A stretch of DNA of 64,000 nt from Maribacter flavus (lineage in GTDB: Bacteria > Bacteroidota > Bacteroidia > Flavobacteriales > Flavobacteriaceae), in the NCBI RefSeq assembly GCF_008386635.1, contig NZ_VUOE01000001.1, positions 1,488,001 to 1,552,000 of the forward strand. The letters run 5' to 3'. Within the stretch, counting starts at the first letter, position 1, and every line of letters begins with the position of its first letter. The translations under genes were made by a program, and so were the position numbers. The notes beneath the pieces were generated by a model. That model made no database searches. It had not been told where the DNA came from and saw only the letters and a program-made list of their open reading frames with translations. This document shows, piece after piece, positions 1 through 64,000 of this stretch.

Positions 1-1
1 G

Positions 2-1666
2 TATGCACACTCCCTAAAAGGTACGGGAAACTATGCCAGGTCCAAAAGATTGATGCGACTTTACAATAAAAAATATGAGGCCCAACTTGGCAACGCTACC
101 GTTTCAAACAACCAAAGGGAACAAATTTTGGACCGACTATTAAATGCTGAACCAAAATTTGATATAAAGAACCTTGGCATCAATTCTGAATATAGCGACT
201 TCTCCCCTGCATTTTTAGAGCAGGACAAGGTTGTATTCGCCTCTGCAAAGGATTCGTCCGTATTTACGACCAGACGGTATAAATGGGACAACCAACCCTA
301 TTTGGACCTCTATACCGCCAAATTGAACGAGGAAACGCAAGAACTTCGCGATGCCATAAAGTTCAGCAAGAAAATTAACACGAAATACCATGAGGCGGCA
401 GTTACCTTTACGCCAGATAACAACACCATGTTTTTTACAAGGAACAATTATGGCAAAAAGCTGCGTAGAGACAGTAAGGGAATCAACCACTTAAAAATCT
501 ATAAATCGGTCAAGGTCGATGGTCAATGGGCCGAAGCTACCGAAGTACCTTTCAACAGCGACTCCTATTCAACAGGACACCCCGTGCTTAGTCCGGATGG
601 CAGGAAAATGTACTTCGTTTCCGATATGCCCGGAAGCATTGGTGAAACGGATATATTCGTAGCGGACCTCTTGGAGGACGGTTCCTTCTCGGAACCTAGA
701 AACTTAGGTCCTGGCATTAATACGGCAAAAAAGGAGATGTTCCCCTTCGTGAACGGGGAAAAACTATATTTTTCTTCAGATGGCTATGTAGGAATGGGCG
801 GTTTGGATGTATATGAGGCGGTTTTTAACGAGGATGGTGGATTTGAGGAAGTCAAGAACTTGGGCAAACCCATCAACAGTAATAAGGACGACTTCTCGTT
901 TATCGTAAATGAGGAAAAACAAATGGGTTATTTTGCTTCCAATAGGGACGGAGGCAAAGGATTTGACGACATCTATTCCTTTAAGACTCTAAAAATAGAG
1001 GAGGTTCCCGTGGTGAAAAATGCCATCGCCGGAGTAGTGACAGAACTCGTAACCGGCGATGTTATGCCTAGGGCGTTGGTAGAATTACTGGACGAGAACA
1101 ATATGAAACTGAAGGAGGTTGAGGCCGGCGAGGATGGGAGTTTTATGTTCGAGGATTTGGATGCCAACACCAAATACACCCTCAAGACCACGCGCAATTC
1201 CTATTTTTATGATGAAAGGGAAGTTGCCACGGCGGATAACGACACCATAAATGTCGATATCCAAATGAGAAAACTTAAGGAAATGATTGCCGTTGAGGAC
1301 GGTATTCGAAAACTTAAGACGGAAATGATCCATTTCGATTTTGACAAATCTTACATACGCCCCGATGCCGCCAAAGAACTGGACAAGCTTGTTATCGTGA
1401 TGAACGAGTATCCCCAAATGGTCATCAAGATAGAATCACATACCGACTCAAGGGGTAGCGATGCATACAACAAGTACCTCTCGGATAGAAGGGCCAAATC
1501 CACGCGGGAATATATCATATCCAAAGGTATTGCTCCGGAAAGAATCCAAAGTGCCATAGGGTACGGCGAGGAAAGACTGTTGAACGAATGTAACGGCAGT
1601 GTCCGTTGTACGGAAGAAAGGCACTACTTGAACCGTAGATCTGAATTCATCATTGTAGATTTGTAA
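2..1666 (+). CDS. OmpA-family protein, PorE-like (partial, 5' end outside window)
   Basis: The reading frame is open from base 2, so the N-terminus lies outside the window and the ATG at 50 is not the start. The visible 554 residues begin with the end of what looks like a TPR stretch. A PD40-type beta-propeller follows, with repeated strands such as LSPDGRKMYFVSDMPG and FASNRDGGKGFDDIY. Next comes a carboxypeptidase-regulatory-like domain with the motif EDGSFMFEDLDANTKYTL. The protein ends in an OmpA C-terminal peptidoglycan-binding domain (IHFDFDKSYIRPDA, then ESHTDSRGSDAYNKYLSDRRA). The order TPR, propeller, CRD, OmpA is that of the T9SS-associated PorE family, which sits in the periplasm and ties outer-membrane T9SS parts to peptidoglycan. 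The architecture is clear; the specific PorE role is inferred, since flavobacteria carry several such paralogues, often beside PorP/SprF genes. Confidence 0.85.
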   Translation, partial: YAHSLKGTGNYARSKRLMRLYNKKYEAQLGNATVSNNQREQILDRLLNAEPKFDIKNLGINSEYSDFSPAFLEQDKVVFASAKDSSVFTTRRYKWDNQPYLDLYTAKLNEETQELRDAIKFSKKINTKYHEAAVTFTPDNNTMFFTRNNYGKKLRRDSKGINHLKIYKSVKVDGQWAEATEVPFNSDSYSTGHPVLSPDGRKMYFVSDMPGSIGETDIFVADLLEDGSFSEPRNLGPGINTAKKEMFPFVNGEKLYFSSDGYVGMGGLDVYEAVFNEDGGFEEVKNLGKPINSNKDDFSFIVNEEKQMGYFASNRDGGKGFDDIYSFKTLKIEEVPVVKNAIAGVVTELVTGDVMPRALVELLDENNMKLKEVEAGEDGSFMFEDLDANTKYTLKTTRNSYFYDEREVATADNDTINVDIQMRKLKEMIAVEDGIRKLKTEMIHFDFDKSYIRPDAAKELDKLVIVMNEYPQMVIKIESHTDSRGSDAYNKYLSDRRAKSTREYIISKGIAPERIQSAIGYGEERLLNECNGSVRCTEERHYLNRRSEFIIVDL

Positions 1667-1686
1667 AATCCATTTACATAAAGAAT

Positions 1687-1722
1687 AAAAAAGGCAGAAA
1701 CCTAAGGGTTTCTGCCTTTTTT
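1687..1722 (+). terminator. Rho-independent terminator after the OmpA-family gene
   Basis: A perfect 10-bp stem (GGCAGAAACC / GGTTTCTGCC, 1693-1702 and 1707-1716) has a 4-nt loop and is followed by T6. It starts about 25 bases after the stop codon at 1666. Confidence 0.9.
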
Positions 1723-1900
1723 AATTTGTCGAAGCGTATTGCTACCTCAAACGAATACATTTCAATTGAACGATAATACAGGTATTTCATAGATTTTTTA
1801 AAATATCCCTTTTTGTTTGCAGACTTTTTTATCCCTTAGTCTGATCTTTTTAGAAATATGCCTACGGTTTTAGAACTTTAGCTCTGTAACTTAAAAAACT

Positions 1901-2083
1901 ATGATTATGGGGAATCTTTTACTTATCAAGGAAATTTATATTGAAGCCTTTAGAAACTGGAAAAGTTATATTCTGGAACACTATTTTAAGGTGTTTTCTT
2001 GGGCATGTTTTATACTAATTGCATTGGCGTTATATGCATTGATATTTAGAATATCTACAGGTTTTTCGTTTAGTAATCTTTAA
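1901..2083 (+). CDS. Small single-pass membrane protein (resembles flavobacterial DUF6747 family)
   Basis: This 60-codon gene (58 residues if the second ATG at 1907 is used) has an amphipathic, aromatic N-terminal half rich in charged residues (KEIYIEAFRNWKSYILEHYF). One hydrophobic helix follows at roughly residues 31-50, then a short polar tail ending in TGFSFSNL. From memory it matches the pattern of a short flavobacterial family annotated as DUF6747, which has no known function. It stands alone between two terminators, which supports a real transcription unit. No clear ribosome binding site is visible, as is usual for this phylum. The function is unknown. Confidence 0.65.
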   Translation: MIMGNLLLIKEIYIEAFRNWKSYILEHYFKVFSWACFILIALALYALIFRISTGFSFSNL

Positions 2084-2102
2084 GTGAGAATAAATATTTA
2101 AG

Positions 2103-2136
2103 CAAAAAAGGGCCCGCAAAATGTGGGCCCTTTTTT
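2103..2136. terminator. Bidirectional terminator between convergent genes
   Basis: A GGGCCCGC / GTGGGCCC stem (one G-U pair, 5-nt loop) is flanked by A6 on the left and T6 on the right. It can therefore terminate both the small membrane-protein gene on the plus strand and the DUF4837 gene on the minus strand. Confidence 0.85.
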
Positions 2137-2154
2137 ATGCATCAAGAAAGTATT

Positions 2155-3141
2155 CTACTCATTGAATTTTACGGTCTTTAAAATCGCCTCCAGCTCGAAC
2201 ATATAATCTCGTTTTTCGGTCGCCGGGGCAAAGGTAAAGCCTTCCAATACCAGTTTTCTGTTGTTTGGCTTGTCGTTTATGATATAGGTCAGGAACGGGC
2301 CTGCCATAGGATATGCGGACATTTCCCACCTCCCCCTAACCTCTGCGGCTTTCCTTCCGGCGACTTCCGCGGGAAAAACATAGGGTGAAAACGCCTTTTC
2401 CGTAATCATATGATTGTTTTTTCCGGGGATATCCTCCCCCGGAATAAACAGGTTTCCAATGGAATCGCGCATGCGTACAATGTCCTGGACAAAGGTCGAG
2501 TCGTTTGAAAATGTATCCCAGGGAACGCTGTAGGCAATAATGTTCATGTTCCCTTTTTGAATTTGCCTATCGATCCATACAAAATTCTCCTCTTCCCTTC
2601 CAACTTTATAAACGGAGGGTACATTCAAATTGATGCCCAACTTTTCCTGCAAGGCCTTTTCCTTGCTTAAGGACTTCAAAAATTTCTTTTGTGCTTCCGC
2701 TATTTCTAACGCTTTATAATCGGTTATAAATTCGGGGGCCTTTTCATTTAAATTATCAATGATCTCTTGGTGGTTTCTTCCTTTGACCACACCAATCAAC
2801 TGCGGTTTGGCATACATGTTACTCTTCATGTGGGCAAGGTCCAGGGAGTCTTCCATGACATATAAAACGGACCTTGTGTTCCGTACAGAACCCGAGAATA
2901 TCTGATGGGGTATTTGTGTGATGCTGAATTGGGCTTCGTCCCAAGATAAGCCCAATGCGGGAGCGGCAAAATGTCTTCTGATATTGTCCCCTACCTCACT
3001 TTTCCAAAGATCGTTATTGATTACGACCGTAAGGGTATTATAGGCACCAATGGATTCCGGTAAATAATCCTGTTGCTTATTCTCCTTGCAGGAAGCAAAG
3101 ATCAAGATGGTCAATAAAAATAGTGTTCTGATTTTCTTCAT
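2155..3141 (-). CDS. DUF4837 family lipoprotein
   Basis: The 328-residue product has a lipoprotein signal peptide: a positive N-terminus, a hydrophobic run and the lipobox FASCKE, with Cys near residue 18. The body includes the stretch ESIGAYNTLTVVINNDLW and the repeated pattern of a periplasm-facing alpha/beta protein. It matches what I know of the Bacteroidota family DUF4837, which has no assigned biochemical role. It lies 14 bp downstream of the lytic transglycosylase gene on the same strand, so the two are probably co-transcribed. That hints at a cell-envelope role, but this is only inference from position. Confidence 0.85.
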   Translation of the reverse strand: MKKIRTLFLLTILIFASCKENKQQDYLPESIGAYNTLTVVINNDLWKSEVGDNIRRHFAAPALGLSWDEAQFSITQIPHQIFSGSVRNTRSVLYVMEDSLDLAHMKSNMYAKPQLIGVVKGRNHQEIIDNLNEKAPEFITDYKALEIAEAQKKFLKSLSKEKALQEKLGINLNVPSVYKVGREEENFVWIDRQIQKGNMNIIAYSVPWDTFSNDSTFVQDIVRMRDSIGNLFIPGEDIPGKNNHMITEKAFSPYVFPAEVAGRKAAEVRGRWEMSAYPMAGPFLTYIINDKPNNRKLVLEGFTFAPATEKRDYMFELEAILKTVKFNE

Positions 3142-3155
3142 TTTACATATCTAAT

Positions 3156-4787
3156 TTACGATGAACAATCGCACAGTTTCAATTTTGTGCCCGGTTTTAG
3201 ATTATTACCACTAATACCGTTCCATTCTCGTAAATTTTCGATACTAACTCCAGGATATTTTTTGGAAATCGTCCATAGGGAATCCCCACTGCGAACTTCG
3301 TGTACTTTTATGTTGCTCGATATTGAACCTTTTGAAGGGGTGTTCTTTGGTTTTACAGCGGCAACGGGCTGTTTTTTGGGAAAAATGGTCAATCGCTGGC
3401 CAATCCTAAGATTATTGCTCCTTAAGCCGTTCCATCTTTTTATTTGGCTCACACCAACGCCATAACGCTCCGCGATCTTACCAAGATAATCACCACTCCG
3501 TACCCTATAGACCACTTCTCCCTCCTCGGCCTGCTTTACAAGCTCCTGCAATGGACTTTCCTTGCTGTTAAGCTCCTTTTCCACATGGGCATAAATAGCC
3601 TCCTCATTGGCCACAAACTTGCCCATATGGCTTCTGGGCAAACGAAGGGTGTAGTTCTTTCCTTCCACATAAGGAATGGCATTCAATTTATAGGACGGAT
3701 TTAAAATCTTTAGTTCTTCTTTGTCAATACCTACCAACTCAGCTATCTGGTCGAACGTAATGAGGCTTTTTACGTGTACTGTGTCGGTCTCAAAATACGG
3801 CCTGTCCACCTTTTGCCCCTTTAGACCATGCTCTTCCGCATATTCAAAAATATACATGGTGGCCAAGAATGCCGGCACATAGCCCGCTGTCTCCCTGGGC
3901 AAATAGCTTCGAATGTTCCAATAATTCTTATATCCGCCAGATCTTCTTATGGCCTTGTTGACATTCCCTGGTCCCGAATTATAGGCGGCGAGCGCCAAAT
4001 CCCAATCCTGAAAAATTTCATAAAGTTTGGACAAATATTGACAAGCTGCCTTAGTAGATTTAATAGGGTCACTGCGTTCGTCTACATAACTTGTTACGTC
4101 CAAATTGTACATTTTTCCCGTTCCGTACATAAATTGCCATAAACCCGTGGCACCCACCCTGGACCTTGCTTTTGGGTTCAAGGCAGATTCAACAATGGAC
4201 AAATACTTCATTTCTAAAGGAATATTGTGATTGTCCATTTCTTGCTCGAATAAGGGAAAGTAAAACTGGCTCGTGGTCAACATTCGCTGCATAAGCCCTC
4301 TTCTTCTTGTCAAAAATGATTTGATTACATTTTCAAGGGAGGGATTGTAAGCAACATTAAAAGGGGTTTTTTGGTTTAATTTTTCCAACCTGAGTTTTAA
4401 TGTATCCGTATTCAAATCCAGCACATAGGTCGAATCCGGCTCCAAAGTCGTTACGTCTTCATAGATAGCCTCAAACAGCGGAGCATTGGCAATAAGTTCC
4501 TTCATCCAAAGACTATCGTACTTTGCAGCCTGGGATTGGTCCTTGAGGTCATACCTCTGGGTTTGGTCTGACTTCACCAAGATAAAGTCATTATCCGGGA
4601 TGGAATCCACCGCCGAAAGGTCTATAACCTGTTCCGCCTGTAACGTGGCGGAATCATTTTCAATCTGGTTTGTGACAATTGCCTTCTTGTTTTGAAGGTT
4701 TACGGAATCTTTTTGCTGTGCCGATAAAAACATCGGAAACGCAAAAAAACCAACAAGAAAAAAACTACGGATGTGCAACTTGTTCAT
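3156..4787 (-). CDS. Membrane-bound lytic transglycosylase with LysM domains (MltD-like)
   Basis: The 543-residue product is predicted to cleave peptidoglycan glycan strands to 1,6-anhydromuropeptides in the periplasm. A signal peptide ends near LSAQQ (residue 24). The SLT catalytic domain spans about residues 185-290, with the family motif around the general-acid Glu200 (YLSIVESALNP), then GATGLWQFM and AAYNSGPGNVNKA. Two C-terminal LysM modules, at about 424-470 and 495-540, both carry the V-R-S-G-D start and the NGL/NGI-x-x-N-L-x-x-G pattern and should bind glycan. The first 140 residues are an unassigned linker-like region rich in acidic residues. The gene precedes the DUF4837 gene with a 14-bp gap. 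Confidence 0.93.
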   Translation of the reverse strand: MNKLHIRSFFLVGFFAFPMFLSAQQKDSVNLQNKKAIVTNQIENDSATLQAEQVIDLSAVDSIPDNDFILVKSDQTQRYDLKDQSQAAKYDSLWMKELIANAPLFEAIYEDVTTLEPDSTYVLDLNTDTLKLRLEKLNQKTPFNVAYNPSLENVIKSFLTRRRGLMQRMLTTSQFYFPLFEQEMDNHNIPLEMKYLSIVESALNPKARSRVGATGLWQFMYGTGKMYNLDVTSYVDERSDPIKSTKAACQYLSKLYEIFQDWDLALAAYNSGPGNVNKAIRRSGGYKNYWNIRSYLPRETAGYVPAFLATMYIFEYAEEHGLKGQKVDRPYFETDTVHVKSLITFDQIAELVGIDKEELKILNPSYKLNAIPYVEGKNYTLRLPRSHMGKFVANEEAIYAHVEKELNSKESPLQELVKQAEEGEVVYRVRSGDYLGKIAERYGVGVSQIKRWNGLRSNNLRIGQRLTIFPKKQPVAAVKPKNTPSKGSISSNIKVHEVRSGDSLWTISKKYPGVSIENLREWNGISGNNLKPGTKLKLCDCSS

Positions 4788-4905
4788 AGAGCGAAAATTT
4801 TCTTAGCGGGACTAACGAAAATCGTACATTTTTCCTTTAGAATAAAATTTTCTTTCTTAAAATGTAGATTAACCCGTTAAACTCCGTTAATCGATAACGC
4901 CCTGT

Positions 4906-6096
4906 CTACTCGTTTATTGCAGCGATTCCTGGCAATGTCCTTCCTTCCAGGCTTTCCAACATGGCCCCTCCTCCCGTGGAAACGTAGCTTACCTTTTCCT
5001 CAAAGCCAAATTGCTTGACTGCGGCAACGGAATCGCCCCCTCCCACAAGTGAATATGCACCATTTCGGGTAGCCTCATCAATGAAATTTCCAACAGCTAT
5101 GGTTCCCTTGGCAAAGGCATCCATTTCAAAAACACCTACGGGACCGTTCCAAAGAATCGTTTTAGCGCCCAAAATCACTTTTTTGAAGTTTTCCAGCGTT
5201 TTGGGACCGGCATCCAAACCTTGCCAACCATTGGGTATGTTGTCTACATCCAGAACCTTGGTTTTCGCGTTTGGACTGAAATCATCCGCAGCGATTACGT
5301 CTACAGGCAAATGCACGTTTACGCCCTTTTCCTTCGCCTGCTTTAGGATATCCATGGCCAGGTCCATTTTATCGTCCTCGCAAATGGAATCGCCAACGCT
5401 GCCTCCTTGTGCCTTAACAAAGGTATAGGTCATACCCCCACCTATGATAAGGTCATCCACCTTATCCAATATATTCTCAATGATCGTAATTTTGGACGAA
5501 ACCTTGGCCCCTCCCAAAATCGCCAATACTGGCTTTTCACCCGTCTGCATTACTTTTTCGATGGCGTCGATTTCCTTGGCCAATAAGTACCCAAAACATT
5601 TTGCCCCTGGAAAGAACTTGGCAACAATCGTTGTTGAGGCGTGTGCCCTGTGGGCAGTACCAAAGGCATCGTTTATGTAGACATCCCCCAATTTTGAAAG
5701 TTTTTCCGCAAAAGCCTCGTCACCCTTCTCCTCTTCACTGTAATACCTGAGGTTCTCCAACAACAGCACCTCTCCGCTTTTTAGTTCTTGGGCGGCCTTT
5801 TCCGCTTTTTCCCCAATACAGTCTTCCACAAACTTGACCGAAACACCAATTACTTCGGAAACCTTGGCACAAATATGCTTCAAGGACAGATCCGGATTTC
5901 TTTTGCCATCGGGCCGACCAAGATGGCTCATAAGAATCGCGCTGCCTCCATCTTCCAATACCTTAATGATGGTTGGCTTGGCCGCTTCGATCCTGTTGGC
6001 ATCCGTTACTTCAAACTTTTCGTTCAAGGGTACATTAAAGTCAACCCTGATCAAGGCCTTTTTATTCTCAAAATTGTGGTCGTCTAATACTTTCAT
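4906..6096 (-). CDS. pgk: Phosphoglycerate kinase
   Basis: The 396-residue product catalyses the reversible phosphoryl transfer between 1,3-bisphosphoglycerate and ADP in glycolysis and gluconeogenesis. Visible signatures are RVDFNVPLN near the N-terminus, [13 protein letters not shown], the acidic hinge region, GGGMTYTF, the WNGPVGVFE loop and the C-terminal nucleotide-binding [10 protein letters not shown]. The start was set at the ATG at 6096 ([12 protein letters not shown]) rather than an in-frame ATG 27 bases upstream, because the shorter form matches the family's usual N-terminus and length of about 395. A TAnnTTTG element lies 25 bases upstream. The gene is divergent from holB. Confidence 0.97.
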
Positions 6097-6120
6097 GGAA
6101 TGGTACTTTAAAATGAAAGG

Positions 6121-6128
6121 CAAATGTA
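6121..6128 (-). promoter_or_regulatory. Candidate -7 promoter element for pgk
   Basis: Read on the minus strand this is TACATTTG, an exact match to the Bacteroidota -7 consensus TAnnTTTG. It sits about 25 bases upstream of the chosen pgk ATG and would give a 5' leader of roughly 18 nt. No clear -33 TTTG is seen, so support is partial. Confidence 0.45.
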
Positions 6129-6197
6129 ACCATTAATAGGTCTTGTTAAAACCTTCCCCAAGAAATTATGGCTATTCTTTCCTGCTCCAAAAACAAC

Positions 6198-6205
6198 TAT
6201 ATTTG
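6198..6205 (+). promoter_or_regulatory. Candidate -7 promoter element for holB
   Basis: TATATTTG matches TAnnTTTG exactly and ends only 5 bases before the holB ATG at 6211. If used, it would place the transcript start at or next to the initiation codon, giving a leaderless mRNA. This is only a motif match; no -33 element is evident. Confidence 0.35.
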
Positions 6206-6210
6206 GAGCC

Positions 6211-7374
6211 ATGCTATTCAAGGACGTTTTAGGGCTCCCCCATATAAAGAACCATCTCACATCCAGTGCCGATGCGGGAAGGATTCCCCATGCGCAATTG
6301 TTCGTAGGCCCCGAGGGGTCCGGCACCTTGCCCATGGCTTTGGCCTATGCCCAATATTTGATATGTGGCAACCAAAATGGCGAAAATGAGGGCGGCAACG
6401 CCGCCTGCAATCTAAAGTTCAGTTCCTTTGCCCACCCAGATGTACATTTCGTCTATCCCGTTGCCAATACGGAGCAGGCTAAAAAACATGCTGTAAGTGA
6501 CAATTTTAGCAAGGAGTGGCGGGAGTTTTTGATCGAGCAACCCTATGGAAACCTATTTGATTGGTACAGATTGATCGATATTGAAAAAAAGCAAGGCCAG
6601 ATCGGGGTGGACGAGGCCAAGGAAATCGTAAAAAAGCTATCCCTCAAATCCTATGAAGGCGGTTTTAAGGTCATGATCGTTTGGATGGCCGAAAAATTGA
6701 ACACCGCCGCATCGAACAAACTTTTGAAGTTGGTAGAGGAACCATCGGAAAAAACGGTCTTTCTGTTACTTTGCCAAGATGAGGAGCAAATTCTACAGAC
6801 CATACGTTCCAGATGCCAGATTTTGCATTTTCCACCTTTGGCAGAGGACGTTATCGCCGATGCGCTTCTCAAAAAAGGGGCATCCCAACAAGAGGCGATG
6901 CAAATCGCCCACGAAGCCAATGGAAACTTCAACAAGGCACTTGACCTTTTGAACAAGGACTCGGAAGATCTGGTGTTCGAAAAGTGGTTCGTGCAATGGG
7001 TGCGCAGTGCCTTTAAAGCGAAAGGAAACAAAGCCGCAATACACGAATTACTATTATGGAGCGATGAATTGGCGAAAACCGGAAGGGAGACCCAAAAAAA
7101 GTTCCTACACTATTGCATTATGGTAATGCGCCAGGCGCTGCTCTTGAATTACGGGGTGCACGAACTGGCCTATATGAAGATTCATGCCGATGGCTTCCAG
7201 TTGGAAAAATTCGCGCCCTTTGTGCATGAAAACAATATCCTGGAAATAACCAAAGAACTGGAAGATGCCATATTTCACGTGGAAAGAAATGGCAATGCGA
7301 AGATTATATTTACGGACCTATCCATTCGCCTTACAAGGCTACTTCATAAAAAACCGACTAAAATACCTACTTGA
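6211..7374 (+). CDS. holB: DNA polymerase III subunit delta' (clamp loader)
   Basis: The 387-residue product is the delta' stator subunit of the replicative clamp-loader complex. It opens with FKDVLGLPHIKNHL and HAQLFVGPEGSG, a Walker-A-like loop without the Lys, as expected because delta' does not hydrolyse ATP. Later signatures are IGVDEAKEIVKKL, the sensor-like KVMIVWMAEKLNTAASNKLLKLVEEP, and IRSRCQ. The zinc-binding cysteine cluster typical of delta' is reduced here, with Cys only around ICGNQNGENEGGNAAC. The stop codon overlaps the next ATG by one base (TGATG), indicating translational coupling to the DoxX-like gene. Confidence 0.93.
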   Translation: MLFKDVLGLPHIKNHLTSSADAGRIPHAQLFVGPEGSGTLPMALAYAQYLICGNQNGENEGGNAACNLKFSSFAHPDVHFVYPVANTEQAKKHAVSDNFSKEWREFLIEQPYGNLFDWYRLIDIEKKQGQIGVDEAKEIVKKLSLKSYEGGFKVMIVWMAEKLNTAASNKLLKLVEEPSEKTVFLLLCQDEEQILQTIRSRCQILHFPPLAEDVIADALLKKGASQQEAMQIAHEANGNFNKALDLLNKDSEDLVFEKWFVQWVRSAFKAKGNKAAIHELLLWSDELAKTGRETQKKFLHYCIMVMRQALLLNYGVHELAYMKIHADGFQLEKFAPFVHENNILEITKELEDAIFHVERNGNAKIIFTDLSIRLTRLLHKKPTKIPT

Positions 7375-7772
7375 TGGAAACGATACAGGAATACGCTTCT
7401 GAGCTCATTTTGCTTCTTTTTTTGGCCTTGACCTTTTTACAAAGCGGGGCCGATAAAATATTCGATTGGAAGGGCAATATAGGATGGTTAAAAGGTCACT
7501 TTTTAAAAACGCCGTTCAGGAATTCCGTTCCTTTACTAGTGGGGATTATCCTAGCGCTGGAACTAATTACGGGGATTGCCTCATTAATGGGCATTTATGG
7601 AATCCTAAGTTCCCAAAATACATCCATGGCTTTTTGGGGGGCTCTTTTGGGCTGTATCACCCTTTTGATGCTGCTGTTAGGGCAAAGGGTAGCAAAGGAC
7701 TATGACGGTGCCAGGACGATAGTGATATATCTCATGCCCACCGTTTTTCTGTTGTTTCTGCTCCAGAACTAA
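7374..7772 (+). CDS. DoxX-like family integral membrane protein
   Basis: The 132-residue product has four predicted transmembrane segments. The N-terminal part LLFLALTFLQSGADKIFDWKGN follows the DoxX family pattern of a hydrophobic helix ending in a (S)G-x-x-K-xx-(D/N) motif. DoxX-family proteins are small membrane proteins of mostly unresolved function, some tied to quinone or redox processes. The ATG at 7374 shares one base with the holB stop, so this start is better supported than the in-frame TTG three bases earlier. The gene is followed by a terminator hairpin. Confidence 0.8.
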   Translation: METIQEYASELILLLFLALTFLQSGADKIFDWKGNIGWLKGHFLKTPFRNSVPLLVGIILALELITGIASLMGIYGILSSQNTSMAFWGALLGCITLLMLLLGQRVAKDYDGARTIVIYLMPTVFLLFLLQN

Positions 7773-7800
7773 AAAAAACCTCCCAAGAATAGGAGGTTTT
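7771..7800 (-). terminator. Terminator for tRNA-Cys (minus) and possibly the DoxX gene (plus)
   Basis: A 9-bp stem AAAACCTCC / GGAGGTTTT (7775-7783 and 7792-7800) has an 8-nt loop. On the minus strand it is followed by a long T run, ideal for ending the tRNA-Cys transcript that finishes at 7803. On the plus strand only four Ts follow, so it is weaker there. Confidence 0.8.
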
Positions 7801-7802
7801 AG

Positions 7803-7873
7803 AGGCATCGAGCGGATTCGAACCGCTGTACAAGCTTTTGCAGAGCTCTGCCTAGCCACTCGGCCACGATGCC
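7803..7873 (-). tRNA. tRNA-Cys (GCA)
   Basis: This 71-nt gene folds cleanly. The acceptor stem is GGCATCG / CGATGCC with discriminator T. The D arm GCC / GGC has a GAGTGGCTA loop. The anticodon stem GAGCT / AGCTT carries loop CTGCAAA, so the anticodon is GCA. The T arm AGCGG / CCGCT has loop TTCGAAT. No CCA is encoded. Confidence 0.95.
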
Positions 7874-7998
7874 CTTTTTAAAATGATTGCAAATTTAGTA
7901 AAAAATAATCCTTTTGTTTTAAAGGAAACGAAGTTTGTTTGAAATAATAGATCCATGGCCGCTCTATCATGGATCTATCAGAATTTATTCAGCTTTTG

Positions 7999-8069
7999 AG
8001 GCATCGAATGGATTCGAACCACTATAAAACCCTTGCAGGAGTTTCGCCTTCCCGTTCGGCCACAATGCC
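7999..8069 (-). tRNA. tRNA-Cys-like gene with aberrant anticodon arm (possible pseudo-tRNA)
   Basis: This second 71-nt copy lies 125 bp from tRNA-Cys on the same strand and starts 6 bp after the folB stop. Acceptor (GGCATTG / CGATGCC), D arm (GCC / GGC) and T arm (AGTGG, TTCGAAT, CCATT) are all intact. The anticodon arm does not fold canonically. The best pairing is AAACT / GGTTT around an 8-nt loop CCTGCAAG. A 6-bp stem with a 6-nt loop, or 7-nt-loop folds with one stem mismatch, are also possible. It may be a decaying duplicate or a functional non-canonical tRNA; the sequence alone cannot decide. Confidence 0.6.
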
Positions 8070-8075
8070 ATTATC

Positions 8076-8438
8076 CTATTTTCCTCTCATGAGCGATAAT
8101 TCTACCAGCACCTTTTGCACATCGCCGTTTATGGGCGGGTTTACCTTGGCAACTGAAATTCTCGATTTTTTGACCATTGGGAGTTCCTTAAAAATACGGT
8201 CCCCTATTCTTTTGGCCACATGTTCCAGAAGTTTGGAGGGAATGCCCATTTCCTCCACCACTATACGGTTTATATGAACGTAATCCACGGTGTCCTTCAG
8301 TGCATCGGATACGATGGCTTTGGAAAGGTCTGCCTTGACCTCAACATTTACCAAATAATCACTTCCGATTTTTGTTTCTTCCGAAAGACATCCATGGTAT
8401 GAATACACTCTAATGTTATCTACCCTAATAATCCCCAT
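8076..8438 (-). CDS. folB: Dihydroneopterin aldolase
   Basis: The 120-residue product converts 7,8-dihydroneopterin to 6-hydroxymethyl-7,8-dihydropterin plus glycolaldehyde in folate biosynthesis. The family pattern is visible: VDNIRVYSYHGCLSEET near the N-terminus (the usual HG-x-x-x-x-E), DTVDYVHINRIVVEE in the middle, KLLEHVAKRI, then VSVxKxNPPI-like VAKVNPPINGDVQKV. Length is typical. It is the last protein gene before the two tRNA-type genes on this strand, and lies 47 bp from the SprF-like gene. Confidence 0.93.
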   Translation of the reverse strand: MGIIRVDNIRVYSYHGCLSEETKIGSDYLVNVEVKADLSKAIVSDALKDTVDYVHINRIVVEEMGIPSKLLEHVAKRIGDRIFKELPMVKKSRISVAKVNPPINGDVQKVLVELSLMRGK

Positions 8439-8485
8439 GATCCAATTATTGATTAGATCACAAACTTAAAACAAAGATGGGTAAA

Positions 8486-9442
8486 TCAATAGGTACACCT
8501 GCAATTGCTGATACCTTGGAATAGATCCACACCTATGGTAACGACATGAGTACCTGTACTATAGCCCAAAATCTCGTTCAAGATTATCTGATAGGAGTAT
8601 CCAAAATAAAAGTTGCTTTTCTTTAACCCTAGTATCGGGGCTATATAGAGCGGGTTTCCTATCTGGTCGTTCAAGAACCTGTATGTAACCCCTGCGTAGT
8701 AGTAATCCTCAAAATCGTACCATCTGAACTTTACGTTCAAATCCGTTTCGGACCTGCCATCACTTTCAAAAATCTTGAACAACATAGAGGGCTCAATTTC
8801 CAAATTACTTGTCCTACTTTTGGTATATCTGTAGCCTGTATACACATAATAGTTTCTCAATTCATTGGGCTCGTCTATATCAAAGGTAAGGTCTCTTGGA
8901 TCCTTGTCCAATAGGTTGGAGGCATTCGCCGCAAAGTAAAACTTGTCATATCGATACAAAACGCCCACATCAAAATTGTGGTTAGTCGTTTGCCTGTTGT
9001 TTACGATTCCATTATCGGGAAAGTCGATAAGATTGAACTGATCAATGTCGATATTGAACTGGTTAAAATTGTAGGAAAGGCCAAAGGATAAAAACTCGTC
9101 CTCATACCTATCCAAAGTTAGGTGATGGGCAAAAGAAACCCTGGCGCCCCTTTGTTTGGTATATCCGTTTGAATCGTTATATAGAAACACGCCCACCCCG
9201 GATTTTTCCCCAATCCGCATATCAGCGGCCAAGGATTGTGTCCTGGGAGCATCCTTTATGCCTACCCATTGTGCCAAACCATTGAGCCGTATCTTAACAT
9301 GGTCTCCAATCCCTGCATAGGTGGGGGCCAATACAAACGGGTTATCCGCCAGATACTGGGAGAGCTGTGGGGAATTAAGTTCTTGACCTCTTACGAAGAA
9401 GGCGCTTGTGATAAGTGCTAAGGTCAATAATCTCTTAAACAT
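8486..9442 (-). CDS. sprF: PorP/SprF family type IX secretion-associated outer-membrane protein
   Basis: The 318-residue product has a signal peptide ending near VRGQE and then a beta-barrel pattern of alternating amphipathic strands, many ending in aromatics. The start QELNSPQLSQYLADNPFVLAPTYAG matches the PorP/SprF family, whose members have a conserved N-P-A-x-x-G-like segment. In Flavobacterium johnsoniae SprF is needed to put the SprB adhesin on the cell surface. Here the gene lies 17 bp downstream of the giant SprB-like gene, the same arrangement. The symbol is assigned by family plus position; closely related paralogues exist in most flavobacteria. Confidence 0.85.
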   Translation of the reverse strand: MFKRLLTLALITSAFFVRGQELNSPQLSQYLADNPFVLAPTYAGIGDHVKIRLNGLAQWVGIKDAPRTQSLAADMRIGEKSGVGVFLYNDSNGYTKQRGARVSFAHHLTLDRYEDEFLSFGLSYNFNQFNIDIDQFNLIDFPDNGIVNNRQTTNHNFDVGVLYRYDKFYFAANASNLLDKDPRDLTFDIDEPNELRNYYVYTGYRYTKSRTSNLEIEPSMLFKIFESDGRSETDLNVKFRWYDFEDYYYAGVTYRFLNDQIGNPLYIAPILGLKKSNFYFGYSYQIILNEILGYSTGTHVVTIGVDLFQGISNCRCTY

Positions 9443-9459
9443 AGTATTTAGGTTAAGTT

Positions 9460-12400
9460 TTATCTATATAAAGTGAAATGGCCAACAAATTCCCTACTAT
9501 CTTCCTCCCCGTTCAATTGAATGACGTACCAGTAATCTCCGGTTGGCAATTCCTTGCCTTCGTATCTTCCATCCCAGCCCTTGGCATCATGGGCCTGTCT
9601 TGAAACCACTCTACCATAACGGTCATAAATCTTTATTAGTATATCTGGGAATTGCTGAATATTTTTTGGTATCCAGAAGTCGTTTTCGCCATCACCATCC
9701 GGGGTAAAGAAGTTAGGAATATCCACATCAATGAATTCCATAAAGATGCTGGCCATCATCTCACATCCGTTTTGGTCCACTACCCTAACCTCATAGGTGC
9801 CCGTCCTCATAATGTAGAACGTATTGTCGTTTCCATTGTCAACACCATCAAAATAATAGGTGTATTCTGGACTACCTCCCTCGGCAATGGCCGTTATCTC
9901 GTTTAAGCTTCGCTGTTCAGGAAGCAGGATCAACGGGTCGAAACTTTCAATGGTGAAGTCTACCGTAACCAAACAGCCATTTGAATGCGCGATGGTGATA
10001 TAGTGATTTCCTGGAGCAATGTTCCTAAAGTCTGGATTGAGTTGCAGCGCAGAAGCATCCGTACTATCCAATGCGTACATCACATCCCCAATGAGGCTTT
10101 CATCCTCCAAGGTGATGTTCACGTAATTGTCCGGAAGGTCTCCCGTACACACATAAACAGGTTCAACCGTGGCGTTAAGATTTACACCTGGTTCTATATC
10201 CACGACCACATTGGTCTCACAGCCATTGGCATCCCTAACGAAAATCAAATAGTTGCCGGCGGCCATATCAACAAAAGAGGTCCTGTCCTGCACAAAGTCA
10301 GCATCATCATTGGAATTCAACGCCGTACTATACGGAGCCGTACCTCCCGTGATGTTCAATGAAATCGTTCCGTCCTGACTATCCACGCAAATTTCTGGGG
10401 TAGTAGTGGCATCAACCATTAGCATGGATGGTTCCGTAATGGTATACTCCAAATATTCGAAGCATCCATTCTGATCTTGGGCGATGATGATGTAATCTCC
10501 CGGTTCCAGATCCGTAAACGTGTTTACGGTATCGAACTGGTTCAGGTTGGGGGAAATGGCATATTGATATCCTCCAGAACCACCAGAAAGTGTAACGGTA
10601 ATACTACCATTTCCTTCCCCTTCACAGGTTACATTGATTACCTCATCAACATAGGTCAATGGTGCAGGTTCCGAAATGATAACCTCCTCTGGCAATGTGG
10701 TACAATCCTCACTTGTTACCGATACATAATATGTTCCGGCAGGCAGGTTTCTAAATTCGCCAATGGATGTTGGACCGGCAATTCTTGCGGCAACGCTTAA
10801 GGAAGCATCGGTAAACAATTCGAACTGATAATTACCAAGTCCTCCAAATGCATCGGCATAGATAATGGCGGTACTTTCACCCGTACAATTGATGTATGCT
10901 GCCGATTGGTCCACAAATAACACCAAGGGGTCGATCATGTCTTCCGTAATCGCATTTGACTGAACCGCATCACAACCGTTGATAGCGTCCCTTACAAAGT
11001 ATTGATAAGTTCCTGCACCCAGTGTTCCAGTTGCAGGTAATCCCATTGGATTGCTGGTCATTGGCAAAAAGTTGATACCATCGATACTATATTCATAGGT
11101 GCCACTGCCCCCTGTTGCCGTAAGCTCAAACTCAACACCGGTTGCACAGGTCAAAGGGTCGGTACGTATCAATTGCGCACTGACTGGAGTGGGTTCAATA
11201 ATCTCGACCGTGTTGGTAGTCACGTCACAATCCCAACCGTCCGTAACCGTAATGCTGTAAATACCGGCACCCAAGTCATTGAAATTGGGGCTTAGTTGCG
11301 ACGCCGTAGAGAAAAGGATCGTCGTGCCATCCGCATCAATATAGTTCAAGATATATTCATAAGAACCGCTTCCTCCGGCAACCGTTATGTTTGCGGTAAC
11401 CGTAGCGCCCATATCGCCATAACATGCCAAATTGGTCACTAAAGGAGTCGCGTTTGCAACTATGGGTGTAGCAGGGTCAAGTACCACAGTGTCCGTGTAA
11501 GGACAACCTGCTTGGTCCGTGACCGTAATGTCATAGATGCCTGCGGATAGTCCACTAAAGACATTGGCATACACATTGTTTTCAGTAAACGTATCGGTTC
11601 CATTGGTGATGGAAATGGTATAAGGTCCGAATCCACCTTGGGGAACTACGCGAATTTCACCCCTATCGTTGGTACATGTTGGCTGCGAAAGAATGTCCGT
11701 AGTTGCCGTTAGTGCCATATCCGGTGAGGCGATGGTCACCATATTGGTATCTTCGGAACAAAAAGGCACATCCGTTTCCGTAATGGTGACGTAATAATTG
11801 CCCCCGGAAAGACCTCCAACAACCCTAGGGTTAACGGACGTATCCGTACTCACCACTCCGCCTACAGGGTTACCTGCAGCATCGAATATTTGATAATTAT
11901 AGTTCCCAGTATACCCTGTGATGTTTATTTCCAATTCACCATTGGAATCACCAAAACACGTAACCGGAGTAACTGCAGTGGCTGTAGCCCTAATGAAATC
12001 ATACGGTTCTACATTATAGGCGGGCGTATCAAAATAACATCCAGTATCTACATCGGTTACCCTAAACGTGTAGGAACCTGTTGTCAATAGGTCAAAAGTA
12101 GCCGTGGTGGCCGTAGACCCTGTTTGTACTGCATTTGTATTGCCAATAGGCAATAACTCGTACGTATACGTATGCGCCAAACCATTGTCTGAAACCGTAA
12201 TGGTAACCGTTTCATCATTTGTACAGGTGATGTCCACATCTGTAGCGACCGATGCCGTAAACCTATTGATAGGCTGAATGATGACGGAATCCGTTGCGAT
12301 ACATCCATTGGCATCCCTAACATAGACCGTGATATTTTGCACCGTCCCGTTATCAGCGATATTGAATGTATTGGCTGATTGATAGGTAATACCATTTAAG

Positions 12401-15400
12401 CTGTATAAGTATGGCCCCGTTCCCGAAAGAACCCCAGGGGTCGCGGCACCATCTTCCACAGTAATAGTTACCACAGCCGTATTGATGCTGTTATCCGGAG
12501 CACAATCAAATGTGGTCGCAGAAGCACTAATGACCAAAGGTTGTGGTTCCGTTATCGTTTCGTTCTTGATGTCTTCACAACCTAGTCCGGACACCACTCT
12601 CACTTGGTAGTCTCCTGCCGGTAGGTTATCAAACAAAGGGCTGCTTTGTAATGGTCTATTTGAAGCTCCAGCACTTACCCCAATCAATTCATATTGATAG
12701 TTAGGATTTCCATCCGTAGTTGGGTCTAAAATAGCCCTTAAACTACCGTCACTACCTCCTTCACAGCTTACGTCGATTATGGTGGCATCCAATAAAACGG
12801 GCGTTATTGGAGCAACTAGCGCTTGTGAGATACTTTTCTGACATACGGGATTCGTAGTATCCAAGTCCCTAACTACAAAATTGTAAATTCCAATTTCAGT
12901 TAGATTTGTAAAAATACCTGTTGATTGGGTGACTATTGTACCTGATGGTGTGGTCATAACAAACTCTAGGTTTGTGGAACCCCCCGTTACACCAACTGTG
13001 ATTTCGCCACCTGGATTAAGGGTACAGTCGATTGGCTTGTCTACGGTCGTTGACAAATTCATTTCTTCGTACAGTAAAACGGCCGGGGTTGTCGCGCTAC
13101 ATCCCCACTGATCGGTAACCATTACCTCGTAGTTGCCGGTGCCCAATCCAGAGAATATAGGCGTATTCTGGGAAGCACGGAAGTTAGAACCGTTCAATAC
13201 CAACTGATAGGTAAAGTTGGACCCTTGGCCTCCTGATGCCAATACTTCAATCTCACCTTCCAAATTGGTACAGTTTTCCTGATTTACCTGTAAGCTGGCA
13301 GTTATTGGGGTAGGATCTACCAACACAATAGTGTTGTCTATCAATTGCTCACAACCTTGGGCATCCCTTACCCAAGCCTGATACGTTCCAGCTGAAAGTC
13401 CCCCTAACATTGGAGATGCTGTATAATCCGTAGGCAAGGTAGGTGCTGCTACACCTATATAATAGGTATAACCTCCCCATCCACCTTGAACGTTGATAAT
13501 TTCTATACTACCATCGTTGCCAGGAACGCAGGTAATGTCCATTGTTGCAATTGCTCCACTAATGGCCATACTGGGCCCGGCAATGGTGAACGCTTCGGTG
13601 TTTACACAGAATGGGTTGTTGTCCTGTGCAATTGATACATAATAACTTCCGGCAGGTAAATTGATGTCGGCCATTGGACCGTTGGTGGCCTCATTGCCTG
13701 TTGTTACTAAAATATCATCGGCGGTATTTGCCAAGGTTCCGTTGGTGTCGTAAACTGTCCATGTAAACCCACCCGGATAGGTCGCGTCGACCAATTCGAA
13801 ATTGACCGCACCTGTTGATGTTCCATAACATTCCACATCGCTTACATTGGTCACATTAATCGTAAAAGTGTTAGGCTCCAACAAGGTTTCGGAAGCCGAG
13901 ATGATACAGCCTGTATCGATGTGCCTTGCCAAAATGGTATACGGTCCAGCCGCCAAACCTGGGAAGACATTGGATACTTGATAGTTCGAACCATTATCGA
14001 TACTATATTCGAATCTCGAAGGGTCCCCTAACGTAGACACTACGCTCATGGTCAATTCCCCGTCGTTTCCTGGGTTACATGTAACCGTATTCGTGATGCT
14101 GACCGAAGCGGATATCAATTCGTCAAACGGATTTACAATGGCAGTCGTGGAGCCTAAACAGCCGTTGCTATCGTACACATTGATGGTATAGCTTCCACCA
14201 GCAAAATCGGTTTCAGTGTACACGGGATTCGTTCCAGATTGAACAACTACCGGAGCCTCTATGGGTGCCGTGTTCGGGTCGTCCTCTTCTATAAATTCAT
14301 ACCTCACGTAAGTTCCTGAACCACCTGTAATTGCCGAAGTATCTATGGTAATCGTTGCGTTGTTTTCGTTGTTTCCAACCGTACAGGCAAATTCAACCAC
14401 CGATGCATTCACATTGGTGATGATTTCAGGCTCTGTAATTGCCTGAGTGATGTCCATTGAACAACCATTGGCCGCGGTAACCCTAATGGTGTAGGTGATT
14501 CCTGGGGCAATCAAACCTTCCAACCCTTGGAACGTGGCCCTTGTGGCCGTACTGGTCGTTGGTGCAATAGGGAATGTTGCACTGCTTCCAGGTCCGGAAA
14601 TTATTTCATAGGAATAAGGTCCGGTGCCCACATCCGTACTCGTTACGGTTATGGATCCGTCATCGGCCCCGTTACAAGTAACATCCGTAAAACTGGAAAC
14701 ACTAATGTTTGGTAGTACCGCTGGCGGAACATTGACCACGATGCTGCCCAAACAATTGGGTATCGCCGTACTTGTATCATATACCGTTACAGTATAGTTG
14801 CCGTCAATACTGGCACCTGTCCATGTGATACTTGAACCGCCCATTGCTGTTCTTGCTTGGTCCACTGCTCCGGGGCCATCAATTTCATAATCGTAGGAAC
14901 CAGATCCCGCGGTCACATTGATTGTGATTTCCGCATTGTTGGCAGGAACTACCTCACAATCCAATAAGGTTGTCAACGTAGCATTGAACTGTAAGGGTGG
15001 TTGAATATCAAATGTTTCAGTAACTGAACATCCATTTACATCCCTAACCTCTATAGTTTGTGCCAAACCAGAGCTAAGGCCTGTTACCAAGTATTGGTTG
15101 CTGACATCAAAGGTAAAGTTTTGGAAGGCATTTCCATTCACCCTTATCTGGAAAGGGGCCGAAGCTACCAATGGATTATCCAAGGTTACACTTACTTGGA
15201 ACATTCCCTCATCGGCACATTCATCAACAATACTCAAACTAATTATTGGACTTGGATCTTCCAATACCGTGATAGGCCTTTGGAAAATACAACCATAAGC
15301 ATCCTTAACATACACGATATAATCACCGGCTTCTACATTTGCTGTGGTGTTATTTATCCATCCCGCATCAGTTGTCAAAGGAGCAGGGGCGGTATCCAGT

Positions 15401-18400
15401 AAATATTGATATTCATACGGAGCCGTTCCGTTTCGTCCCGCTGCGGTAATGATGCCCGCGTTGAGGTTACAATTGTCGTTTTGTGGAGAGGCGACATCCA
15501 AATCCAGCGCAAAGGCGGATTCACGTATCGTAAAAGTACCTCCATCTACGGAACAACCGTTGTTGGGTCCGCCCACTTCCGTAAGCAATAAATAGTATTC
15601 CCCTGGAGGCAAGGTCGCAAAATTGCTTACCGTAACGGAACTGGGTGGGTTTACACTGGATGTACCCATATACCCGGTTGTTATGTTGGATTGCCTGTTG
15701 AAAACTTCATATTGTACATCGGTAGCAGCAACATCAAACCCAGAAAAAGTAAAGGATACGTTACCATCTGCGGAACCTGTACAACTTACGTTATTAACAG
15801 CGTCAAGCGTAGCCACCATGGATGATGGCGTGTTGATGGGTGCAGCGGCCTCCTCAAAATAATAACAATTGGTGGTCAAATCGAAAACCACAAAAGTATA
15901 CGTGATGCCAGGTGTAAGTCCGGTAAACGTTGAAGTAAAGCCTCCAAGAACATCCGGAGCCTGATAGCTACTGGAATAAGGAGCCGAATACGTTTCCAAA
16001 ATGGCAAATTCGTAGTTCCCACTTCCTACGGCAGCACCAACAGATACTACGGCCGTTCCCCCTACCAAACAATCAACCGTGGCCGTAGATACATCAATAT
16101 CCAGATCATTGGGAGGTGAGGCAATGATTTCGGTCGTGTAGGAAGCACAACCATTGGCATCCACTACGTCAATTTGATAAATACCGAATTCCAATACCGT
16201 AAACGTATGGTCACGCGTAGACGGTGTGGTGGTATGGGTTTGGGTTGGAATCCCGTTGTTACCCGTTAAAATATAGGTATACTCGGCCGTTCCGCCTGAA
16301 ACGCCTGAAATAGAAATTTCTCCCGGATTTGTGGTTCCCAATCCAGCATCACAGGTAATTGGTACATCCGAAGTAGTATATACAATAGGGCTTGGTTCAG
16401 CAATAATTACAGGAAAAGGAGCGGAAACACAACCCTTATCATCTGTAATGGTCACCTCATAATTGCCCGCAGGCAACCCAGTGGTCTGGGTTCCGTAATT
16501 GGTAGGGCCAGAAGTTTCCACTACATTGATTACATAAGGAGGCACGCCCACAGAAGTATCTATTTGAACATCCAAAGAGCCCGTGCTTTCACCATTACAA
16601 AGAATATCTGTTGGAACTACATTCGCAATTACGGGAGTTTGGGCTTCCGTAATGGTAATAGGATTTGTTACCACCACACAATTTACGGGCGTAGAGGTAT
16701 CCGTAACCCTAAAAACAAAGTTCCCAAATAGGTTGGTCGTAAATACGTTCCCGGCAAAGTTCGTATTGGAAAAAGTAGTTCCCCCATCATTGGACCATTC
16801 GTATGAATAGGTTCCAGAACCTCCGTTGGCATTTATTGTAACGGATGCATCCACCAAACACGTTAAATCGTTCGTTAGGACCGCGTTCGCAGTCAATTGG
16901 GGATTTATCGTTACCGTTTGGGTATTGGCCGCCAAAGGACAACCTAGGGCATCCCTTACTTCAATATCATAAGAACCTGCGGAAAGATTACTAAAGGTAT
17001 ATGTAGTGGCTGTCGTTGGTGTTGGAGCCAACCAAGGACCGCCGTTTATCCTAAACTGATAGCCTCCGTTGCCACTGGTAACGTTCACTACAATCTCACC
17101 ATCGTTGTTTCCACTGTAACACGTTGTGGGTTCTGCCGTAAACACAATTGGGTCGGTGGGATTTATGGTGAGCGGGGCGTCAATTATATCCTCGCAATTG
17201 TTTATATCACGCACACGCACCAAATAATCGCCCGGGGCAAGTCCGCTGAAAGTGGTATTGCTGCCATTAGTGGCAAAATCAAAACCTGCAATAATGCCTC
17301 CTACACCATCTTCCAGTTGATACCTATAGTTGGGGGTGCCACCCATAGCCGATGCGATGATAACTCCTCCATCCGTACAAGTAGCCTGACTAATGATCGT
17401 TGCCGAAGCAACCACAGGAGTAGGTTCGTTAATCGTTTGGTTCAAGGTAACCGTACAGCCTGCAATTGGGTTATCCACATCCCTGATAGAAATTGTATAG
17501 TTCCCCGCGGAAAGACCGGAAATGATCTGTGGGGACGTTGTGGAGCTACCCAATATCGTAGAGAAGTTGTCCAAACTATATTCAAATCCCCCAGCGCCAA
17601 AATTATCTACGTCAAAAGAAATGGAGCCATCCGTATCTCCATTACAGGTAACATCCATGGCAGAAACAATGGAGGCCTCAAATGCGTTGCCCGGTTCAAC
17701 AGTTACATCTATGGTTACCGTTTGTGGGCATTGTTCCGGAAGTTGTGTCGCGACGATATTATCGATAACAACATCGTTTCCTGCAGTTGCAGTTCCAATG
17801 GTCCTTATTACTATATCCAAATTTGTCTCCGCACCTGGATTTAATGTGATGTTGTAATTTTCCCAGATATCAGGATCCGTACTCTTTGGAATATTACCTG
17901 TGGGTATGCTTGCTATGACCGTGCCCGATGAGTTTACCAGTTGAACATCCAGATTGGCATCAGCCCCTGTAGAACCAACAAATTTGAGATTAAAAACATC
18001 AATGGAAATGGTAATGTCCCTATTTGGAACCACTTCGATTCCCCTTTTGGCATAAACAATACCATTTACACCGGCGACCCCACCAATATTTATAGCAAGG
18101 TATCTACCATTTGGGTTTCCGGATTGTTCGTTGGGTACCAACCATGTATAAGGGTTCACAATGGTATTTGCCACAGAGTACTCCCCGTCCTGTATATGGG
18201 TGTCCGTACCAAAGCTAGGACAACTACTTGGGCTTCCGTCTTGAGGTTCAAAACAGAATAATGGGTCTATTTCCGTAATGCTGGTTGGCGCACCAACACC
18301 AAAATCCTCACGTAATAAAACACTCGGAGAAGGAGCCACATTACTGATATAATCTACCGAAATCGTATGGGTGCCGACAGGAACATTGGTGAAAATATTC

Positions 18401-21400
18401 GAATCTGCAGGTGTATTTGGCGTCCCATTCAAGCTATACGTGTAATCCAAGCTAGGATCGTCCGTTCCTATGGTTACGATACCCGTTCCATCACAGGAGT
18501 AATCGACCGTTGGGGTCAAGGTAACATTGGGAGGTGTTGGTGCCGGATCAATTGTTACGGACATTGGGTAAGTACAACCGTTGGCATCTTGCACGTATAG
18601 CGTATGTGTACCTGCCAATAAATAATCAATGGCATTCGCCCCATAGGACAATCCTCCGTCAAAACTGTAGGAATATGGTGCCGTTCCTCCTAGTACATTG
18701 GTAATCCGTACCTCAGCACCGGCACTTGGATTACATTCGATCAACTGGGTAACGGCAGCGGAAGCGGACAAGGTAAAAGGTTCCGTAATCGAATATAACT
18801 GACTTAACTCGCAATTATTGGCATCCCGTACCCGAACCGTGTAATTCCCCGTGCCCAGGTTATTAAAGGTATTGGTTGTTTGATAGGTTGCTCCGTTATT
18901 TATACTATAACGATAAGGAGCTTCCCCACCACTTGCCACAATGGTTATGGTTGCTTGGTTTTCTCCACTACAAAGAATTGGTGTGTTGGATACTGAAAGG
19001 GCCAATGGAGCATCTTGAACAATATTGATGTCATAGCTGGCTTCACAGTATCCTGTGATTCCGTTGTTATCTCGAACATAGACATCATAGTCTCCCGGAG
19101 CACTTACGGTAACAGGATTCGTCGTTGAGAAATCACCTGCAGTTGGTGTAACACCATCGGCAACAACAGCGTATACATAATTTCCGTCTCCACCGGCTGC
19201 TGTAATATCAATATCCGTATCCGAGGTACATGCGGTAATATTGCCAGCACTGGCAATAAGACTAAGTTCAGGATTAATTGTTATGGTTTGTGTATCCGTA
19301 CAACTATTTCCGTCCCTAACATTGATGATATAGGTTCCAGGGGCAAGGCCTGTAAACACATTTGATGAGCTATAACCACCTCCGTTGATATTATATTCAA
19401 AATTACCATCGCCTCCTGATGTAACATTGGCCGTTATCGTCAATCCAACCGCATCGTCATAACAGAAATCATTGGGCGTTACTGCCAGTACAGGAGCGGT
19501 TGCCGGGTTTATATCAAAAGTAAAGGGTACCGCACAATTGTTGGCATCCGTAACGGTGCCCGTATAGGTGCCTCCTTGGGTCAATCCATTAAATACGCCA
19601 TTCGTATTGGTGCCGAATAGCGAGGTATCCGGATTATAAAGGGTATATTCATAGCTTCCCCATCCACCCGATGCAGCAACGATTACACTACCATCGTCCA
19701 AACACGTGGGTTGCGTTACCATAGGTGCAGCTACCGTCAATGCCGATGGAGGTCCTTCCAAGGTATGGGTCGTATTGTACGTACAATTGGTATCCGTATC
19801 CAAAATGTCCAAGGTGTAATTGCCCGAGCCCAGGTTAGGAAGGCTTATTGTGGCCTGAACCCCTCCCGTAGCAACAGTTCCGGAAGGTCCGGTTACGGTA
19901 TAGGTGAAATTTTGTCCGGTTTGATAATTAACGTTGAACTGTATCGTACCATCGGTCGCACCAAAACAGGAAACGGGAGTTACCGTGATACCACTCATGG
20001 TAATAGGTACAATAGGTGCTATGGTATGGTTTTCTTCGTAAAAACAACCATCGGCATCCGTTACCCTAATGGTATATGTATCCGGGGCCAAACCGTTAAA
20101 GTCGGCCGTATTTCCTAGAGTGGCATCCGGTGCTATCGTTGAAGGGGCAACAATCTGAATGGTCAAAGGAGCGGTCCCCCCAATTGAGGTAACCTGTAAA
20201 TCTACCGTACCACTTGGACAGGTTATTTGGGATTCAACAACCGTAATATCCGTTGGAGGGTCCGTTGGGTCGATGATTATTGGAGTTGTGGCATATACAC
20301 ATCCCGCAGCATCCCTAACCGATACGGTATAGGAACCGGCGGTTAAATTTTCAAATCGATGTGCGTTTGGGGTCGAATCGGGAATAAAGTTTATTCCATC
20401 GATACTATAGCTGTAAGGTGCCGTTCCTCCGGATACATTCTGGGCCTCTATAATGCCATCTTGCAAACAGGAATAATCCTGAACTAATGCTGATTCCGCA
20501 AATAATGCATTTGCCGGACCGCTTATAGTATGGTAATACGGATAGTTGCAGTCCGCGCTTCCTCTACGCATATTGACCACAATGGTGTAGTCGCCAGGCA
20601 TGAGGTTTCCAAAATAACCAGAAGCATTGGCGGCAATCGCATCGTTGATATCAAAATTATCGTTGATCACATCGATTTGTGGAATGTCAATATCGAATAG
20701 ATAGTACGTAAGTTGGTAGCCATTATCGTCCAAAAGATTCATCTGTATGGACCCCGAAGCATCGCCAAAACAAGCTTGGTCTTCAATGGTAGCGCCTGAA
20801 AATTCGGCTGCCGGTCTAAATTCAATAGTAACCGTGTTGGAAAATGCAAAACAATTGTTTCGATCTACCACCACGAAGGTGTAATCACCGGGATTATAGA
20901 TATCGAAGATTTGGCTGGACTGGAATTCGGTCGCAGGTATATCCTGGGGTGTTGGGTAGGAGGTAACTATAGTACCCGTTTCGTCCTCATAGGACCAAAT
21001 AGCGTATCTATGGGGTGTTTGGCCCCCAGTGGAGCTCATGAGAATATTTCCTTCCCTACAGGTGATGTGTTGTGAGACCCGCGCCTCTATTTCCAAATCA
21101 TTGCCGTCGACAAGGGTTACCTGCTCCGAATGGGTACAACCATCTTGGGTACGGGCAATAACAATATAGTTTCCTGCATTCAGGCCGGAAAAGGTAAAAT
21201 CATTGTCTATCTGCGCGGTTTCATCATCGATCAAGGTCCCTAGACCACCGTTGGAACCATCGTCCAAACGAAGTTCATATTCATAATTGGGCTCGGCATT
21301 GTTAATTTGAATGTTGATACTTCCCTGTGATATACAATTGGGGTCCGTATGGGATACATCAAAAGTTACGTCCCTATCCAAAACTCCAATGACCGGAGTC

Positions 21401-24012
21401 CTAAAAATACAGGCATTGTCAATAGGATCTCCATTTAGGTCCAACTGGGTAACCTCCACCACATAACTGCCATTTTCACCCGCGTTAAAATCAAAACTAG
21501 GCCCATTGTTGGCACTGAAAGAAATCACGACGGTATCCGTATCGTCATTTACCAATTGGTATCCATAGCCATTCCCCAAATTGGTGATCGTGATGTTTCC
21601 GGGATTGGCACAAATGATGTCTTCCTTGGTATACTGGATGTCCAAGTTGTTTCTAAATACGTTGAAGTAGAAGCGACTGGTACACCCATTTTGATAGGTG
21701 ACAGAAAGCCTGAACTGGCCTTCCGTATTCGCCGTATAGGTATTGCCGGTTGCCACTTGGTTCCAGGTACAGGTCAAGGCCCTATTGGCACAATCGTCCC
21801 CAGAAGGGCTGCAGCTTCCTTCGTCCAGCTGTTCCCAAACAATGGTTTGTGCATCAATAATGTTAATTTGTAACTCCTTTGTGTCCGCAGCGCCACATAG
21901 AAACAACTTGGGCAACATGGCATTGTCCACACTGCATTGAACAATTTCACCGGCGATATCGTTGTAAGGATCCGTATCATTATTGACGGCGTTCATCAAC
22001 TCAATTATAGGGTTGGGTATCAAACCTGCTCCATAGGGAGTGACCGTAATGATTTCCTTGAACCCCTTACAAGGGTCTGCTACTATCTTGTCCACGATAT
22101 AAGTACCCACCTGCGTAACAACGATGGTGCTTGGGTCATTATCCGGGTCACCATCGGTAATGACCGTATCGGTCGCGTCAAATTGATTGTTTCCGTTATC
22201 GTCCCTTACCCATACATATTCGTCAAAGCCATCTCCGGCATTCAATATGGCCGAACTTCCACATAGTTCTACGGTGCGTTGAAAATTACAGTCCGAAAGG
22301 TCATCCAATAGGAAGTTTGTGGCTCCAGGAACCACAAAACCACAAGCATTGAAGTCCGTTACACTGGGGTCATCTGTAACCATAGCGGTATTTTCAACTC
22401 CTTGATACGAGGAGTAGGCCAAATTCTGAATCAAATCCGAACATGCATCAATAAAATCGAAACAGTTTTCTGCAACCTGAACCCGCATTCTAATAGAATA
22501 TTCAGGTCCATCCTCTTCTACCAGATTATTTGGAATCGAAAAAATAACTTCTCTTGAAGCAGGTGTATATACGTAAGTTACCCCTGGAGGTAACGCAAAA
22601 TCAGATGGTATAAAGTCTGTTCTGCCGTCAGGCGGAGAAACATTTATTGGTAGGACATCTCGAATGGTATAATTGTCCGCATCATCATTCCCAATATTTT
22701 GAAAGGATAGTACATAATCCAAAACTTGGCCCAAATTAACTCCCTGACCGGTAATGTCCACACCGCCAGGAGTGTTAACCCGTTTTTCCAAAACAATATT
22801 TGGAGCGATAATTTCTATATCGAACGACGTAAAAAAGATATCATATTTGTCCTGAGAGGAACTTGCCCTCAATACGGCACTAGTGGCATCGTTTGGTATG
22901 ACATTGTTGAATTGATTGTTTATCTCAAAAAGATCTATGTCCCAACCCAAGGTATTGATACTATTGGGGGTTCTATCTGTAACCAATGCGTCGTAACGAG
23001 TAATATTTGAGTTGAAAAAGTTTGTAGCTGGGTTTAATGTATTGGATAAAGGTGTAAAGACGCCACCACCAAAGGCATCGATAGCCAATCCATCGCCTGA
23101 TATCCTATTATCCCCTTCCAAAGCAGCAACACCAATTTTGGCGTTCACAGGAAAAGGAGCCGGTAAACTGGTGAACCCACTTACCGGTATATCAACAGTT
23201 TGTCCAGATGCAATTCCTGCGTATCCATCAAAAGTGGTGATATATCTACTGCCGGGAAGATTTGGATTCTCATACACTACAACCAATTTCCAACCACCAG
23301 AAATACCGCCAGAAATACCACCTCCCAAACTGGCCCTAACATTTGCCACCGTATATTCTCCGTTTGGATCCGGTAACGCGGTAAGTATACTCGTTACATC
23401 CCTGTATGCTGCATATGGACTGTAATAACCAAAATCTGCATCCCCATTGCCGTCGAACAGTATTTCATCGGCGGTTATGTCTTGGTAGGCACCGCCCGGT
23501 ACCCTAAACCTGATCTGGTCAATAGTACTACGATCCGGATTTACATAGACGGCGGACCAATACAAACCGGCATATCGAATTAAGGAACATGTAGGATCTG
23601 GAACCGTTAAAATTGCACTACTTGAGCTGAAGGTACTTGGGTCACCATCCACGTCAATATATTGCATGTCTAAGTTATCATTGTACTCAGAAGAACTGCC
23701 GGTCAAATTGTACGGTTCGTTTGGAGAGGTTGCAGGTATTGTAACCGTTACCCTTCTCCATCTTCCATTAATGAATTGCCACTCCTGTCTTGTTTCCTCT
23801 TGGGTTTGTCTATTGACAATGTTGTTGCCTGCAAAGGTTAGTTCACCCCTAATATCCGCGGAATACCTTACCTCAAAATTGTTCTTTACCTGTGAAAAAG
23901 TTGAAAAAGTTCCGATTACCAAAAAAATCAGAAACAATGAAACCCTCAATAAAGAGATTCTAATATTAATATTTGGAACGGTAAACTCCAAAAAGGTAGT
24001 TTGTTTGGTCAT
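9460..24012 (-). CDS. sprB: Giant SprB-like gliding adhesin with T9SS type B sorting domain
   Basis: A 4850-residue surface protein. The ATG at 24012 (MTKQTTFLEF) is preferred over a GTG seven codons upstream; a signal peptide ends near TFSQVKN. Residues about 40-420 form an unassigned N-terminal domain. A DUF11-type domain (NIVLEKRV...LGQVLDYVLSFQNIGN) follows, then a Cys-rich Ig-like part. From about residue 800 to 4760 I count some 43 SprB-type modules: Cys-x-G start, GG-x-x-PY-x-Y core, GxYx-V-x-VxDxxGC end. The last 88 residues (IPNFFTPDGDGENDFW ... GKELPTGDYWYVI) are a type B C-terminal sorting domain. An unrelated segment of about 195 residues interrupts the modules near residues 1895-2090. 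In gliding flavobacteria SprB moves along the cell surface and drives gliding. Gene order around it supports the name; orthology rather than paralogy is inferred. Confidence 0.85.
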   Translation of the reverse strand: MTKQTTFLEFTVPNINIRISLLRVSLFLIFLVIGTFSTFSQVKNNFEVRYSADIRGELTFAGNNIVNRQTQEETRQEWQFINGRWRRVTVTIPATSPNEPYNLTGSSSEYNDNLDMQYIDVDGDPSTFSSSSAILTVPDPTCSLIRYAGLYWSAVYVNPDRSTIDQIRFRVPGGAYQDITADEILFDGNGDADFGYYSPYAAYRDVTSILTALPDPNGEYTVANVRASLGGGISGGISGGWKLVVVYENPNLPGSRYITTFDGYAGIASGQTVDIPVSGFTSLPAPFPVNAKIGVAALEGDNRISGDGLAIDAFGGGVFTPLSNTLNPATNFFNSNITRYDALVTDRTPNSINTLGWDIDLFEINNQFNNVIPNDATSAVLRASSSQDKYDIFFTSFDIEIIAPNIVLEKRVNTPGGVDITGQGVNLGQVLDYVLSFQNIGNDDADNYTIRDVLPINVSPPDGRTDFIPSDFALPPGVTYVYTPASREVIFSIPNNLVEEDGPEYSIRMRVQVAENCFDFIDACSDLIQNLAYSSYQGVENTAMVTDDPSVTDFNACGFVVPGATNFLLDDLSDCNFQRTVELCGSSAILNAGDGFDEYVWVRDDNGNNQFDATDTVITDGDPDNDPSTIVVTQVGTYIVDKIVADPCKGFKEIITVTPYGAGLIPNPIIELMNAVNNDTDPYNDIAGEIVQCSVDNAMLPKLFLCGAADTKELQINIIDAQTIVWEQLDEGSCSPSGDDCANRALTCTWNQVATGNTYTANTEGQFRLSVTYQNGCTSRFYFNVFRNNLDIQYTKEDIICANPGNITITNLGNGYGYQLVNDDTDTVVISFSANNGPSFDFNAGENGSYVVEVTQLDLNGDPIDNACIFRTPVIGVLDRDVTFDVSHTDPNCISQGSINIQINNAEPNYEYELRLDDGSNGGLGTLIDDETAQIDNDFTFSGLNAGNYIVIARTQDGCTHSEQVTLVDGNDLEIEARVSQHITCREGNILMSSTGGQTPHRYAIWSYEDETGTIVTSYPTPQDIPATEFQSSQIFDIYNPGDYTFVVVDRNNCFAFSNTVTIEFRPAAEFSGATIEDQACFGDASGSIQMNLLDDNGYQLTYYLFDIDIPQIDVINDNFDINDAIAANASGYFGNLMPGDYTIVVNMRRGSADCNYPYYHTISGPANALFAESALVQDYSCLQDGIIEAQNVSGGTAPYSYSIDGINFIPDSTPNAHRFENLTAGSYTVSVRDAAGCVYATTPIIIDPTDPPTDITVVESQITCPSGTVDLQVTSIGGTAPLTIQIVAPSTIAPDATLGNTADFNGLAPDTYTIRVTDADGCFYEENHTIAPIVPITMSGITVTPVSCFGATDGTIQFNVNYQTGQNFTYTVTGPSGTVATGGVQATISLPNLGSGNYTLDILDTDTNCTYNTTHTLEGPPSALTVAAPMVTQPTCLDDGSVIVAASGGWGSYEYTLYNPDTSLFGTNTNGVFNGLTQGGTYTGTVTDANNCAVPFTFDINPATAPVLAVTPNDFCYDDAVGLTITANVTSGGDGNFEYNINGGGYSSSNVFTGLAPGTYIINVRDGNSCTDTQTITINPELSLIASAGNITACTSDTDIDITAAGGDGNYVYAVVADGVTPTAGDFSTTNPVTVSAPGDYDVYVRDNNGITGYCEASYDINIVQDAPLALSVSNTPILCSGENQATITIVASGGEAPYRYSINNGATYQTTNTFNNLGTGNYTVRVRDANNCELSQLYSITEPFTLSASAAVTQLIECNPSAGAEVRITNVLGGTAPYSYSFDGGLSYGANAIDYLLAGTHTLYVQDANGCTYPMSVTIDPAPTPPNVTLTPTVDYSCDGTGIVTIGTDDPSLDYTYSLNGTPNTPADSNIFTNVPVGTHTISVDYISNVAPSPSVLLREDFGVGAPTSITEIDPLFCFEPQDGSPSSCPSFGTDTHIQDGEYSVANTIVNPYTWLVPNEQSGNPNGRYLAINIGGVAGVNGIVYAKRGIEVVPNRDITISIDVFNLKFVGSTGADANLDVQLVNSSGTVIASIPTGNIPKSTDPDIWENYNITLNPGAETNLDIVIRTIGTATAGNDVVIDNIVATQLPEQCPQTVTIDVTVEPGNAFEASIVSAMDVTCNGDTDGSISFDVDNFGAGGFEYSLDNFSTILGSSTTSPQIISGLSAGNYTISIRDVDNPIAGCTVTLNQTINEPTPVVASATIISQATCTDGGVIIASAMGGTPNYRYQLEDGVGGIIAGFDFATNGSNTTFSGLAPGDYLVRVRDINNCEDIIDAPLTINPTDPIVFTAEPTTCYSGNNDGEIVVNVTSGNGGYQFRINGGPWLAPTPTTATTYTFSNLSAGSYDIEVRDALGCPLAANTQTVTINPQLTANAVLTNDLTCLVDASVTINANGGSGTYSYEWSNDGGTTFSNTNFAGNVFTTNLFGNFVFRVTDTSTPVNCVVVTNPITITEAQTPVIANVVPTDILCNGESTGSLDVQIDTSVGVPPYVINVVETSGPTNYGTQTTGLPAGNYEVTITDDKGCVSAPFPVIIAEPSPIVYTTSDVPITCDAGLGTTNPGEISISGVSGGTAEYTYILTGNNGIPTQTHTTTPSTRDHTFTVLEFGIYQIDVVDANGCASYTTEIIASPPNDLDIDVSTATVDCLVGGTAVVSVGAAVGSGNYEFAILETYSAPYSSSYQAPDVLGGFTSTFTGLTPGITYTFVVFDLTTNCYYFEEAAAPINTPSSMVATLDAVNNVSCTGSADGNVSFTFSGFDVAATDVQYEVFNRQSNITTGYMGTSSVNPPSSVTVSNFATLPPGEYYLLLTEVGGPNNGCSVDGGTFTIRESAFALDLDVASPQNDNCNLNAGIITAAGRNGTAPYEYQYLLDTAPAPLTTDAGWINNTTANVEAGDYIVYVKDAYGCIFQRPITVLEDPSPIISLSIVDECADEGMFQVSVTLDNPLVASAPFQIRVNGNAFQNFTFDVSNQYLVTGLSSGLAQTIEVRDVNGCSVTETFDIQPPLQFNATLTTLLDCEVVPANNAEITINVTAGSGSYDYEIDGPGAVDQARTAMGGSSITWTGASIDGNYTVTVYDTSTAIPNCLGSIVVNVPPAVLPNISVSSFTDVTCNGADDGSITVTSTDVGTGPYSYEIISGPGSSATFPIAPTTSTATRATFQGLEGLIAPGITYTIRVTAANGCSMDITQAITEPEIITNVNASVVEFACTVGNNENNATITIDTSAITGGSGTYVRYEFIEEDDPNTAPIEAPVVVQSGTNPVYTETDFAGGSYTINVYDSNGCLGSTTAIVNPFDELISASVSITNTVTCNPGNDGELTMSVVSTLGDPSRFEYSIDNGSNYQVSNVFPGLAAGPYTILARHIDTGCIISASETLLEPNTFTINVTNVSDVECYGTSTGAVNFELVDATYPGGFTWTVYDTNGTLANTADDILVTTGNEATNGPMADINLPAGSYYVSIAQDNNPFCVNTEAFTIAGPSMAISGAIATMDITCVPGNDGSIEIINVQGGWGGYTYYIGVAAPTLPTDYTASPMLGGLSAGTYQAWVRDAQGCEQLIDNTIVLVDPTPITASLQVNQENCTNLEGEIEVLASGGQGSNFTYQLVLNGSNFRASQNTPIFSGLGTGNYEVMVTDQWGCSATTPAVLLYEEMNLSTTVDKPIDCTLNPGGEITVGVTGGSTNLEFVMTTPSGTIVTQSTGIFTNLTEIGIYNFVVRDLDTTNPVCQKSISQALVAPITPVLLDATIIDVSCEGGSDGSLRAILDPTTDGNPNYQYELIGVSAGASNRPLQSSPLFDNLPAGDYQVRVVSGLGCEDIKNETITEPQPLVISASATTFDCAPDNSINTAVVTITVEDGAATPGVLSGTGPYLYSLNGITYQSANTFNIADNGTVQNITVYVRDANGCIATDSVIIQPINRFTASVATDVDITCTNDETVTITVSDNGLAHTYTYELLPIGNTNAVQTGSTATTATFDLLTTGSYTFRVTDVDTGCYFDTPAYNVEPYDFIRATATAVTPVTCFGDSNGELEINITGYTGNYNYQIFDAAGNPVGGVVSTDTSVNPRVVGGLSGGNYYVTITETDVPFCSEDTNMVTIASPDMALTATTDILSQPTCTNDRGEIRVVPQGGFGPYTISITNGTDTFTENNVYANVFSGLSAGIYDITVTDQAGCPYTDTVVLDPATPIVANATPLVTNLACYGDMGATVTANITVAGGSGSYEYILNYIDADGTTILFSTASQLSPNFNDLGAGIYSITVTDGWDCDVTTNTVEIIEPTPVSAQLIRTDPLTCATGVEFELTATGGSGTYEYSIDGINFLPMTSNPMGLPATGTLGAGTYQYFVRDAINGCDAVQSNAITEDMIDPLVLFVDQSAAYINCTGESTAIIYADAFGGLGNYQFELFTDASLSVAARIAGPTSIGEFRNLPAGTYYVSVTSEDCTTLPEEVIISEPAPLTYVDEVINVTCEGEGNGSITVTLSGGSGGYQYAISPNLNQFDTVNTFTDLEPGDYIIIAQDQNGCFEYLEYTITEPSMLMVDATTTPEICVDSQDGTISLNITGGTAPYSTALNSNDDADFVQDRTSFVDMAAGNYLIFVRDANGCETNVVVDIEPGVNLNATVEPVYVCTGDLPDNYVNITLEDESLIGDVMYALDSTDASALQLNPDFRNIAPGNHYITIAHSNGCLVTVDFTIESFDPLILLPEQRSLNEITAIAEGGSPEYTYYFDGVDNGNDNTFYIMRTGTYEVRVVDQNGCEMMASIFMEFIDVDIPNFFTPDGDGENDFWIPKNIQQFPDILIKIYDRYGRVVSRQAHDAKGWDGRYEGKELPTGDYWYVIQLNGEEDSREFVGHFTLYR
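9780..21640 (-). repeat. SprB-type module array with seven-module higher-order periodicity
   Basis: This is coding repeat DNA: about 43 modules averaging roughly 277 bp each. Modules resembling CxGxxDGxIxF with a tail rich in Pro-x-x-Ala-Leu recur every seventh module. The first Cys codon of these markers lies at 19966, 17644, 15781, 13828 and 11956, spaced 774, 621, 651 and 624 codons. The long interval contains an inserted non-repeat domain. The modules are diverged at DNA level, so this is old amplification rather than recent tandem duplication. Confidence 0.75.
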
Positions 24013-24106
24013 AGCACTATGTTCTAAAAGCACTTCGAGGGATTCAATTACAAATCACTACAGAATATGCCAATAACAAAGATTGTCCATACTAGGAAGG
24101 TTTGAA

Positions 24107-24143
24107 ATTTATTGTTGTGGTCTGAAAGCTATATGTTGTGAAA
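24107..24143 (-). promoter_or_regulatory. Operator-like direct repeat upstream of the sprB-like gene
   Basis: On the minus strand this reads TTTCACAACA, then 14 bases, then CACAACAATAAAT. The ACAACA cores (plus-strand TGTTGT at 24113 and 24134) start exactly 21 bp apart. The same arrangement occurs upstream of the sprC-like gene at 28999-29035. Confidence 0.6.
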
Positions 24144-24362
24144 AGTGGTTTGCAGAGGGTATGTGAAATGAGATCTCCCTGTTTTATGGTATTTATGACC
24201 CATGGAACATCTAGAAATTTTAAGAAAAATCAGGTTTAAACGAGGTCTCTTTGGTGGGTATAGAAAAAAAACTATTCTTAGTTTAGGAATGGTTTTAATC
24301 CTTCCGATTAAGAATTCTCCTTTACTGAAAAACAGATGGCTTTCGCCGTTAAATTTTGTTCC

Positions 24363-24392
24363 AAAAAAAAGACCAAGAAAAATTTCTTGGTC
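24363..24392 (-). terminator. Rho-independent terminator after the sprD-like gene
   Basis: A 9-bp perfect stem GACCAAGAA / TTCTTGGTC (24371-24379 and 24384-24392) with a 4-nt loop is followed on the minus strand by eight Ts. It starts 25 bases after the sprD-like stop and separates that gene from the sprB-like gene. Confidence 0.85.
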
Positions 24393-24416
24393 CATTTAAT
24401 TGTGTTTTTCTTTTAA

Positions 24417-26639
24417 CTATGCCACTTGCCCGGGGGTAACCCTCATAATCCACATTTTTTCATCATAGGCATCGTTCAATTTAGAATAATAGGATATTAG
24501 GGCATTTGTCCAGGAATCATGTTTTTTTAAGTAAACATACCTCCAATTATTTTTGGGATTGATAAAATAGCTGGCGCTGAGTCCGTAGGAATTTAAAAGC
24601 GCCACAAACCTATTGGCGTTTTTTGGGTTTGCAAAAACATTGGCGATGATATAGTAACCGGACCCGATACCATCAATTTCGTAGTTTTCAGGTTCCGTAC
24701 CGTTGGCAGCCAATCTATCCTGTTGTACTACATTTTTACGAAGTACGTCCGTATCGTATTTGGAAGATTTCTCCCTTAACTTGTTTACATTGTTCACATA
24801 GGCTTCGTTGGTGTACCTGTTCTCAACGTTCATGATCCAGGTTTTGCCGTCATAGGCTCCGTTGAAATTTGAATCGTGGGCGGCAACTGCTTCCTCAAAA
24901 GTGTCATAGCGCTGTAAATACACGTATTTCAATCCGTTGTTTGGGTTGTCAATATAATCCGCCTGAATTCCTTTGGCATCCAAACTATTTAAGAATTTGT
25001 CCAGATACTTGCCCCCCTTGTAGACATTTGCCACCACATAGTAACCATCGGTTACATTGGGCAGGTCATTGAACTTTCTGCTTTTCACCCGTTCCTGAAC
25101 CACTGTTTTTTCCTGTTCCTGGTTTACCTTATTTTTCTGTGGAGGGGTATATGCCAGCACGTCTTTTTTGGTTTCTTCCCGTCTGATTTCCTGCTTTGGT
25201 CGGTTCGTTCTGGACACCTCGGTATTCACTATGGCATTGGATGTACCTTTCTCTTCGAACGAATTGTTGCTTTGTGTCACATCATCCATGGCTTTTGAAG
25301 CGGCATTTACATTGGTGGCCAAGGCGTCTTGGGCCGATGTATTCCGATTGGTATTTTCTGCTGGTTTTATTTCTCGCTCCCGAGTATTTTGTGCCGATGC
25401 CAATTTTACATCGGATTCGTCACCCCTGAAGATTTCTTCGGCCCTGCGTTCCAAATCGGGACGTTCGCCATTGGTTTCGTTCCTAACCATTTTCATAACC
25501 ATATTGAACCTTCGTTCCAGGTCTGCCTGTCTATTGGCCTCCAAGGAATCCTGCCGAAACATCAACTCTTCAATAATGGCATCGTTTTCGGCCAATTTCC
25601 TTTTCAGCTCCTCAATCTCATCATTCGTAGCAATGTTCTCCGGTTCAAAATCATTTTTAACCAAATCGTCTTCAAAATCATCTTCCAACATAACCCTGTC
25701 CTCGGTCAGGTTCGGTGTGAAGGAATAGGCAAAGGAAATTTCATGGGTAAGTCCAAAATTGTCAAAGTTGTTTGACAAGCCCTTCTCCATGGTATACCCC
25801 AAAGAAATCCGTTGGTTAAGATTAAATCCTACCCCGGCGGCAGCTCCATAAAAACTATCATAACCACCTTGGATCCAACCTATTTTTGGAAGGTCCAAAA
25901 TTAAGCTTCCCCCTAAGGTGATGTTATCCTCTTCTCCATCCATTCGAACCCTTGCCAACGGCATCAAACGCCCCGCTTCCAGAATTCCGGAACTATTTTT
26001 AAACTGATGGGTATATTGCAGGTGTCCGGAATAGGTTTTCTCACTAAAATCCGTAAGGGATTCACTTGTTTTTAAATTATAATCGAATAGGTTTTCTGCA
26101 AAGGCACCAATATCAAAATTTCCGTAGGATAGGTTAAATCCCGGTTGAAAGGATAAAAGGTTCTGGTCCTGGAATCCCGCCAAAAATGGATCTTCCTCTA
26201 CCGTTGTTGCACGGCCTTCGTCAAAACCACTATTGTAATAGGAAAGATTGGCCCCAAAGGTAAAATTGCTTTTATCGCTCAGTTTTACTCCGTAGGCGTA
26301 GTTTGCCAAAACACCATAGTTACTCAATGCCCCCAAACGCTGGGTATACAAACTCAATCCTAAACCGGTACGGTCGCTGATCCTACCACTATAACTCAAG
26401 AAATAGTTTTGGTTGTTATCGTCAAATTGTACCGATTGGTTCCTGTGCAATAAATTGATGTACGATTTGTCTTCCCGTACCGTAGAAAATGTTGGGTTTA
26501 TCAAAAACCGATTGTATTTCAACAGGTTTTGGGAAGGTACCTCGTACCCAAAATAAGGATTGTCTTCCTGCGCTTGGGCCTTAGAAAACCCAAGGGCAAG
26601 AAGTACAAATAATAGTAGTATACGTGTTTTAGGTAGCAT
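24417..26639 (-). CDS. PorP/SprF-like barrel fused to coiled coil and two SPOR-like repeats (SprD position)
   Basis: The 740-residue product has a signal peptide ending near SKAQAQED. Residues about 25-305 form a PorP/SprF-type barrel (QNLLKYNRFLINPTFSTVRED, GLGLSLYTQRLGALSNYG). A charged stretch with a short coiled coil follows (EIEELKRKLAENDAIIEELM, about 340-380), then a low-complexity Asn/Glu/Lys linker. The C-terminus has two tandem domains of about 75 residues: GYYVVANVYKGGKYLDKFLN...YVYLQRYDTFEEAV...WIMNV and GYYIIANVFANPKNANRFVA...YVYLKKHDSWTNAL...WIMRV. Both resemble SPOR domains, which bind peptidoglycan. Its place between the sprC-like and sprB-like genes matches sprD. The SprD name is positional inference only, so no symbol is given. 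Confidence 0.75.
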   Translation of the reverse strand: MLPKTRILLLFVLLALGFSKAQAQEDNPYFGYEVPSQNLLKYNRFLINPTFSTVREDKSYINLLHRNQSVQFDDNNQNYFLSYSGRISDRTGLGLSLYTQRLGALSNYGVLANYAYGVKLSDKSNFTFGANLSYYNSGFDEGRATTVEEDPFLAGFQDQNLLSFQPGFNLSYGNFDIGAFAENLFDYNLKTSESLTDFSEKTYSGHLQYTHQFKNSSGILEAGRLMPLARVRMDGEEDNITLGGSLILDLPKIGWIQGGYDSFYGAAAGVGFNLNQRISLGYTMEKGLSNNFDNFGLTHEISFAYSFTPNLTEDRVMLEDDFEDDLVKNDFEPENIATNDEIEELKRKLAENDAIIEELMFRQDSLEANRQADLERRFNMVMKMVRNETNGERPDLERRAEEIFRGDESDVKLASAQNTREREIKPAENTNRNTSAQDALATNVNAASKAMDDVTQSNNSFEEKGTSNAIVNTEVSRTNRPKQEIRREETKKDVLAYTPPQKNKVNQEQEKTVVQERVKSRKFNDLPNVTDGYYVVANVYKGGKYLDKFLNSLDAKGIQADYIDNPNNGLKYVYLQRYDTFEEAVAAHDSNFNGAYDGKTWIMNVENRYTNEAYVNNVNKLREKSSKYDTDVLRKNVVQQDRLAANGTEPENYEIDGIGSGYYIIANVFANPKNANRFVALLNSYGLSASYFINPKNNWRYVYLKKHDSWTNALISYYSKLNDAYDEKMWIMRVTPGQVA

Positions 26640-26647
26640 GTTTGGTT

Positions 26648-28894
26648 TTAGCGTATTACAGTGATTGTGCCCTGTTTCAGCACCTCGTTGGCATTTCGAA
26701 TCTTATAATAAAACACCATGTTCTGCTTGGTAAATGCCGTTGAGGTCTGGGGCCAATTATTTTTATAGTCAAACTCATTTAACACCTCTTCTCCTTGGCC
26801 ATTGTAAATGATTACGTTTACATCGGCCCTGTTGGAGTAGGAATTGGGTATTACCCATTGGTCATTGATTCCATCGCCGTTTACGGTAATGACATTGGGT
26901 ACTTTGAACGTATCCAATATGGATACTTCAAACTGCCTAACAATATCACAATTCCCAATACTTGCTATCAGCGTGTACGTTCCCGGTTCGGTAATGGCAG
27001 CGCTGTCCGAAGTACTAATTTCCGTGTTGTTGGCATCCATCCATCTATAGGCCGTTCCGCCGGAAGCAGAAATCGTCCTAGTTGTTCCCTCAGGAATGAC
27101 CATATTACCGGCCGGCTCCAAACTGATTAGGTTTTCGTCCAAAGGAGATATCGTGACTTCGTTAGAAATTAATTGACATCCGTCCCGATCCAAAACTAAA
27201 CGGTATGTTCCCGTTGCGCTAACATTTAAGTCCCTGTCCGTAGTGCTTACCATGCTGCCATCCAATTGCCACTCAAACGATTCGGCCGTTAAATCCAATG
27301 AAGCGCTCAAGGTTATCAAATCACTAGCGCTACAATAGACCGTGCCTGTACTACTAATAGTAACTGTATCACCGGTCAATAATTGCACGGCTAAGGCATT
27401 TGATGTTTCGTTGTATGTATCGATAGTTGCGTTCACTGTATAACTTCCATTTTCCAAGTTGGAGGCGATGCTGATGGAGTTTCCTGTCTGACCGGATATG
27501 GTAGACCCGTCCTTTTGCCACTGATAGGCAAAGGCATCCCTAAGATCTTCCGTGACGTTGGTTTTGGTTCCATCCGAAGCAACCGCATTAATGGTCGCGA
27601 CCTCCAACACTATACTTGTAGAAACACAGGAAGTATAATTTCCTGTATAATCCAATACCAATTCAAAAGACGCCGGTGTAACCACCGCCGTAGTTTCCGA
27701 GTTTTTGCTAGTGCTGCCACAACTTCCCCCTGTTTCGGTAACCTGGGCATAGTAGTTGCCTGCCTCGGTAACGTTCAATGTGCTGGTAGTTTCACCCGCG
27801 ATTTCCCCACCGTTTTTAAACCATTTGTAGGTTGGGGAACTTGCATCGGTAGCGACGGATAAGGTCTGAGGCATCGTTGGGAGCAAGACCACGTTTTCCG
27901 GGTTGACCCTAGTAACGGAATATGAGCCCGGATTGCTCATGGCAACCGGCGCGGAACGCTCGGTACAGATACCTGTCCCTGAAATCTCAACCGCATAATC
28001 CCCTTCAAATCCCGCAACACCTCCATTAACGGTATAGGTAGTTCCGATGGCGCCCATAATGGCAACATCGTTCTTATACCACTGATAGCTCCAAGCCGCA
28101 TCGGTTTGGTCAATGGACAATATTTCGGAATCCGTTGGACAGAGTACCGTTTTGCTTGGTGGATTAATTGCAATACCAGAACCTGTACCGCCAATGGTAA
28201 CATCCACAATGTTGGAATCCGTATTTCCGGAACCCGTACAATTGGGGCCATAATCCACGTAGGCATTGTACATACCACTTTGGGTGACGTTCAATGTGTG
28301 CCCAGTCTGGCCTGTAAGCAGGGTTCCGCTTCTATACCAAATATACTGATAGGTTTCAGGATTGGGAATGTTATCCACCTGAAGAGTAATTGGCCCTGTA
28401 GCACAAACACTTCCCGGGGGTACACCGTCCCCTAGTTCGCTAATGTTCAGGTTATTGGTGATGTCCATGTAGTACATGTTGTACGTGGGGGATTCCGTTC
28501 CAATCTTTACCGGGTCGGTACTTCGTACCCGCATTTTGTAGTTAAGACCTCGAGTGTCCGTTGGAATGGAAAAACTTACATCAAAGTCGTTCACGGTATT
28601 TTTATCTGTTACCGTAACCAATTCAGTAGGCGCCGAAAAGCTACCGTTGGCATCGGATAGTTCCAAAATAAATTCGTTACCGGCATTGGCCGTACCGGCC
28701 CAAGTAACGTTCACAAAGTATTCGTTAAAGCCCCCATTACCCGCGCAGATATACCCCCAAACGGAGTTACCGGCAAGATTGGGATTATCCGCAGGTTCAG
28801 GTGCATTGATGATAATGGCCTGGGCAGAAAGCTGTAGGAAACCCAAGAACACAAGGAGGGTGGTCAAGTAGTAAGATTTGTAATTTTGTTTCAT
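26648..28894 (-). CDS. Ig-like surface protein with T9SS type B sorting domain (SprC position)
   Basis: The 748-residue product starts at the ATG at 28894 (MKQNYKSYYLTTLLVFLGFL), which gives a good signal peptide ending near LSAQAI. The long in-frame extension upstream has none of these features. The body consists of Ig-like or PKD-like beta domains with the recurring phrase Y-x-W-(Y/F)-x-(S/N)-G and ESGNYYAQVT-type strands. The C-terminus (VPNVITVNGDGINDQWVIPN ... VIIYNGQGEEVL ... KQGTITVIR) is a type B sorting domain, so it should be exported by the T9SS. It lies 8 bp upstream of the PorP/SPOR gene, so the two form an operon. It corresponds by position to sprC of the Flavobacterium sprCDBF cluster; the sequence relation is unverified. 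Confidence 0.8.
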   Translation of the reverse strand: MKQNYKSYYLTTLLVFLGFLQLSAQAIIINAPEPADNPNLAGNSVWGYICAGNGGFNEYFVNVTWAGTANAGNEFILELSDANGSFSAPTELVTVTDKNTVNDFDVSFSIPTDTRGLNYKMRVRSTDPVKIGTESPTYNMYYMDITNNLNISELGDGVPPGSVCATGPITLQVDNIPNPETYQYIWYRSGTLLTGQTGHTLNVTQSGMYNAYVDYGPNCTGSGNTDSNIVDVTIGGTGSGIAINPPSKTVLCPTDSEILSIDQTDAAWSYQWYKNDVAIMGAIGTTYTVNGGVAGFEGDYAVEISGTGICTERSAPVAMSNPGSYSVTRVNPENVVLLPTMPQTLSVATDASSPTYKWFKNGGEIAGETTSTLNVTEAGNYYAQVTETGGSCGSTSKNSETTAVVTPASFELVLDYTGNYTSCVSTSIVLEVATINAVASDGTKTNVTEDLRDAFAYQWQKDGSTISGQTGNSISIASNLENGSYTVNATIDTYNETSNALAVQLLTGDTVTISSTGTVYCSASDLITLSASLDLTAESFEWQLDGSMVSTTDRDLNVSATGTYRLVLDRDGCQLISNEVTISPLDENLISLEPAGNMVIPEGTTRTISASGGTAYRWMDANNTEISTSDSAAITEPGTYTLIASIGNCDIVRQFEVSILDTFKVPNVITVNGDGINDQWVIPNSYSNRADVNVIIYNGQGEEVLNEFDYKNNWPQTSTAFTKQNMVFYYKIRNANEVLKQGTITVIR

Positions 28895-28998
28895 AGTGAT
28901 GTGTGGTTTTGTGCCCCAAATGATAGTGATGTTGTAGGTCAAACACTTTAAACCTTTGGTACTCAAAACAAATATGACACAAATAACGCGCGTAGGGT

Positions 28999-29035
28999 AT
29001 TTATTGTTGTAGGCCGATTCATTTTTGTTGTGAAA
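28999..29035 (-). promoter_or_regulatory. Operator-like direct repeat upstream of the sprC-like gene
   Basis: On the minus strand this reads TTTCACAACA, 14 bases, then TACAACAATAAAT. The two ACAACA cores (plus-strand TGTTGT at 29005 and 29026) are exactly 21 bp apart. It lies about 105 bp from the sprC-like ATG and matches the element before the sprB-like gene in sequence, spacing and orientation. It also lies in the divergent region shared with glnS. Confidence 0.6.
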
Positions 29036-29089
29036 CGCATTTTGTACAAGGTGAACCTTTTTTAATCTTAGGTTTTGCGGCAATTTTGC

Positions 29090-29097
29090 TACTTTTG
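29090..29097 (+). promoter_or_regulatory. Candidate -7 promoter element for glnS
   Basis: TACTTTTG fits TAnnTTTG and sits 20 bases before the glnS ATG. No well-spaced -33 TTTG is seen. Confidence 0.4.
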
Positions 29098-29116
29098 TAG
29101 CTTGAAAAAATACAAC

Positions 29117-30805
29117 ATGAGCGAGACATCCAAGTCTTTGAATTTTATTGAACAGATCATAGAGGAAGATCTGGAAAATGGTTATTCCAAGAGCGATTTA
29201 CGCTTTCGGTTTCCTCCCGAACCCAATGGCTACCTGCACATAGGCCACGCGAGTTCCATTTGTCTAAATTTTGGTTTAGGCCTTCGGTATCAATCCCCTG
29301 TAAATCTTAGGTTTGACGATACCAATCCGGCCAAGGAGGAGCAGGAGTTCGTGGACGCCATCAAAAAAGATGTTTCCTGGCTTGGTTTCAAGTGGGATAC
29401 CGAGCGGTATGCTTCCGATTATTTCCAGCAGTTGTATGATTGGGCGGTTCAGCTCATCAAGGATGGCAAGGCCTATGTGGACAGTCAGACTTCTGAAGAA
29501 ATGGCCGTGCAAAAGGGCACCCCAACACAACCTGGAACAAATAGTCCCTTTCGAAACAGAAGCGTTGCCGAAAACCTATCCCTGTTTGAAGAGATGAAAA
29601 GCGGGGCACACAAGGAGGGTTCGCATGTGCTGAGGGCGAAAATCGATATGGCCCATACCAATATGCTTATGCGAGATCCAATCATGTACAGAATCCTGCA
29701 CAGAGCGCACCACAGAACGAATACCGATTGGTGTATTTATCCCATGTATGACTGGACGCATGGTGAAAGCGACTACATAGAACAGGTTTCCCATTCCCTT
29801 TGCACCTTGGAATTTTTGCCCCATAGAGAGCTATATGATTGGTTTTTGGACCAAGTGTACGATCCCAAAATGTTACGACCAAAACAGCGTGAATTCGCCC
29901 GAAGAAATTTGAGCCATACCGTTGTAAGCAAACGAAAACTGGCACAGTTGGTGGCCGAAAAAGTAGTCACCGGATGGGACGACCCCAGAATGCCCACCAT
30001 CTCAGGAATGCGAAGAAGGGGGTATACGCCGGAGTCCATCCGTAATTTTGCCGATACCATAGGAATCGCAAAAAGGGAAAACCTAATCGATGTTTCCCTC
30101 TTGGAATTCCATGTGCGAGAAGACCTTAACAGAACGACCCCCAGGGTCATGGGTGTACTAGACCCCTTAAAGGTGGTCATCACCAATTATCCAGAGGGCC
30201 ACGAAGAATGGCTGGAGGCAGAAAACAGTCCCGAGGACGAATCGTTAGGCTTTAGGCAAGTTCCTTTTTCAAGGGAATTATATATTGAGAAGGACGACTT
30301 TAAGGAGGAGGCCAACAAAGAGTTTTTCCGCTTGAAGTTGGGCGGAGAGGTTCGTCTAAAAAACGCCTATATTGTCAAGGCCGAAAGTTGCACCAAAGAT
30401 ACCGATGGGAATATTATTGAGGTACAATGTACGTATGACCCCAAAAGCAAAAGCGGAAGCGGTAACCCCGAAAGCCTAAGAAAGGTCAAGGGAACCTTGC
30501 ATTGGGTGTCCATACAGCATGCCGTTCCTTCTGAAATACGATTGTATGACCGCTTGTTTACACATGAAAGTCCGGATACCCAAAAGGACAAGGATTTTAT
30601 GGAATTTATAAATCCAAACTCCCTGGAGGTCATCACCGGGTATGTAGAGCCAAGTTTGAAAGAGACGAAGATTGGTGACCGCATTCAGTTTCAGCGCATG
30701 GGCTACTTCTGTGTGGATAAAGATTCTACTGAAGAAGAACTTGTGTTTAACAAGACCGTTGGGCTTCGGGATTCTTGGGCCAAGATCCAGCAGAAAGCGG
30801 AGTAA
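29117..30805 (+). CDS. glnS: Glutaminyl-tRNA synthetase
   Basis: The 562-residue class I synthetase charges tRNA-Gln. The start is set at ATG 29117 (MSETSKSLNFIEQ); the 14-codon in-frame extension upstream runs through a promoter-like element and is unlikely. The catalytic HIGH motif is perfect at residues 41-44 (PNGYLHIGH). The GlnRS-type sequences FDDTNP, IYPMYDWTHGESDYIEQVSHS and the KMSKS-equivalent VVSKRKL follow. The C-terminal anticodon-binding region is complete. Direct glutaminylation implies this lineage does not rely solely on the GatCAB amidation route for Gln-tRNA. Confidence 0.96.
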   Translation: MSETSKSLNFIEQIIEEDLENGYSKSDLRFRFPPEPNGYLHIGHASSICLNFGLGLRYQSPVNLRFDDTNPAKEEQEFVDAIKKDVSWLGFKWDTERYASDYFQQLYDWAVQLIKDGKAYVDSQTSEEMAVQKGTPTQPGTNSPFRNRSVAENLSLFEEMKSGAHKEGSHVLRAKIDMAHTNMLMRDPIMYRILHRAHHRTNTDWCIYPMYDWTHGESDYIEQVSHSLCTLEFLPHRELYDWFLDQVYDPKMLRPKQREFARRNLSHTVVSKRKLAQLVAEKVVTGWDDPRMPTISGMRRRGYTPESIRNFADTIGIAKRENLIDVSLLEFHVREDLNRTTPRVMGVLDPLKVVITNYPEGHEEWLEAENSPEDESLGFRQVPFSRELYIEKDDFKEEANKEFFRLKLGGEVRLKNAYIVKAESCTKDTDGNIIEVQCTYDPKSKSGSGNPESLRKVKGTLHWVSIQHAVPSEIRLYDRLFTHESPDTQKDKDFMEFINPNSLEVITGYVEPSLKETKIGDRIQFQRMGYFCVDKDSTEEELVFNKTVGLRDSWAKIQQKAE

Positions 30806-30920
30806 ATCAACCAAACACAAACACGTAAGAATTAAAAATTCCAAATCCAGTGCACCCATAATTCCAATACTGGTCCAAAGCGTATATGAATAAGGTTAAA
30901 CCAAGTGGTATATTTAAATT

Positions 30921-30954
30921 AAAAGGCCCGGTGATTAAACTTCCGCGCCTTTTT
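30921..30954. terminator. Terminator shared by glnS and the SPFH gene
   Basis: An 11-bp stem with one mismatch (AAAAGGCCCGG / CCGCGCCTTTT) and an 11-nt loop is flanked by A and T runs. It lies between the convergent ends of glnS and the minus-strand SPFH gene. Confidence 0.65.
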
Positions 30955-30957
30955 GAT

Positions 30958-31905
30958 TTATTCTTTTGCTCTCCCCTTATCAATTGACTTGGCGTCCTTA
31001 CTTTTTTTCATTTGCTCCCCGATCATATTACTGGCCGTAAAGGAAGCGACCATATTGTTCAGCATATCGCTACCAGCTTGAGGCGAATTTGGCAATAAGA
31101 TCAAATTGGTATTCGTTTCTTCACCGATGCTTTGTAATGTATCGTAGTGTTGGGTGACAACGATCAAAGCGGAGGCTTCTTGGGAGTTGATGCCCACCTT
31201 GTTCAACACCTCTACGGATTCCTCTAGACCCCGTGCAATTTCACGTCGCTGGTCTGCAATACCCTGCCCTTGTAATCGCTTGCTTTCCGCTTCTGCCTTG
31301 GCCTTTTCAACGATAAGGATTCGGGCGGCATCACCCTCAAATTGGGCTGCGATTTTTTCCCTTTCGGAAGCGTTGATTCGGTTCATGGCCGCTTTCACCT
31401 GTGGGTCTGGGTCAATATCCGTTACCAAAGTCTTTATGATGTCAAATCCATATTCAAGCATGGCGTCGTTAAGTTCTGCCTTTACCGCAAGTGCTATATC
31501 GTCCTTTTTTACAAAGACATCGTCCAGTTTCATTTTGGGCACTTCGGCACGTACCACATCAAAAACATAGGAAGTTATCTGTTCATGCGGGTAATCCAAT
31601 TTGTAAAATGCGTCATACACCTTGTCCTTAATGACCATGTATTGCACGGAAACCTTTAGCCGTACAAAAACGTCGTCTAAGGTTTTTGTTTCAATGATAA
31701 CGTCCAATTGCTGGATTTTTAAGCTTAATCTTCCGGCAATGCGCTGCACGAAGGGTATTTTAAATTGTAACCCAGAATGCCTAATGCTGCTAAACCTTCC
31801 AAAGGTTTCAATAACCGCGGCCGTTTGCTGTTTTACGATAAAAACAAAGGACATAAGTACCAGCCCTAAAATAATTACAATCGGTATTAAAATAAAGTTT
31901 CCCAT
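30958..31905 (-). CDS. SPFH/Band 7 domain membrane protein
   Basis: The 315-residue product has one N-terminal transmembrane helix (ILIPIVIILGLVLMSFVFIV) and a Band 7 domain at about 25-200, with GRFSSIRHSGLQFKIPFVQR and LDVIIETKTLDDVFVRLKVSVQY. An Ala/Glu-rich coiled coil follows (EKAKAEAESKRLQGQGIADQRREIARGLEESVE). SPFH proteins form large ring or cage oligomers that scaffold membrane microdomains or regulate membrane proteases. The sequence is of the stomatin/QmcA-like type. No NfeD-type partner lies beside it, so the substrate or partner is unknown. Confidence 0.9.
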   Translation of the reverse strand: MGNFILIPIVIILGLVLMSFVFIVKQQTAAVIETFGRFSSIRHSGLQFKIPFVQRIAGRLSLKIQQLDVIIETKTLDDVFVRLKVSVQYMVIKDKVYDAFYKLDYPHEQITSYVFDVVRAEVPKMKLDDVFVKKDDIALAVKAELNDAMLEYGFDIIKTLVTDIDPDPQVKAAMNRINASEREKIAAQFEGDAARILIVEKAKAEAESKRLQGQGIADQRREIARGLEESVEVLNKVGINSQEASALIVVTQHYDTLQSIGEETNTNLILLPNSPQAGSDMLNNMVASFTASNMIGEQMKKSKDAKSIDKGRAKE

Positions 31906-32429
31906 GATTCCTTGTTTAAAGTTAATTTGGATGAATGTACGAAATCGTACCTTTTTATTAGTACGCTTTGTGTTCGTTTTGTTACAAATTTCATAAGGTA
32001 GTACTTTTTTGGTGGGCTGGCATTAACCGCATCAATAGCCAAAAAGCTGTGTAAAATTGTAATTCCGATACTATTTCCCTTCCTTTTCTTTGCCTCTCCA
32101 TAGAAAAGGAAGCAAAAGAAAGGAGACTTTCCAGCAGGAATTTTTACTTCGTAAAACCCATCTCGAAACTCGGCCGTTCCGCTTCACGGAACAGGTTCCA
32201 TCCCGAGCTTTCTCGATGTATTCTTCTGGAAAGGAAACCATACATTCAACTTTATGTTTTCAAATTGACTTCTCTAAAGTTGATTGTGATTATCACTACT
32301 ACGCCAAAAAACCCCTTGCGGTGTGTAATGTTTCCAAGCCGTTTACACGAAAATCCCGGCGGTTTGTAAAGTATTCTATTCATATTATTCTTGTTTTCTT
32401 ATCTTATTAAGTATCTAAAAACCGCCAAA
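31906..32429. other. Intergenic region with a complex palindromic element
   Basis: These 524 bp separate the divergent SPFH and SnoaL-like lipoprotein genes. The left 120 bp should hold the SPFH promoter. The centre, 32080-32233, is a nested palindrome listed separately. An open frame at 32090-32410 runs through the palindrome and has no protein-like features, so it is not called. Confidence 0.6.
32080..32233. repeat. Nested inverted-repeat element, possibly a dispersed repeat
   Basis: Several exact inverted repeats are nested here. TTCCTTTTCT (32080-32089) pairs with AGAAAAGGAA (32102-32111). CTTTCCAG (32127-32134) pairs with CTGGAAAG (32226-32233). Inside that arm, CTCGG (32169-32173) pairs with CCGAG (32203-32207), and GTTCCG (32176-32181) with CGGAAC (32187-32192). 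From memory, intergenic sequences with similar phrases (Lys/Phe-codon-like AAAGGAAGCAAAAG runs, CTCGAAACTCG, CGATG) recur in flavobacterial genomes. Copy number cannot be tested here. Confidence 0.5.
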
Positions 32430-32945
32430 ATGAAAAATTACCCGTTTCACGCCCCACTCGCTGCGTTCCTTCTTCTGTTAACCACCGTTTTTATTCTCTT
32501 AGCGTCTTGTAAGGACGGTACTTCAACTACCGCGGAAACGGATCAAGCCGTTACTAAAATCGATGTACAAGCCGAACTTGATAAGATAGAGGAAATGCGG
32601 GATTCCTTTCAAAAGACCGTACGAGAAAAACGCTATGGCGATCTAGGAAGTTTCGTAACCAAGGACCTTATTTCCATAGGGCCGGGGAGTGAAGATTGGA
32701 ACGCCTATAGAAAACTCAGGGAACAACACGGTAACAAGTTCCGTTATGACAGTATCATCATGAGCCCAAAGGAAACCGTCATCCTATCCGATACCATGGC
32801 CTATGATTTTGGGGTTAGCCGAACTTTTTACACGGATAAAACCGGTACCGTTCATGAAATGGGCGATACCTCTCTGGTACTTCTGAAAAAGGTTAACGGA
32901 GAATGGAAATTGTACCGGGAATTGGCGTCTTCGCAGGTAGAGTAA
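32430..32945 (+). CDS. SnoaL/NTF2-like lipoprotein
   Basis: The 171-residue product has a hydrophobic signal with lipobox LLASCKDG (Cys near residue 27). A helix resembling the start of DUF4440/SnoaL-like domains follows (VQAELDKIEEMRDSFQKTVREKRYGDLGSFVTKDLISIGPG). The C-terminal strands (AYDFGVSRTFYTDKTG, LVLLKKVNGEWKLYREL) are typical of the cone-shaped NTF2 fold. The start is the ATG at 32430; an upstream in-frame ATG at 32391 would bury the signal peptide. Function is not assigned; such proteins may bind a small ligand on the periplasmic side of a membrane. Confidence 0.75.
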   Translation: MKNYPFHAPLAAFLLLLTTVFILLASCKDGTSTTAETDQAVTKIDVQAELDKIEEMRDSFQKTVREKRYGDLGSFVTKDLISIGPGSEDWNAYRKLREQHGNKFRYDSIIMSPKETVILSDTMAYDFGVSRTFYTDKTGTVHEMGDTSLVLLKKVNGEWKLYRELASSQVE

Positions 32946-33021
32946 TCTAAATTTTGTACTTTCAATAAGGTTTGCAACCGTAACCAGAACTATTTGTACA
33001 TGCCTTTAAGCTTTTAATATT

Positions 33022-33657
33022 TTGGATAACAACGTTTCTGAATTTATTTCAAAACAAGAAAAATGGTCCCATGAACTTCAATTATTACGGGAAATCGTGC
33101 TTTCCTGTGGTCTTGAAGAAACCTTTAAGTGGCGTTCACCCTGCTATACCTTTGAGGGCAAAAATGTAGTTATTCTGGGTGCGTTAAAGGACTTTTGTTG
33201 TTTGAGTTTTTTCAAGGGCGTTCTCCTCAAAGATTCCGAGGGTATTTTGAAACAGCAAGGCGAAAACACGCAATCCGGGAGAATAGTTCCGTTTACCGAT
33301 ACTGCCGAAATCCATCGGTTAAAACCCGTTCTAAAAGCCTATGTTTTTGAGGCGATCGAAGTTGAAAAGTCGGGACAAAAGGTCGAATTCAACACCCCCG
33401 ACGAACTGGAGCATCCCGACGAATTGGAAGTCGCCTTTCAACAGGATGCAGAATTCCAAAATGCCTTTCAAAGCCTCACTCCCGGCAGGCAAAAGGGATA
33501 TTTGTTGTTTTTTTCGGGCGCAAAGCAATCGGCCACCAGGGCGTCGAGAATCGACAAATACCGTTCGCGCATCTTTGATGGTAAGGGCCTGCACGATTGT
33601 ATTTGCGGCCATTCCAAAAAAATGCCTTCCTGTGATGGGTCACATAAGTATCTTTGA
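33022..33657 (+). CDS. YdeI/DUF1801-type protein with C-terminal CDGSH-like Cys motif
   Basis: The 211-residue product starts with a DUF1801-like domain (WSHELQLLREIVLSCGLEETFKWRSPCYTFEGKNVVIL, about 15-120). A YdeI-type segment follows (FQSLTPGRQKGYLLFFSGAKQSATRASRIDKY). The last 20 residues fit C-x-C-x2-S-x3-P-x-C-D-G-S-H exactly, with Cys193, Cys195, Cys204 and His208. That is the CDGSH signature that holds a 2Fe-2S cluster. The only plausible start is the TTG at 33022: an in-frame stop lies five codons upstream and the next Met is at residue 201. YdeI proteins have been linked to resistance to some antimicrobial peptides; the role here is unknown. Confidence 0.8.
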   Translation: MDNNVSEFISKQEKWSHELQLLREIVLSCGLEETFKWRSPCYTFEGKNVVILGALKDFCCLSFFKGVLLKDSEGILKQQGENTQSGRIVPFTDTAEIHRLKPVLKAYVFEAIEVEKSGQKVEFNTPDELEHPDELEVAFQQDAEFQNAFQSLTPGRQKGYLLFFSGAKQSATRASRIDKYRSRIFDGKGLHDCICGHSKKMPSCDGSHKYL

Positions 33658-33739
33658 GAAAAAGTTGTTTCGCTTCTTATTAGATATGCTACATAATCCA
33701 TTAAATTGTAGGCTTTTGTAGGAACCCGCAGTCTTAGTC

Positions 33740-34477
33740 GTGAATAAATTAAACTATCTCTTTTTGCTCCTCGCCCTGGTCGCCGAAATTGTGGGCACCA
33801 TTGGTGGCTTTGGGTCTTCCGTCTTTTTTGTGCCCATGGGCAATTTTTTTTTCGATTTTCATTTTGTGCTGGGGCTCACGGCCCTGTTTCATTTGTTCAG
33901 TAACGTTAGTAAAATCGTGCTGTTCAAAAAGGGTTTGGACAAAAAACTGCTGATAAATATTGGGGTTCCATCGGTAGTCTTCGTGATTATTGGAGGTTAT
34001 TTGACCAAAATAGTGGATAGTTTCATTTTGGAAATTGTGCTCGCCCTGTTCCTGGTTGGTTTGAGCCTTTTGTTTCTGGTCAAAAAGGATTTGGTAATCA
34101 ATCCGAATAGGAAAAATGCAGTTTCGGGCGGTGTTCTGTCCGGATTTTCGGCCGGGCTATTGGGAACCGGGGGGGCCATCAGAGGGCTTACCATGGCGGC
34201 TTTCAATTTGGAAAAAAGCGTCTTTATAGCGACCTCTGCATTTATTGATTTTTTTATCGATTTCACAAGAACCTTTGTCTACTTCAAAAATGGGTACATT
34301 CAAAAGGAACATCTCATGTACCTGCCTTTCTTGTTGGTCATTGGGATATCGGGCACGTATTTGGGAAAACGCATTCTTCATTTTATAGAACAGGATAAGT
34401 TCAAGACGATTTCCTTGCTCCTTATCTTGTTGATAGGTGTGGTTACCTTGGTGAACGTTTTGGTCAAAACGAACTAA
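33740..34477 (+). CDS. TSUP family (TauE/SafE-like) membrane permease
   Basis: The 245-residue product has about eight transmembrane segments. The N-terminal ALVAEIVGTIGGFGSSVFFVP and the mid-protein repeat VSGGVLSGFSAGLLGTGGAIRG are the two internal TSUP repeats. The family exports or imports sulfite, sulfonates or other organic anions; the substrate is not readable from sequence. It starts with GTG at 33740, with no better ATG nearby. It lies 82 bp after the YdeI-like gene on the same strand. Confidence 0.85.
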   Translation: MNKLNYLFLLLALVAEIVGTIGGFGSSVFFVPMGNFFFDFHFVLGLTALFHLFSNVSKIVLFKKGLDKKLLINIGVPSVVFVIIGGYLTKIVDSFILEIVLALFLVGLSLLFLVKKDLVINPNRKNAVSGGVLSGFSAGLLGTGGAIRGLTMAAFNLEKSVFIATSAFIDFFIDFTRTFVYFKNGYIQKEHLMYLPFLLVIGISGTYLGKRILHFIEQDKFKTISLLLILLIGVVTLVNVLVKTN

Positions 34478-34561
34478 TCCTTAAAAACAAAAACACTTTT
34501 CTTTTTGTGCCGCTTTGCGGATGGACTATTTTAGGGCAAGCATAACTTTAACCTTGCGCGT

Positions 34562-35839
34562 ATGTCCCAAATAAAACGGATTCCAAGCATCCTTGTTTGC
34601 CTTGGTCTTTTATTGTTGTCCGCTTGTAAAAGCGGTTCAAAAACTATATCGGCACCAACGGAAAATTCCAGTTCATCCGTGGAACGGCCCTATGTGGTCC
34701 TGGTTTCCCTGGATGGTTTTCGATGGGACTATGTGGAACGTTTCCAACCTCCGTTCTTGCGTACATTCATAAAAAACGGCGTCAAGGCCTCTTCGTTGAT
34801 TCCATCATTTCCCACGAAGACCTTCCCAAACCATTATACGATAGCCACCGGGATGTACCCCGATAAGCACGGGCTGCTGGGAAATTCCTTCTACAGTCAT
34901 AAAAAGGACAAAACCTACCGCATTGGCAAACGGGAATTTGTGGAAGACGGGTCGTTTTATAACGGCACACCACTTTGGGTACTGGCGGCAAAATCAGGAA
35001 TGGTTTCCGCCAGCTATTTTTTTGTGGGTTCGGAAGCCAATATACATGGTATCTGGCCTACGTACTACAAAAAGTACGATGCGTCCATAAAAAACGAGGA
35101 GCGAGTATCCCAAGTGCTTGATTGGCTCTCCTTGCCCGATGCCCAACGGCCCCATTTGATCACGATGTATTTTTCCGATATGGACGATGTGGGCCATTCG
35201 TTTGGACCCAATGCCGATGCTGAACTGGAACCTGTCTTGATGGCCATGGATTTAAACCTACGCAAGCTTTATGAAGGCATTAAAGCAACGGGTCTGCCCG
35301 TGGACCTAATCATTGTGTCCGACCATGGTATGGCTGAAGTGCCCAAAGAGCGATACATTCCAATAGACCCAATTATAAACAATTCCCTATACACGGTGGT
35401 GGATAACGGGGCCATTGTCAATCTTCATCTGAAAGACCCCAACAATCTTGAAAATACACTAGCGAATCTGCGCCAGAAAGAAAACCATTTTAAGGTGTAC
35501 AAAACAACGAAAACCCCGGGGTTTGAATATGTTCCCAAAAATCCCGATTGGGGAGAAATTCAGGTTGTGCCCAATTTTGGCTATTATTTTGCGAAACGGG
35601 AAAAAATAGACAACGTCATTTCCAAACCCAAAACGTCCTTTGGAGTACATGGCTACGACCCTGCACATAAGGAAATGCACGGGATATTCTATGCCCAAGG
35701 CCCTAGTTTTAAAAGCGGTTTGGAAATCGCTTCTTTTAAGAACATTCATATATACCCCTTGGTATGTAAAATCCTTGGTTTGCCCGTTCCTAAAGATATA
35801 GACGGAAACCTAACTGCAGTTCAGGAGGTTCTTAAATAG
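34562..35839 (+). CDS. Alkaline-phosphatase superfamily nucleotide pyrophosphatase/phosphodiesterase (NPP-like) lipoprotein
   Basis: The 425-residue product has lipobox LLSACKSG (Cys22). The catalytic core shows VSLDGFRWDY (metal-binding Asp51), SFPTKTFPNHYTIATG (nucleophile Thr87), YFSDMDDVGHSFGP (metal Asp and His), IIVSDHGM and SFGVHGYDP. This is the complete ENPP-type metal set for a two-zinc phosphodiesterase acting outside the inner membrane, on nucleotide or lipid phosphodiesters. Substrate class is not predictable from these motifs. It ends 12 bp from the convergent gltX end. Confidence 0.92.
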   Translation: MSQIKRIPSILVCLGLLLLSACKSGSKTISAPTENSSSSVERPYVVLVSLDGFRWDYVERFQPPFLRTFIKNGVKASSLIPSFPTKTFPNHYTIATGMYPDKHGLLGNSFYSHKKDKTYRIGKREFVEDGSFYNGTPLWVLAAKSGMVSASYFFVGSEANIHGIWPTYYKKYDASIKNEERVSQVLDWLSLPDAQRPHLITMYFSDMDDVGHSFGPNADAELEPVLMAMDLNLRKLYEGIKATGLPVDLIIVSDHGMAEVPKERYIPIDPIINNSLYTVVDNGAIVNLHLKDPNNLENTLANLRQKENHFKVYKTTKTPGFEYVPKNPDWGEIQVVPNFGYYFAKREKIDNVISKPKTSFGVHGYDPAHKEMHGIFYAQGPSFKSGLEIASFKNIHIYPLVCKILGLPVPKDIDGNLTAVQEVLK

Positions 35840-35851
35840 CTTAAAAATAGG

Positions 35852-37375
35852 CTAGGCGAGTGCCGAAATCGCCTTGTTTATCCGCTCTAAACTTTCTTCT
35901 TTGCCGATCAACGCCATGATATCGAAAATATGCGGGCCTTTCATGTCACCGACCAAAACCAGACGTAATGGGGGCATGACCTTACCAAAAGACAGTTCCT
36001 TTTCAGAAATCCATTTTTTCACCTCCAATTCCACATTCTCCGAGGAAAAGTCGGTTATGCCGTCTATAAAACTTGCCAAGTTTTGCATGATTTCTTGGGT
36101 ATCGTCCTTCCATTGCTTTTTAACCGCTTTTTCATCGTACTTGGTAGGTGCTACGAAAAAGTAATCACCCAATTCCCAAAAATCCGAAACAAACGTGGCG
36201 CGATCCTTTATCAGGGAAACTACCTTCTGGACATAATCATTAGATGTTGAGGTGATTTCCTTTTCTTTTAAATGTAACTGAAAGGCTTCGGCCAATGTTG
36301 CATCGTCTTTTTGATGCATATACTGCTGATTATACCACTTGGTTTTGTCTGGGTCGAAGCGTGCTCCCGATTTGTGTACCCTTTCCAAGGAGAAGGAATC
36401 CACCAATTCTTCCAAAGTAAACAACTCCTGTTCCGTTCCCGGGTTCCAGCCCAGTAAGGCCAAAAAGTTCACCACGGCTTCCGGAAAATAGCCCGCCTCC
36501 CTGTATCCCACGGATTCGTTCCAAGATAATGGAAAAACAGGAAAACCTCCCTTTTCACCATCCCTCTTGCTCAATTTGCCCTTTCCAACAGGTTTCATGA
36601 TCAGAGGCAAATGCGCAAATTGAGGCGCCTGCCAGCCAAAAGCATCATACAATTGTTGGTGCAGCGCCAAAGAGGGCAGCCATTCCTCGCCCCGTATCAC
36701 ATGGCTGATCTCCATGAGATGGTCGTCTACAATATTGGCCAAATGGTAGGTAGGCATCCCATCGCTTTTAAAAAGCACCTTATCGTCAAGGGTGTTTGTG
36801 TCGATTTCAATATCACCACGTATGATATCCTTCAAATGTAGTTTCTCATCGGGCGGGGTTAAAAAGCGTATGACGTACTCTTCCCCGGCATCTATTCTTC
36901 GTTGTACCTCTTCGGGGGTCATGGAGAGGGAGTTGTCCAGTTTGAGTCGGTTATGCCAATTGTAGATAAAGGTCTTGCCTTTTTTTTCGTGGTCATTTCG
37001 GTGAAAATCCAACTTTTCGGCCGTGTCAAAGGCATAATATGCCTTGCCCTTTTCAATGAGGTCCAGAGCGAATTTTTTGTATAAATGTTTCCGTTCGCTC
37101 TGCCTGTATGGACCATATTTCCCTAAGGTATTGCCCTTAGCGGTTGGGGAGGACGGTCCCTCGTCAAAGGGAATGCCGCACCAGTTCAGCGAATCTACAA
37201 TATATTGCTCCGCACCTTCTACGAACCTGTTCTGGTCCGTGTCCTCAATACGGAGGATAAAATCGCCCTTGTGTTTTTTGGCGAACAGGTAATTGAACAA
37301 AGCGGTCCTAACCCCGCCTATATGCAAAGGTCCCGTGGGACTTGGCGCAAATCGTACTCTAACTTTCTGTGTCAT
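35852..37375 (-). CDS. gltX: Glutamyl-tRNA synthetase
   Basis: The 507-residue class I synthetase charges tRNA-Glu. The HIGH-equivalent motif is at residues 9-21 (FAPSPTGPLHIGG). RIEDTDQNR, WCGIPFDEGP, the KMSKS-equivalent KLSKRDGEKGG near residue 255 and a full anticodon-binding domain follow. ATG 37375 gives the standard start MTQKVRVRFAPSP. It is divergent from the DUF4175 gene with a 176-bp gap. Confidence 0.97.
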   Translation of the reverse strand: MTQKVRVRFAPSPTGPLHIGGVRTALFNYLFAKKHKGDFILRIEDTDQNRFVEGAEQYIVDSLNWCGIPFDEGPSSPTAKGNTLGKYGPYRQSERKHLYKKFALDLIEKGKAYYAFDTAEKLDFHRNDHEKKGKTFIYNWHNRLKLDNSLSMTPEEVQRRIDAGEEYVIRFLTPPDEKLHLKDIIRGDIEIDTNTLDDKVLFKSDGMPTYHLANIVDDHLMEISHVIRGEEWLPSLALHQQLYDAFGWQAPQFAHLPLIMKPVGKGKLSKRDGEKGGFPVFPLSWNESVGYREAGYFPEAVVNFLALLGWNPGTEQELFTLEELVDSFSLERVHKSGARFDPDKTKWYNQQYMHQKDDATLAEAFQLHLKEKEITSTSNDYVQKVVSLIKDRATFVSDFWELGDYFFVAPTKYDEKAVKKQWKDDTQEIMQNLASFIDGITDFSSENVELEVKKWISEKELSFGKVMPPLRLVLVGDMKGPHIFDIMALIGKEESLERINKAISALA

Positions 37376-37551
37376 TTGACAAAGGTATAAAAAGCGATGC
37401 TGAAGGGAAAGGGCTCATTTTGATGGTGGAAATAATTTTATGGAGGCTTCCGGTTCTCGATTTAGTATCGTTAAGTCTCGGATTAAGTGCCTTTTAACAA
37501 ATTTTTTCTGTCCTTAAAAACCAAAAGGGTATATCTTGGTATAAAAATCCT

Positions 37552-40500
37552 TTGCCATTGCAGTTTTACAATCTCATATTAGGAAAATTAAACGACTTTA
37601 TTAAAGCCCATTACACCCAAAAATTGATCAAGGGGGTTATCCTCTTTTTTGCTCTTGGGCTGCTGTTTTTTTTAGCGGTAGTAGGTGTTGAGTTTGCCCT
37701 GTGGTTGAATTCGACCTGGCGGCTCGCCTTGTTTCTTATCTTTTTGGCCGTAGAGCTTTTCCTTTTATACCGATATATTGGAATTCCTCTGTTCTATCTT
37801 TTCAAACTAAAAAAGGGCATCACGCCAAAGGACGCCTCCCTCATGATCGGAAAACATTTCCCGGAAGTTGGCGACAAATTGTACAACCTTTTGGATTTGG
37901 CCGATAATACGGAAAAATCAGAACTGTTGCTGGCAAGTATCGAACAGCGCTCTGAACATCTGAAAACGATTCCTTTTAAAAGGGCCATTAACACCAAGGA
38001 ACCTTTAAAATATGTGAAGTTTGCCTTGTTGCCCTTGATGATTATTGGGCTGTTGTGGATTTCCGGCAATTGGAGTTCCTTTTTTGGAAGTTATTCCCGT
38101 GTAGTCAATTACAATATGGCCTATGAACCTCCCGCGCCTTTTAGGTTCGAATTGTTGAATACACAATTACAGGTAATAGAAAGTAAGCCCTTCACCTTCC
38201 AAGTGGCAACGGAAGGTTCGCTAAAACCGGATAATGTGTACGTTGTTTTTCAGGATAAGGAAATCTTGCTACAAGAGGAAAATGGAGTATTTCAGTATAC
38301 CTTGTCACCGCCCATCACATCGGGGCGATTCATGTTCAAAGGTAGTGGGATAGAGTCCAGGGAATATGGGCTGGTTGCCTTGAAGGCGCCCGCCATATCG
38401 GATTTTAACATGCGATTGGAGTATCCTGCATATATCAATAAACTTCCAGAGGTCATAAAAAGTACCGGAAACGCCTTAATACCCGAAGGAACCAAAATAA
38501 CCTGGGAGATAAAAGGCCAGGACACCGAGGAAATTAAACTAGTTGCAAAGGATACGTCTTTGCTGTTTAACAATAACGGGGACGATTTCAGCCTTTCCAA
38601 AAGAATCTATGCGAATTGGGACTATCAACTGGCCACATCCAATGCCAACATACGGGAATATGAGACCCTAAATTATTCGTTTCAGGTAATCAAGGATGCG
38701 TATCCAACGGTGAAGGTGGAGCAAGTCTTGGACTCCCTTGAACCGAATATTTCCTATTACTCAGGGGAGGCCACGGATGATTATGGACTTAAAAAGATTG
38801 AACTGGTCTATTTTGAACAAGGAAGCGAGCAAGATGAGAACATTATTGAGCTGAGCGGACCAAAATCCAATTTTCATCCATTCTACTATACGTTTCCCTC
38901 TGGGCTGAAATTGGAAGAAGGCAAAAAATATGCCTTCTATTTTAAGGTTACGGACAATGATGCCATCCATGGTGGAAAATCGGTTAAAAGCACTGTGTTC
39001 TCCCAACAAATTTTAGACAATAACCAATTGAAAAACAAAGAGTTGGAGTCTCAACAGTTGCTGATTAACAACTTGGACAAATCCTTGGAAAAGGCTGCCG
39101 AGCAACGTGATAACCTTAAGGAAATCAACACTTTACAGAAAGAAAAAAACCGATTGGATTTTAATGACCAACGTCAGGTATCCGATTTTTTAGAAAAACA
39201 GGAGCGACAGGAGCAATTGATGGAGAAATTCAGCCGGGAACTAAAGGAAAATCTGGAAAAAGGGGCGAAGGACGACAAATTGAACCAGTTATTGCAAGAG
39301 CGTTTGGAGCGGCAGGAAATGGAGGCCAAGAAGAATCAAAAACTTCTGGAAGAACTCAATAAGATTGCCGATAAAATCAACAAAGAGGAACTGACACAAC
39401 GTTTGGAGGAACTGGGCAAAAAACAGCAAAACTCCGAGCGTAGCCTTGAACAATTGGTGGAGCTGACCAAACGGTATTACGTTACCGAAAAGGCCGCACA
39501 GTTGGCAAGCGATCTGGAAAAACTTTCAGAAAAACAGCAAGCGCTTGCCGCAGAAGAAATTGCCACGGAATCCTCAAAACAAGAACAGGAAAAATTGAAC
39601 GGGGAATTTGATAGAATCGCAAAAGATTTGGATGAACTGAAAAAAGACAATGCGGATCTAAAAAAACCTATGGACCTAAGTATCGACAAGGCGAAGCAGG
39701 CGGGAATCCAAGAAAACCAAGATAACGCGTTGGAGGAAATTCAAAACCACGAAGAGTCGAAAGAAAAGTCGGATAACGAAGGCATGGAACAAAGTGCCAA
39801 TAAAACCAAGCAAAATCAAAAATCGGCCGCACAGAAAATGAAGGAAATGAGTGAAGAGCTCGGACAGTCATCCATGAGTGGGTCTTCCGGCAGTGATTCC
39901 GTGGCAGAGGATGCTGAAATGCTGCGTCAGATTTTGGACAACCTCATCATTTTCTCGTTCAAACAGGAAAGTCTCTATGATAAACTGAGCGAACAGGACA
40001 GGGAAGATATTTCCCATTATTCCGAAACTGTTCGTAGCCAAAACGAGCTACGCAGTCTTTTTGAACATGTGGATGATAGTTTGTTTGCGCTTTCGTTGCG
40101 CCAAGCAGAGCTTTCGGAATTTGTGAACGAGCAAATTACAGAGGTCTATTACAACATTGACAAGTCCTTGGAAAGCGTCGCGGAAGGACAAATATACCAA
40201 GGAGTATCCTATCAGAAATACGTGCTTACAGCATCGAACAGTCTCGCTGATTTTTTGGCACATGTGCTTGAAAACATGCAGCAAAGCATGCAAATGGGCC
40301 AGGGAAGCGGTCAAAGCCAGGGAGGATTTCAGCTTCCGGACATCATTAAACAACAACAGTCCCTTGGGGAAAAAATGGGGGAGTCTGGTAGCCAGGGTCA
40401 ATCAGGACAGGAAGGGAATCAACAGGGTAATCAAGGTAAGGAAGGAAACCAAGGAGGAGAACAGGGCATTCAGGGACAAAATGGAGAGCAAGGAGAACAA

Positions 40501-41043
40501 GGGAATAATGGAAACGAGGGAAGTGGGCAAGGAGAAGGTGGTCAATCCGGGGAGGGTGAAAACGGTACTAATAGGCAAAACCAAGGATTCGGAAATTCTC
40601 AAGGCAGCGATGGTTTGAGCGAAAGCGAGCTGCAAGAAATCTATGAAATTTATCAGGAGCAGCAACGCATCAAACAAGAGTTGGAAAGGCAGTTGGAAAA
40701 CCTCATTAATGAAGGTGATCGCAAATTGGGGGAAAAGCTTATTCGCCAAATGGAAGATTTTCAGAACGACCTCCTTGAAAATGGTATTACGCAACGGACA
40801 TTAAGCAAGGCCAACACCATACAATACGAATTGTTGAAACTAGAAAACGCTTCTTTAAAACAAGGAAAAAAAACAGAGCGGGAAAGTAACAGCAACAAAA
40901 AGGACTTCATCAATCCCATAACCACCAAACCCTCATTACTAGATAATTATCGTAACGAGATAGAAATTTTAAATAGACAAGCCTTACCTTTGCGCCAAAA
41001 TTTTCAAAACAAGGTAAAAGAGTACTTCAAAGGCAATGATTGA
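37552..41043 (+). CDS. DUF4175 family large membrane protein
   Basis: The product is about 1160 residues. Three transmembrane segments lie in the first 190 residues (FFALGLLFFLAVVGVEFALW, LFLIFLAVELFLLY, LLPLMIIGLLWISG). An extended periplasmic beta-rich region follows (about 190-480), then a long coiled coil rich in Glu/Lys/Gln (about 485-740). Residues about 945-1025 are a Gly/Gln/Asn/Glu low-complexity segment, followed by a final helical segment. The pattern is that of DUF4175, widespread in Bacteroidota and of unknown function. Start codons are TTG at 37552 or 37558; no in-frame ATG exists near the expected N-terminus. Its end overlaps ybeY by 8 bases. Confidence 0.88.
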   Translation: MPLQFYNLILGKLNDFIKAHYTQKLIKGVILFFALGLLFFLAVVGVEFALWLNSTWRLALFLIFLAVELFLLYRYIGIPLFYLFKLKKGITPKDASLMIGKHFPEVGDKLYNLLDLADNTEKSELLLASIEQRSEHLKTIPFKRAINTKEPLKYVKFALLPLMIIGLLWISGNWSSFFGSYSRVVNYNMAYEPPAPFRFELLNTQLQVIESKPFTFQVATEGSLKPDNVYVVFQDKEILLQEENGVFQYTLSPPITSGRFMFKGSGIESREYGLVALKAPAISDFNMRLEYPAYINKLPEVIKSTGNALIPEGTKITWEIKGQDTEEIKLVAKDTSLLFNNNGDDFSLSKRIYANWDYQLATSNANIREYETLNYSFQVIKDAYPTVKVEQVLDSLEPNISYYSGEATDDYGLKKIELVYFEQGSEQDENIIELSGPKSNFHPFYYTFPSGLKLEEGKKYAFYFKVTDNDAIHGGKSVKSTVFSQQILDNNQLKNKELESQQLLINNLDKSLEKAAEQRDNLKEINTLQKEKNRLDFNDQRQVSDFLEKQERQEQLMEKFSRELKENLEKGAKDDKLNQLLQERLERQEMEAKKNQKLLEELNKIADKINKEELTQRLEELGKKQQNSERSLEQLVELTKRYYVTEKAAQLASDLEKLSEKQQALAAEEIATESSKQEQEKLNGEFDRIAKDLDELKKDNADLKKPMDLSIDKAKQAGIQENQDNALEEIQNHEESKEKSDNEGMEQSANKTKQNQKSAAQKMKEMSEELGQSSMSGSSGSDSVAEDAEMLRQILDNLIIFSFKQESLYDKLSEQDREDISHYSETVRSQNELRSLFEHVDDSLFALSLRQAELSEFVNEQITEVYYNIDKSLESVAEGQIYQGVSYQKYVLTASNSLADFLAHVLENMQQSMQMGQGSGQSQGGFQLPDIIKQQQSLGEKMGESGSQGQSGQEGNQQGNQGKEGNQGGEQGIQGQNGEQGEQGNNGNEGSGQGEGGQSGEGENGTNRQNQGFGNSQGSDGLSESELQEIYEIYQEQQRIKQELERQLENLINEGDRKLGEKLIRQMEDFQNDLLENGITQRTLSKANTIQYELLKLENASLKQGKKTERESNSNKKDFINPITTKPSLLDNYRNEIEILNRQALPLRQNFQNKVKEYFKGND
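40381..40611 (+). repeat. Gly/Gln-rich low-complexity coding stretch
   Basis: This part of the DUF4175 gene encodes about 77 residues made almost entirely of Gly, Gln, Glu, Asn and Ser in irregular GxxG steps (for example GNQGKEGNQGGEQG). The DNA is built from imperfect GGA/CAA-rich units. Confidence 0.8.
40985..40992 (+). promoter_or_regulatory. Candidate internal -7 element for ybeY-mnmG
   Basis: TACCTTTG fits TAnnTTTG and lies 43 bases upstream of the ybeY ATG, inside the end of the DUF4175 gene. It could give ybeY and mnmG their own transcript. Only the motif supports this. Confidence 0.3.
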
Positions 41044-41455
41044 ATTTTATTTTGAGACGGAGGTTAAAATTTCCAATACGGAAAAATACAGGAGCTGGGT
41101 TTCAAAGATTGTTACGACTGAAGGGTATACTATAGGCGAACTGAATTACATTTTTTGCGACGATAGCTATTTGTTGGAAATCAATCAAAAATATTTACGG
41201 CACGACACCCTTACCGATATTATAACCTTTGATTATACCACAGGGAAAACAATGTCGGCAGACATATACATATCCACAGAACGTGTCCGGGAAAATGCTG
41301 TAAGCTACCAAGCAACTTTTGAAAACGAACTTTTACGGGTAATGTCCCATGGTATACTTCATTTAGCTGGGTACAAGGACAAGGAAGAGGAGCACAAAAA
41401 AGAAATGCGCATAAAAGAAGATGAAAAAATAAAAATGTTCCACGTGGAACAGTAG
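41036..41455 (+). CDS. ybeY: Endoribonuclease YbeY / rRNA maturation factor
   Basis: The 139-residue zinc-dependent RNase acts in 16S rRNA 3'-end maturation and ribosome quality control. The [17 protein letters not shown] segment carries the first two His ligands of the HGxLHLxGYDH motif. The third position, usually His, is Asp here. LTDIITFDY and [11 protein letters not shown] are also typical. The ATG overlaps the DUF4175 stop by 8 bases. The last codons (Met-Phe-His-Val-Glu) also form a 16-bp palindrome matching parS. Confidence 0.93.
41436..41451. promoter_or_regulatory. parS-like centromere site, copy 1
   Basis: TGTTCCACGTGGAACA is a perfect 16-bp palindrome and close to the general bacterial parS consensus TGTTNCACGTGAAACA bound by ParB. 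It lies inside the last codons of ybeY, 10 bp before mnmG. Confidence 0.7.
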
Positions 41456-41460
41456 AAATT

Positions 41461-43329
41461 ATGTTTGGAGAAATTTATGATGTTATTGTAGTAGGAGGAG
41501 GCCATGCAGGGGCGGAGGCAACAGCCGCTGCGGCCAATATGGGATCAAAAACACTCTTGGTTACGATGAACCTACAAACAATTGGACAAATGTCCTGCAA
41601 CCCTGCCATGGGCGGAATTGCCAAAGGACAAATCGTTCGTGAAATAGATGCCTTGGGAGGTTATTCCGGAATTATAACGGATAAATCTGCTATTCAGTTT
41701 AAAATGTTGAACAAATCCAAAGGACCGGCCATGTGGAGTCCTCGGGCCCAAAGTGACCGAATGCGATTTGCAGAAGAGTGGCGCCTAGCACTTGAAAGAA
41801 CACCCAATGTAGATTTTTATCAAGAAATGGTGACGGGGCTTCTTTTGGAAAAAAACAAAGTTATGGGGGTTAAAACATCCCTTGGTATTGAAATAAGGGG
41901 AAAATCCGTCATACTTACAAATGGTACTTTTTTAAACGGTTTAATCCATATTGGAGAAAAACAATTTGGAGGTGGAAGGGCCGGAGAAAAGGCTGCAACA
42001 GGAATTACCGAACAATTGGTCGATTTGGGATTTGACAGCGGGCGCATGAAGACCGGTACCCCTCCAAGAGTAGATGGAAGGTCCTTGGACTATTCAAAAA
42101 TGATTCCCCAACCCGGTGACGACAAACCCGAAAAGTTCTCCTATTTAAACACACCTGTATTAAAAAAACAAAGAGACTGTCACATGACCCATACCAGTGC
42201 CCTGGTTCACGACTTGCTACGTGAAGGTTTTGATAGATCTCCCATGTTCAATGGTAGGATAAAGAGTATTGGCCCGAGATACTGTCCGTCCATAGAGGAT
42301 AAGATAAATAGATTTGCCGATAAGGATTCACATCAAATGTTTATAGAGCCTGAAGGATGGGACACTGTTGAAATATATGTAAATGGATTTTCAACCTCAT
42401 TACCGGAAGATGTACAATTTAAAGCATTACGGTCCGTCAAAGGTTTTGAAAATGTCAAATTTTTCCGTCCAGGTTATGCCATAGAATATGATTATTTTCC
42501 ACCAACCCAATTAAAGCACACCTTGGAAACAAAATTGATAGAGAACCTTTATTTTGCAGGTCAGATCAATGGCACCACAGGGTATGAGGAAGCTGCCTCG
42601 CAAGGGCTAATGGCAGGTATCAATGCACATTTAAAAACAAACGAAAAAGACGCTTTTACACTACAACGCGATGAGGCGTACATAGGGGTGTTGATAGACG
42701 ACCTTATCACCAAAGGAACGGAAGAACCTTATAGAATGTTCACTTCGCGAGCAGAATACAGGACCTTATTAAGACAAGATAATGCCGATTTAAGACTAAC
42801 CCCTAAAGGATATGAATTAGGATTGGCAAAAGAGGATAGGTTAAAAAGAATGGAAGAAAAACTAAAGAAATCAGAAGCCTTTGTTAGTTTTTTTAAAAAT
42901 ACCAGTGTACTGCCGGAGCAAATGAATCCAATTCTTGAGGAGGTGAAATCGGCGCCGATAAAACAATCAGATAAAATGTTCAAATTGTTCTCAAGACCAA
43001 AAGTCACCATGGAACATATGCTTACACTGGAATCTGTGTCAGAATTTGTTAGTTCTAATAGCTTGGATAATGAGGTACTCGAACAAGCAGAAATTCAAGT
43101 TAAGTACTCGGGTTATATTGAAAAGGAAAAAGTAAATGCCGATAAATTAAACCGACTTGAATCTGTAAAAATTCCTGATAATTTTGATTATAAGGAATTG
43201 AAATCCTTATCCTTTGAAGCCCGTGAAAAACTATCAGCCATAAAGCCGGTTACTATATCCCAAGCATCCAGAATCAGTGGTGTAACACCGAGTGATATAA
43301 GTGTTCTACTAGTTTACCTTGGTAGGTAA
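41461..43329 (+). CDS. mnmG: tRNA uridine-5-carboxymethylaminomethyl modification enzyme MnmG (GidA)
   Basis: The 622-residue FAD enzyme works with MnmE to modify U34 of several tRNAs. The dinucleotide-binding [15 protein letters not shown] (Gly12-Gly17) opens the protein. [55 protein letters not shown] and the C-terminal helical domain ending [22 protein letters not shown] follow. Length is standard. The gene is flanked by two parS-like palindromes, consistent with the frequent origin-proximal position of gidA. Third positions are more AT-rich than in genes before 41 kb. Confidence 0.97.
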
Positions 43330-43337
43330 AGTCATAT

Positions 43338-43353
43338 TGTTCCACGTGGAACG
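43338..43353. promoter_or_regulatory. parS-like centromere site, copy 2
   Basis: TGTTCCACGTGGAACG contains the same 14-bp palindrome GTTCCACGTGGAAC as copy 1, with only the final base different. It lies 9 bp after the mnmG stop in a short intergenic gap. Confidence 0.7.
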
Positions 43354-43377
43354 ATCCATCAAATCCTTCAAAAATAT

Positions 43378-44211
43378 ATGTCAAGATATCTCACCACAAA
43401 GGATTATTTTAACACCCAGGAGGAATTTCATCTAGAATACATATCCGAACTTGATATGCTAAAAACATATCCAGTACCTAAAAATCTAGATAATTATTAC
43501 GACCATCCCGACTATATTTCGCATACAGACCAAAAGAAAACACTTATAGATAAAATCTATCAATTAATTAAAAATTATAGCTTAGATAAAAAAGTCAAAC
43601 TAATCAAAAAACTAAGAACTACTGAAAAAACAATTCTAGATATTGGAGCAGGTACAGGCGACTTTTTAAAATACGCCCAAAAAGATGGTTGGCAAATCCA
43701 CGGGGTAGAACCAAACCATCAAGCAAGAATAAAAGCACTCACAAAAGAAATAACCCTAAAGGAATCACTAGCGGATATACCAGAGGACAAATTTGATGTT
43801 ATCACATTATGGCATGTACTTGAACACATTCCAGATTTGGAAAGCGAAATAAAAAATATTCAAAATAAACTAAAACTGAACGGATACTTAGTTATAGCGG
43901 TACCAAATTACAAATCCTATGACGCCAAACACTACAAACAATTCTGGGCTGCTTACGACACCCCAAGACATTTATGGCACTTCTCCAAGGAATCAATAAA
44001 AAGACTTTTTAAACCATACAAACTGAAACTAGTTCAAACGAAACCAATGCTTTTCGATTCCTTTTATGTATCCCTACTTTCCGAAAAGTATAAAAGCAGT
44101 AAGAATAATTATTTAATGGCTTTTTTGATAGGATTGGTATCAAACCTCAAAGGCATACTCAGCAAAGAATATTCTTCCCATATATATATTCTTAAAAAGC
44201 TAAATAACTAA
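43378..44211 (+). CDS. Class I SAM-dependent methyltransferase
   Basis: The 277-residue product shows motif I ILDIGAGTGDFLKYA near residue 87 and motif II-like HGVEPN. FDVITLWHVLEHIPD follows, then LNGYLVIAVPNYKSYDAKHYKQFWAAYDTPRHLWHFSKES. This DTPRHLWHF pattern is typical of methyltransferases of the UbiG/type 12 group found in envelope-related clusters. The substrate is unknown. The gene is strongly AT-rich compared with its neighbours. It starts 25 bp after the second parS-like site. Confidence 0.88.
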   Translation: MSRYLTTKDYFNTQEEFHLEYISELDMLKTYPVPKNLDNYYDHPDYISHTDQKKTLIDKIYQLIKNYSLDKKVKLIKKLRTTEKTILDIGAGTGDFLKYAQKDGWQIHGVEPNHQARIKALTKEITLKESLADIPEDKFDVITLWHVLEHIPDLESEIKNIQNKLKLNGYLVIAVPNYKSYDAKHYKQFWAAYDTPRHLWHFSKESIKRLFKPYKLKLVQTKPMLFDSFYVSLLSEKYKSSKNNYLMAFLIGLVSNLKGILSKEYSSHIYILKKLNN

Positions 44212-44379
44212 ATAGGTAATCGCACAATAAGAAATAAAAGTAAATAAGGTTATACCATACCCTTATAATAAAAAAGGTCTTAAAATAGCTTAAAATGTGG
44301 TGAGTTAAATAACATAAACCAATAAAAAGTAAAATTTACATAAGAAATAACTATACTCTATATATTAACTAAGCTTTCT

Positions 44380-44387
44380 TACTTTTG
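44380..44387 (+). promoter_or_regulatory. Candidate -7 promoter element for the OmpH-like gene
   Basis: TACTTTTG fits TAnnTTTG and ends 22 bases before the ATG at 44410. No -33 element is evident. Confidence 0.4.
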
Positions 44388-44409
44388 CCACAAATTAATA
44401 AAAACAAAA

Positions 44410-44916
44410 ATGAAAAAATTAATCCTTGGAATAACACTACTTACTATTCTTTCCTGTAAACAAGAAAAAATTGCGTTTGTAGACAACGTAAAACTTATGA
44501 ATGAATATCAAGAAAAAATTGATATAGAAACAAAATACAAAGAAAAAGCAGAAGCTCTTGGTAAAAAGCGTGATAGTATATCCCAAAAATTTCAAGCAGA
44601 GGCTACCGAATTTCAGACAAGAGCCCAAAGCATGTCACAAAACGCAGCACAACAAGAATATGCCCAATTCCAACAAAGAGGTCAACAAATGGGACAACAA
44701 CTCCAAATGGAAGACCAACAATTACAAATCCAGGGACAAACAGAAATGGATAGCGTTGTTTCCAAAGTAAAAAAGGAAATACAGGCATATGGCAAAGCAA
44801 ATGGTTACAGCTATATATTAGGAGGTGGAGAAGGGGGTAGTGTGCTCTATGGAAAAGAAACCCATGACATCACGACTGAAATCATAACCATCCTAAATAA
44901 CAAGTATAAAAAATAA
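44410..44916 (+). CDS. OmpH/Skp family outer-membrane protein chaperone (lipoprotein form)
   Basis: The 168-residue product has lipobox ILSCKQE (Cys near residue 16). A strand KIAFVDNVKLMNEY is followed by a long Gln-rich coiled coil (AQQEYAQFQQRGQQMGQQLQ) and a C-terminal Y-I-L-x-G-G segment. That is the Skp/OmpH jellyfish-like architecture, which holds unfolded outer-membrane proteins in the periplasm. The Cys after the signal suggests lipid anchoring, which differs from classical soluble Skp. It has its own candidate promoter and terminator, so it is probably monocistronic. Confidence 0.9.
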   Translation: MKKLILGITLLTILSCKQEKIAFVDNVKLMNEYQEKIDIETKYKEKAEALGKKRDSISQKFQAEATEFQTRAQSMSQNAAQQEYAQFQQRGQQMGQQLQMEDQQLQIQGQTEMDSVVSKVKKEIQAYGKANGYSYILGGGEGGSVLYGKETHDITTEIITILNNKYKK

Positions 44917-44936
44917 CATATTAAAGAATCAATCTA

Positions 44937-44963
44937 AAAGGCCACAAATTGTGGCCTTTTTTA
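44937..44963. terminator. Terminator between the OmpH-like and LysE genes
   Basis: GGCCACAA and TTGTGGCC form an almost continuous palindrome flanked by A4 and T6. It serves the convergent OmpH-like (plus) and LysE (minus) genes. Confidence 0.8.
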
Positions 44964-45629
44964 ATAACTTATGTTTTCTATCCTTGATTCTATATTAAAT
45001 CTATCGTTTGGAAGGAAACCCTTAACTATCAATACGATTCCGCAAACGATAAGTATAATTCCAATACCCTTCTTTATCAAGCGAATACGCGTACCCGTTA
45101 ATTTCTTCTTTAACTGCTTGGCCAACAAAATTTTAAACAAATCCGTAATGAAATAGGAAAGTATCATTGTGGTAAAAAATACTCTAATTCGGGAAGGCTC
45201 ATTATCCAGGCTAGGTCCCACAATGATTATAACTCCCAACCAAAATACAAGTACACCAATATTTATAAAATTTAATAGAAAGCCTTTCACAATGAGACCT
45301 AGATAGTCACTTCGCTTAGATTTTATTGGGATTTTCGAACTATTCCTTGAACCGTGTTTAAAAAAAATAGTTATCCCATATACCAAAAGGATAACACCGC
45401 CAAAAACATAAAGACCTGGTTGATTACTTAGATTCTCAAGCAACTGGTAACTACTGAAATAAGCTATGGTAATGAATAAAATGTCCGCGATTATTACTCC
45501 CAAATCGAATACCAAAGCAGCACGAAAACCCTTAATGGCACTTGTTTCAAGCAGTACAAAGAATACAGGTCCTATCATAAAGCTTAAAATAAAGCCCAAT
45601 GGAATAGCTGCCTGTATATCTTCCCACAT
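44961..45629 (-). CDS. LysE family translocator
   Basis: The 222-residue membrane protein has six predicted helices. The N-terminus AAIPLGFILSFMIGPVFFVLLETSAIKGFRAALVFDLGVIIAD matches the LysE/RhtB superfamily signature (G-x-x-x-(S/T)-x-x-GP). The family exports amino acids or related small metabolites; the substrate is unknown. It is 7 bp downstream of the GIN-domain gene on the same strand. Confidence 0.88.
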   Translation of the reverse strand: MWEDIQAAIPLGFILSFMIGPVFFVLLETSAIKGFRAALVFDLGVIIADILFITIAYFSSYQLLENLSNQPGLYVFGGVILLVYGITIFFKHGSRNSSKIPIKSKRSDYLGLIVKGFLLNFINIGVLVFWLGVIIIVGPSLDNEPSRIRVFFTTMILSYFITDLFKILLAKQLKKKLTGTRIRLIKKGIGIILIVCGIVLIVKGFLPNDRFNIESRIENISY

Positions 45630-45636
45630 ATAAATA

Positions 45637-46314
45637 CTACATCCTTTTTATACTTCCGCCAAAAACAGTTTTCTCCTCCAATTTGGGTGGATTCCCATAT
45701 ACGAGTACTTCGCCGCCCGCCTTCACAGCAGCCTTCACATACTCGCTAGCATAAATTTCCGCTCTGGAACCCGCATTCACATTAACCGTAGAGAATTTGG
45801 TCTTAAGAGATTTACCCTCGTAAACGCCTCCTGTATTAATTTGAACGTCCTGTAAATTTGCAACTCCAGTAGCTTTGACAATACCGCCTGAAACGGATTT
45901 TATCAAAAGCTGCTCCACCTCTGTTGAAACATTAACCTCTCCTCCTTCTTGGGACTTCAATTCCAAAACATCCTGAACAATCGTACCCTCTGAAATAATC
46001 CTAGCATCCTCGTTGACATCGATGACCATAATATCTTCTGTGTAATACAAATCGACAAAAGTCTTATAACCACTAAAGAACTTGGTAATCTGCATGCGAA
46101 TCTTCAGAATACCATCATTATTTACAATAGCTACTTTATCCGTATTCTCACCTGAAATAACGGCCTTGTTTTCAGAAGACCGAATAAGCTTAATAGAAAT
46201 CCCGTCAAAACCCTTCACCTCGGCGAACTTACCCAGGCCAACAGATACCTTGCTATCCTGTGCCCCTAAGGCGTTACCCAGAAAAATACTTAAGATTAAA
46301 ACTAACTGCTTCAT
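45637..46314 (-). CDS. Head GIN domain (DUF2807) periplasmic protein
   Basis: The 225-residue product has a signal peptide ending near NALGAQDS. A parallel beta-helix-like series of short strands follows (FDGISIKLIRSSENKAVISGE, LELKSQEGGEVNVSTEVEQLLIKSVSGGIVKATGVANLQDVQINTGG). It matches the GIN/DUF2807 family of autotransporter-like adhesin-fold proteins, common in Bacteroidota and without assigned function. It probably shares a transcript with the LysE gene. Confidence 0.85.
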   Translation of the reverse strand: MKQLVLILSIFLGNALGAQDSKVSVGLGKFAEVKGFDGISIKLIRSSENKAVISGENTDKVAIVNNDGILKIRMQITKFFSGYKTFVDLYYTEDIMVIDVNEDARIISEGTIVQDVLELKSQEGGEVNVSTEVEQLLIKSVSGGIVKATGVANLQDVQINTGGVYEGKSLKTKFSTVNVNAGSRAEIYASEYVKAAVKAGGEVLVYGNPPKLEEKTVFGGSIKRM

Positions 46315-46387
46315 TTTTAAGGTTTCATACCCGATAAACGGAAATTGATTTTAAGCAATTCCATGAAACAAAATTCATTCCAAAAAG

Positions 46388-48577
46388 CTATCCATTCTTC
46401 CCTAATAAAGAAAAATCCAAGTGTCTCTTAATCAAATCGGTACTCTTTACCATAACCACGACCTCGTCTCCCAATTGATACATTTTCTTGGTCCGTTCTC
46501 CAATTATGGCATATTGCTTCTCATCAAAGATATAATAATCTCCTTTTATGTCCCTGATGCGCACCATACCTTCACATTTGTTCTCGATAATCTCCACATA
46601 AATTCCCCACTCCGTCACACCACTGATGACACCTAAAAATTCTTGGTCCTTATGGTCTTCCATGAACTTGATCTGCATGTACTTTATGGAATCCCTTTCT
46701 GCATTGGCCGCCAGTGCCTCCATATCGGAAGAATGTTTACACTTCTGTTCATATATATCAGCCTTAACCGTATTCCCTCCATCCAAATAATGCTGCAATA
46801 AGCGGTGCACCATAACATCCGGATATCTTCTGATAGGTGAGGTAAAATGGGTATAATAATCAAAGGCCAATCCGTAATGTCCTAAATTATCAACCGTATA
46901 AACCGCTTTACTCATGCTACGAATAGCAAGTGTATCGACTAAATTCTGCTCCTTTTGACCTTTTACATCTTCCAATAATTGGTTCAACGAAGCACTAATG
47001 GATTTCTTATCCTTAAAATTTAGCTTATGACCAAACCTGGAGATAATACCGTTCAACGCGATCAGCTTGTCCTCATCCGGGTCATCATGTACCCTATACA
47101 CAAATGTTTTCTTGGGTTTCTGTTTTCCAATGAACTCCGCTACCTTTCTATTTGCCAATAACATAAATTCCTCAATGAGTTTATTGGCATCCTTGGCTTC
47201 CTTAAAATATACCCCAATAGGTTCATTATTTTCATTCAAATTAAAGCGAACCTCTACCTTATCAAAAGAAATGGCCCCTTGTTTCATGCGCTTCTTTCGC
47301 ATGATCTTTGCCAGTTTGTCCATGGTCAACGTAGCCTCAACCACATCCTCACCAACCTGATAGGCCTTACCACGAATTGACACATGTTCTGGAATGTGTC
47401 CTGAACCGCTTTCAATAATATGTTGGGCTTCCTCGTACGCAAAACGTTCGTTCGAATTGATTACGGTACGGCCAAACCATTGATTTTTGATAACAGCAGT
47501 ATTATCCAATTCAAAAATTGCAGAAAACGTATATTTTTCCTCATTGGGACGCAACGAACAGGCATTATTAGAGAGCACCTCAGGCAACATAGGCACCACT
47601 CGATCCACCAAGTAGACCGAAGTGGCCCTATCATATGCCTCATCATCAAGAATAGTATCCACCTCCAGGTAATGAGAAACATCGGCTATATGAATCCCAA
47701 TTTCATAGTTCCCGTTTTCCAAAACGGTAAAAGAAAGTGCGTCATCAAAATCTTTGGCATCCTTAGGGTCTATCGTAAAGGTCAATACGTCTCGCATATC
47801 CCTTCGTTTGGCAATCTCCTCTTTTTTGATGGTAGTATCCAGTCCATCGGCAAAACATTGTACTTCGACAGGAAATTCATAAGGTAGCCCATACTCCGCC
47901 AGAATTGAATGTATCTCCGTATTGTGCTCCCCGGGAATCCCTAAAACTTCGGTAATCTTTCCGTAGGGGGAATCCACACCGTCCGGCCAATCCAAAAGTT
48001 CCACAATTACCTTCTCCCCATCCTTGGCTCCATTAAGATTTTCTTTTGTAATAAAAATATCGGTATACATTCTAAAATCCGAAGGACGGACAAAAGCAAA
48101 GGTTTTTTGCATATCCACAACACCTACAAAGGTGCTTTTATAACGCTCCAAAACTCTTACAATCTCACCTTCCAGTTTTTTATTTTTTTTCCTTGGATAG
48201 ATATACACTTCCACTACATCTTTATGAAAGGCCTTATTCAATTTATTAAAAGGAACAAAAACATCATCGTCCATCCCTTCCACAACAATATAGGCGTTCC
48301 CTCGTCCGGTTACATCCACGGTGCCGGTATGATAGGTCTTGACATCTTCCAATACCTGATAACTACCCCTGGAAACTTCACGAATGCGTTTTTTTTCCTT
48401 CAGTTGAGCCAATCTTTGAATCAATGTATTCCTATCATGGGCATCGGTAATACCTATTTTTGCGGCAATTTGTTTGTAGTTGAAACTTTTGCTTGGTTCC
48501 TTCTCCAAAACAGTAAAAATCCCTTTGGTAATTTCGTTCTTCCTGTGATTTCTACTCTTCTTATTTTTTTTCGACAT
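46388..48577 (-). CDS. rnr: Ribonuclease R
   Basis: The 729-residue processive 3'-5' exoribonuclease degrades structured RNA and takes part in RNA quality control. An N-terminal winged-helix domain (SFNYKQIAAKIGITDAHDRNTLI) is followed by cold-shock domains. The RNB catalytic domain shows the acidic cluster FTIDPKDAKDFDDALSF and GIHIADVSHYLE. A C-terminal S1 domain (FLGVISGVTEWGIYVEI ... HLDFSLLG) completes it. The RNase II/R family architecture is complete and length is typical. It points away from the AT-rich gap at 48.6 kb. Confidence 0.96.
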   Translation of the reverse strand: MSKKNKKSRNHRKNEITKGIFTVLEKEPSKSFNYKQIAAKIGITDAHDRNTLIQRLAQLKEKKRIREVSRGSYQVLEDVKTYHTGTVDVTGRGNAYIVVEGMDDDVFVPFNKLNKAFHKDVVEVYIYPRKKNKKLEGEIVRVLERYKSTFVGVVDMQKTFAFVRPSDFRMYTDIFITKENLNGAKDGEKVIVELLDWPDGVDSPYGKITEVLGIPGEHNTEIHSILAEYGLPYEFPVEVQCFADGLDTTIKKEEIAKRRDMRDVLTFTIDPKDAKDFDDALSFTVLENGNYEIGIHIADVSHYLEVDTILDDEAYDRATSVYLVDRVVPMLPEVLSNNACSLRPNEEKYTFSAIFELDNTAVIKNQWFGRTVINSNERFAYEEAQHIIESGSGHIPEHVSIRGKAYQVGEDVVEATLTMDKLAKIMRKKRMKQGAISFDKVEVRFNLNENNEPIGVYFKEAKDANKLIEEFMLLANRKVAEFIGKQKPKKTFVYRVHDDPDEDKLIALNGIISRFGHKLNFKDKKSISASLNQLLEDVKGQKEQNLVDTLAIRSMSKAVYTVDNLGHYGLAFDYYTHFTSPIRRYPDVMVHRLLQHYLDGGNTVKADIYEQKCKHSSDMEALAANAERDSIKYMQIKFMEDHKDQEFLGVISGVTEWGIYVEIIENKCEGMVRIRDIKGDYYIFDEKQYAIIGERTKKMYQLGDEVVVMVKSTDLIKRHLDFSLLGKNG

Positions 48578-49288
48578 TAAAGTTTCTGTTTGTTGGAAAA
48601 TTACGAATTATAATCCACTAGCACGTGTTATATCACAATCATAGTTGTTATCAACATTAAGTATATAATTATCTTTTTTCTTTAGTCTTTTAAATATAAA
48701 ATGATGATTATGATAGGGTGTTAATAAGGGGTAAAACTATTTTTAAAAATACTTGACTTTATTAGATACGAATAGTTATTGACATATAATGAGTACTCAA
48801 GAAATCTAAAAATCAGGCTATTAAAAAAGTTATTAAAATGAGTTCATAACCCATTTCAACATTCATTTTTTGATAAGTTAATGTAAATTTAATGTTAATT
48901 ACAAGACCGATAGTTTTGAAAAACGGGGAATACTTTCTAATAGTTTTTTTCGCGTTTTCTTAGGAATGATTGTATTGTGCATTATTAAAATTCCATACAA
49001 ATTTTAATTTGCTTTTTTTTCAACAACTTATGAGTGTCTAAATTGTGAAATGTACACACGAATGAACACCCTTCTGACAATTTTTGAAAATCTATGTTGT
49101 AAACGGATCATTTTTTGTGGTCACCATGTGGAAGTTGTACCTTTAGAAGCGTTTTAACGTTCCCCCAACGCTTAAAAACATATAATACTTACAAGCGAAA
49201 CCCTCATCCAGGGATTTTTTATGGTAAGTTAAATACATCTACCAAGGTAAATTTTTAAAAATCAAGCTATTAACCTAATTATAAACAC
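48578..49288. other. 711-bp AT-rich intergenic gap between divergent rnr and rpiB; candidate replication origin
   Basis: No open frame of note, no RNA gene and no clear terminator is visible. The region is markedly AT-rich, with poly-T runs at about 48949 and 49013. It has DnaA-box-like 9-mers TTATCAACA (48648-48656) and TTTTCAACA (49017-49025), each differing from TTATCCACA at one or two positions. It lies between genes that diverge from it and about 5.2 kb from the nearer parS-like site. It must also hold the promoters of rnr and rpiB. The origin assignment is a hypothesis. Confidence 0.35.
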
Positions 49289-49720
49289 ATGAAAATAGCT
49301 ATAGGAAACGACCATGCAGGTACCGATTATAAACTTGCCGTCATAGGTCTACTGCGTTCAATGGATATTGAAGTCGTCAATTTTGGAACCGATGGTTCCG
49401 ATAGCGTAGATTATCCAGATTTCGTACATCCGGTCGCCCAGGAGGTGGAAGATGGCAACGTGGATTATGGAATTATTATCTGCGGTAGTGGCAACGGGGC
49501 TTCCATGACCGCGAACAAACATCAAAAGGTCAGGGCCGCGTTGTGCTGGAACAAGGAAATTGTGGAATTGGCCAGGGAACACAATAATGCGAACATCTTA
49601 AGCCTACCGGCACGGTATATAGCCTTACAACAAGCCTTGGAAATGGTGGAAGTTTTTCTAAAAACGCCTTTCGCCGGTGGTCGTCACGAACGAAGGATCG
49701 AAAAGATTCCTTGTATTTAG
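49289..49720 (+). CDS. rpiB: Ribose-5-phosphate isomerase B (RpiB/LacAB family)
   Basis: The 143-residue product interconverts ribose 5-phosphate and ribulose 5-phosphate in the pentose phosphate pathway. Signatures are IAIGNDHAGTDYK at the N-terminus, DYPDFV, the catalytic IICGSGNGASMTANK (Cys65), and NKEIVELAREHNNANILSLPARYI. Length is typical. It is followed after 12 bp by the metal-exporter gene. Confidence 0.94.
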   Translation: MKIAIGNDHAGTDYKLAVIGLLRSMDIEVVNFGTDGSDSVDYPDFVHPVAQEVEDGNVDYGIIICGSGNGASMTANKHQKVRAALCWNKEIVELAREHNNANILSLPARYIALQQALEMVEVFLKTPFAGGRHERRIEKIPCI

Positions 49721-49732
49721 TAGCTTACTTGT

Positions 49733-50653
49733 ATGGGCCACGGTCACCATCATCACGCACACGGACATTCCCATCCAAAGGTGGAAGGCAGGAACCTCAT
49801 AATTTCAATTTTACTGAATATTCTCATTACCGCTTCACAAGTGGTAGGGGGGATCATATCTGGAAGTCTTGCTTTATTATCCGATGCGCTGCACAACTTT
49901 AGTGATGTCTTATCGCTCATCGTTAGTTATATAGCGAACGTTCTTTCCAAAAGAAAGGCATCGACCACGAAGACATTTGGTTATAAAAGGGCAGAAATCA
50001 TTGCCGCTTTTGTCAATTCCGCCACATTGATCGTTGTTGCGGTTCTGTTGATAAAGGAAGCTATCGAGCGATTTATACATCCGGAAGAAGTGGAATCCAG
50101 TCTGGTCATTTGGCTGTCTTTGTTGGGTATCGCCGCCAATGGTTTCAGTGTGCTGCTCATAAAAAAGGATTCGGATAAAAATATGAACATGAAATCCGCC
50201 TATTTGCATTTGCTTACGGATATGTTGGCTTCCGTAGCCGTGTTGATAGGTGGTCTGTTGATGAAGTTCTACGAAATCTATTGGGTGGACCCATTGTTGA
50301 CATTTATCATCGCTGTGTATCTCATATTTATGGGCTTTGACCTTTTAAAGGATTCTACCCGGGTATTGATGCTGTTCACGCCCAACACCATACAGGTACA
50401 GCATATCGTTGATACCATATTGAAAATTAAACCTGTAAAAAACGTGCACCACGTGCATATATGGCAGTTGAACGAAGATGAAGTGCATTTGGAAGCGCAT
50501 ATCGATTTTTTGGAGGATATAAAATTATCGGAGTTCGACACGATTCTTGAGGAGATAGAGGAAGAACTCTACCATACCCACGGCATCAACCATATCAACA
50601 TCCAACCGGAATTTGGTAAATGCGATTCCAAACATGTGATTGTTCAGGATTGA
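49733..50653 (+). CDS. Cation diffusion facilitator (zinc/cadmium/cobalt exporter)
   Basis: The 306-residue product begins with a His-rich tail (MGHGHHHHAHGHSHPK) and has six transmembrane helices. SLALLSDALHNFSDVLSLIVSY carries the first metal-site residues and KSAYLHLLTDMLASVAVLI the second, giving the family's H/D-x-x-x-D pairs. A C-terminal cytoplasmic domain (HHVHIWQLNEDEVHLEAHI) completes the CDF fold. It most likely exports zinc in exchange for protons. Confidence 0.92.
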   Translation: MGHGHHHHAHGHSHPKVEGRNLIISILLNILITASQVVGGIISGSLALLSDALHNFSDVLSLIVSYIANVLSKRKASTTKTFGYKRAEIIAAFVNSATLIVVAVLLIKEAIERFIHPEEVESSLVIWLSLLGIAANGFSVLLIKKDSDKNMNMKSAYLHLLTDMLASVAVLIGGLLMKFYEIYWVDPLLTFIIAVYLIFMGFDLLKDSTRVLMLFTPNTIQVQHIVDTILKIKPVKNVHHVHIWQLNEDEVHLEAHIDFLEDIKLSEFDTILEEIEEELYHTHGINHINIQPEFGKCDSKHVIVQD

Positions 50654-50793
50654 CTCGATAATTTGGGATATTGGCATTGTCAATGTGTTTAATTATCCTT
50701 GACTTACTTAAATCAGCTATTTTTAAGAATTTAAAGAGTAATTTTCTGATTTTTATAGGTTTGTACAATGGTTTACTATAAACTTTCTTTTTA

Positions 50794-51219
50794 ATGAAAA
50801 TCTATAAATCCAAAATTAGCTGGGGGCTTTTAGCTGTTCCGATGCTCCTTTTTCTAGGTATTATAGTATCCATGATCGTGAAGGGCGAAGATACGTCCGG
50901 CATACTGACGACTTCCGGTATCTTTCTCGCTGTATGCCTGTTTATTTCGTATCTGCTGCTGCATACGGAATATGCCATTGATGCCGATATATTGTATGTA
51001 AAAAGCGGTTTCGTGTATAGAAAGCACCTGGATATTTCAAGAATAACATCTGTAAAAAAGACAAAAAACATTTTTTCCGCCCCTGCGGCATCTTTGGATA
51101 GAATACAACTTACCTATGATAAATTTGGAGTTTTAGTGCTATCTCCCAAGGAAAAGGAAAATTTCGTAAAAGATTTGGTGGTAATAAATCCCACTATAAA
51201 AGACTACGTAAACCCATGA
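50794..51219 (+). CDS. PH-like domain membrane protein
   Basis: The 141-residue product has two N-terminal transmembrane helices (WGLLAVPMLLFLGIIVSMIV and ILTTSGIFLAVCLFISYLLL). A compact bacterial PH-like domain follows (EYAIDADILYVKSGFVYRKHLDISRITSVKKT ... GVLVLSPKEKENFVKDL), resembling the bPH_6 group. Function is unknown. Its stop overlaps the next ATG (ATGA at 51216-51219), so it is translationally coupled to the GNAT gene. Confidence 0.8.
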   Translation: MKIYKSKISWGLLAVPMLLFLGIIVSMIVKGEDTSGILTTSGIFLAVCLFISYLLLHTEYAIDADILYVKSGFVYRKHLDISRITSVKKTKNIFSAPAASLDRIQLTYDKFGVLVLSPKEKENFVKDLVVINPTIKDYVNP

Positions 51220-51659
51220 ACACATCCATAAAAAGATTCAACGAATTGGATACGTCTGAACTCTATGCAATATTACAGCTGCGCAGTGAGGTATTTGTGG
51301 TTGAACAAAGCTGTGTATACCAGGATTTGGACGGTAAGGATGCAAAGGCCCTACACGTTATTGGAAAAAAGGCTGGAGAAATCGTTGCCTACACCCGTGT
51401 GTTCGCACCGGGCGATTACTTTGCCGAGGCCAGTATTGGTAGGGTAGTGGTCAAACAAAGTCAACGGAAATATGGGTATGGCAAGGTGATAATGGAAGCA
51501 TCCATAAAGGCGGTTGAGGAAGAATTGGGCACAAAAACCATTCGAATTTCTGCACAGACCTACTTGTTGAAATTTTACAATTCATTGGGCTTTAAAGCGG
51601 AAGGACCCGAGTATTTGGAAGATGGCATTCCGCATGTTTCTATGGTGCGGGGAAAATAA
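51216..51659 (+). CDS. GNAT N-acetyltransferase, ElaA-like
   Basis: The 147-residue product has the ElaA pattern: LYAILQLRSEVFVVEQSCVYQDLDGKD, HVIGKKAGEIVAYTRVF, the acetyl-CoA loop SIGRVVVKQSQRKYGYGKVIMEASI, and a C-terminal YNSLGFKAEGPEYLEDGIPHVSM. The substrate is unknown. It overlaps the PH-domain gene by four bases. Confidence 0.9.
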   Translation: MNTSIKRFNELDTSELYAILQLRSEVFVVEQSCVYQDLDGKDAKALHVIGKKAGEIVAYTRVFAPGDYFAEASIGRVVVKQSQRKYGYGKVIMEASIKAVEEELGTKTIRISAQTYLLKFYNSLGFKAEGPEYLEDGIPHVSMVRGK

Positions 51660-51753
51660 AAAGCTTCAATAAGGGGTTTGTTAATTTTAATTTTGTACGC
51701 AATTGGAACATAGACTGTTTGATTTATATTCATTCGTTGGCATTTAAAAAAAA

Positions 51754-52455
51754 GTGAAAATCATTTCATGGAATTGTAATGGCGCATTTAGAAAGAAATT
51801 TGATATTATTTCAAGTTTAGATGCGGATATTTATGTTATCCAAGAATGTGAAGATCCTAGTAGAACACGTGACAGAAGATATATAGATTGGAGTAATAAC
51901 CACTTATGGATAGGGGATTCTAAAAACAAAGGTCTTGGCATTTTCGCTAAATCAGATATTAAACTAGAACAACTTGTTTGGTCTAATAATTTTAGAGACC
52001 ATTCTGTAAAGTATTTTTTACCTTGTTTAGTGGATAATAAATTCCAACTATTGGGTGTCTGGACACATCGCAATAACTCACCAAATTTTGGCTATATGGG
52101 TCAATTTTGGAAATATCTGGAAACAAATTTTAAATATTTCGAGAATCCAATAATAGCTGGAGATTTTAATAGCAATGCTATTTGGGATCAATGGGATAGA
52201 TGGTGGAATCATTCAGATGTAGTTCAAATACTAAAGCAGAAGCAAATTGAAAGTATATATCATATTATTTCTGGTGAAGAACAAGGATGTGAAACTACAC
52301 CAACATTTTGGCTTCAAAAAAATGCAGCAAAGCCATATCATATTGACTATGTCTTTTTAAGTAAGGAATTTCAAAAACCAAAATCATTTAAAATTGGGGA
52401 ACGATCTAACTGGATTGAATTCAGCGATCATGTTCCACTAATACTTGAATTATAA
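51754..52455 (+). CDS. Endonuclease/exonuclease/phosphatase family protein
   Basis: The 233-residue product has the full catalytic set of the EEP fold: SWNCNG (Asn7), VIQECED (metal-binding Glu31), AGDFNSN (about 135-141), HIDYVFLS and SDHVPL (catalytic Asp-His). It should hydrolyse phosphodiesters of DNA, RNA or phospholipid; no targeting signal is seen, so it is probably cytoplasmic. It starts with GTG at 51754. The gene is AT-rich relative to 49-51.6 kb and overlaps the next gene by one base (TAATG), so the two form a coupled pair. Confidence 0.88.
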   Translation: MKIISWNCNGAFRKKFDIISSLDADIYVIQECEDPSRTRDRRYIDWSNNHLWIGDSKNKGLGIFAKSDIKLEQLVWSNNFRDHSVKYFLPCLVDNKFQLLGVWTHRNNSPNFGYMGQFWKYLETNFKYFENPIIAGDFNSNAIWDQWDRWWNHSDVVQILKQKQIESIYHIISGEEQGCETTPTFWLQKNAAKPYHIDYVFLSKEFQKPKSFKIGERSNWIEFSDHVPLILEL

Positions 52456-53333
52456 TGGGTAAAAAGTTAACTGTATACATGATTGATGGCACTGCCTATG
52501 GACCTAGATTGAGCGAAATTGGGAATTGGGTTGGAAAAGCTATTTATAGTCCGCGATCATCTGTAAATAAAATTATGGACAGAACAGAGTTTGAAAACCC
52601 GGGGGTTTACTGTCTAAAGGGAGACCCGACAGACGAGGCCTTTGACGAGAAAATTTACATTGGAGAAGCAGAAAACATCAAAGTAAGACTAAAGCAACAC
52701 TTAAGCGATCCAAACAAAGACTTTAAGGAGTTTATATTTTTTGTCAGTAAGGACGAATTATTAACAAAAACGCAAATTAGATATTTAGAGTCAAGATTAG
52801 TTCAACTTGCTATAGAAGCGAGGACCGCCCAGATAGACAACGGAAATTCGCCAAGTTTGCCAACTCTACACGAAGCGGATATTTCAGATATGGAGTATTT
52901 CTTGGAACAAATAAAGCTCATCCTACCTGTCATGGGCTTCAATTTTTTGATTTCGTCGACTGTAACAACAAAAGACTTGCAACTTAATCGACATAAGTCA
53001 GAAATCCACGAGACATACTTTATTAAGACAAGGACTTTTAGTGCGAAAATGATGGAAACAGACCAAGGATATATTGTTACTAAAGGAAGTGAAGCAAAGA
53101 AATCGCTATCAAACTCTTGTACTGAGACTTATCGAAATATGCGAAGGAAGCTACTTGAGACAAAAATCATGGTTGAAGATGGGGATAAATTAATCTTCGC
53201 CGAAGACGCAGTTTTTAACAGTCCAAGTGCGGCATCTAATATGATTTTAGGCCGCAACTCAAATGGTTTTTCAGAATGGGTAAATAAAGATGGATTGACA
53301 TTTAAGGAAGTGCAAGAAAAAATAAACAGCTAA
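52455..53333 (+). CDS. GIY-YIG nuclease with C-terminal DUF4357
   Basis: The 292-residue product has a GIY-YIG domain at about 50-125: GVYCLKG (50-56), KIYIGEAENIKVRLKQH with YIG at 68-70 and the catalytic-type Arg78, then RYLESRLVQLA with the metal-binding Glu. The C-terminal part (SNSCTETYRNMRRKLLE ... FNSPSAASNMILGRNSNGFSEWVNKDGLTF) matches DUF4357, a domain often found after GIY-YIG nucleases near restriction systems. It is coupled to the EEP gene by a TAATG overlap. Confidence 0.88.
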   Translation: MGKKLTVYMIDGTAYGPRLSEIGNWVGKAIYSPRSSVNKIMDRTEFENPGVYCLKGDPTDEAFDEKIYIGEAENIKVRLKQHLSDPNKDFKEFIFFVSKDELLTKTQIRYLESRLVQLAIEARTAQIDNGNSPSLPTLHEADISDMEYFLEQIKLILPVMGFNFLISSTVTTKDLQLNRHKSEIHETYFIKTRTFSAKMMETDQGYIVTKGSEAKKSLSNSCTETYRNMRRKLLETKIMVEDGDKLIFAEDAVFNSPSAASNMILGRNSNGFSEWVNKDGLTFKEVQEKINS

Positions 53334-53386
53334 TATTAACCTTGCTATGGTAGCCGTCGCAAGAATCCTTTCTTGTGGTAAAATAG

Positions 53387-53415
53387 ATACTTCGCTTCAC
53401 TCAGTATGACAAAAT
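53387..53415. repeat. Short dispersed-repeat-like sequence
   Basis: The phrase ACTTCGCTTCACTCAGTATG, with ATACT/AGTAT arms, resembles a short intergenic sequence (ACTTCGCTCAG...ATGACA) that I recall recurring in many Bacteroidota genomes. It lies in the 209-bp gap between the convergent GIY-YIG gene and the minus-strand gene that ends at 53543. Copy number is untested. Confidence 0.3.
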
Positions 53416-53489
53416 ACAAAGACAGCCAAAAAAACTATTCTTGTTGAAAACCAAGCTTTTGAATTGAAAGATTGGAATAGAACGGAAAA

Positions 53490-53513
53490 CAAAAAGGCAC
53501 GCAAACGCATGCC
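53490..53513 (-). terminator. Terminator downstream of the minus-strand nuclease-like gene
   Basis: On the minus strand GGCATGC and GCGTGCC pair (one G-U) around a GTTT loop, followed by T5GT4. It is 30 bp beyond the stop of the gene that ends at 53543. Confidence 0.65.
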
Positions 53514-53542
53514 AATATTTTCTAAGTACCGTATTTTGATAA

Positions 53543-53917
53543 TTAAATCTTGATCGGTTCTTTATTACTTAGGTTGATATCCTCCAACATGGTGTCCGTA
53601 AACTTATAATGTCCACGGGTAGTAATGATTCTAAATCGGTTGGACTTCATCCTGCTCAAGGTATCCAGGAACAACCATTTGGTTTTTAACAGACGGGGCT
53701 TTTCGGATTTTAGGCTGATATCGAAAAAGTACTTTCGCCCGTTTTTAACGGCAACGATGTCCGGGGTAATTTTTTCGTCGGCTCCCTTTCTACTGTAGGA
53801 TTTAGGTTTTTCGTAGCCTTCCAGATCTGCCTTGATATTCTCGAAGCCCGTAGCTTCCAAATGATGTATCGATTTTTCTAAAAATTCCGTGTTTTCTGAC
53901 TTGTCTAATTTTATCAT
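53543..53917 (-). CDS. Conserved hypothetical protein with PD-(D/E)XK-like core
   Basis: This 124-residue protein has a helix (TEFLEKSIHHLEATGFENIKA), then TPDIVAVKNGRKYFFDISLKSEK and WLFLDTLSRMKSNRFRIITTRG. The PD (52-53) followed by FFDISLK resembles the nuclease core PD...(D/E)-x-K, but the position expected to be Lys is Ser68, with Lys at 70. It may be an inactive or variant nuclease fold. From memory, similar short proteins are common across Flavobacteriaceae, so it may be a core gene rather than part of the neighbouring restriction system. Confidence 0.6.
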   Translation of the reverse strand: MIKLDKSENTEFLEKSIHHLEATGFENIKADLEGYEKPKSYSRKGADEKITPDIVAVKNGRKYFFDISLKSEKPRLLKTKWLFLDTLSRMKSNRFRIITTRGHYKFTDTMLEDINLSNKEPIKI

Positions 53918-53986
53918 ACCCTATAAAATAACAAAAAACAGGAGAAATCCAAGAATTAAACCCTGATTAACAGGTTTTTAACTTAA

Positions 53987-54595
53987 TCACACCAATACTT
54001 TGGCAATTCTATTGGTTACTAGGAAATCCAATTTTAAGACCAGATTGAAGGGTTGCTCCGCCTTGTTGTTTTTGGAATGGTACAAATAACCGGCCGTTCT
54101 TGGGTCTAATTCCTGTATCTCCATCTTTCCATGAGGGACCATACCCTTTTGATAATAATCCAACAATGAATTTCTTGTCACACCCATTGCCTCCAAAAAG
54201 GACACCAATTTGCTCCGGTTTACTAAAGTGACCTTGCACGAAGTGTACTTGTTGGCCTCGTCTTCATAGATGGCGGTTACCAAAGCATAGAAATCGGTTT
54301 TTTTGGCCGAATCAAAAAGCCACCCCTCCTTAAGCACACCTTTTTTAAGGTAATGGAGTTCAAAGGCAAAAGTGGGCAGGTCCTCGTTGATATAATCCAA
54401 TTGGGCCTTTTCATCTACCAGAAAAGCCTCTTGGGTTGTTCTATGTTTAAAGATTACATCAACGCCCCGAAGTTGTTCCTGTAGGCTTTGGACCCGTTCA
54501 AAATCGTAGTGCCTCAACCCTTTTGAATAATAGGTGTCCAGCAATTCCGAGAGTCTTTTTTCCTTTCCAAGGTCCGATGTAAAAGTACTCTTCAA
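53987..54595 (-). CDS. Probable type II restriction endonuclease
   Basis: The 202-residue protein lies 9 bp downstream of a DNA cytosine methyltransferase gene on the same strand. It contains a plausible PD-(D/E)XK site: Asp46 in LRGVDVIF, followed by FLVDEKAQL with Asp61-x-Lys63. A helix with several Glu/Arg residues precedes it. Its size fits a type IIP enzyme. The target sequence cannot be read from the protein. Its function as a nuclease is inferred from position plus this motif. Confidence 0.7.
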   Translation of the reverse strand: MKSTFTSDLGKEKRLSELLDTYYSKGLRHYDFERVQSLQEQLRGVDVIFKHRTTQEAFLVDEKAQLDYINEDLPTFAFELHYLKKGVLKEGWLFDSAKKTDFYALVTAIYEDEANKYTSCKVTLVNRSKLVSFLEAMGVTRNSLLDYYQKGMVPHGKMEIQELDPRTAGYLYHSKNNKAEQPFNLVLKLDFLVTNRIAKVLV

Positions 54596-54604
54596 AACAG
54601 GGAA

Positions 54605-55831
54605 TTACGGATTGATTTTTTTGAAAAGGACTTCTCCTATTTTTGAGATGATACCAACTACCAAGGCGTTCCCCATAAAGAAGGCCCTTTTGGTATCGCT
54701 AATACCCTTCAATTGGGTATGATCGTCCGGGAACATGTTCAAGCGTTCCAATTCCATGGGCGTCAAACGGCGCAGGCCTTTGGAGGTTTGAACCACATGT
54801 TTAAATCGCGACGGACTTTTTCCGCCCTCCCCGGTAATGATCGTTCTCGAGGCATTGTCCAAGGCATCGGGGAACACCATGGCACCCTCACTATAATTGT
54901 AATTGAATCCGTTTTTAGCGGTGCGCACCTCCTTTTTAGCCCCTTTTAAATACTCCCATTTTGCCACATCTTGTTCATCAATGAAATATTCCCTTGGAAC
55001 AGCGTCTTTTTGAAGCACATCCCCAAGGACCATTTTTACATCATCATAATCGGCCTTGGTCTTTAAGGTGGTGACTTTTCCTTCCACAAAGACCCCTGTA
55101 TTTTCAAAAGGCGACAGTTTTTGGCCCTTGTTAAAGTTTTCGGACAGCGAGACCAAATCACCTTCAATCAAAAACTCTTGGGACTTGGCCGAGTCCACGT
55201 GGGCGGGAAAGGCATCGGCCAAAACACCTTCCTGAAGCATCCATGTTTCGGCACCCGATTTTTTCAGTTTTTTATACATCTCCGTGCTTTTGTGATAGCC
55301 CAGAAAAAAAATACGCCTACGCCGCTGGGGCATCCCATAATCCGCCGCATTGATAACACGCCATTCCACGGCATAGTCCAGTTCTTCCAAACTCTTGAGC
55401 ATGATGGCAAAATCCCGACCTCGTTGGTTGGAAGGAGATTTTAGCAAGCGGTCCACATTTTCTAAAAAAAGGTATTTGGGCGGGCGTTTTTTTTCGGATA
55501 AAATCCTGTGGATGCTCCACCATAACACCCCTTTTTTTCCGATCAATCCCTTGGAATTTTGTAGGGTAGTGGCCACCGAATAGTCTTGGCAAGGGAACCC
55601 CCCTACTAACACATCGGCATCCCGAATGGCATCCGTTGGCACTTCGGAAATATCCGAATTCACATGGTTTTCAGACCCAAATCTAGCTTCGTACACCAAG
55701 GAGGCATGCTGGGTCTTGGTGCTGGGTTCCCACTGATTGCTCCAAACCACTTCAAAATTTCCGGTTTGCTCCAATCCCAGACGAAATCCACCTACTCCGG
55801 CAAAAAGTTCTATTACACGTAATTTGTTCAC
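54605..55831 (-). CDS. DNA (cytosine-5)-methyltransferase
   Basis: This 408-residue C5-methyltransferase methylates cytosine in a specific DNA site, protecting host DNA from its cognate nuclease. Motif I FAGVGGFRLGLEQ (10-22), motif IV VGGFPCQDYS with catalytic Cys81, motif VI FLENVDRLL, motif VIII QRRRRIFFLGY, a variable target-recognition region of about 150 residues, and motifs IX-X (RRLTPMELERLNMFPD, GNALVVGIISKIG) are present. The GTG at 55831 is preferred because MNKLRVIELFAG is the usual N-terminus; in-frame TTG extension to 55912 is unlikely. It heads the restriction-modification operon. Confidence 0.92.
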   Translation of the reverse strand: MNKLRVIELFAGVGGFRLGLEQTGNFEVVWSNQWEPSTKTQHASLVYEARFGSENHVNSDISEVPTDAIRDADVLVGGFPCQDYSVATTLQNSKGLIGKKGVLWWSIHRILSEKKRPPKYLFLENVDRLLKSPSNQRGRDFAIMLKSLEELDYAVEWRVINAADYGMPQRRRRIFFLGYHKSTEMYKKLKKSGAETWMLQEGVLADAFPAHVDSAKSQEFLIEGDLVSLSENFNKGQKLSPFENTGVFVEGKVTTLKTKADYDDVKMVLGDVLQKDAVPREYFIDEQDVAKWEYLKGAKKEVRTAKNGFNYNYSEGAMVFPDALDNASRTIITGEGGKSPSRFKHVVQTSKGLRRLTPMELERLNMFPDDHTQLKGISDTKRAFFMGNALVVGIISKIGEVLFKKINP

Positions 55832-55974
55832 ACCGTTACTTTTAACCCAACGTTTAAATTTAAAAATCCTCTTTTGGGTTTTCTTTCGGGCTAATGTAAC
55901 CAAATTATACAATGAGATTCAAATACCAATTCAAGTAAAAAAGATGGGATTCTTTACTTTTACAAAAAAACCAC

Positions 55975-57159
55975 ATGCAATATTTCTCTAAAAGTCTGAT
56001 ACTTCTTTTTGCCCTGGTCCTTGGATGCAATAGAAAAACGGTTGTAGACGACAATCTTCAGGGATACATTGAAGCAATACAAAAGGAACATGCACCCGAT
56101 AAAAGGGTTGCGTTGTTCAATATTGAAGGCAAGCATTCTGAGGATGGTTGGACCCTTGTTGGTGAAAGCAACGTTCCCGATGCTGTTAGTGCCCTCAAAG
56201 AGAAATTGAACGAAGCTGGTGTGGTATATACCGATAGCATTAAAATCCTACCGGACCCTAGTTTGGAAGGCAAACACGTTGCCTTGGTGACAAATTCCGT
56301 CGCCAACTTGCGAAGCGAGCCCAAACACTCCGCCGAACTTTCCACACAGGCCACTTTGGGAACCCCGGTAAAGGTCTGGAAAAAGGAGGGAGGGTGGTAC
56401 TATATTCAAACCCCTGATAAATACCTGGCCTGGGTAAATTCCGGCGAAATCTCGGTAATGACCGATGCCGAATTGGAGGCTTGGACAAACCTGAAAAAGA
56501 TTATTTTTACGTATACCTACGGGCATGTTTTTTCGGGCATCGATGCCCAAACACGGGTATCCGATCTGGTCGCGGGCAGCATTTTGGAAACAACCGGGGA
56601 AGGTGTGGATTTTTATAGGGTTCGTTTCCCCGATGGCCGGGAAGGTTTCGTAAAGAAGGAAGAGGCATCATTGTATGATACTTGGTTGGGCACTCTGGAC
56701 CGAAGCCAGGAATCCCTTGTGGCGACTTCCAAAACCCTCATGGGCGTACCCTATCTTTGGGGAGGCACATCTACCAAGGGCATGGATTGCAGCGGCTTTA
56801 CCAAAACCATCTATTTTTTAAACGGGATGATTATCCCAAGGGATGCCTCTCAGCAAGTAAATGCGGGGATTCCTATTGATTCTACAAAAAGCTTTGACCA
56901 GCTTCAAAAAGGGGATTTGTTGTTTTTTGGACGGAAAGCAACGGATTCCACCGCCGAAAAAGTGGTACATGTAGGTATGTGGATCGGCAATAATGAATTT
57001 ATCCATGCTTCGGACAGAATCCGGATCAGCAGTATGGACAGGGACGCCGAAAACTATGACGAATACAATTTAAACAGGTATCTACGAACGAAACGTGTTT
57101 TTAAGGAACAGGACGCCCTATTGATAGATTTGGCCCAAACGCCCGTGTTCAAGGATTGA
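55975..57159 (+). CDS. SH3-containing NlpC/P60 (C40) peptidase, lipoprotein
   Basis: The 394-residue product has lipobox LVLGCNRK (Cys near 19). One bacterial SH3 domain (VTNSVANLRSEPKHSAELSTQATLGTPVKVWKKEGGWYYIQT) is followed by a second SH3-like part (ETTGEGVDFYRVRFPDGREGFV). The NlpC/P60 domain shows PYLWGGTSTKGMDCSGFTKT (catalytic Cys), VVHVGMWIG (His) and EFIHASD (His). It should hydrolyse peptide bonds in the peptidoglycan stem, anchored in the envelope. Start ATG 55975. Confidence 0.92.
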   Translation: MQYFSKSLILLFALVLGCNRKTVVDDNLQGYIEAIQKEHAPDKRVALFNIEGKHSEDGWTLVGESNVPDAVSALKEKLNEAGVVYTDSIKILPDPSLEGKHVALVTNSVANLRSEPKHSAELSTQATLGTPVKVWKKEGGWYYIQTPDKYLAWVNSGEISVMTDAELEAWTNLKKIIFTYTYGHVFSGIDAQTRVSDLVAGSILETTGEGVDFYRVRFPDGREGFVKKEEASLYDTWLGTLDRSQESLVATSKTLMGVPYLWGGTSTKGMDCSGFTKTIYFLNGMIIPRDASQQVNAGIPIDSTKSFDQLQKGDLLFFGRKATDSTAEKVVHVGMWIGNNEFIHASDRIRISSMDRDAENYDEYNLNRYLRTKRVFKEQDALLIDLAQTPVFKD

Positions 57160-57317
57160 AATTTAAAAGTATCGATTTGATTTTTTGACCCAAAAGACAT
57201 GATTTTCAAATAGGCCCTTGGTTTTTGTATATTTATTGGTATCGCCAAAGAGCATAATTTCCTAGGTCTTATTCCAGATTGTTTGGTAAACCGATAACCA
57301 TTGAAAACCTTCCGCCG

Positions 57318-58859
57318 ATGAACCATTTACATATAACACCCAAAAGGTATTTTCCCTTTCTGACCGCAATCTTGTTTTTTACGCTTTTTTGGGGATATTC
57401 CCAAAAACCTCAAGAGGCCAAACCGCCCAATATTGTCTTTATGATTGCCGATGATTGGTCCTATCCCCATGCTGGGGCTTATGGGGATGCCGTGGTGCGT
57501 ACCCCCACCTTTGATGGTTTGGCAAAAAACGGGGCCGTTTTTGAAAATGCCTATTGCGCCGCACCTTCCTGCTCCCCATCGCGGGCAAGCATTTTGTTGG
57601 GAAAATATCCGCACCAACTGGAAAGTGCCGGAAATCTCTGGTCGGTGATACCGTCCAAGTTCACCAACTGGATGCGTTTGTTGGAAGATTATGGGTATCA
57701 TACTGGGAAAAGCAGAAAAGGGTGGGGCCCGGGTGATTTTGAAGCAGGAGGCTATACCCATAACCCTGCGGGCAAGGATTATGATAATTTCAAGGCTTTT
57801 TTGGAAGCTAGAGAGAATAATCGGCCCTTTGCCTATTGGTTCGGGAGCCAAGACCCGCACCGGGACTATGAAACCAATGCAGGGGCAAAAACAGGGATGG
57901 ACGTAAACAGGGTGTCCGTCCCTGAATTTTTACCGGATGTTTCCTGCGTACGGAACGATATTTTGGACTATTACTATGAAGTGGAGCGCTTTGATAGGGA
58001 GTGCGGCAATATAATCGCCAAACTTCAACGAGAGGGGCTGCTGGAAAACACACTTATTGTCATGACCAGCGATAACGGCATGCCGTTTCCCAGGGCCAAG
58101 GCCAACCTGTACGATTATGGCACCCGTATGCCTTTGGCCATGTACTGGAAAGGGCACATAGAGGGAGGTTTGCGTATTATGGAGTTTGTCAACTTCGTAG
58201 ATTTTGCGCCTACCTTTGTAGAGGCCGCAGGGTTGCCACGGCAAGCCGAATTTAGCGGGAATTCACTGTTGCCGCTATTTGATACGGAAGCTGCGAAGGC
58301 TGGCCGAGACATTGTTTTCTTGGAACGGGAGCGCCATGCCAATGTGCGCAAAGGCAATCTAAGTTATCCGTCGAGAGCCGTGCGCACCCATGAATATCTA
58401 TATATTCGGAATTTTGAACCGGACCGATGGCCGGCCGGGGACCCAACGGTGCATCAATCCGTAGGGCAGTATGGCGACGTGGACAATTCCATCACCAAAT
58501 ATCTGATCATGCAAGGCAAAGGGAACTCAGAAAAGGAAGCTTATTATGAATTGGCTTTTGGGAAACGACCCGAAGAAGAGCTCTACATTCTTGAAAACGA
58601 CCCTTACAATCTAAGGAACGAAGCCAATAACCCAAAGTATGCCTCGGTACTGAACCTCCTGCGAAAACATTTGACAGGATGGATGGAAAACACGGGAGAC
58701 CTACGCGCCAAGGAACTAAGGACCAATTATTGGGACGAGGTCCTCTATACCCCAACCTATCAAATGGAAAACAAGGACATATCCGCAGAAATCCAAGCGT
58801 ACAAACAACTCGTTCGAGACGGTGGTGGTTTTAAGGAGGTCCAATGCCTTGACCCATAA
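57318..58859 (+). CDS. Type I sulfatase (formylglycine-dependent)
   Basis: The 513-residue product has a signal peptide (MNHLHITPKRYFPFLTAILF ... WGYSQ). Metal-binding Asp45 and Asp46 sit in IADDWSYPHAGAYGD. The formylglycine signature CSPSR starts at Cys85, so an anaerobic- or FGE-type maturase elsewhere in the genome is needed. GSQDPHRDYET and VMTSDNGMPFPRAKANLYDYGTRMPL are typical of the heparan N-sulfatase-like subgroup. The substrate is probably a sulfated polysaccharide or sugar, but no carbohydrate-active cluster surrounds it. An in-frame ATG at 57279 precedes the signal peptide and was not used. Confidence 0.9.
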   Translation: MNHLHITPKRYFPFLTAILFFTLFWGYSQKPQEAKPPNIVFMIADDWSYPHAGAYGDAVVRTPTFDGLAKNGAVFENAYCAAPSCSPSRASILLGKYPHQLESAGNLWSVIPSKFTNWMRLLEDYGYHTGKSRKGWGPGDFEAGGYTHNPAGKDYDNFKAFLEARENNRPFAYWFGSQDPHRDYETNAGAKTGMDVNRVSVPEFLPDVSCVRNDILDYYYEVERFDRECGNIIAKLQREGLLENTLIVMTSDNGMPFPRAKANLYDYGTRMPLAMYWKGHIEGGLRIMEFVNFVDFAPTFVEAAGLPRQAEFSGNSLLPLFDTEAAKAGRDIVFLERERHANVRKGNLSYPSRAVRTHEYLYIRNFEPDRWPAGDPTVHQSVGQYGDVDNSITKYLIMQGKGNSEKEAYYELAFGKRPEEELYILENDPYNLRNEANNPKYASVLNLLRKHLTGWMENTGDLRAKELRTNYWDEVLYTPTYQMENKDISAEIQAYKQLVRDGGGFKEVQCLDP

Positions 58860-59021
58860 AAAAGGAGGCGCCAGCAACACAAGGATATATTTGAGGCTAC
58901 ACAGCGTATTTCATGAAATGACGCTGAATTAACGTTGCCCAGCCAACTTCTTGAGATTGTTTGCTATTTTGAACATTCTCTTGTGCGAGGTTCTTTCACC
59001 TATTTTCCATAACCACCCGTA

Positions 59022-60542
59022 TCAGCGACCAAAAACATGGTCTAAATGGGCCTTATCCGGTTTGCGATTTTTGGTCATAAGACTTACAACCACATAGGTA
59101 AGCATCGACAACAGAAAAGCAGGTATTATTTCGTGTACGTCCTTTAAGGACTCATAATTGAACCTAAAGACAAAACGCCAAACAATATTCGTTAACATTC
59201 CCACGACCATAGAGCTTAAAGCGCCCATATCCGTGCCCCATTTTAAATAGAGTCCCCCAAAAATGGCCGGAAAAAAGCTTGCCGCAAATACGGCGCCAGC
59301 AAAGGCGGTTAGCTCCACAATACCTGCAATAGGGTAGAGCGTCAACAAGAAAACGAACATACAGTAAATCGCCATGAACCATTTGGTCCTGGGAATTATC
59401 TTGGATTCTTGCATCGGCTTGGCCACATGCCAAATGTCCTTGACGAAAGCGGTTCCTATGATGATGATGACTGAAGCCAAGGAGGACATTCCCGCGGCAA
59501 AAAGACCTGCCACACAAATACCACTTACCAGTTTATTATCGAACTTATCCAACATAAACCCGATAACCTCATCCGTATGGTTTATGAGATAATTGGCCTC
59601 TTCCGGGGTTGCCATACCGTGTACCAAAGCGCCCAGACCCATGACACACACCAAGGATATTCCTAAGAAAACGGGCGTCCATATCATGGCGAACCGCATG
59701 CTTTTGGTATTGTTGACCGAGTAAAAACGGATGAGGTTTTTGGGTTCCGAAATCTGTTTCATACCCACGGAGAGCCCAATCCCCAGGATATACAGAAACG
59801 AAACCAATTCACCAAAGGTTACCAATCCGGAATTTATAGGGGTGCCCGCTTTGGACAAGTGGTCCGTGTTCGATACCACCTCGAAAAGATTGTCCACGCC
59901 ACCCACATACATAAACGGAATGGCCAACATCAAAATGGCCACCCCGAACATGATGATGCCCTGTATGGCATCGGTCCAAAGCACGCTGTACATGCCGCCC
60001 CAAATGGTATAGGCGCAGGTTACGGCAATAATGGCAAAAGATCCATATGCATACGGAATATCCAACACGGACGTAAGCACGTGGGCGCATCCTTTGGCGA
60101 TGCCTACCATGTACCAAAGTGTTGCAAAGAGGATGATTACGGCGGAAAGCACTCTTATGGTTTGTGTCAAGGAACTCTTATACCGCAGATGAAAATAATC
60201 TGGGATGGTGAACGACTTTAAGCGTGCGGTCTGGAACCGCATTTTGGGCCCCAGTAATTGCCAGGAGACGACACAAAAAAAGGTCCAAATAAAACCCATC
60301 CAAGCCCAGGAAAGCCCCAGTTCAAAGGATTTTCCAGCCTGGCCAATATAGGTGTTCGTACTGGCCGATGTGGAAAAAAAGGCCAAGGAAATCACCCATC
60401 CCGGGATTTCCCTTTTGGCCACATAAAAACCTTCAACACCTTCCGACGCCTTCTTTTTAAAATACCAGCCAATGTATAGACAACCTCCCACATAAAGGGC
60501 CGTTAAAATAAGGGTTACGTAGTGCTCGTAGAAGTAGTCCAT
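59022..60542 (-). CDS. Sodium:solute symporter family transporter
   Basis: The 506-residue product has about 13 transmembrane helices and the SSS pattern: EGFYVAKREIPGWVISLAFFSTSASTNTYIGQAG, AYTIWGGMYSVLWTDAIQGIIMFG, and LASVIIIIGTAFVKDIWH. It should couple substrate uptake to sodium. The ATG overlaps the stop of the 39-aa gene by one base (TGATG). An AMP-forming ligase lies directly upstream, so the imported compound may be an organic acid activated with CoA. Confidence 0.92.
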   Translation of the reverse strand: MDYFYEHYVTLILTALYVGGCLYIGWYFKKKASEGVEGFYVAKREIPGWVISLAFFSTSASTNTYIGQAGKSFELGLSWAWMGFIWTFFCVVSWQLLGPKMRFQTARLKSFTIPDYFHLRYKSSLTQTIRVLSAVIILFATLWYMVGIAKGCAHVLTSVLDIPYAYGSFAIIAVTCAYTIWGGMYSVLWTDAIQGIIMFGVAILMLAIPFMYVGGVDNLFEVVSNTDHLSKAGTPINSGLVTFGELVSFLYILGIGLSVGMKQISEPKNLIRFYSVNNTKSMRFAMIWTPVFLGISLVCVMGLGALVHGMATPEEANYLINHTDEVIGFMLDKFDNKLVSGICVAGLFAAGMSSLASVIIIIGTAFVKDIWHVAKPMQESKIIPRTKWFMAIYCMFVFLLTLYPIAGIVELTAFAGAVFAASFFPAIFGGLYLKWGTDMGALSSMVVGMLTNIVWRFVFRFNYESLKDVHEIIPAFLLSMLTYVVVSLMTKNRKPDKAHLDHVFGR

Positions 60543-60661
60543 CAGTGCTCCGGATTATGGTCGTTTTCCTCTACGTGAATATCCCTTTTAAGTACCAACG
60601 CTGCGTTGATGATGACTAGAATCAAGATTCCCACATAGGGAATCCAGGTTAAAAAATCCAT
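60542..60661 (-). CDS. 39-residue single-pass membrane protein coupled to the symporter
   Basis: The reading frame MDFLTWIPYVGILILVII... has one transmembrane helix at about residues 7-24 and a polar tail with Lys-Arg then acidic and His residues (ending DHNPEH). Its TGA stop overlaps the symporter ATG as TGATG, and it starts 16 bp after the ligase stop. Small accessory proteins of symporters are known in other bacteria with the same arrangement, so it is probably a subunit or stabiliser of the transporter. The role is inference; the frame itself is clear. Confidence 0.75.
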   Translation of the reverse strand: MDFLTWIPYVGILILVIINAALVLKRDIHVEENDHNPEH

Positions 60662-60677
60662 GGTTTGGTTATTTGGT

Positions 60678-62156
60678 TTAAAACAATTTTTTTACCTCAT
60701 TTTTGGTGACCTTGCCCAAGACGTTTCTTGGCAGCTCCCGTTGTATTATGTATTTCCTCGGAATTTTATATCCGGGCATTTGGGTCTTTAGCCAAGTATT
60801 CAATGCTTCCGTATTTATGCCTTCGCCCGATGGAACCAGGCACGCGGCAATGACCTCGCCCCATTCTTCATCGGGCAGGCCAACTACGGCACAATCGGCA
60901 ATATGTTCATGTTTTCTAAGGACATCCTCAATTTCCAAGGCCGATATTTTATATCCACCGGACTTGATAATGTCCACACTGTCCCTGCCCAAGATCTTGT
61001 AAAGTCCGTCGTTCAGCATACCGATATCGCCCGTAATGAACCAACCGTCTTTGGTAAAGGCTTTTGCCGTTGCATCGGGTTTTTGCCAATATTCCTTGAA
61101 CACACTGGGCCCCTTAATCTGGAATTCTCCCGGTTCGTTGGCCCCAACAGGATTGTTCTCTTGGTCTACCAGGCGCATTTCTACCGTTGGCAAGGGCAAA
61201 CCAACATGGCCAGGCCTACGTTCCCCGCGATAGGAATTGGAAAGGCCCATGCCAATCTCCGTCATTCCATAACGTTCCAATAGGGTTTGCCCCGAAATGG
61301 CGCGCCATTTTTCAAGAACGGGAACAGGTAAGGCCGCAGAACCGGAAACCATCAATCGTAGTTTGGAAGCCGCTTCGGACATTTTTTTCTTTTCCTCGTC
61401 GCTCGCATTATCCCAAAAGGCAATCAGTTTGTAATAAATGGTTGGGACGGCCATAAAAAGGGTGAGCCTTCCAGAGCAAATAATTTCCCAAACCTTTTCA
61501 TCGTTGAACTTTGGCAAAAACTCACAACACGCCCCGCTCCAAAGCGCACAGCTCATCACATTGATAATTCCATGGACATGATGTAAGGGTAGAATGTTCA
61601 AAATATAATCGTCTTTTTCCCATTCCCAGGCTTCTACCAAGGCCGTAATTTGGGCTTCAATATTGGAGTGCGTAGTAACTACGCCTTTAGGTTTGCTGGT
61701 AGTGCCGCTGGTGTATAAGATCATGGCCCTTCTGTCTGGGGAAAGATCGGGAAGGGCTGCTTTTTTAGGCACCAATACATCTTCCATGGGAACCACGGAA
61801 ATACCCAATATTGACTCCAAGGGCCTTAAAAAGTCCACATAATCCTTATGGGCAATGACAATTTCCGCTTGGGTATCCTCCAGCACATATTGAATGGAGG
61901 GCAAAGGATGTAATACGCATAGGGGTACCGCGATGCCGCCCGCTTTCCAAATTCCCCATTGAATGGCGGTATATTCAAAAGAAGGAGGCACCAAAAACGT
62001 GATCCGTGCCTCTTCAAGGTCTTTAGAACCGGACAATAAATTGGCGGCTACGGCTTCTGCCGATGCTATAAGTTCGTTATAGGTATATTCCGTTTTGTTT
62101 GAAACAAGGGCTTTTCTGGTGCTAAAAACCTTGGCGCGGTCAAATAGTTTTAACAT
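60678..62156 (-). CDS. Class I adenylate-forming acyl-CoA synthetase
   Basis: The 492-residue product has the AMP-binding signature ILYTSGTTSKPKGVVTTH. HHVHG, ERYGMTEIGMG, GWFITGDIG, GRDSVDIIKSGGYKISALEIE and the C-terminal catalytic Lys in NVLGKVTKNEV follow. It forms an acyl-AMP and then an acyl-CoA. The overall pattern is near malonyl-CoA synthetase or short/medium-chain ligases; the substrate is not fixed by these motifs. It heads the operon with the 39-aa protein and the symporter. Confidence 0.92.
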   Translation of the reverse strand: MLKLFDRAKVFSTRKALVSNKTEYTYNELIASAEAVAANLLSGSKDLEEARITFLVPPSFEYTAIQWGIWKAGGIAVPLCVLHPLPSIQYVLEDTQAEIVIAHKDYVDFLRPLESILGISVVPMEDVLVPKKAALPDLSPDRRAMILYTSGTTSKPKGVVTTHSNIEAQITALVEAWEWEKDDYILNILPLHHVHGIINVMSCALWSGACCEFLPKFNDEKVWEIICSGRLTLFMAVPTIYYKLIAFWDNASDEEKKKMSEAASKLRLMVSGSAALPVPVLEKWRAISGQTLLERYGMTEIGMGLSNSYRGERRPGHVGLPLPTVEMRLVDQENNPVGANEPGEFQIKGPSVFKEYWQKPDATAKAFTKDGWFITGDIGMLNDGLYKILGRDSVDIIKSGGYKISALEIEDVLRKHEHIADCAVVGLPDEEWGEVIAACLVPSGEGINTEALNTWLKTQMPGYKIPRKYIIQRELPRNVLGKVTKNEVKKLF

Positions 62157-62180
62157 TATGGGTCGGTTAGGTTGCTGTCG

Positions 62181-62309
62181 CTACGGGTTCAAGTCAAAGG
62201 CAATTATTTTATTCCCTATTTTGGTGCCCAGTTTCTCTCCGCCACAGGCGATGGCAATATACTGCTTTCCATTAAATTCGAAAAAATATTGAAATACCAC
62301 CCATTTTAA
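62181..62309 (-). pseudogene. C-terminal remnant of a PQQ-dependent dehydrogenase-like gene
   Basis: A minus-strand frame of about 42 codons reads ...FEFNGKQYIAIACGGEKLGT then KIGNKIIAFDLNP and a stop at 62181. That is the typical end of quinoprotein glucose/alcohol dehydrogenases (xNGKQYIVxAxGGxKxGTKxGxxxxAF). The frame is closed by a TAA just upstream and the rest of the gene, hundreds of codons, is absent. It is 24 bp upstream of the ligase ATG. Confidence 0.6.
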
Positions 62310-62921
62310 TTAGTATTTCTCCTCAGATGAATTAATTGGTTGCTAAATACAACCAATAAGCATTATTAAAGACCTCTCTTTTTTGACCTCGATTGAAGCC
62401 ATCAGTTTAGCTCGACACTTATTTTGAAACAACATTTATGGACTTGAAAAAGGGTTTTTATAAAATCAATATGACCATTTAGAAAGGAGACAAAACAGAA
62501 TTCAGGTTTTAGACAATATTACTGAAGTTGCACAAAAAAGTAAAACATTTTAGATTTCTTATATGAAAAGACCAGACTTAACAAAAATATATAATCGTAG
62601 CAAAAAATTAAACAGGCCCATCTGGCTTTGAAATCTTAATCAAAAATTGTCAAATAAAAGAGCATTATTCACGTTACGTATTGGGTTGAAACAGTTTATT
62701 CCAAGGAAAGAAAACACGGAATGGCTTTTGATAGGATATATCACCCCTAAAGAATGTCAATTATGGATAATTGAAAACCAAAAAATAGGTTGCTCTTAAT
62801 CAAAAATCAGAAGACGCTTGTTACCCATCGAAATATTTCAAAAACACTTTGAAATCAAATTAATATAGTTTCCCTCTCAATTGTTTTGATAATTTTATTT
62901 CTAGACAAACTAATGACAAAT
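62310..62921. other. Gene-poor AT-rich region with possible coding debris
   Basis: These 612 bp contain no intact gene. The plus-strand stretch 62631-62799 reads as about 50 codons with protein-like composition (KRALFTLRIGLKQFIPRKEN ... GYITPKECQLWII) ending in TAA, preceded in frame by a stop. I do not recognise it. Other pieces break into short frames with frequent stops. The region probably represents decayed genes next to the quinoprotein remnant. Confidence 0.4.
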
Positions 62922-64000
62922 ATGAAAAAATGCCTATTACTATCCTCCTTTCTAATTATTAGTTTTAAAGGTTTTGCACAAATATCTTTTGAGAAGGGGT
63001 ATTTCATAGATAATTCCGGACAAATTTTTGATTGCTTTATTAGGAATGTGGATTGGAAAGACAACCCAGTTGATTTTGAGTATAAACTTTCAAAAGAAGG
63101 CAAACCCAAAAGAACTTCTCTTATTTACATTAAAGAGTTTGGGATAGGAACTTCTGTTAAGTTTGTTCGAGCAACAGTAAATATTGACAAGTCTAGTGAG
63201 GACCTCAATAGAATGGGAAAGGATAGAAACCCTATTTTTGAAAAGGAAAATGTTTTCCTGGAAGTATTGACAAAAGGATATGCGAGTTTATACCAATATC
63301 GCAACGGAGGCTTAAAACGATTCTTTTATTCGATAGACGCAAACCAGATTGAGCCATTAGTTTTCAAGTATTACTTGATTGATAAAGACAAAAAGGGAAC
63401 AAATAACCGATTTAAACAACAATTATGGAATGAATTAAGTTGTGCAGGAATAAAAAAGGAACAGTTAGAGAAATTGACCTATACAAAAAACAGTCTTACC
63501 AATTATTTTATAAAATTCAACGAGTGTAGTGGCCAACAATTTAAGGTTTTCGGCACGAAATCTAAATATGACTTCTTCAATTTTACAGTTAGGCCTCGCA
63601 TAAATAGATCATCATTGGTTGTTTCGAATTTTTTTGGAGGGTCAAAATATGCAGATTTTGGGAGTAAAACTGGATTAGGTTTTGGTATTGAAACAGAGTT
63701 TGTTTTGCCTTTTCAAAAGAACAAATGGGGACTAATAATTGAGCCAACTTACCATATGGGCTTTAAAGAAACAAAAACAACCGGTATAAATGATGGTTCG
63801 GGGGCTAATTCAATAGCTAGTTTATCATATAGTTCTATTGAACTACCAGTGGGGCTTCGGCATTATTTTTTTCTTAAAGAAAAATCCAAATTGTTTATAA
63901 ATGCTTCCTATGTATACGACATTAATTCTGAAACTACTTTAATTATTCAAAGAACAGATAACCCTACGATAACCACATTGACAGGCAAAAGTTCAACCAA
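62922..64000 (+). CDS. Outer-membrane beta-barrel protein (partial, 3' end outside window)
   Basis: The frame is open from ATG 62922 to the window end, at least 359 codons. It starts with a signal peptide (MKKCLLLSSFLIISFKGFAQ). Residues about 20-215 are a non-barrel domain with EKGYFIDNSGQIFDCFIRNVDW. From about residue 220 amphipathic strands typical of a porin-like barrel begin (FNFTVRPRINRSSLVVSNFFGG, GFGIETEFVLPFQKNKWGLIIEP, IELPVGLRHYFFLKEKSKLFINAS). This fits the outer-membrane beta-barrel family 2 seen in many Bacteroidota. An in-frame ATG at 62913 is an alternative start. Confidence 0.75.
   Translation, partial: MKKCLLLSSFLIISFKGFAQISFEKGYFIDNSGQIFDCFIRNVDWKDNPVDFEYKLSKEGKPKRTSLIYIKEFGIGTSVKFVRATVNIDKSSEDLNRMGKDRNPIFEKENVFLEVLTKGYASLYQYRNGGLKRFFYSIDANQIEPLVFKYYLIDKDKKGTNNRFKQQLWNELSCAGIKKEQLEKLTYTKNSLTNYFIKFNECSGQQFKVFGTKSKYDFFNFTVRPRINRSSLVVSNFFGGSKYADFGSKTGLGFGIETEFVLPFQKNKWGLIIEPTYHMGFKETKTTGINDGSGANSIASLSYSSIELPVGLRHYFFLKEKSKLFINASYVYDINSETTLIIQRTDNPTITTLTGKSST

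Follow-up and report, generated by a model that had tools for sequence, protein, structure and literature searches.

The SprB-type gliding adhesins of Maribacter and its relatives show balanced growth of two arms around a conserved centre, with modules usually gained or lost in blocks of seven. We consider it likely that a single SprB chain turns back on itself at a variable tip and that its two antiparallel arms are wound together, with block changes in the one matched in the other.

A SprB-type adhesin and its gene neighbourhood

The window analysed here is a 64,000-nucleotide stretch of Maribacter flavus DNA (contig NZ_VUOE01000001.1), to which all coordinates refer. The sprB-like gene, its neighbours and its terminal domains are as follows.

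8486..9442, minus strand: sprF-like gene (PorP/SprF family)
9460..24033, minus strand: sprB-like gene, 4857 codons from a GTG
9463..9726, minus strand: T9SS type B C-terminal sorting domain, residues 4770-4857 (TIGR04131 E 3.6e-27; also CHU_C)
22234..23913, minus strand: N-terminal domain free of repeats, which served as the probe for orthologues
24417..26639, minus strand: sprD-like gene (PorP/SprF family, with a SPOR match)
26648..29083, minus strand: sprC-like gene (Ig-like domains, CHU_C type sorting domain)

Judged by its sequence, the 4857-residue ORF encodes a Maribacter gliding adhesin of the SprB type. The Pfam SprB family (PF13573) matches its product in 11 stretches (E 1.1e-109; 358 bits, with the cut-off at 28), and the likelier start is an ATG seven codons downstream of the GTG, at 24012, which is followed by a signal-peptide-like stretch. 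The SprB-like identity proposed in the first-pass annotation is borne out by the repeats, the type B sorting domain and the sprC-, sprD- and sprF-like neighbours. The protein shares the SprB repeats (PF13573) and the type B C-terminal domain with Flavobacterium johnsoniae SprB, and the three neighbours stand in the same order as at the F. johnsoniae sprB locus; going by the title of a published study, sprC, sprD and sprF reportedly form one operon with sprB. The C-terminal tail of the sprF-like product ends in N-C-R-C-T-Y and so has a Cys-x-Cys, as does F. johnsoniae SprF, in which, according to an excerpt of PMC12635249, this motif is needed for the gliding track. The sprC-like product scores above the cut-off for CHU_C and below it for TIGR04131, and the called ORF start of this gene probably lies too far upstream. 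As a probe, the N-terminal domain of the SprB-like protein gives one full-length and one partial match in its own genome, and matches 35 of the 36 genomes of the genus.

Modules of the Maribacter array

The array comprises 42 modules that both open and close with a Cys and one final module that lacks the opening Cys, so that an earlier estimate of about 43 Cys-to-Cys modules was right. Its axis falls between about M20 and M21. Boundaries of the arms are those of the module cut.

15832..21660, minus strand: N-terminal arm, modules M1-M20
9943..15831, minus strand: C-terminal arm, modules M21-M42
14434..16908, minus strand: centre and proposed tip, modules M17-M25
17695..18543, minus strand: M13, into which a domain of roughly 165-200 aa is inserted
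19753..20016, minus strand: marker module M7 (phase 0)
17428..17694, minus strand: marker module M14 (phase 0)
15520..15831, minus strand: marker module M21 (phase 0)
13579..13878, minus strand: marker module M28 (phase 0)
11725..12006, minus strand: marker module M35 (phase 0)
20518..20820, minus strand: second-phase marker module M4 (phase 4)
16402..16647, minus strand: second-phase marker module M18 (phase 4)
14434..14724, minus strand: second-phase marker module M25 (phase 4)
12553..12813, minus strand: second-phase marker module M32 (phase 4)

The first Cys residues of M7, M14, M21, M28 and M35 are 1356, 2130, 2751, 3402 and 4026, which reproduces exactly the marker spacings of 774, 621, 651 and 624 codons reported earlier. 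The four marker tails quoted with those spacings do end M7, M21, M28 and M35, but M14 carries no such tail. The first-Cys coordinates given at that time each mark a codon by its lowest base.

All 42 modules were aligned against each other, and residual similarity by lag was compared with 5000 shuffles of module order. The mean residual similarity is +15.7 at lag 7 (z 5.6), +12.1 at lag 14 (z 3.9) and +10.0 at lag 21 (z 2.7). Modules that share a phase under period 7 give z 7.6 (2000 shuffles); no other period between 2 and 13 has a z above 0.7, and period 14 gives 4.9. The best partner of a module lies at a multiple of seven in 17 of the 42 cases, against 5.1 expected. The alternative to the earlier proposal, nearest relatives that are adjacent or random, fails. 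At lag 1 the residual similarity is -3.8. This alignment result also rules out an array of random order. Inverted repetition is ruled out because the seven-module similarity runs between modules read in the same direction. Tandem Repeats Finder lists periods of at most 500, so the 1.9 kb block is beyond its reach.

The seven-module blocks are old and common to the family, not peculiar to the Maribacter protein. Growth by duplication of such a block, the core of the earlier proposal, holds in that the block is real and gains and losses in relatives usually go by it; the growth, however, is matched in two arms and not serial. Beyond that proposal, we see a second marker phase (modules 4, 18, 25 and 32) and a mirror balance of the array.

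Module numbers across relatives

Genomes were included where they gave a long N-terminal match on enough contig, with longer ORFs favoured in the first batch, so the sample is not random. When start and end are left free, Cys-Cys counting puts many arrays at 43-45, since it may take in or miss a weak module, a domain insertion or an Ig-like domain that lies upstream. We therefore fixed the start (M1) and the end, filled gaps of 150-250 aa that have a near-central Cys, and took a spacing of at least 250-260 aa as one module with an insertion; such insertions are counted in modules 6, 13 or 10 only, across 144 arrays. These rules, which were settled on the first 61 ORFs with those ORFs in view, shift L006 from 57 to 56 and L036 from 43 to 42.

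Held-out ORFs were chosen for spread of length and were run with unchanged module and start profiles and a simpler end rule, under which the final opening Cys had to stand over 190 residues before the end. As the automatic end fell one short, the last module was added by hand in six arrays (L152, L035 and L059, and the held-out L228, L229 and L236). Left out of the 144 complete arrays were short copies (L001, L002), ORFs that run past the contig (L058, L227) or stop before the C-terminus (L069, L113, L122), one ORF without the C-terminal domain (L175), truncated ORFs (L148, L202), complete frames below 2000 aa (L072, L108, L115, L121) and, as truncated, the other named loci in L063-L142 bar L138 and L142. 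L238 starts at a contig edge and was retained, its array being whole.

In 110 of the 144 complete arrays there are 28, 42, 56, 70, 84 or 112 modules, and a further 21 have 22; an odd multiple of seven was found in none of the 144. Extra modules confined to the C-terminal part occur in 12 arrays, and L239, with 53 modules, fits no simple count. Aligned to its orthologues, the Maribacter array shows gaps of mostly seven modules, or of ten against 22-module arrays.

For the held-out arrays the prediction was fixed beforehand. Multiples of 14 were found in 21 of 29 (19 of 29 without the three hand-added modules), and four of the 29 have a core of 28 or 42 with 3 or 6 C-terminal extras, as the prediction allowed. 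The remaining four have C-terminal extras (9, 12, 25 and 48) larger than predicted, and none of the 29 has an odd multiple of seven. The three ORFs of about 8150 aa named in the prediction have 84 modules each. F. johnsoniae SprB is given as 6497 aa in an excerpt of PMC9870892; this length lies between those seen here for 56 and 70 modules.

Balanced change around the centre

Where two of the first 115 arrays differ in core size, the difference is split equally around the conserved centre in 4023 of 4606 pairs, although these pairs are not independent, since many arrays are closely related. The cleanest cases are 22 against 28 modules, with an equal 3+3 split in 419 of 420 pairs, and 42 against 48, with the same split in 41 of 41 pairs that all involve the only 48-module array, because seven-fold aliasing is no help there. 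The equal split is weak or not the best for 22 against 42 (628/861), 22 against 48 (1/21), 28 against 48 (7/20), 56 against 112 (9/24) and 48 against 112 (0/1). Growth at one end is ruled out for the core by the equal split, and holds for the C-terminal extras of 12 arrays.

The same balance is seen between close relatives and within single arrays. L024 (28 modules) and L023 (42 modules) are 66-92% identical per module, and the extras of L023 are modules 8-14 and 27-33, mirror images about 20.5. Recent duplicates, taken as at least four lag-7 pairs at 50% identity or more, are present in 37 of 87 arrays examined, and 36 of those 37 have at least two pairs in each arm; in none of the 37 do such pairs cross the axis. 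The 112-module array has 30 such pairs in its N-terminal arm and 29 in its C-terminal arm. Detectable recent pairs can also be unequal between the arms (2 against 6 in L005, 15 against 10 in L215).

These recent lag-7 duplicates would also be expected from a neutral history, in which an early seven-module duplication was followed by same-phase unequal recombination with neither fold-back nor constraint; as same-phase modules are the most alike, recombination would favour shifts of seven. We nevertheless regard such a history as very improbable. It leaves unexplained the lack of odd multiples of seven in 144 arrays, the fresh copies in both arms (36/37), the equally split 3+3 changes and the mirror co-variation described below, and at least 34 changes of count are required on the N-terminal tree.

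The centre itself varies by exchange. Two alternative tip cassettes exist in the genus, and in L017 against L018 and L015 against L005 modules 17-25 have no orthologous partner, while the flanking modules are mostly 0.5-0.9 identical. M17-M25 are the most divergent modules in 13 chosen 42-module arrays; over all 44 arrays of 42 modules, tip divergence is hardly above that of the rest. Such swaps, together with the absence of odd intermediates, are what one would see if whole distal parts (both distal arms with the tip) passed between species, with balance inherited from the donors and no selection per event. That explanation is highly improbable in our estimation, as it does not account for the origin of the first balanced donors or for single arrays whose two arms were both amplified in tandem, and L023 and L024 keep their tip but differ by one block per side.

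Mirror co-variation and the marker motif

Co-variation between modules indicates that module i varies with about module n-2-i. In 42-module arrays it peaks at i+j=40 (r 0.39, the other sums averaging -0.13). Applied as a prediction, the n-2 rule from these arrays gave peaks at 20 for 22 modules and 26 for 28 modules; for 56 modules the peak was at 53, with 54 next. Under a strict null made by shuffling blocks and scored by the highest value among all antidiagonals, the 42-module (p 0.024) and 56-module (p 0.028) arrays passed, and those of 22 (0.46) and 28 (0.30) failed. The signal is near absent in a cluster of nine 42-module arrays (r 0.08; far pairs 0.20). In the twelve-array cluster that includes the Maribacter array, sum 40 ranks top for far pairs only (0.39), and for pairs at least 8 apart it reaches 0.29 against 0.42 for sum 70. 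Residue contacts need not be the source of the mirror co-variation, which paired turnover of blocks and nested exchange of tips could produce instead.

The Gly-rich opening motif of the marker modules falls in phases 0 and 4 in 941 of 1243 occurrences (110 arrays), which places it every 3 or 4 modules in a 3-4-3-4 spacing. Its best reflection is at n-3 in arrays of 22, 28, 42, 56, 70 and 84 modules, and it is also frequent at modules 2, 40 and 41 of 42.

Structure predictions and known systems

AlphaFold models, each made with 55 sequences, gave pTM 0.53 and pLDDT 84.0 for the centre (M15-M27) and pTM 0.31 and pLDDT 86.0 for an arm stretch (M1-M12), a single comparison of two stretches that are unlike in length and in modules. 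Searched against the PDB, the whole protein gave no match at E 0.01. The best solved relative is GhpA, the grappling hook protein of Aureispira and a T9SS substrate (sequence profile E 1.3e-26, Foldseek E 1.2e-25; 8 PDB entries with 56 chains, 9flp among them), which is likewise a chain of Ig-like domains. It differs in that seven chains build the hooks, and the first Foldseek row has a TM of 0.25, so GhpA is comparable in its modules alone and not in its whole arrangement. Past GhpA, the Foldseek and VIA-align rows are mostly common Ig/FnIII domains, uninformative on arrangement.

According to excerpts, a SprB of about 6500 aa forms a filament of about 150 nm (PMC13104615), and the legs have helical repeats of 10.8, 17.0 and 8.5 nm, are described as multimeric and measure about 20 nm in thickness in metal replicas (PMC6791848). 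The helical signal of the filament is weak. Legs of this kind make bundling of chains possible, and the arms might then pair between molecules, in a bundle of two or more SprB chains (an antiparallel dimer or a GhpA-like heptamer). Both the multimeric legs (excerpt of PMC6791848) and the fact that the sole strong solved relative is heptameric (GhpA; excerpt of PMC11205867) speak for such pairing. We nevertheless find it unlikely, since an antiparallel dimer would put the C-terminal anchors at opposite ends, whereas both should sit on the SprF of one cell, and the single-chain model of the centre already shows the raised pTM. No structure of the SprB array was seen in the literature examined, and a search of it found nothing on blocks of seven modules, steps of 14, arms of equal length or a fold-back in SprB.

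A proposed fold-back of the chain

In the fold-back that we favour, Ig/FnIII-like modules, each about 4 nm long, would form two near-equal arms joined between about M20 and M21, with the chain folding back at its centre so that this centre becomes the distal tip. Module i of the N-terminal arm would lie beside about module 40-i of the C-terminal arm, and the antiparallel arms would intertwine with a seven-module repeat. Because the arms must stay in register, gain or loss of a block in one would need the same in the other, and core length would then shift mostly by 14 modules. The tip would be swappable as a cassette, as expected for a surface-contact site. We infer the physical fold-back, the winding and the role of the tip as adhesive end.

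The vocabulary of a and d positions and of stutters comes from coiled coils, and a two-stranded antiparallel alpha-helical coiled coil serves as an analogy only: it too repeats every seven units, has special positions 3 and 4 apart, and tolerates shifts of 3 or 4 if they are matched. One opening type recurring at phases 0 and 4 would behave like the a and d residues. The units there are residues, whereas in SprB they are domains of about 85 residues, and no homology is implied. We are evenly divided on whether the SprB filament is a giant single-chain antiparallel coiled coil with domains as residues, an a/d-like opening type, 3.5 domains per turn, 3/4-module stutters, mostly 14-domain steps and an exchangeable adhesive tip.

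These findings bear on the architecture of SprB and on the way it transmits force in gliding motility. If true, the fold-back would explain the filament of about 150 nm as about half the contour of some 65 modules, predict which modules touch, and put the adhesive end in the middle of the sequence. Matched arms would be an evolutionary rule testable in further genomes, and matched changes in distant parts of a gene would report a protein fold. The fold-back would also be an unusual way to make a long, stiff fibre from a single chain.

Period-seven organisation of the SprB-type array

The array under study is carried by a single open reading frame (ORF):

9460-24033, minus strand: sprB-type ORF of 4857 codons, carrying the seven-module array

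The product contains SprB repeats (PF13573, E 1.1e-109) and terminates in a type IX secretion system sorting domain of type B (TIGR04131). The downstream neighbour belongs to the PorP/SprF family and encodes a protein with Cys-x-Cys at its end. Upstream are a second gene of that family, which also matches SPOR, and a gene rich in Ig domains that carries a CHU_C sorting domain. This gene order is that of sprC-sprD-sprB-sprF in gliding bacteria. In the SprD-like protein (window 24417-26639) the PorP/SprF domain is accompanied by a SPOR match, in contrast to SprF. Elsewhere in the window, 37552-41040 encodes a 1163-aa protein with a DUF4175 match that is sub-threshold only, plus a Gly/Gln-rich low-complexity stretch.

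When cut at its opening cysteines, the array resolves into 42 two-cysteine modules (M1-M42) and one final module without an opening cysteine. The first-pass annotation had proposed a repeating block of seven modules headed by a marker that opens with a C-x-G motif. The five marker modules do lie where it had placed them, with spacings of 774, 621, 651 and 624 codons, and the block itself was borne out by an all-against-all module alignment over distances (lags) of 1-21 modules, which gave similarity peaks at lags 7, 14 and 21. The statistic for modules of the same phase (module number modulo seven) reached a z of 7.6 against shuffled module order, and 17 of the 42 modules found their best partner at a multiple of seven, where 5.1 were expected. 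SprB and SprB repeats are already known; seven-module blocks, 14-module steps, equal arms and fold-back were not mentioned in the literature searched, which did not extend to the majority of subscription papers (the original description of SprB among them), so this silence is not proof of absence.

Module counts in related arrays

Matches to the N-terminal domain were found in 35 of 36 genus genomes and 99 of 149 family genomes, partial matches counted; among named relatives, Maribacter sp. 4G9 and M. litopenaei come nearest, at 94% over the best segment. Array stretches of these relatives were retrieved and their modules counted. In the 144 complete arrays, for which some counts were hand-corrected and some rows dropped, we see 22 modules in 21 arrays, 28 in 23, 42 in 44, 56 in 30, 70 in 5, 84 in 7 and 112 in 1, while the remaining 13 have 31, 34 (5 arrays), 37, 40, 45 (2 arrays), 48, 53 or 76. 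Multiples of 14 thus account for 110 of the 144, and odd multiples of seven for none. For the last 29 arrays the prediction was fixed before counting: 21 were multiples of 14, four were a core of 28 or 42 with 3 or 6 C-terminal extras, as the prediction allowed, and four with larger extras (9, 12, 25 and 48) fell outside it. Three ORFs singled out in the prediction (L203, L205 and L207) have 84 modules, matching it.

Module count has changed at least 34 times on a quickly built N-terminal-domain tree of 114 arrays (the first 115 minus the paralogue L062), or 32 times when arrays of 31 and 34 are scored as 28 and those of 45 as 42. Good support is found for 57 of the tree's 111 inner branches, and some of its long branches come together. 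The genome of the window also encodes L062 (contig 1 from 122000), a further SprB-like ORF; it is 4153 aa long, differs in its N-terminus and has an array of this type with 28 modules.

One-sided C-terminal extras occur in 12 arrays (L030, L142, L182, L059, L209, L223, L224, L225, L226, L232, L236 and L239), each of which follows a 28- or 42-module array from its first module almost to its last (L059 less clearly). Up to 48 modules are added (L209), and a strong period of three is seen in the extensions of L209, L224, L236 and L030; the 25 extra modules of L239 are nearly homogenised and fit neither multiples of three nor any simple rule. We interpret the C-terminal extension as a stalk that would not be part of the paired arms.

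Other sprB-type loci were also seen. Genome G038 has two such genes about 21 kb apart on contig 75 (55702 and 76773; open frames of 4741 and 4748 aa). In G012 (contig 1, 3719162-3720842; probably the L121 genome, Maribacter litopenaei) the N-terminal domain spans two overlapping frames of 245 and 861 aa, perhaps through a frameshift or phase switch. The 4445-aa frame of L175 ends without a C-terminal sorting domain and is possibly broken or a sequencing error.

Gain and loss are usually balanced between two arms

Module-by-module alignment of arrays differing in size by d gave three main offset plateaus, at 0, d/2 and d. In a two-gap fit allowing any split, applied to the first 115 arrays (core sizes, without C-terminal extras, of 22, 28, 42, 48, 56, 70 and 112), the equal split was best in 4023 of 4606 array pairs, with the reservation that seven-module shifts are mutually confusable because same-phase modules are alike. 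Evenness was no lower for changes of three modules per side: arrays of 22 and 28 modules differ by three modules a side (419/420), and 42 against 48 gave the same result (41/41, with one 48-module array, L035, which fits 42 plus three modules in each arm). The equal split was weak, or another split did better, for 22 against 42 (628/861), 22 against 48 (1/21), 28 against 48 (7/20), 56 against 112 (9/24) and 48 against 112 (0/1). In the close pair L024 (28 modules) and L023 (42 modules), with per-module identities of 66-92%, the extra modules of L023 are 8-14 and 27-33, which mirror each other around 20.5.

Of the 87 arrays of 42, 56, 70, 84 or 112 modules examined, 37 have four or more modules that share at least 50% identity with the module seven positions later; many of the 56-module arrays are closely related. 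At least two of these fresh copies lay in each arm (M1-M20 and M21-M42 in the window's array) in 36 of these 37, and in none of the 37 did copies cross the centre. In the 112-module array, fresh lag-7 pairs number 30 in the N-terminal arm and 29 in the C-terminal arm; numbers are often less equal elsewhere (2 and 6 in L005, 15 and 10 in L215). As fresh copies occur in both arms and never across the centre, each arm therefore grew from its own modules, with the total kept balanced.

Marker reflection and mirror co-variation

Each phase comprises 746 modules over the 110 multiple-of-14 arrays. The marker motif, scored as an opening C-x-G-x(2-4)-G, was found in 425 of them at phase 0, in 516 at phase 4 and in 13 to 104 at the other phases; in the window, phases 0 and 4 hold 9 of the 10 motif modules. 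At least 40% of 42-module arrays carry it at modules 4, 7, 11, 14, 18, 21, 25, 28, 32, 35 and 39, in alternating steps of 3 and 4, and also at 2, 40 and 41, outside this series. Lags 3 and 4 are slightly raised: in 78 of 86 arrays they average higher than lags 2 and 5. The 42-module pattern is best superposed on itself by i -> 39-i (reflection correlation 0.87), and reflection at n-3, where n is the number of modules, gave 0.86 for 56, 0.75 for 28, 0.76 for 70, 0.72 for 84 and 0.61 for 22; it was not best in the single 48- and 112-module arrays or the stalk-extended 34s. Because a periodic series fixes an axis only up to seven, this reflection checks the co-variation axis for consistency. A domain inserted within a module (window 17695-18543 and relatives) occurs in module 6 in 57 arrays, 13 in 24 and 10 in one, at the same heptad phase in 81 of 82 cases.

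For co-variation, per-module distances between species were taken for arrays of the same size, the overall distance was removed, and modules were then correlated. In 42-module arrays, module pairs summing to i+j=40 have a mean r of 0.39, against an average of -0.13 for the other sums, and their r rises to 0.47 at 20 or more modules apart. With n-2 taken from these as the prediction for other sizes, peaks were found at 20 for 22 modules (r 0.23), 26 for 28 (0.38) and 53 for 56 (0.44; next, 54 at 0.43). The peak fell at n-2 or adjacent in 60/60 random halves of the arrays for both 42 and 28, 59/60 for 56 and 44/60 for 22. Three results count against mirror co-variation. When C-arm pieces were shuffled and the maximum was taken over all sums, p was 0.46 (22), 0.30 (28), 0.024 (42) and 0.028 (56), so that only sizes 42 and 56 pass. 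In a cluster of nine arrays r was 0.08 (far pairs 0.20). In the window's cluster of twelve, sum 40 leads among far pairs (0.39) but loses that place once all pairs are taken (0.29). The cause of the co-variation may be that mirror blocks were replaced jointly, and not residue contacts; under either cause, partner modules tend to travel together.

A proposed hairpin with an exchangeable centre

The modules are Ig/FnIII-like, and among solved structures the closest match to them is the GhpA grappling hook of Aureispira, described as a heptamer (PMC11205867). AlphaFold2 with 55 sequences gave pLDDT 84.0 and pTM 0.53 for the centre (M15-M27, 1183 residues), and 86.0 and 0.31 for the better conserved arm M1-M12 (1039 residues). 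In this one, indirect comparison, the arm's higher module but lower overall confidence is what a fold-back at the centre would lead us to expect.

We infer that one SprB chain forms a hairpin: it would run outward from the cell, turn at the centre and return, its two antiparallel arms wound together with the seven-module repeat. A requirement that the arms stay in register would account for the matched gains and losses. A module is about 4 nm long, and 65 modules, if straight, would span about 260 nm. We estimate about 85 nm for the window's 42-module protein. Published work describes a filament of about 150 nm for SprB of about 6500 residues (PMC13104615), and helical repeats of 10.8, 17.0 and 8.5 nm within legs that are about 20 nm thick in metal replicas (PMC6791848).

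In 13 chosen 42-module arrays around Maribacter, modules 17-25 are the most divergent (0.56-0.71; elsewhere 0.30-0.58); over all 44 arrays of this size the centre is hardly apart from the rest (0.71-0.78 vs 0.52-0.77). Within one genus the centre (window 14434-16908) exists as two very different cassettes, with 27-30% vs 41-66% identity to the window:

L019, L021, L024, L036, L037, L039, L042, L046: centre cassette, one form
Window's own array, L031, L038, L044, L047-L050, L053, L060: centre cassette, other form

Most modules flanking the centre are orthologous across cassette types. Two cassettes amid orthologous flanks point to exchange of the proposed tip, which would suit an adhesive end.
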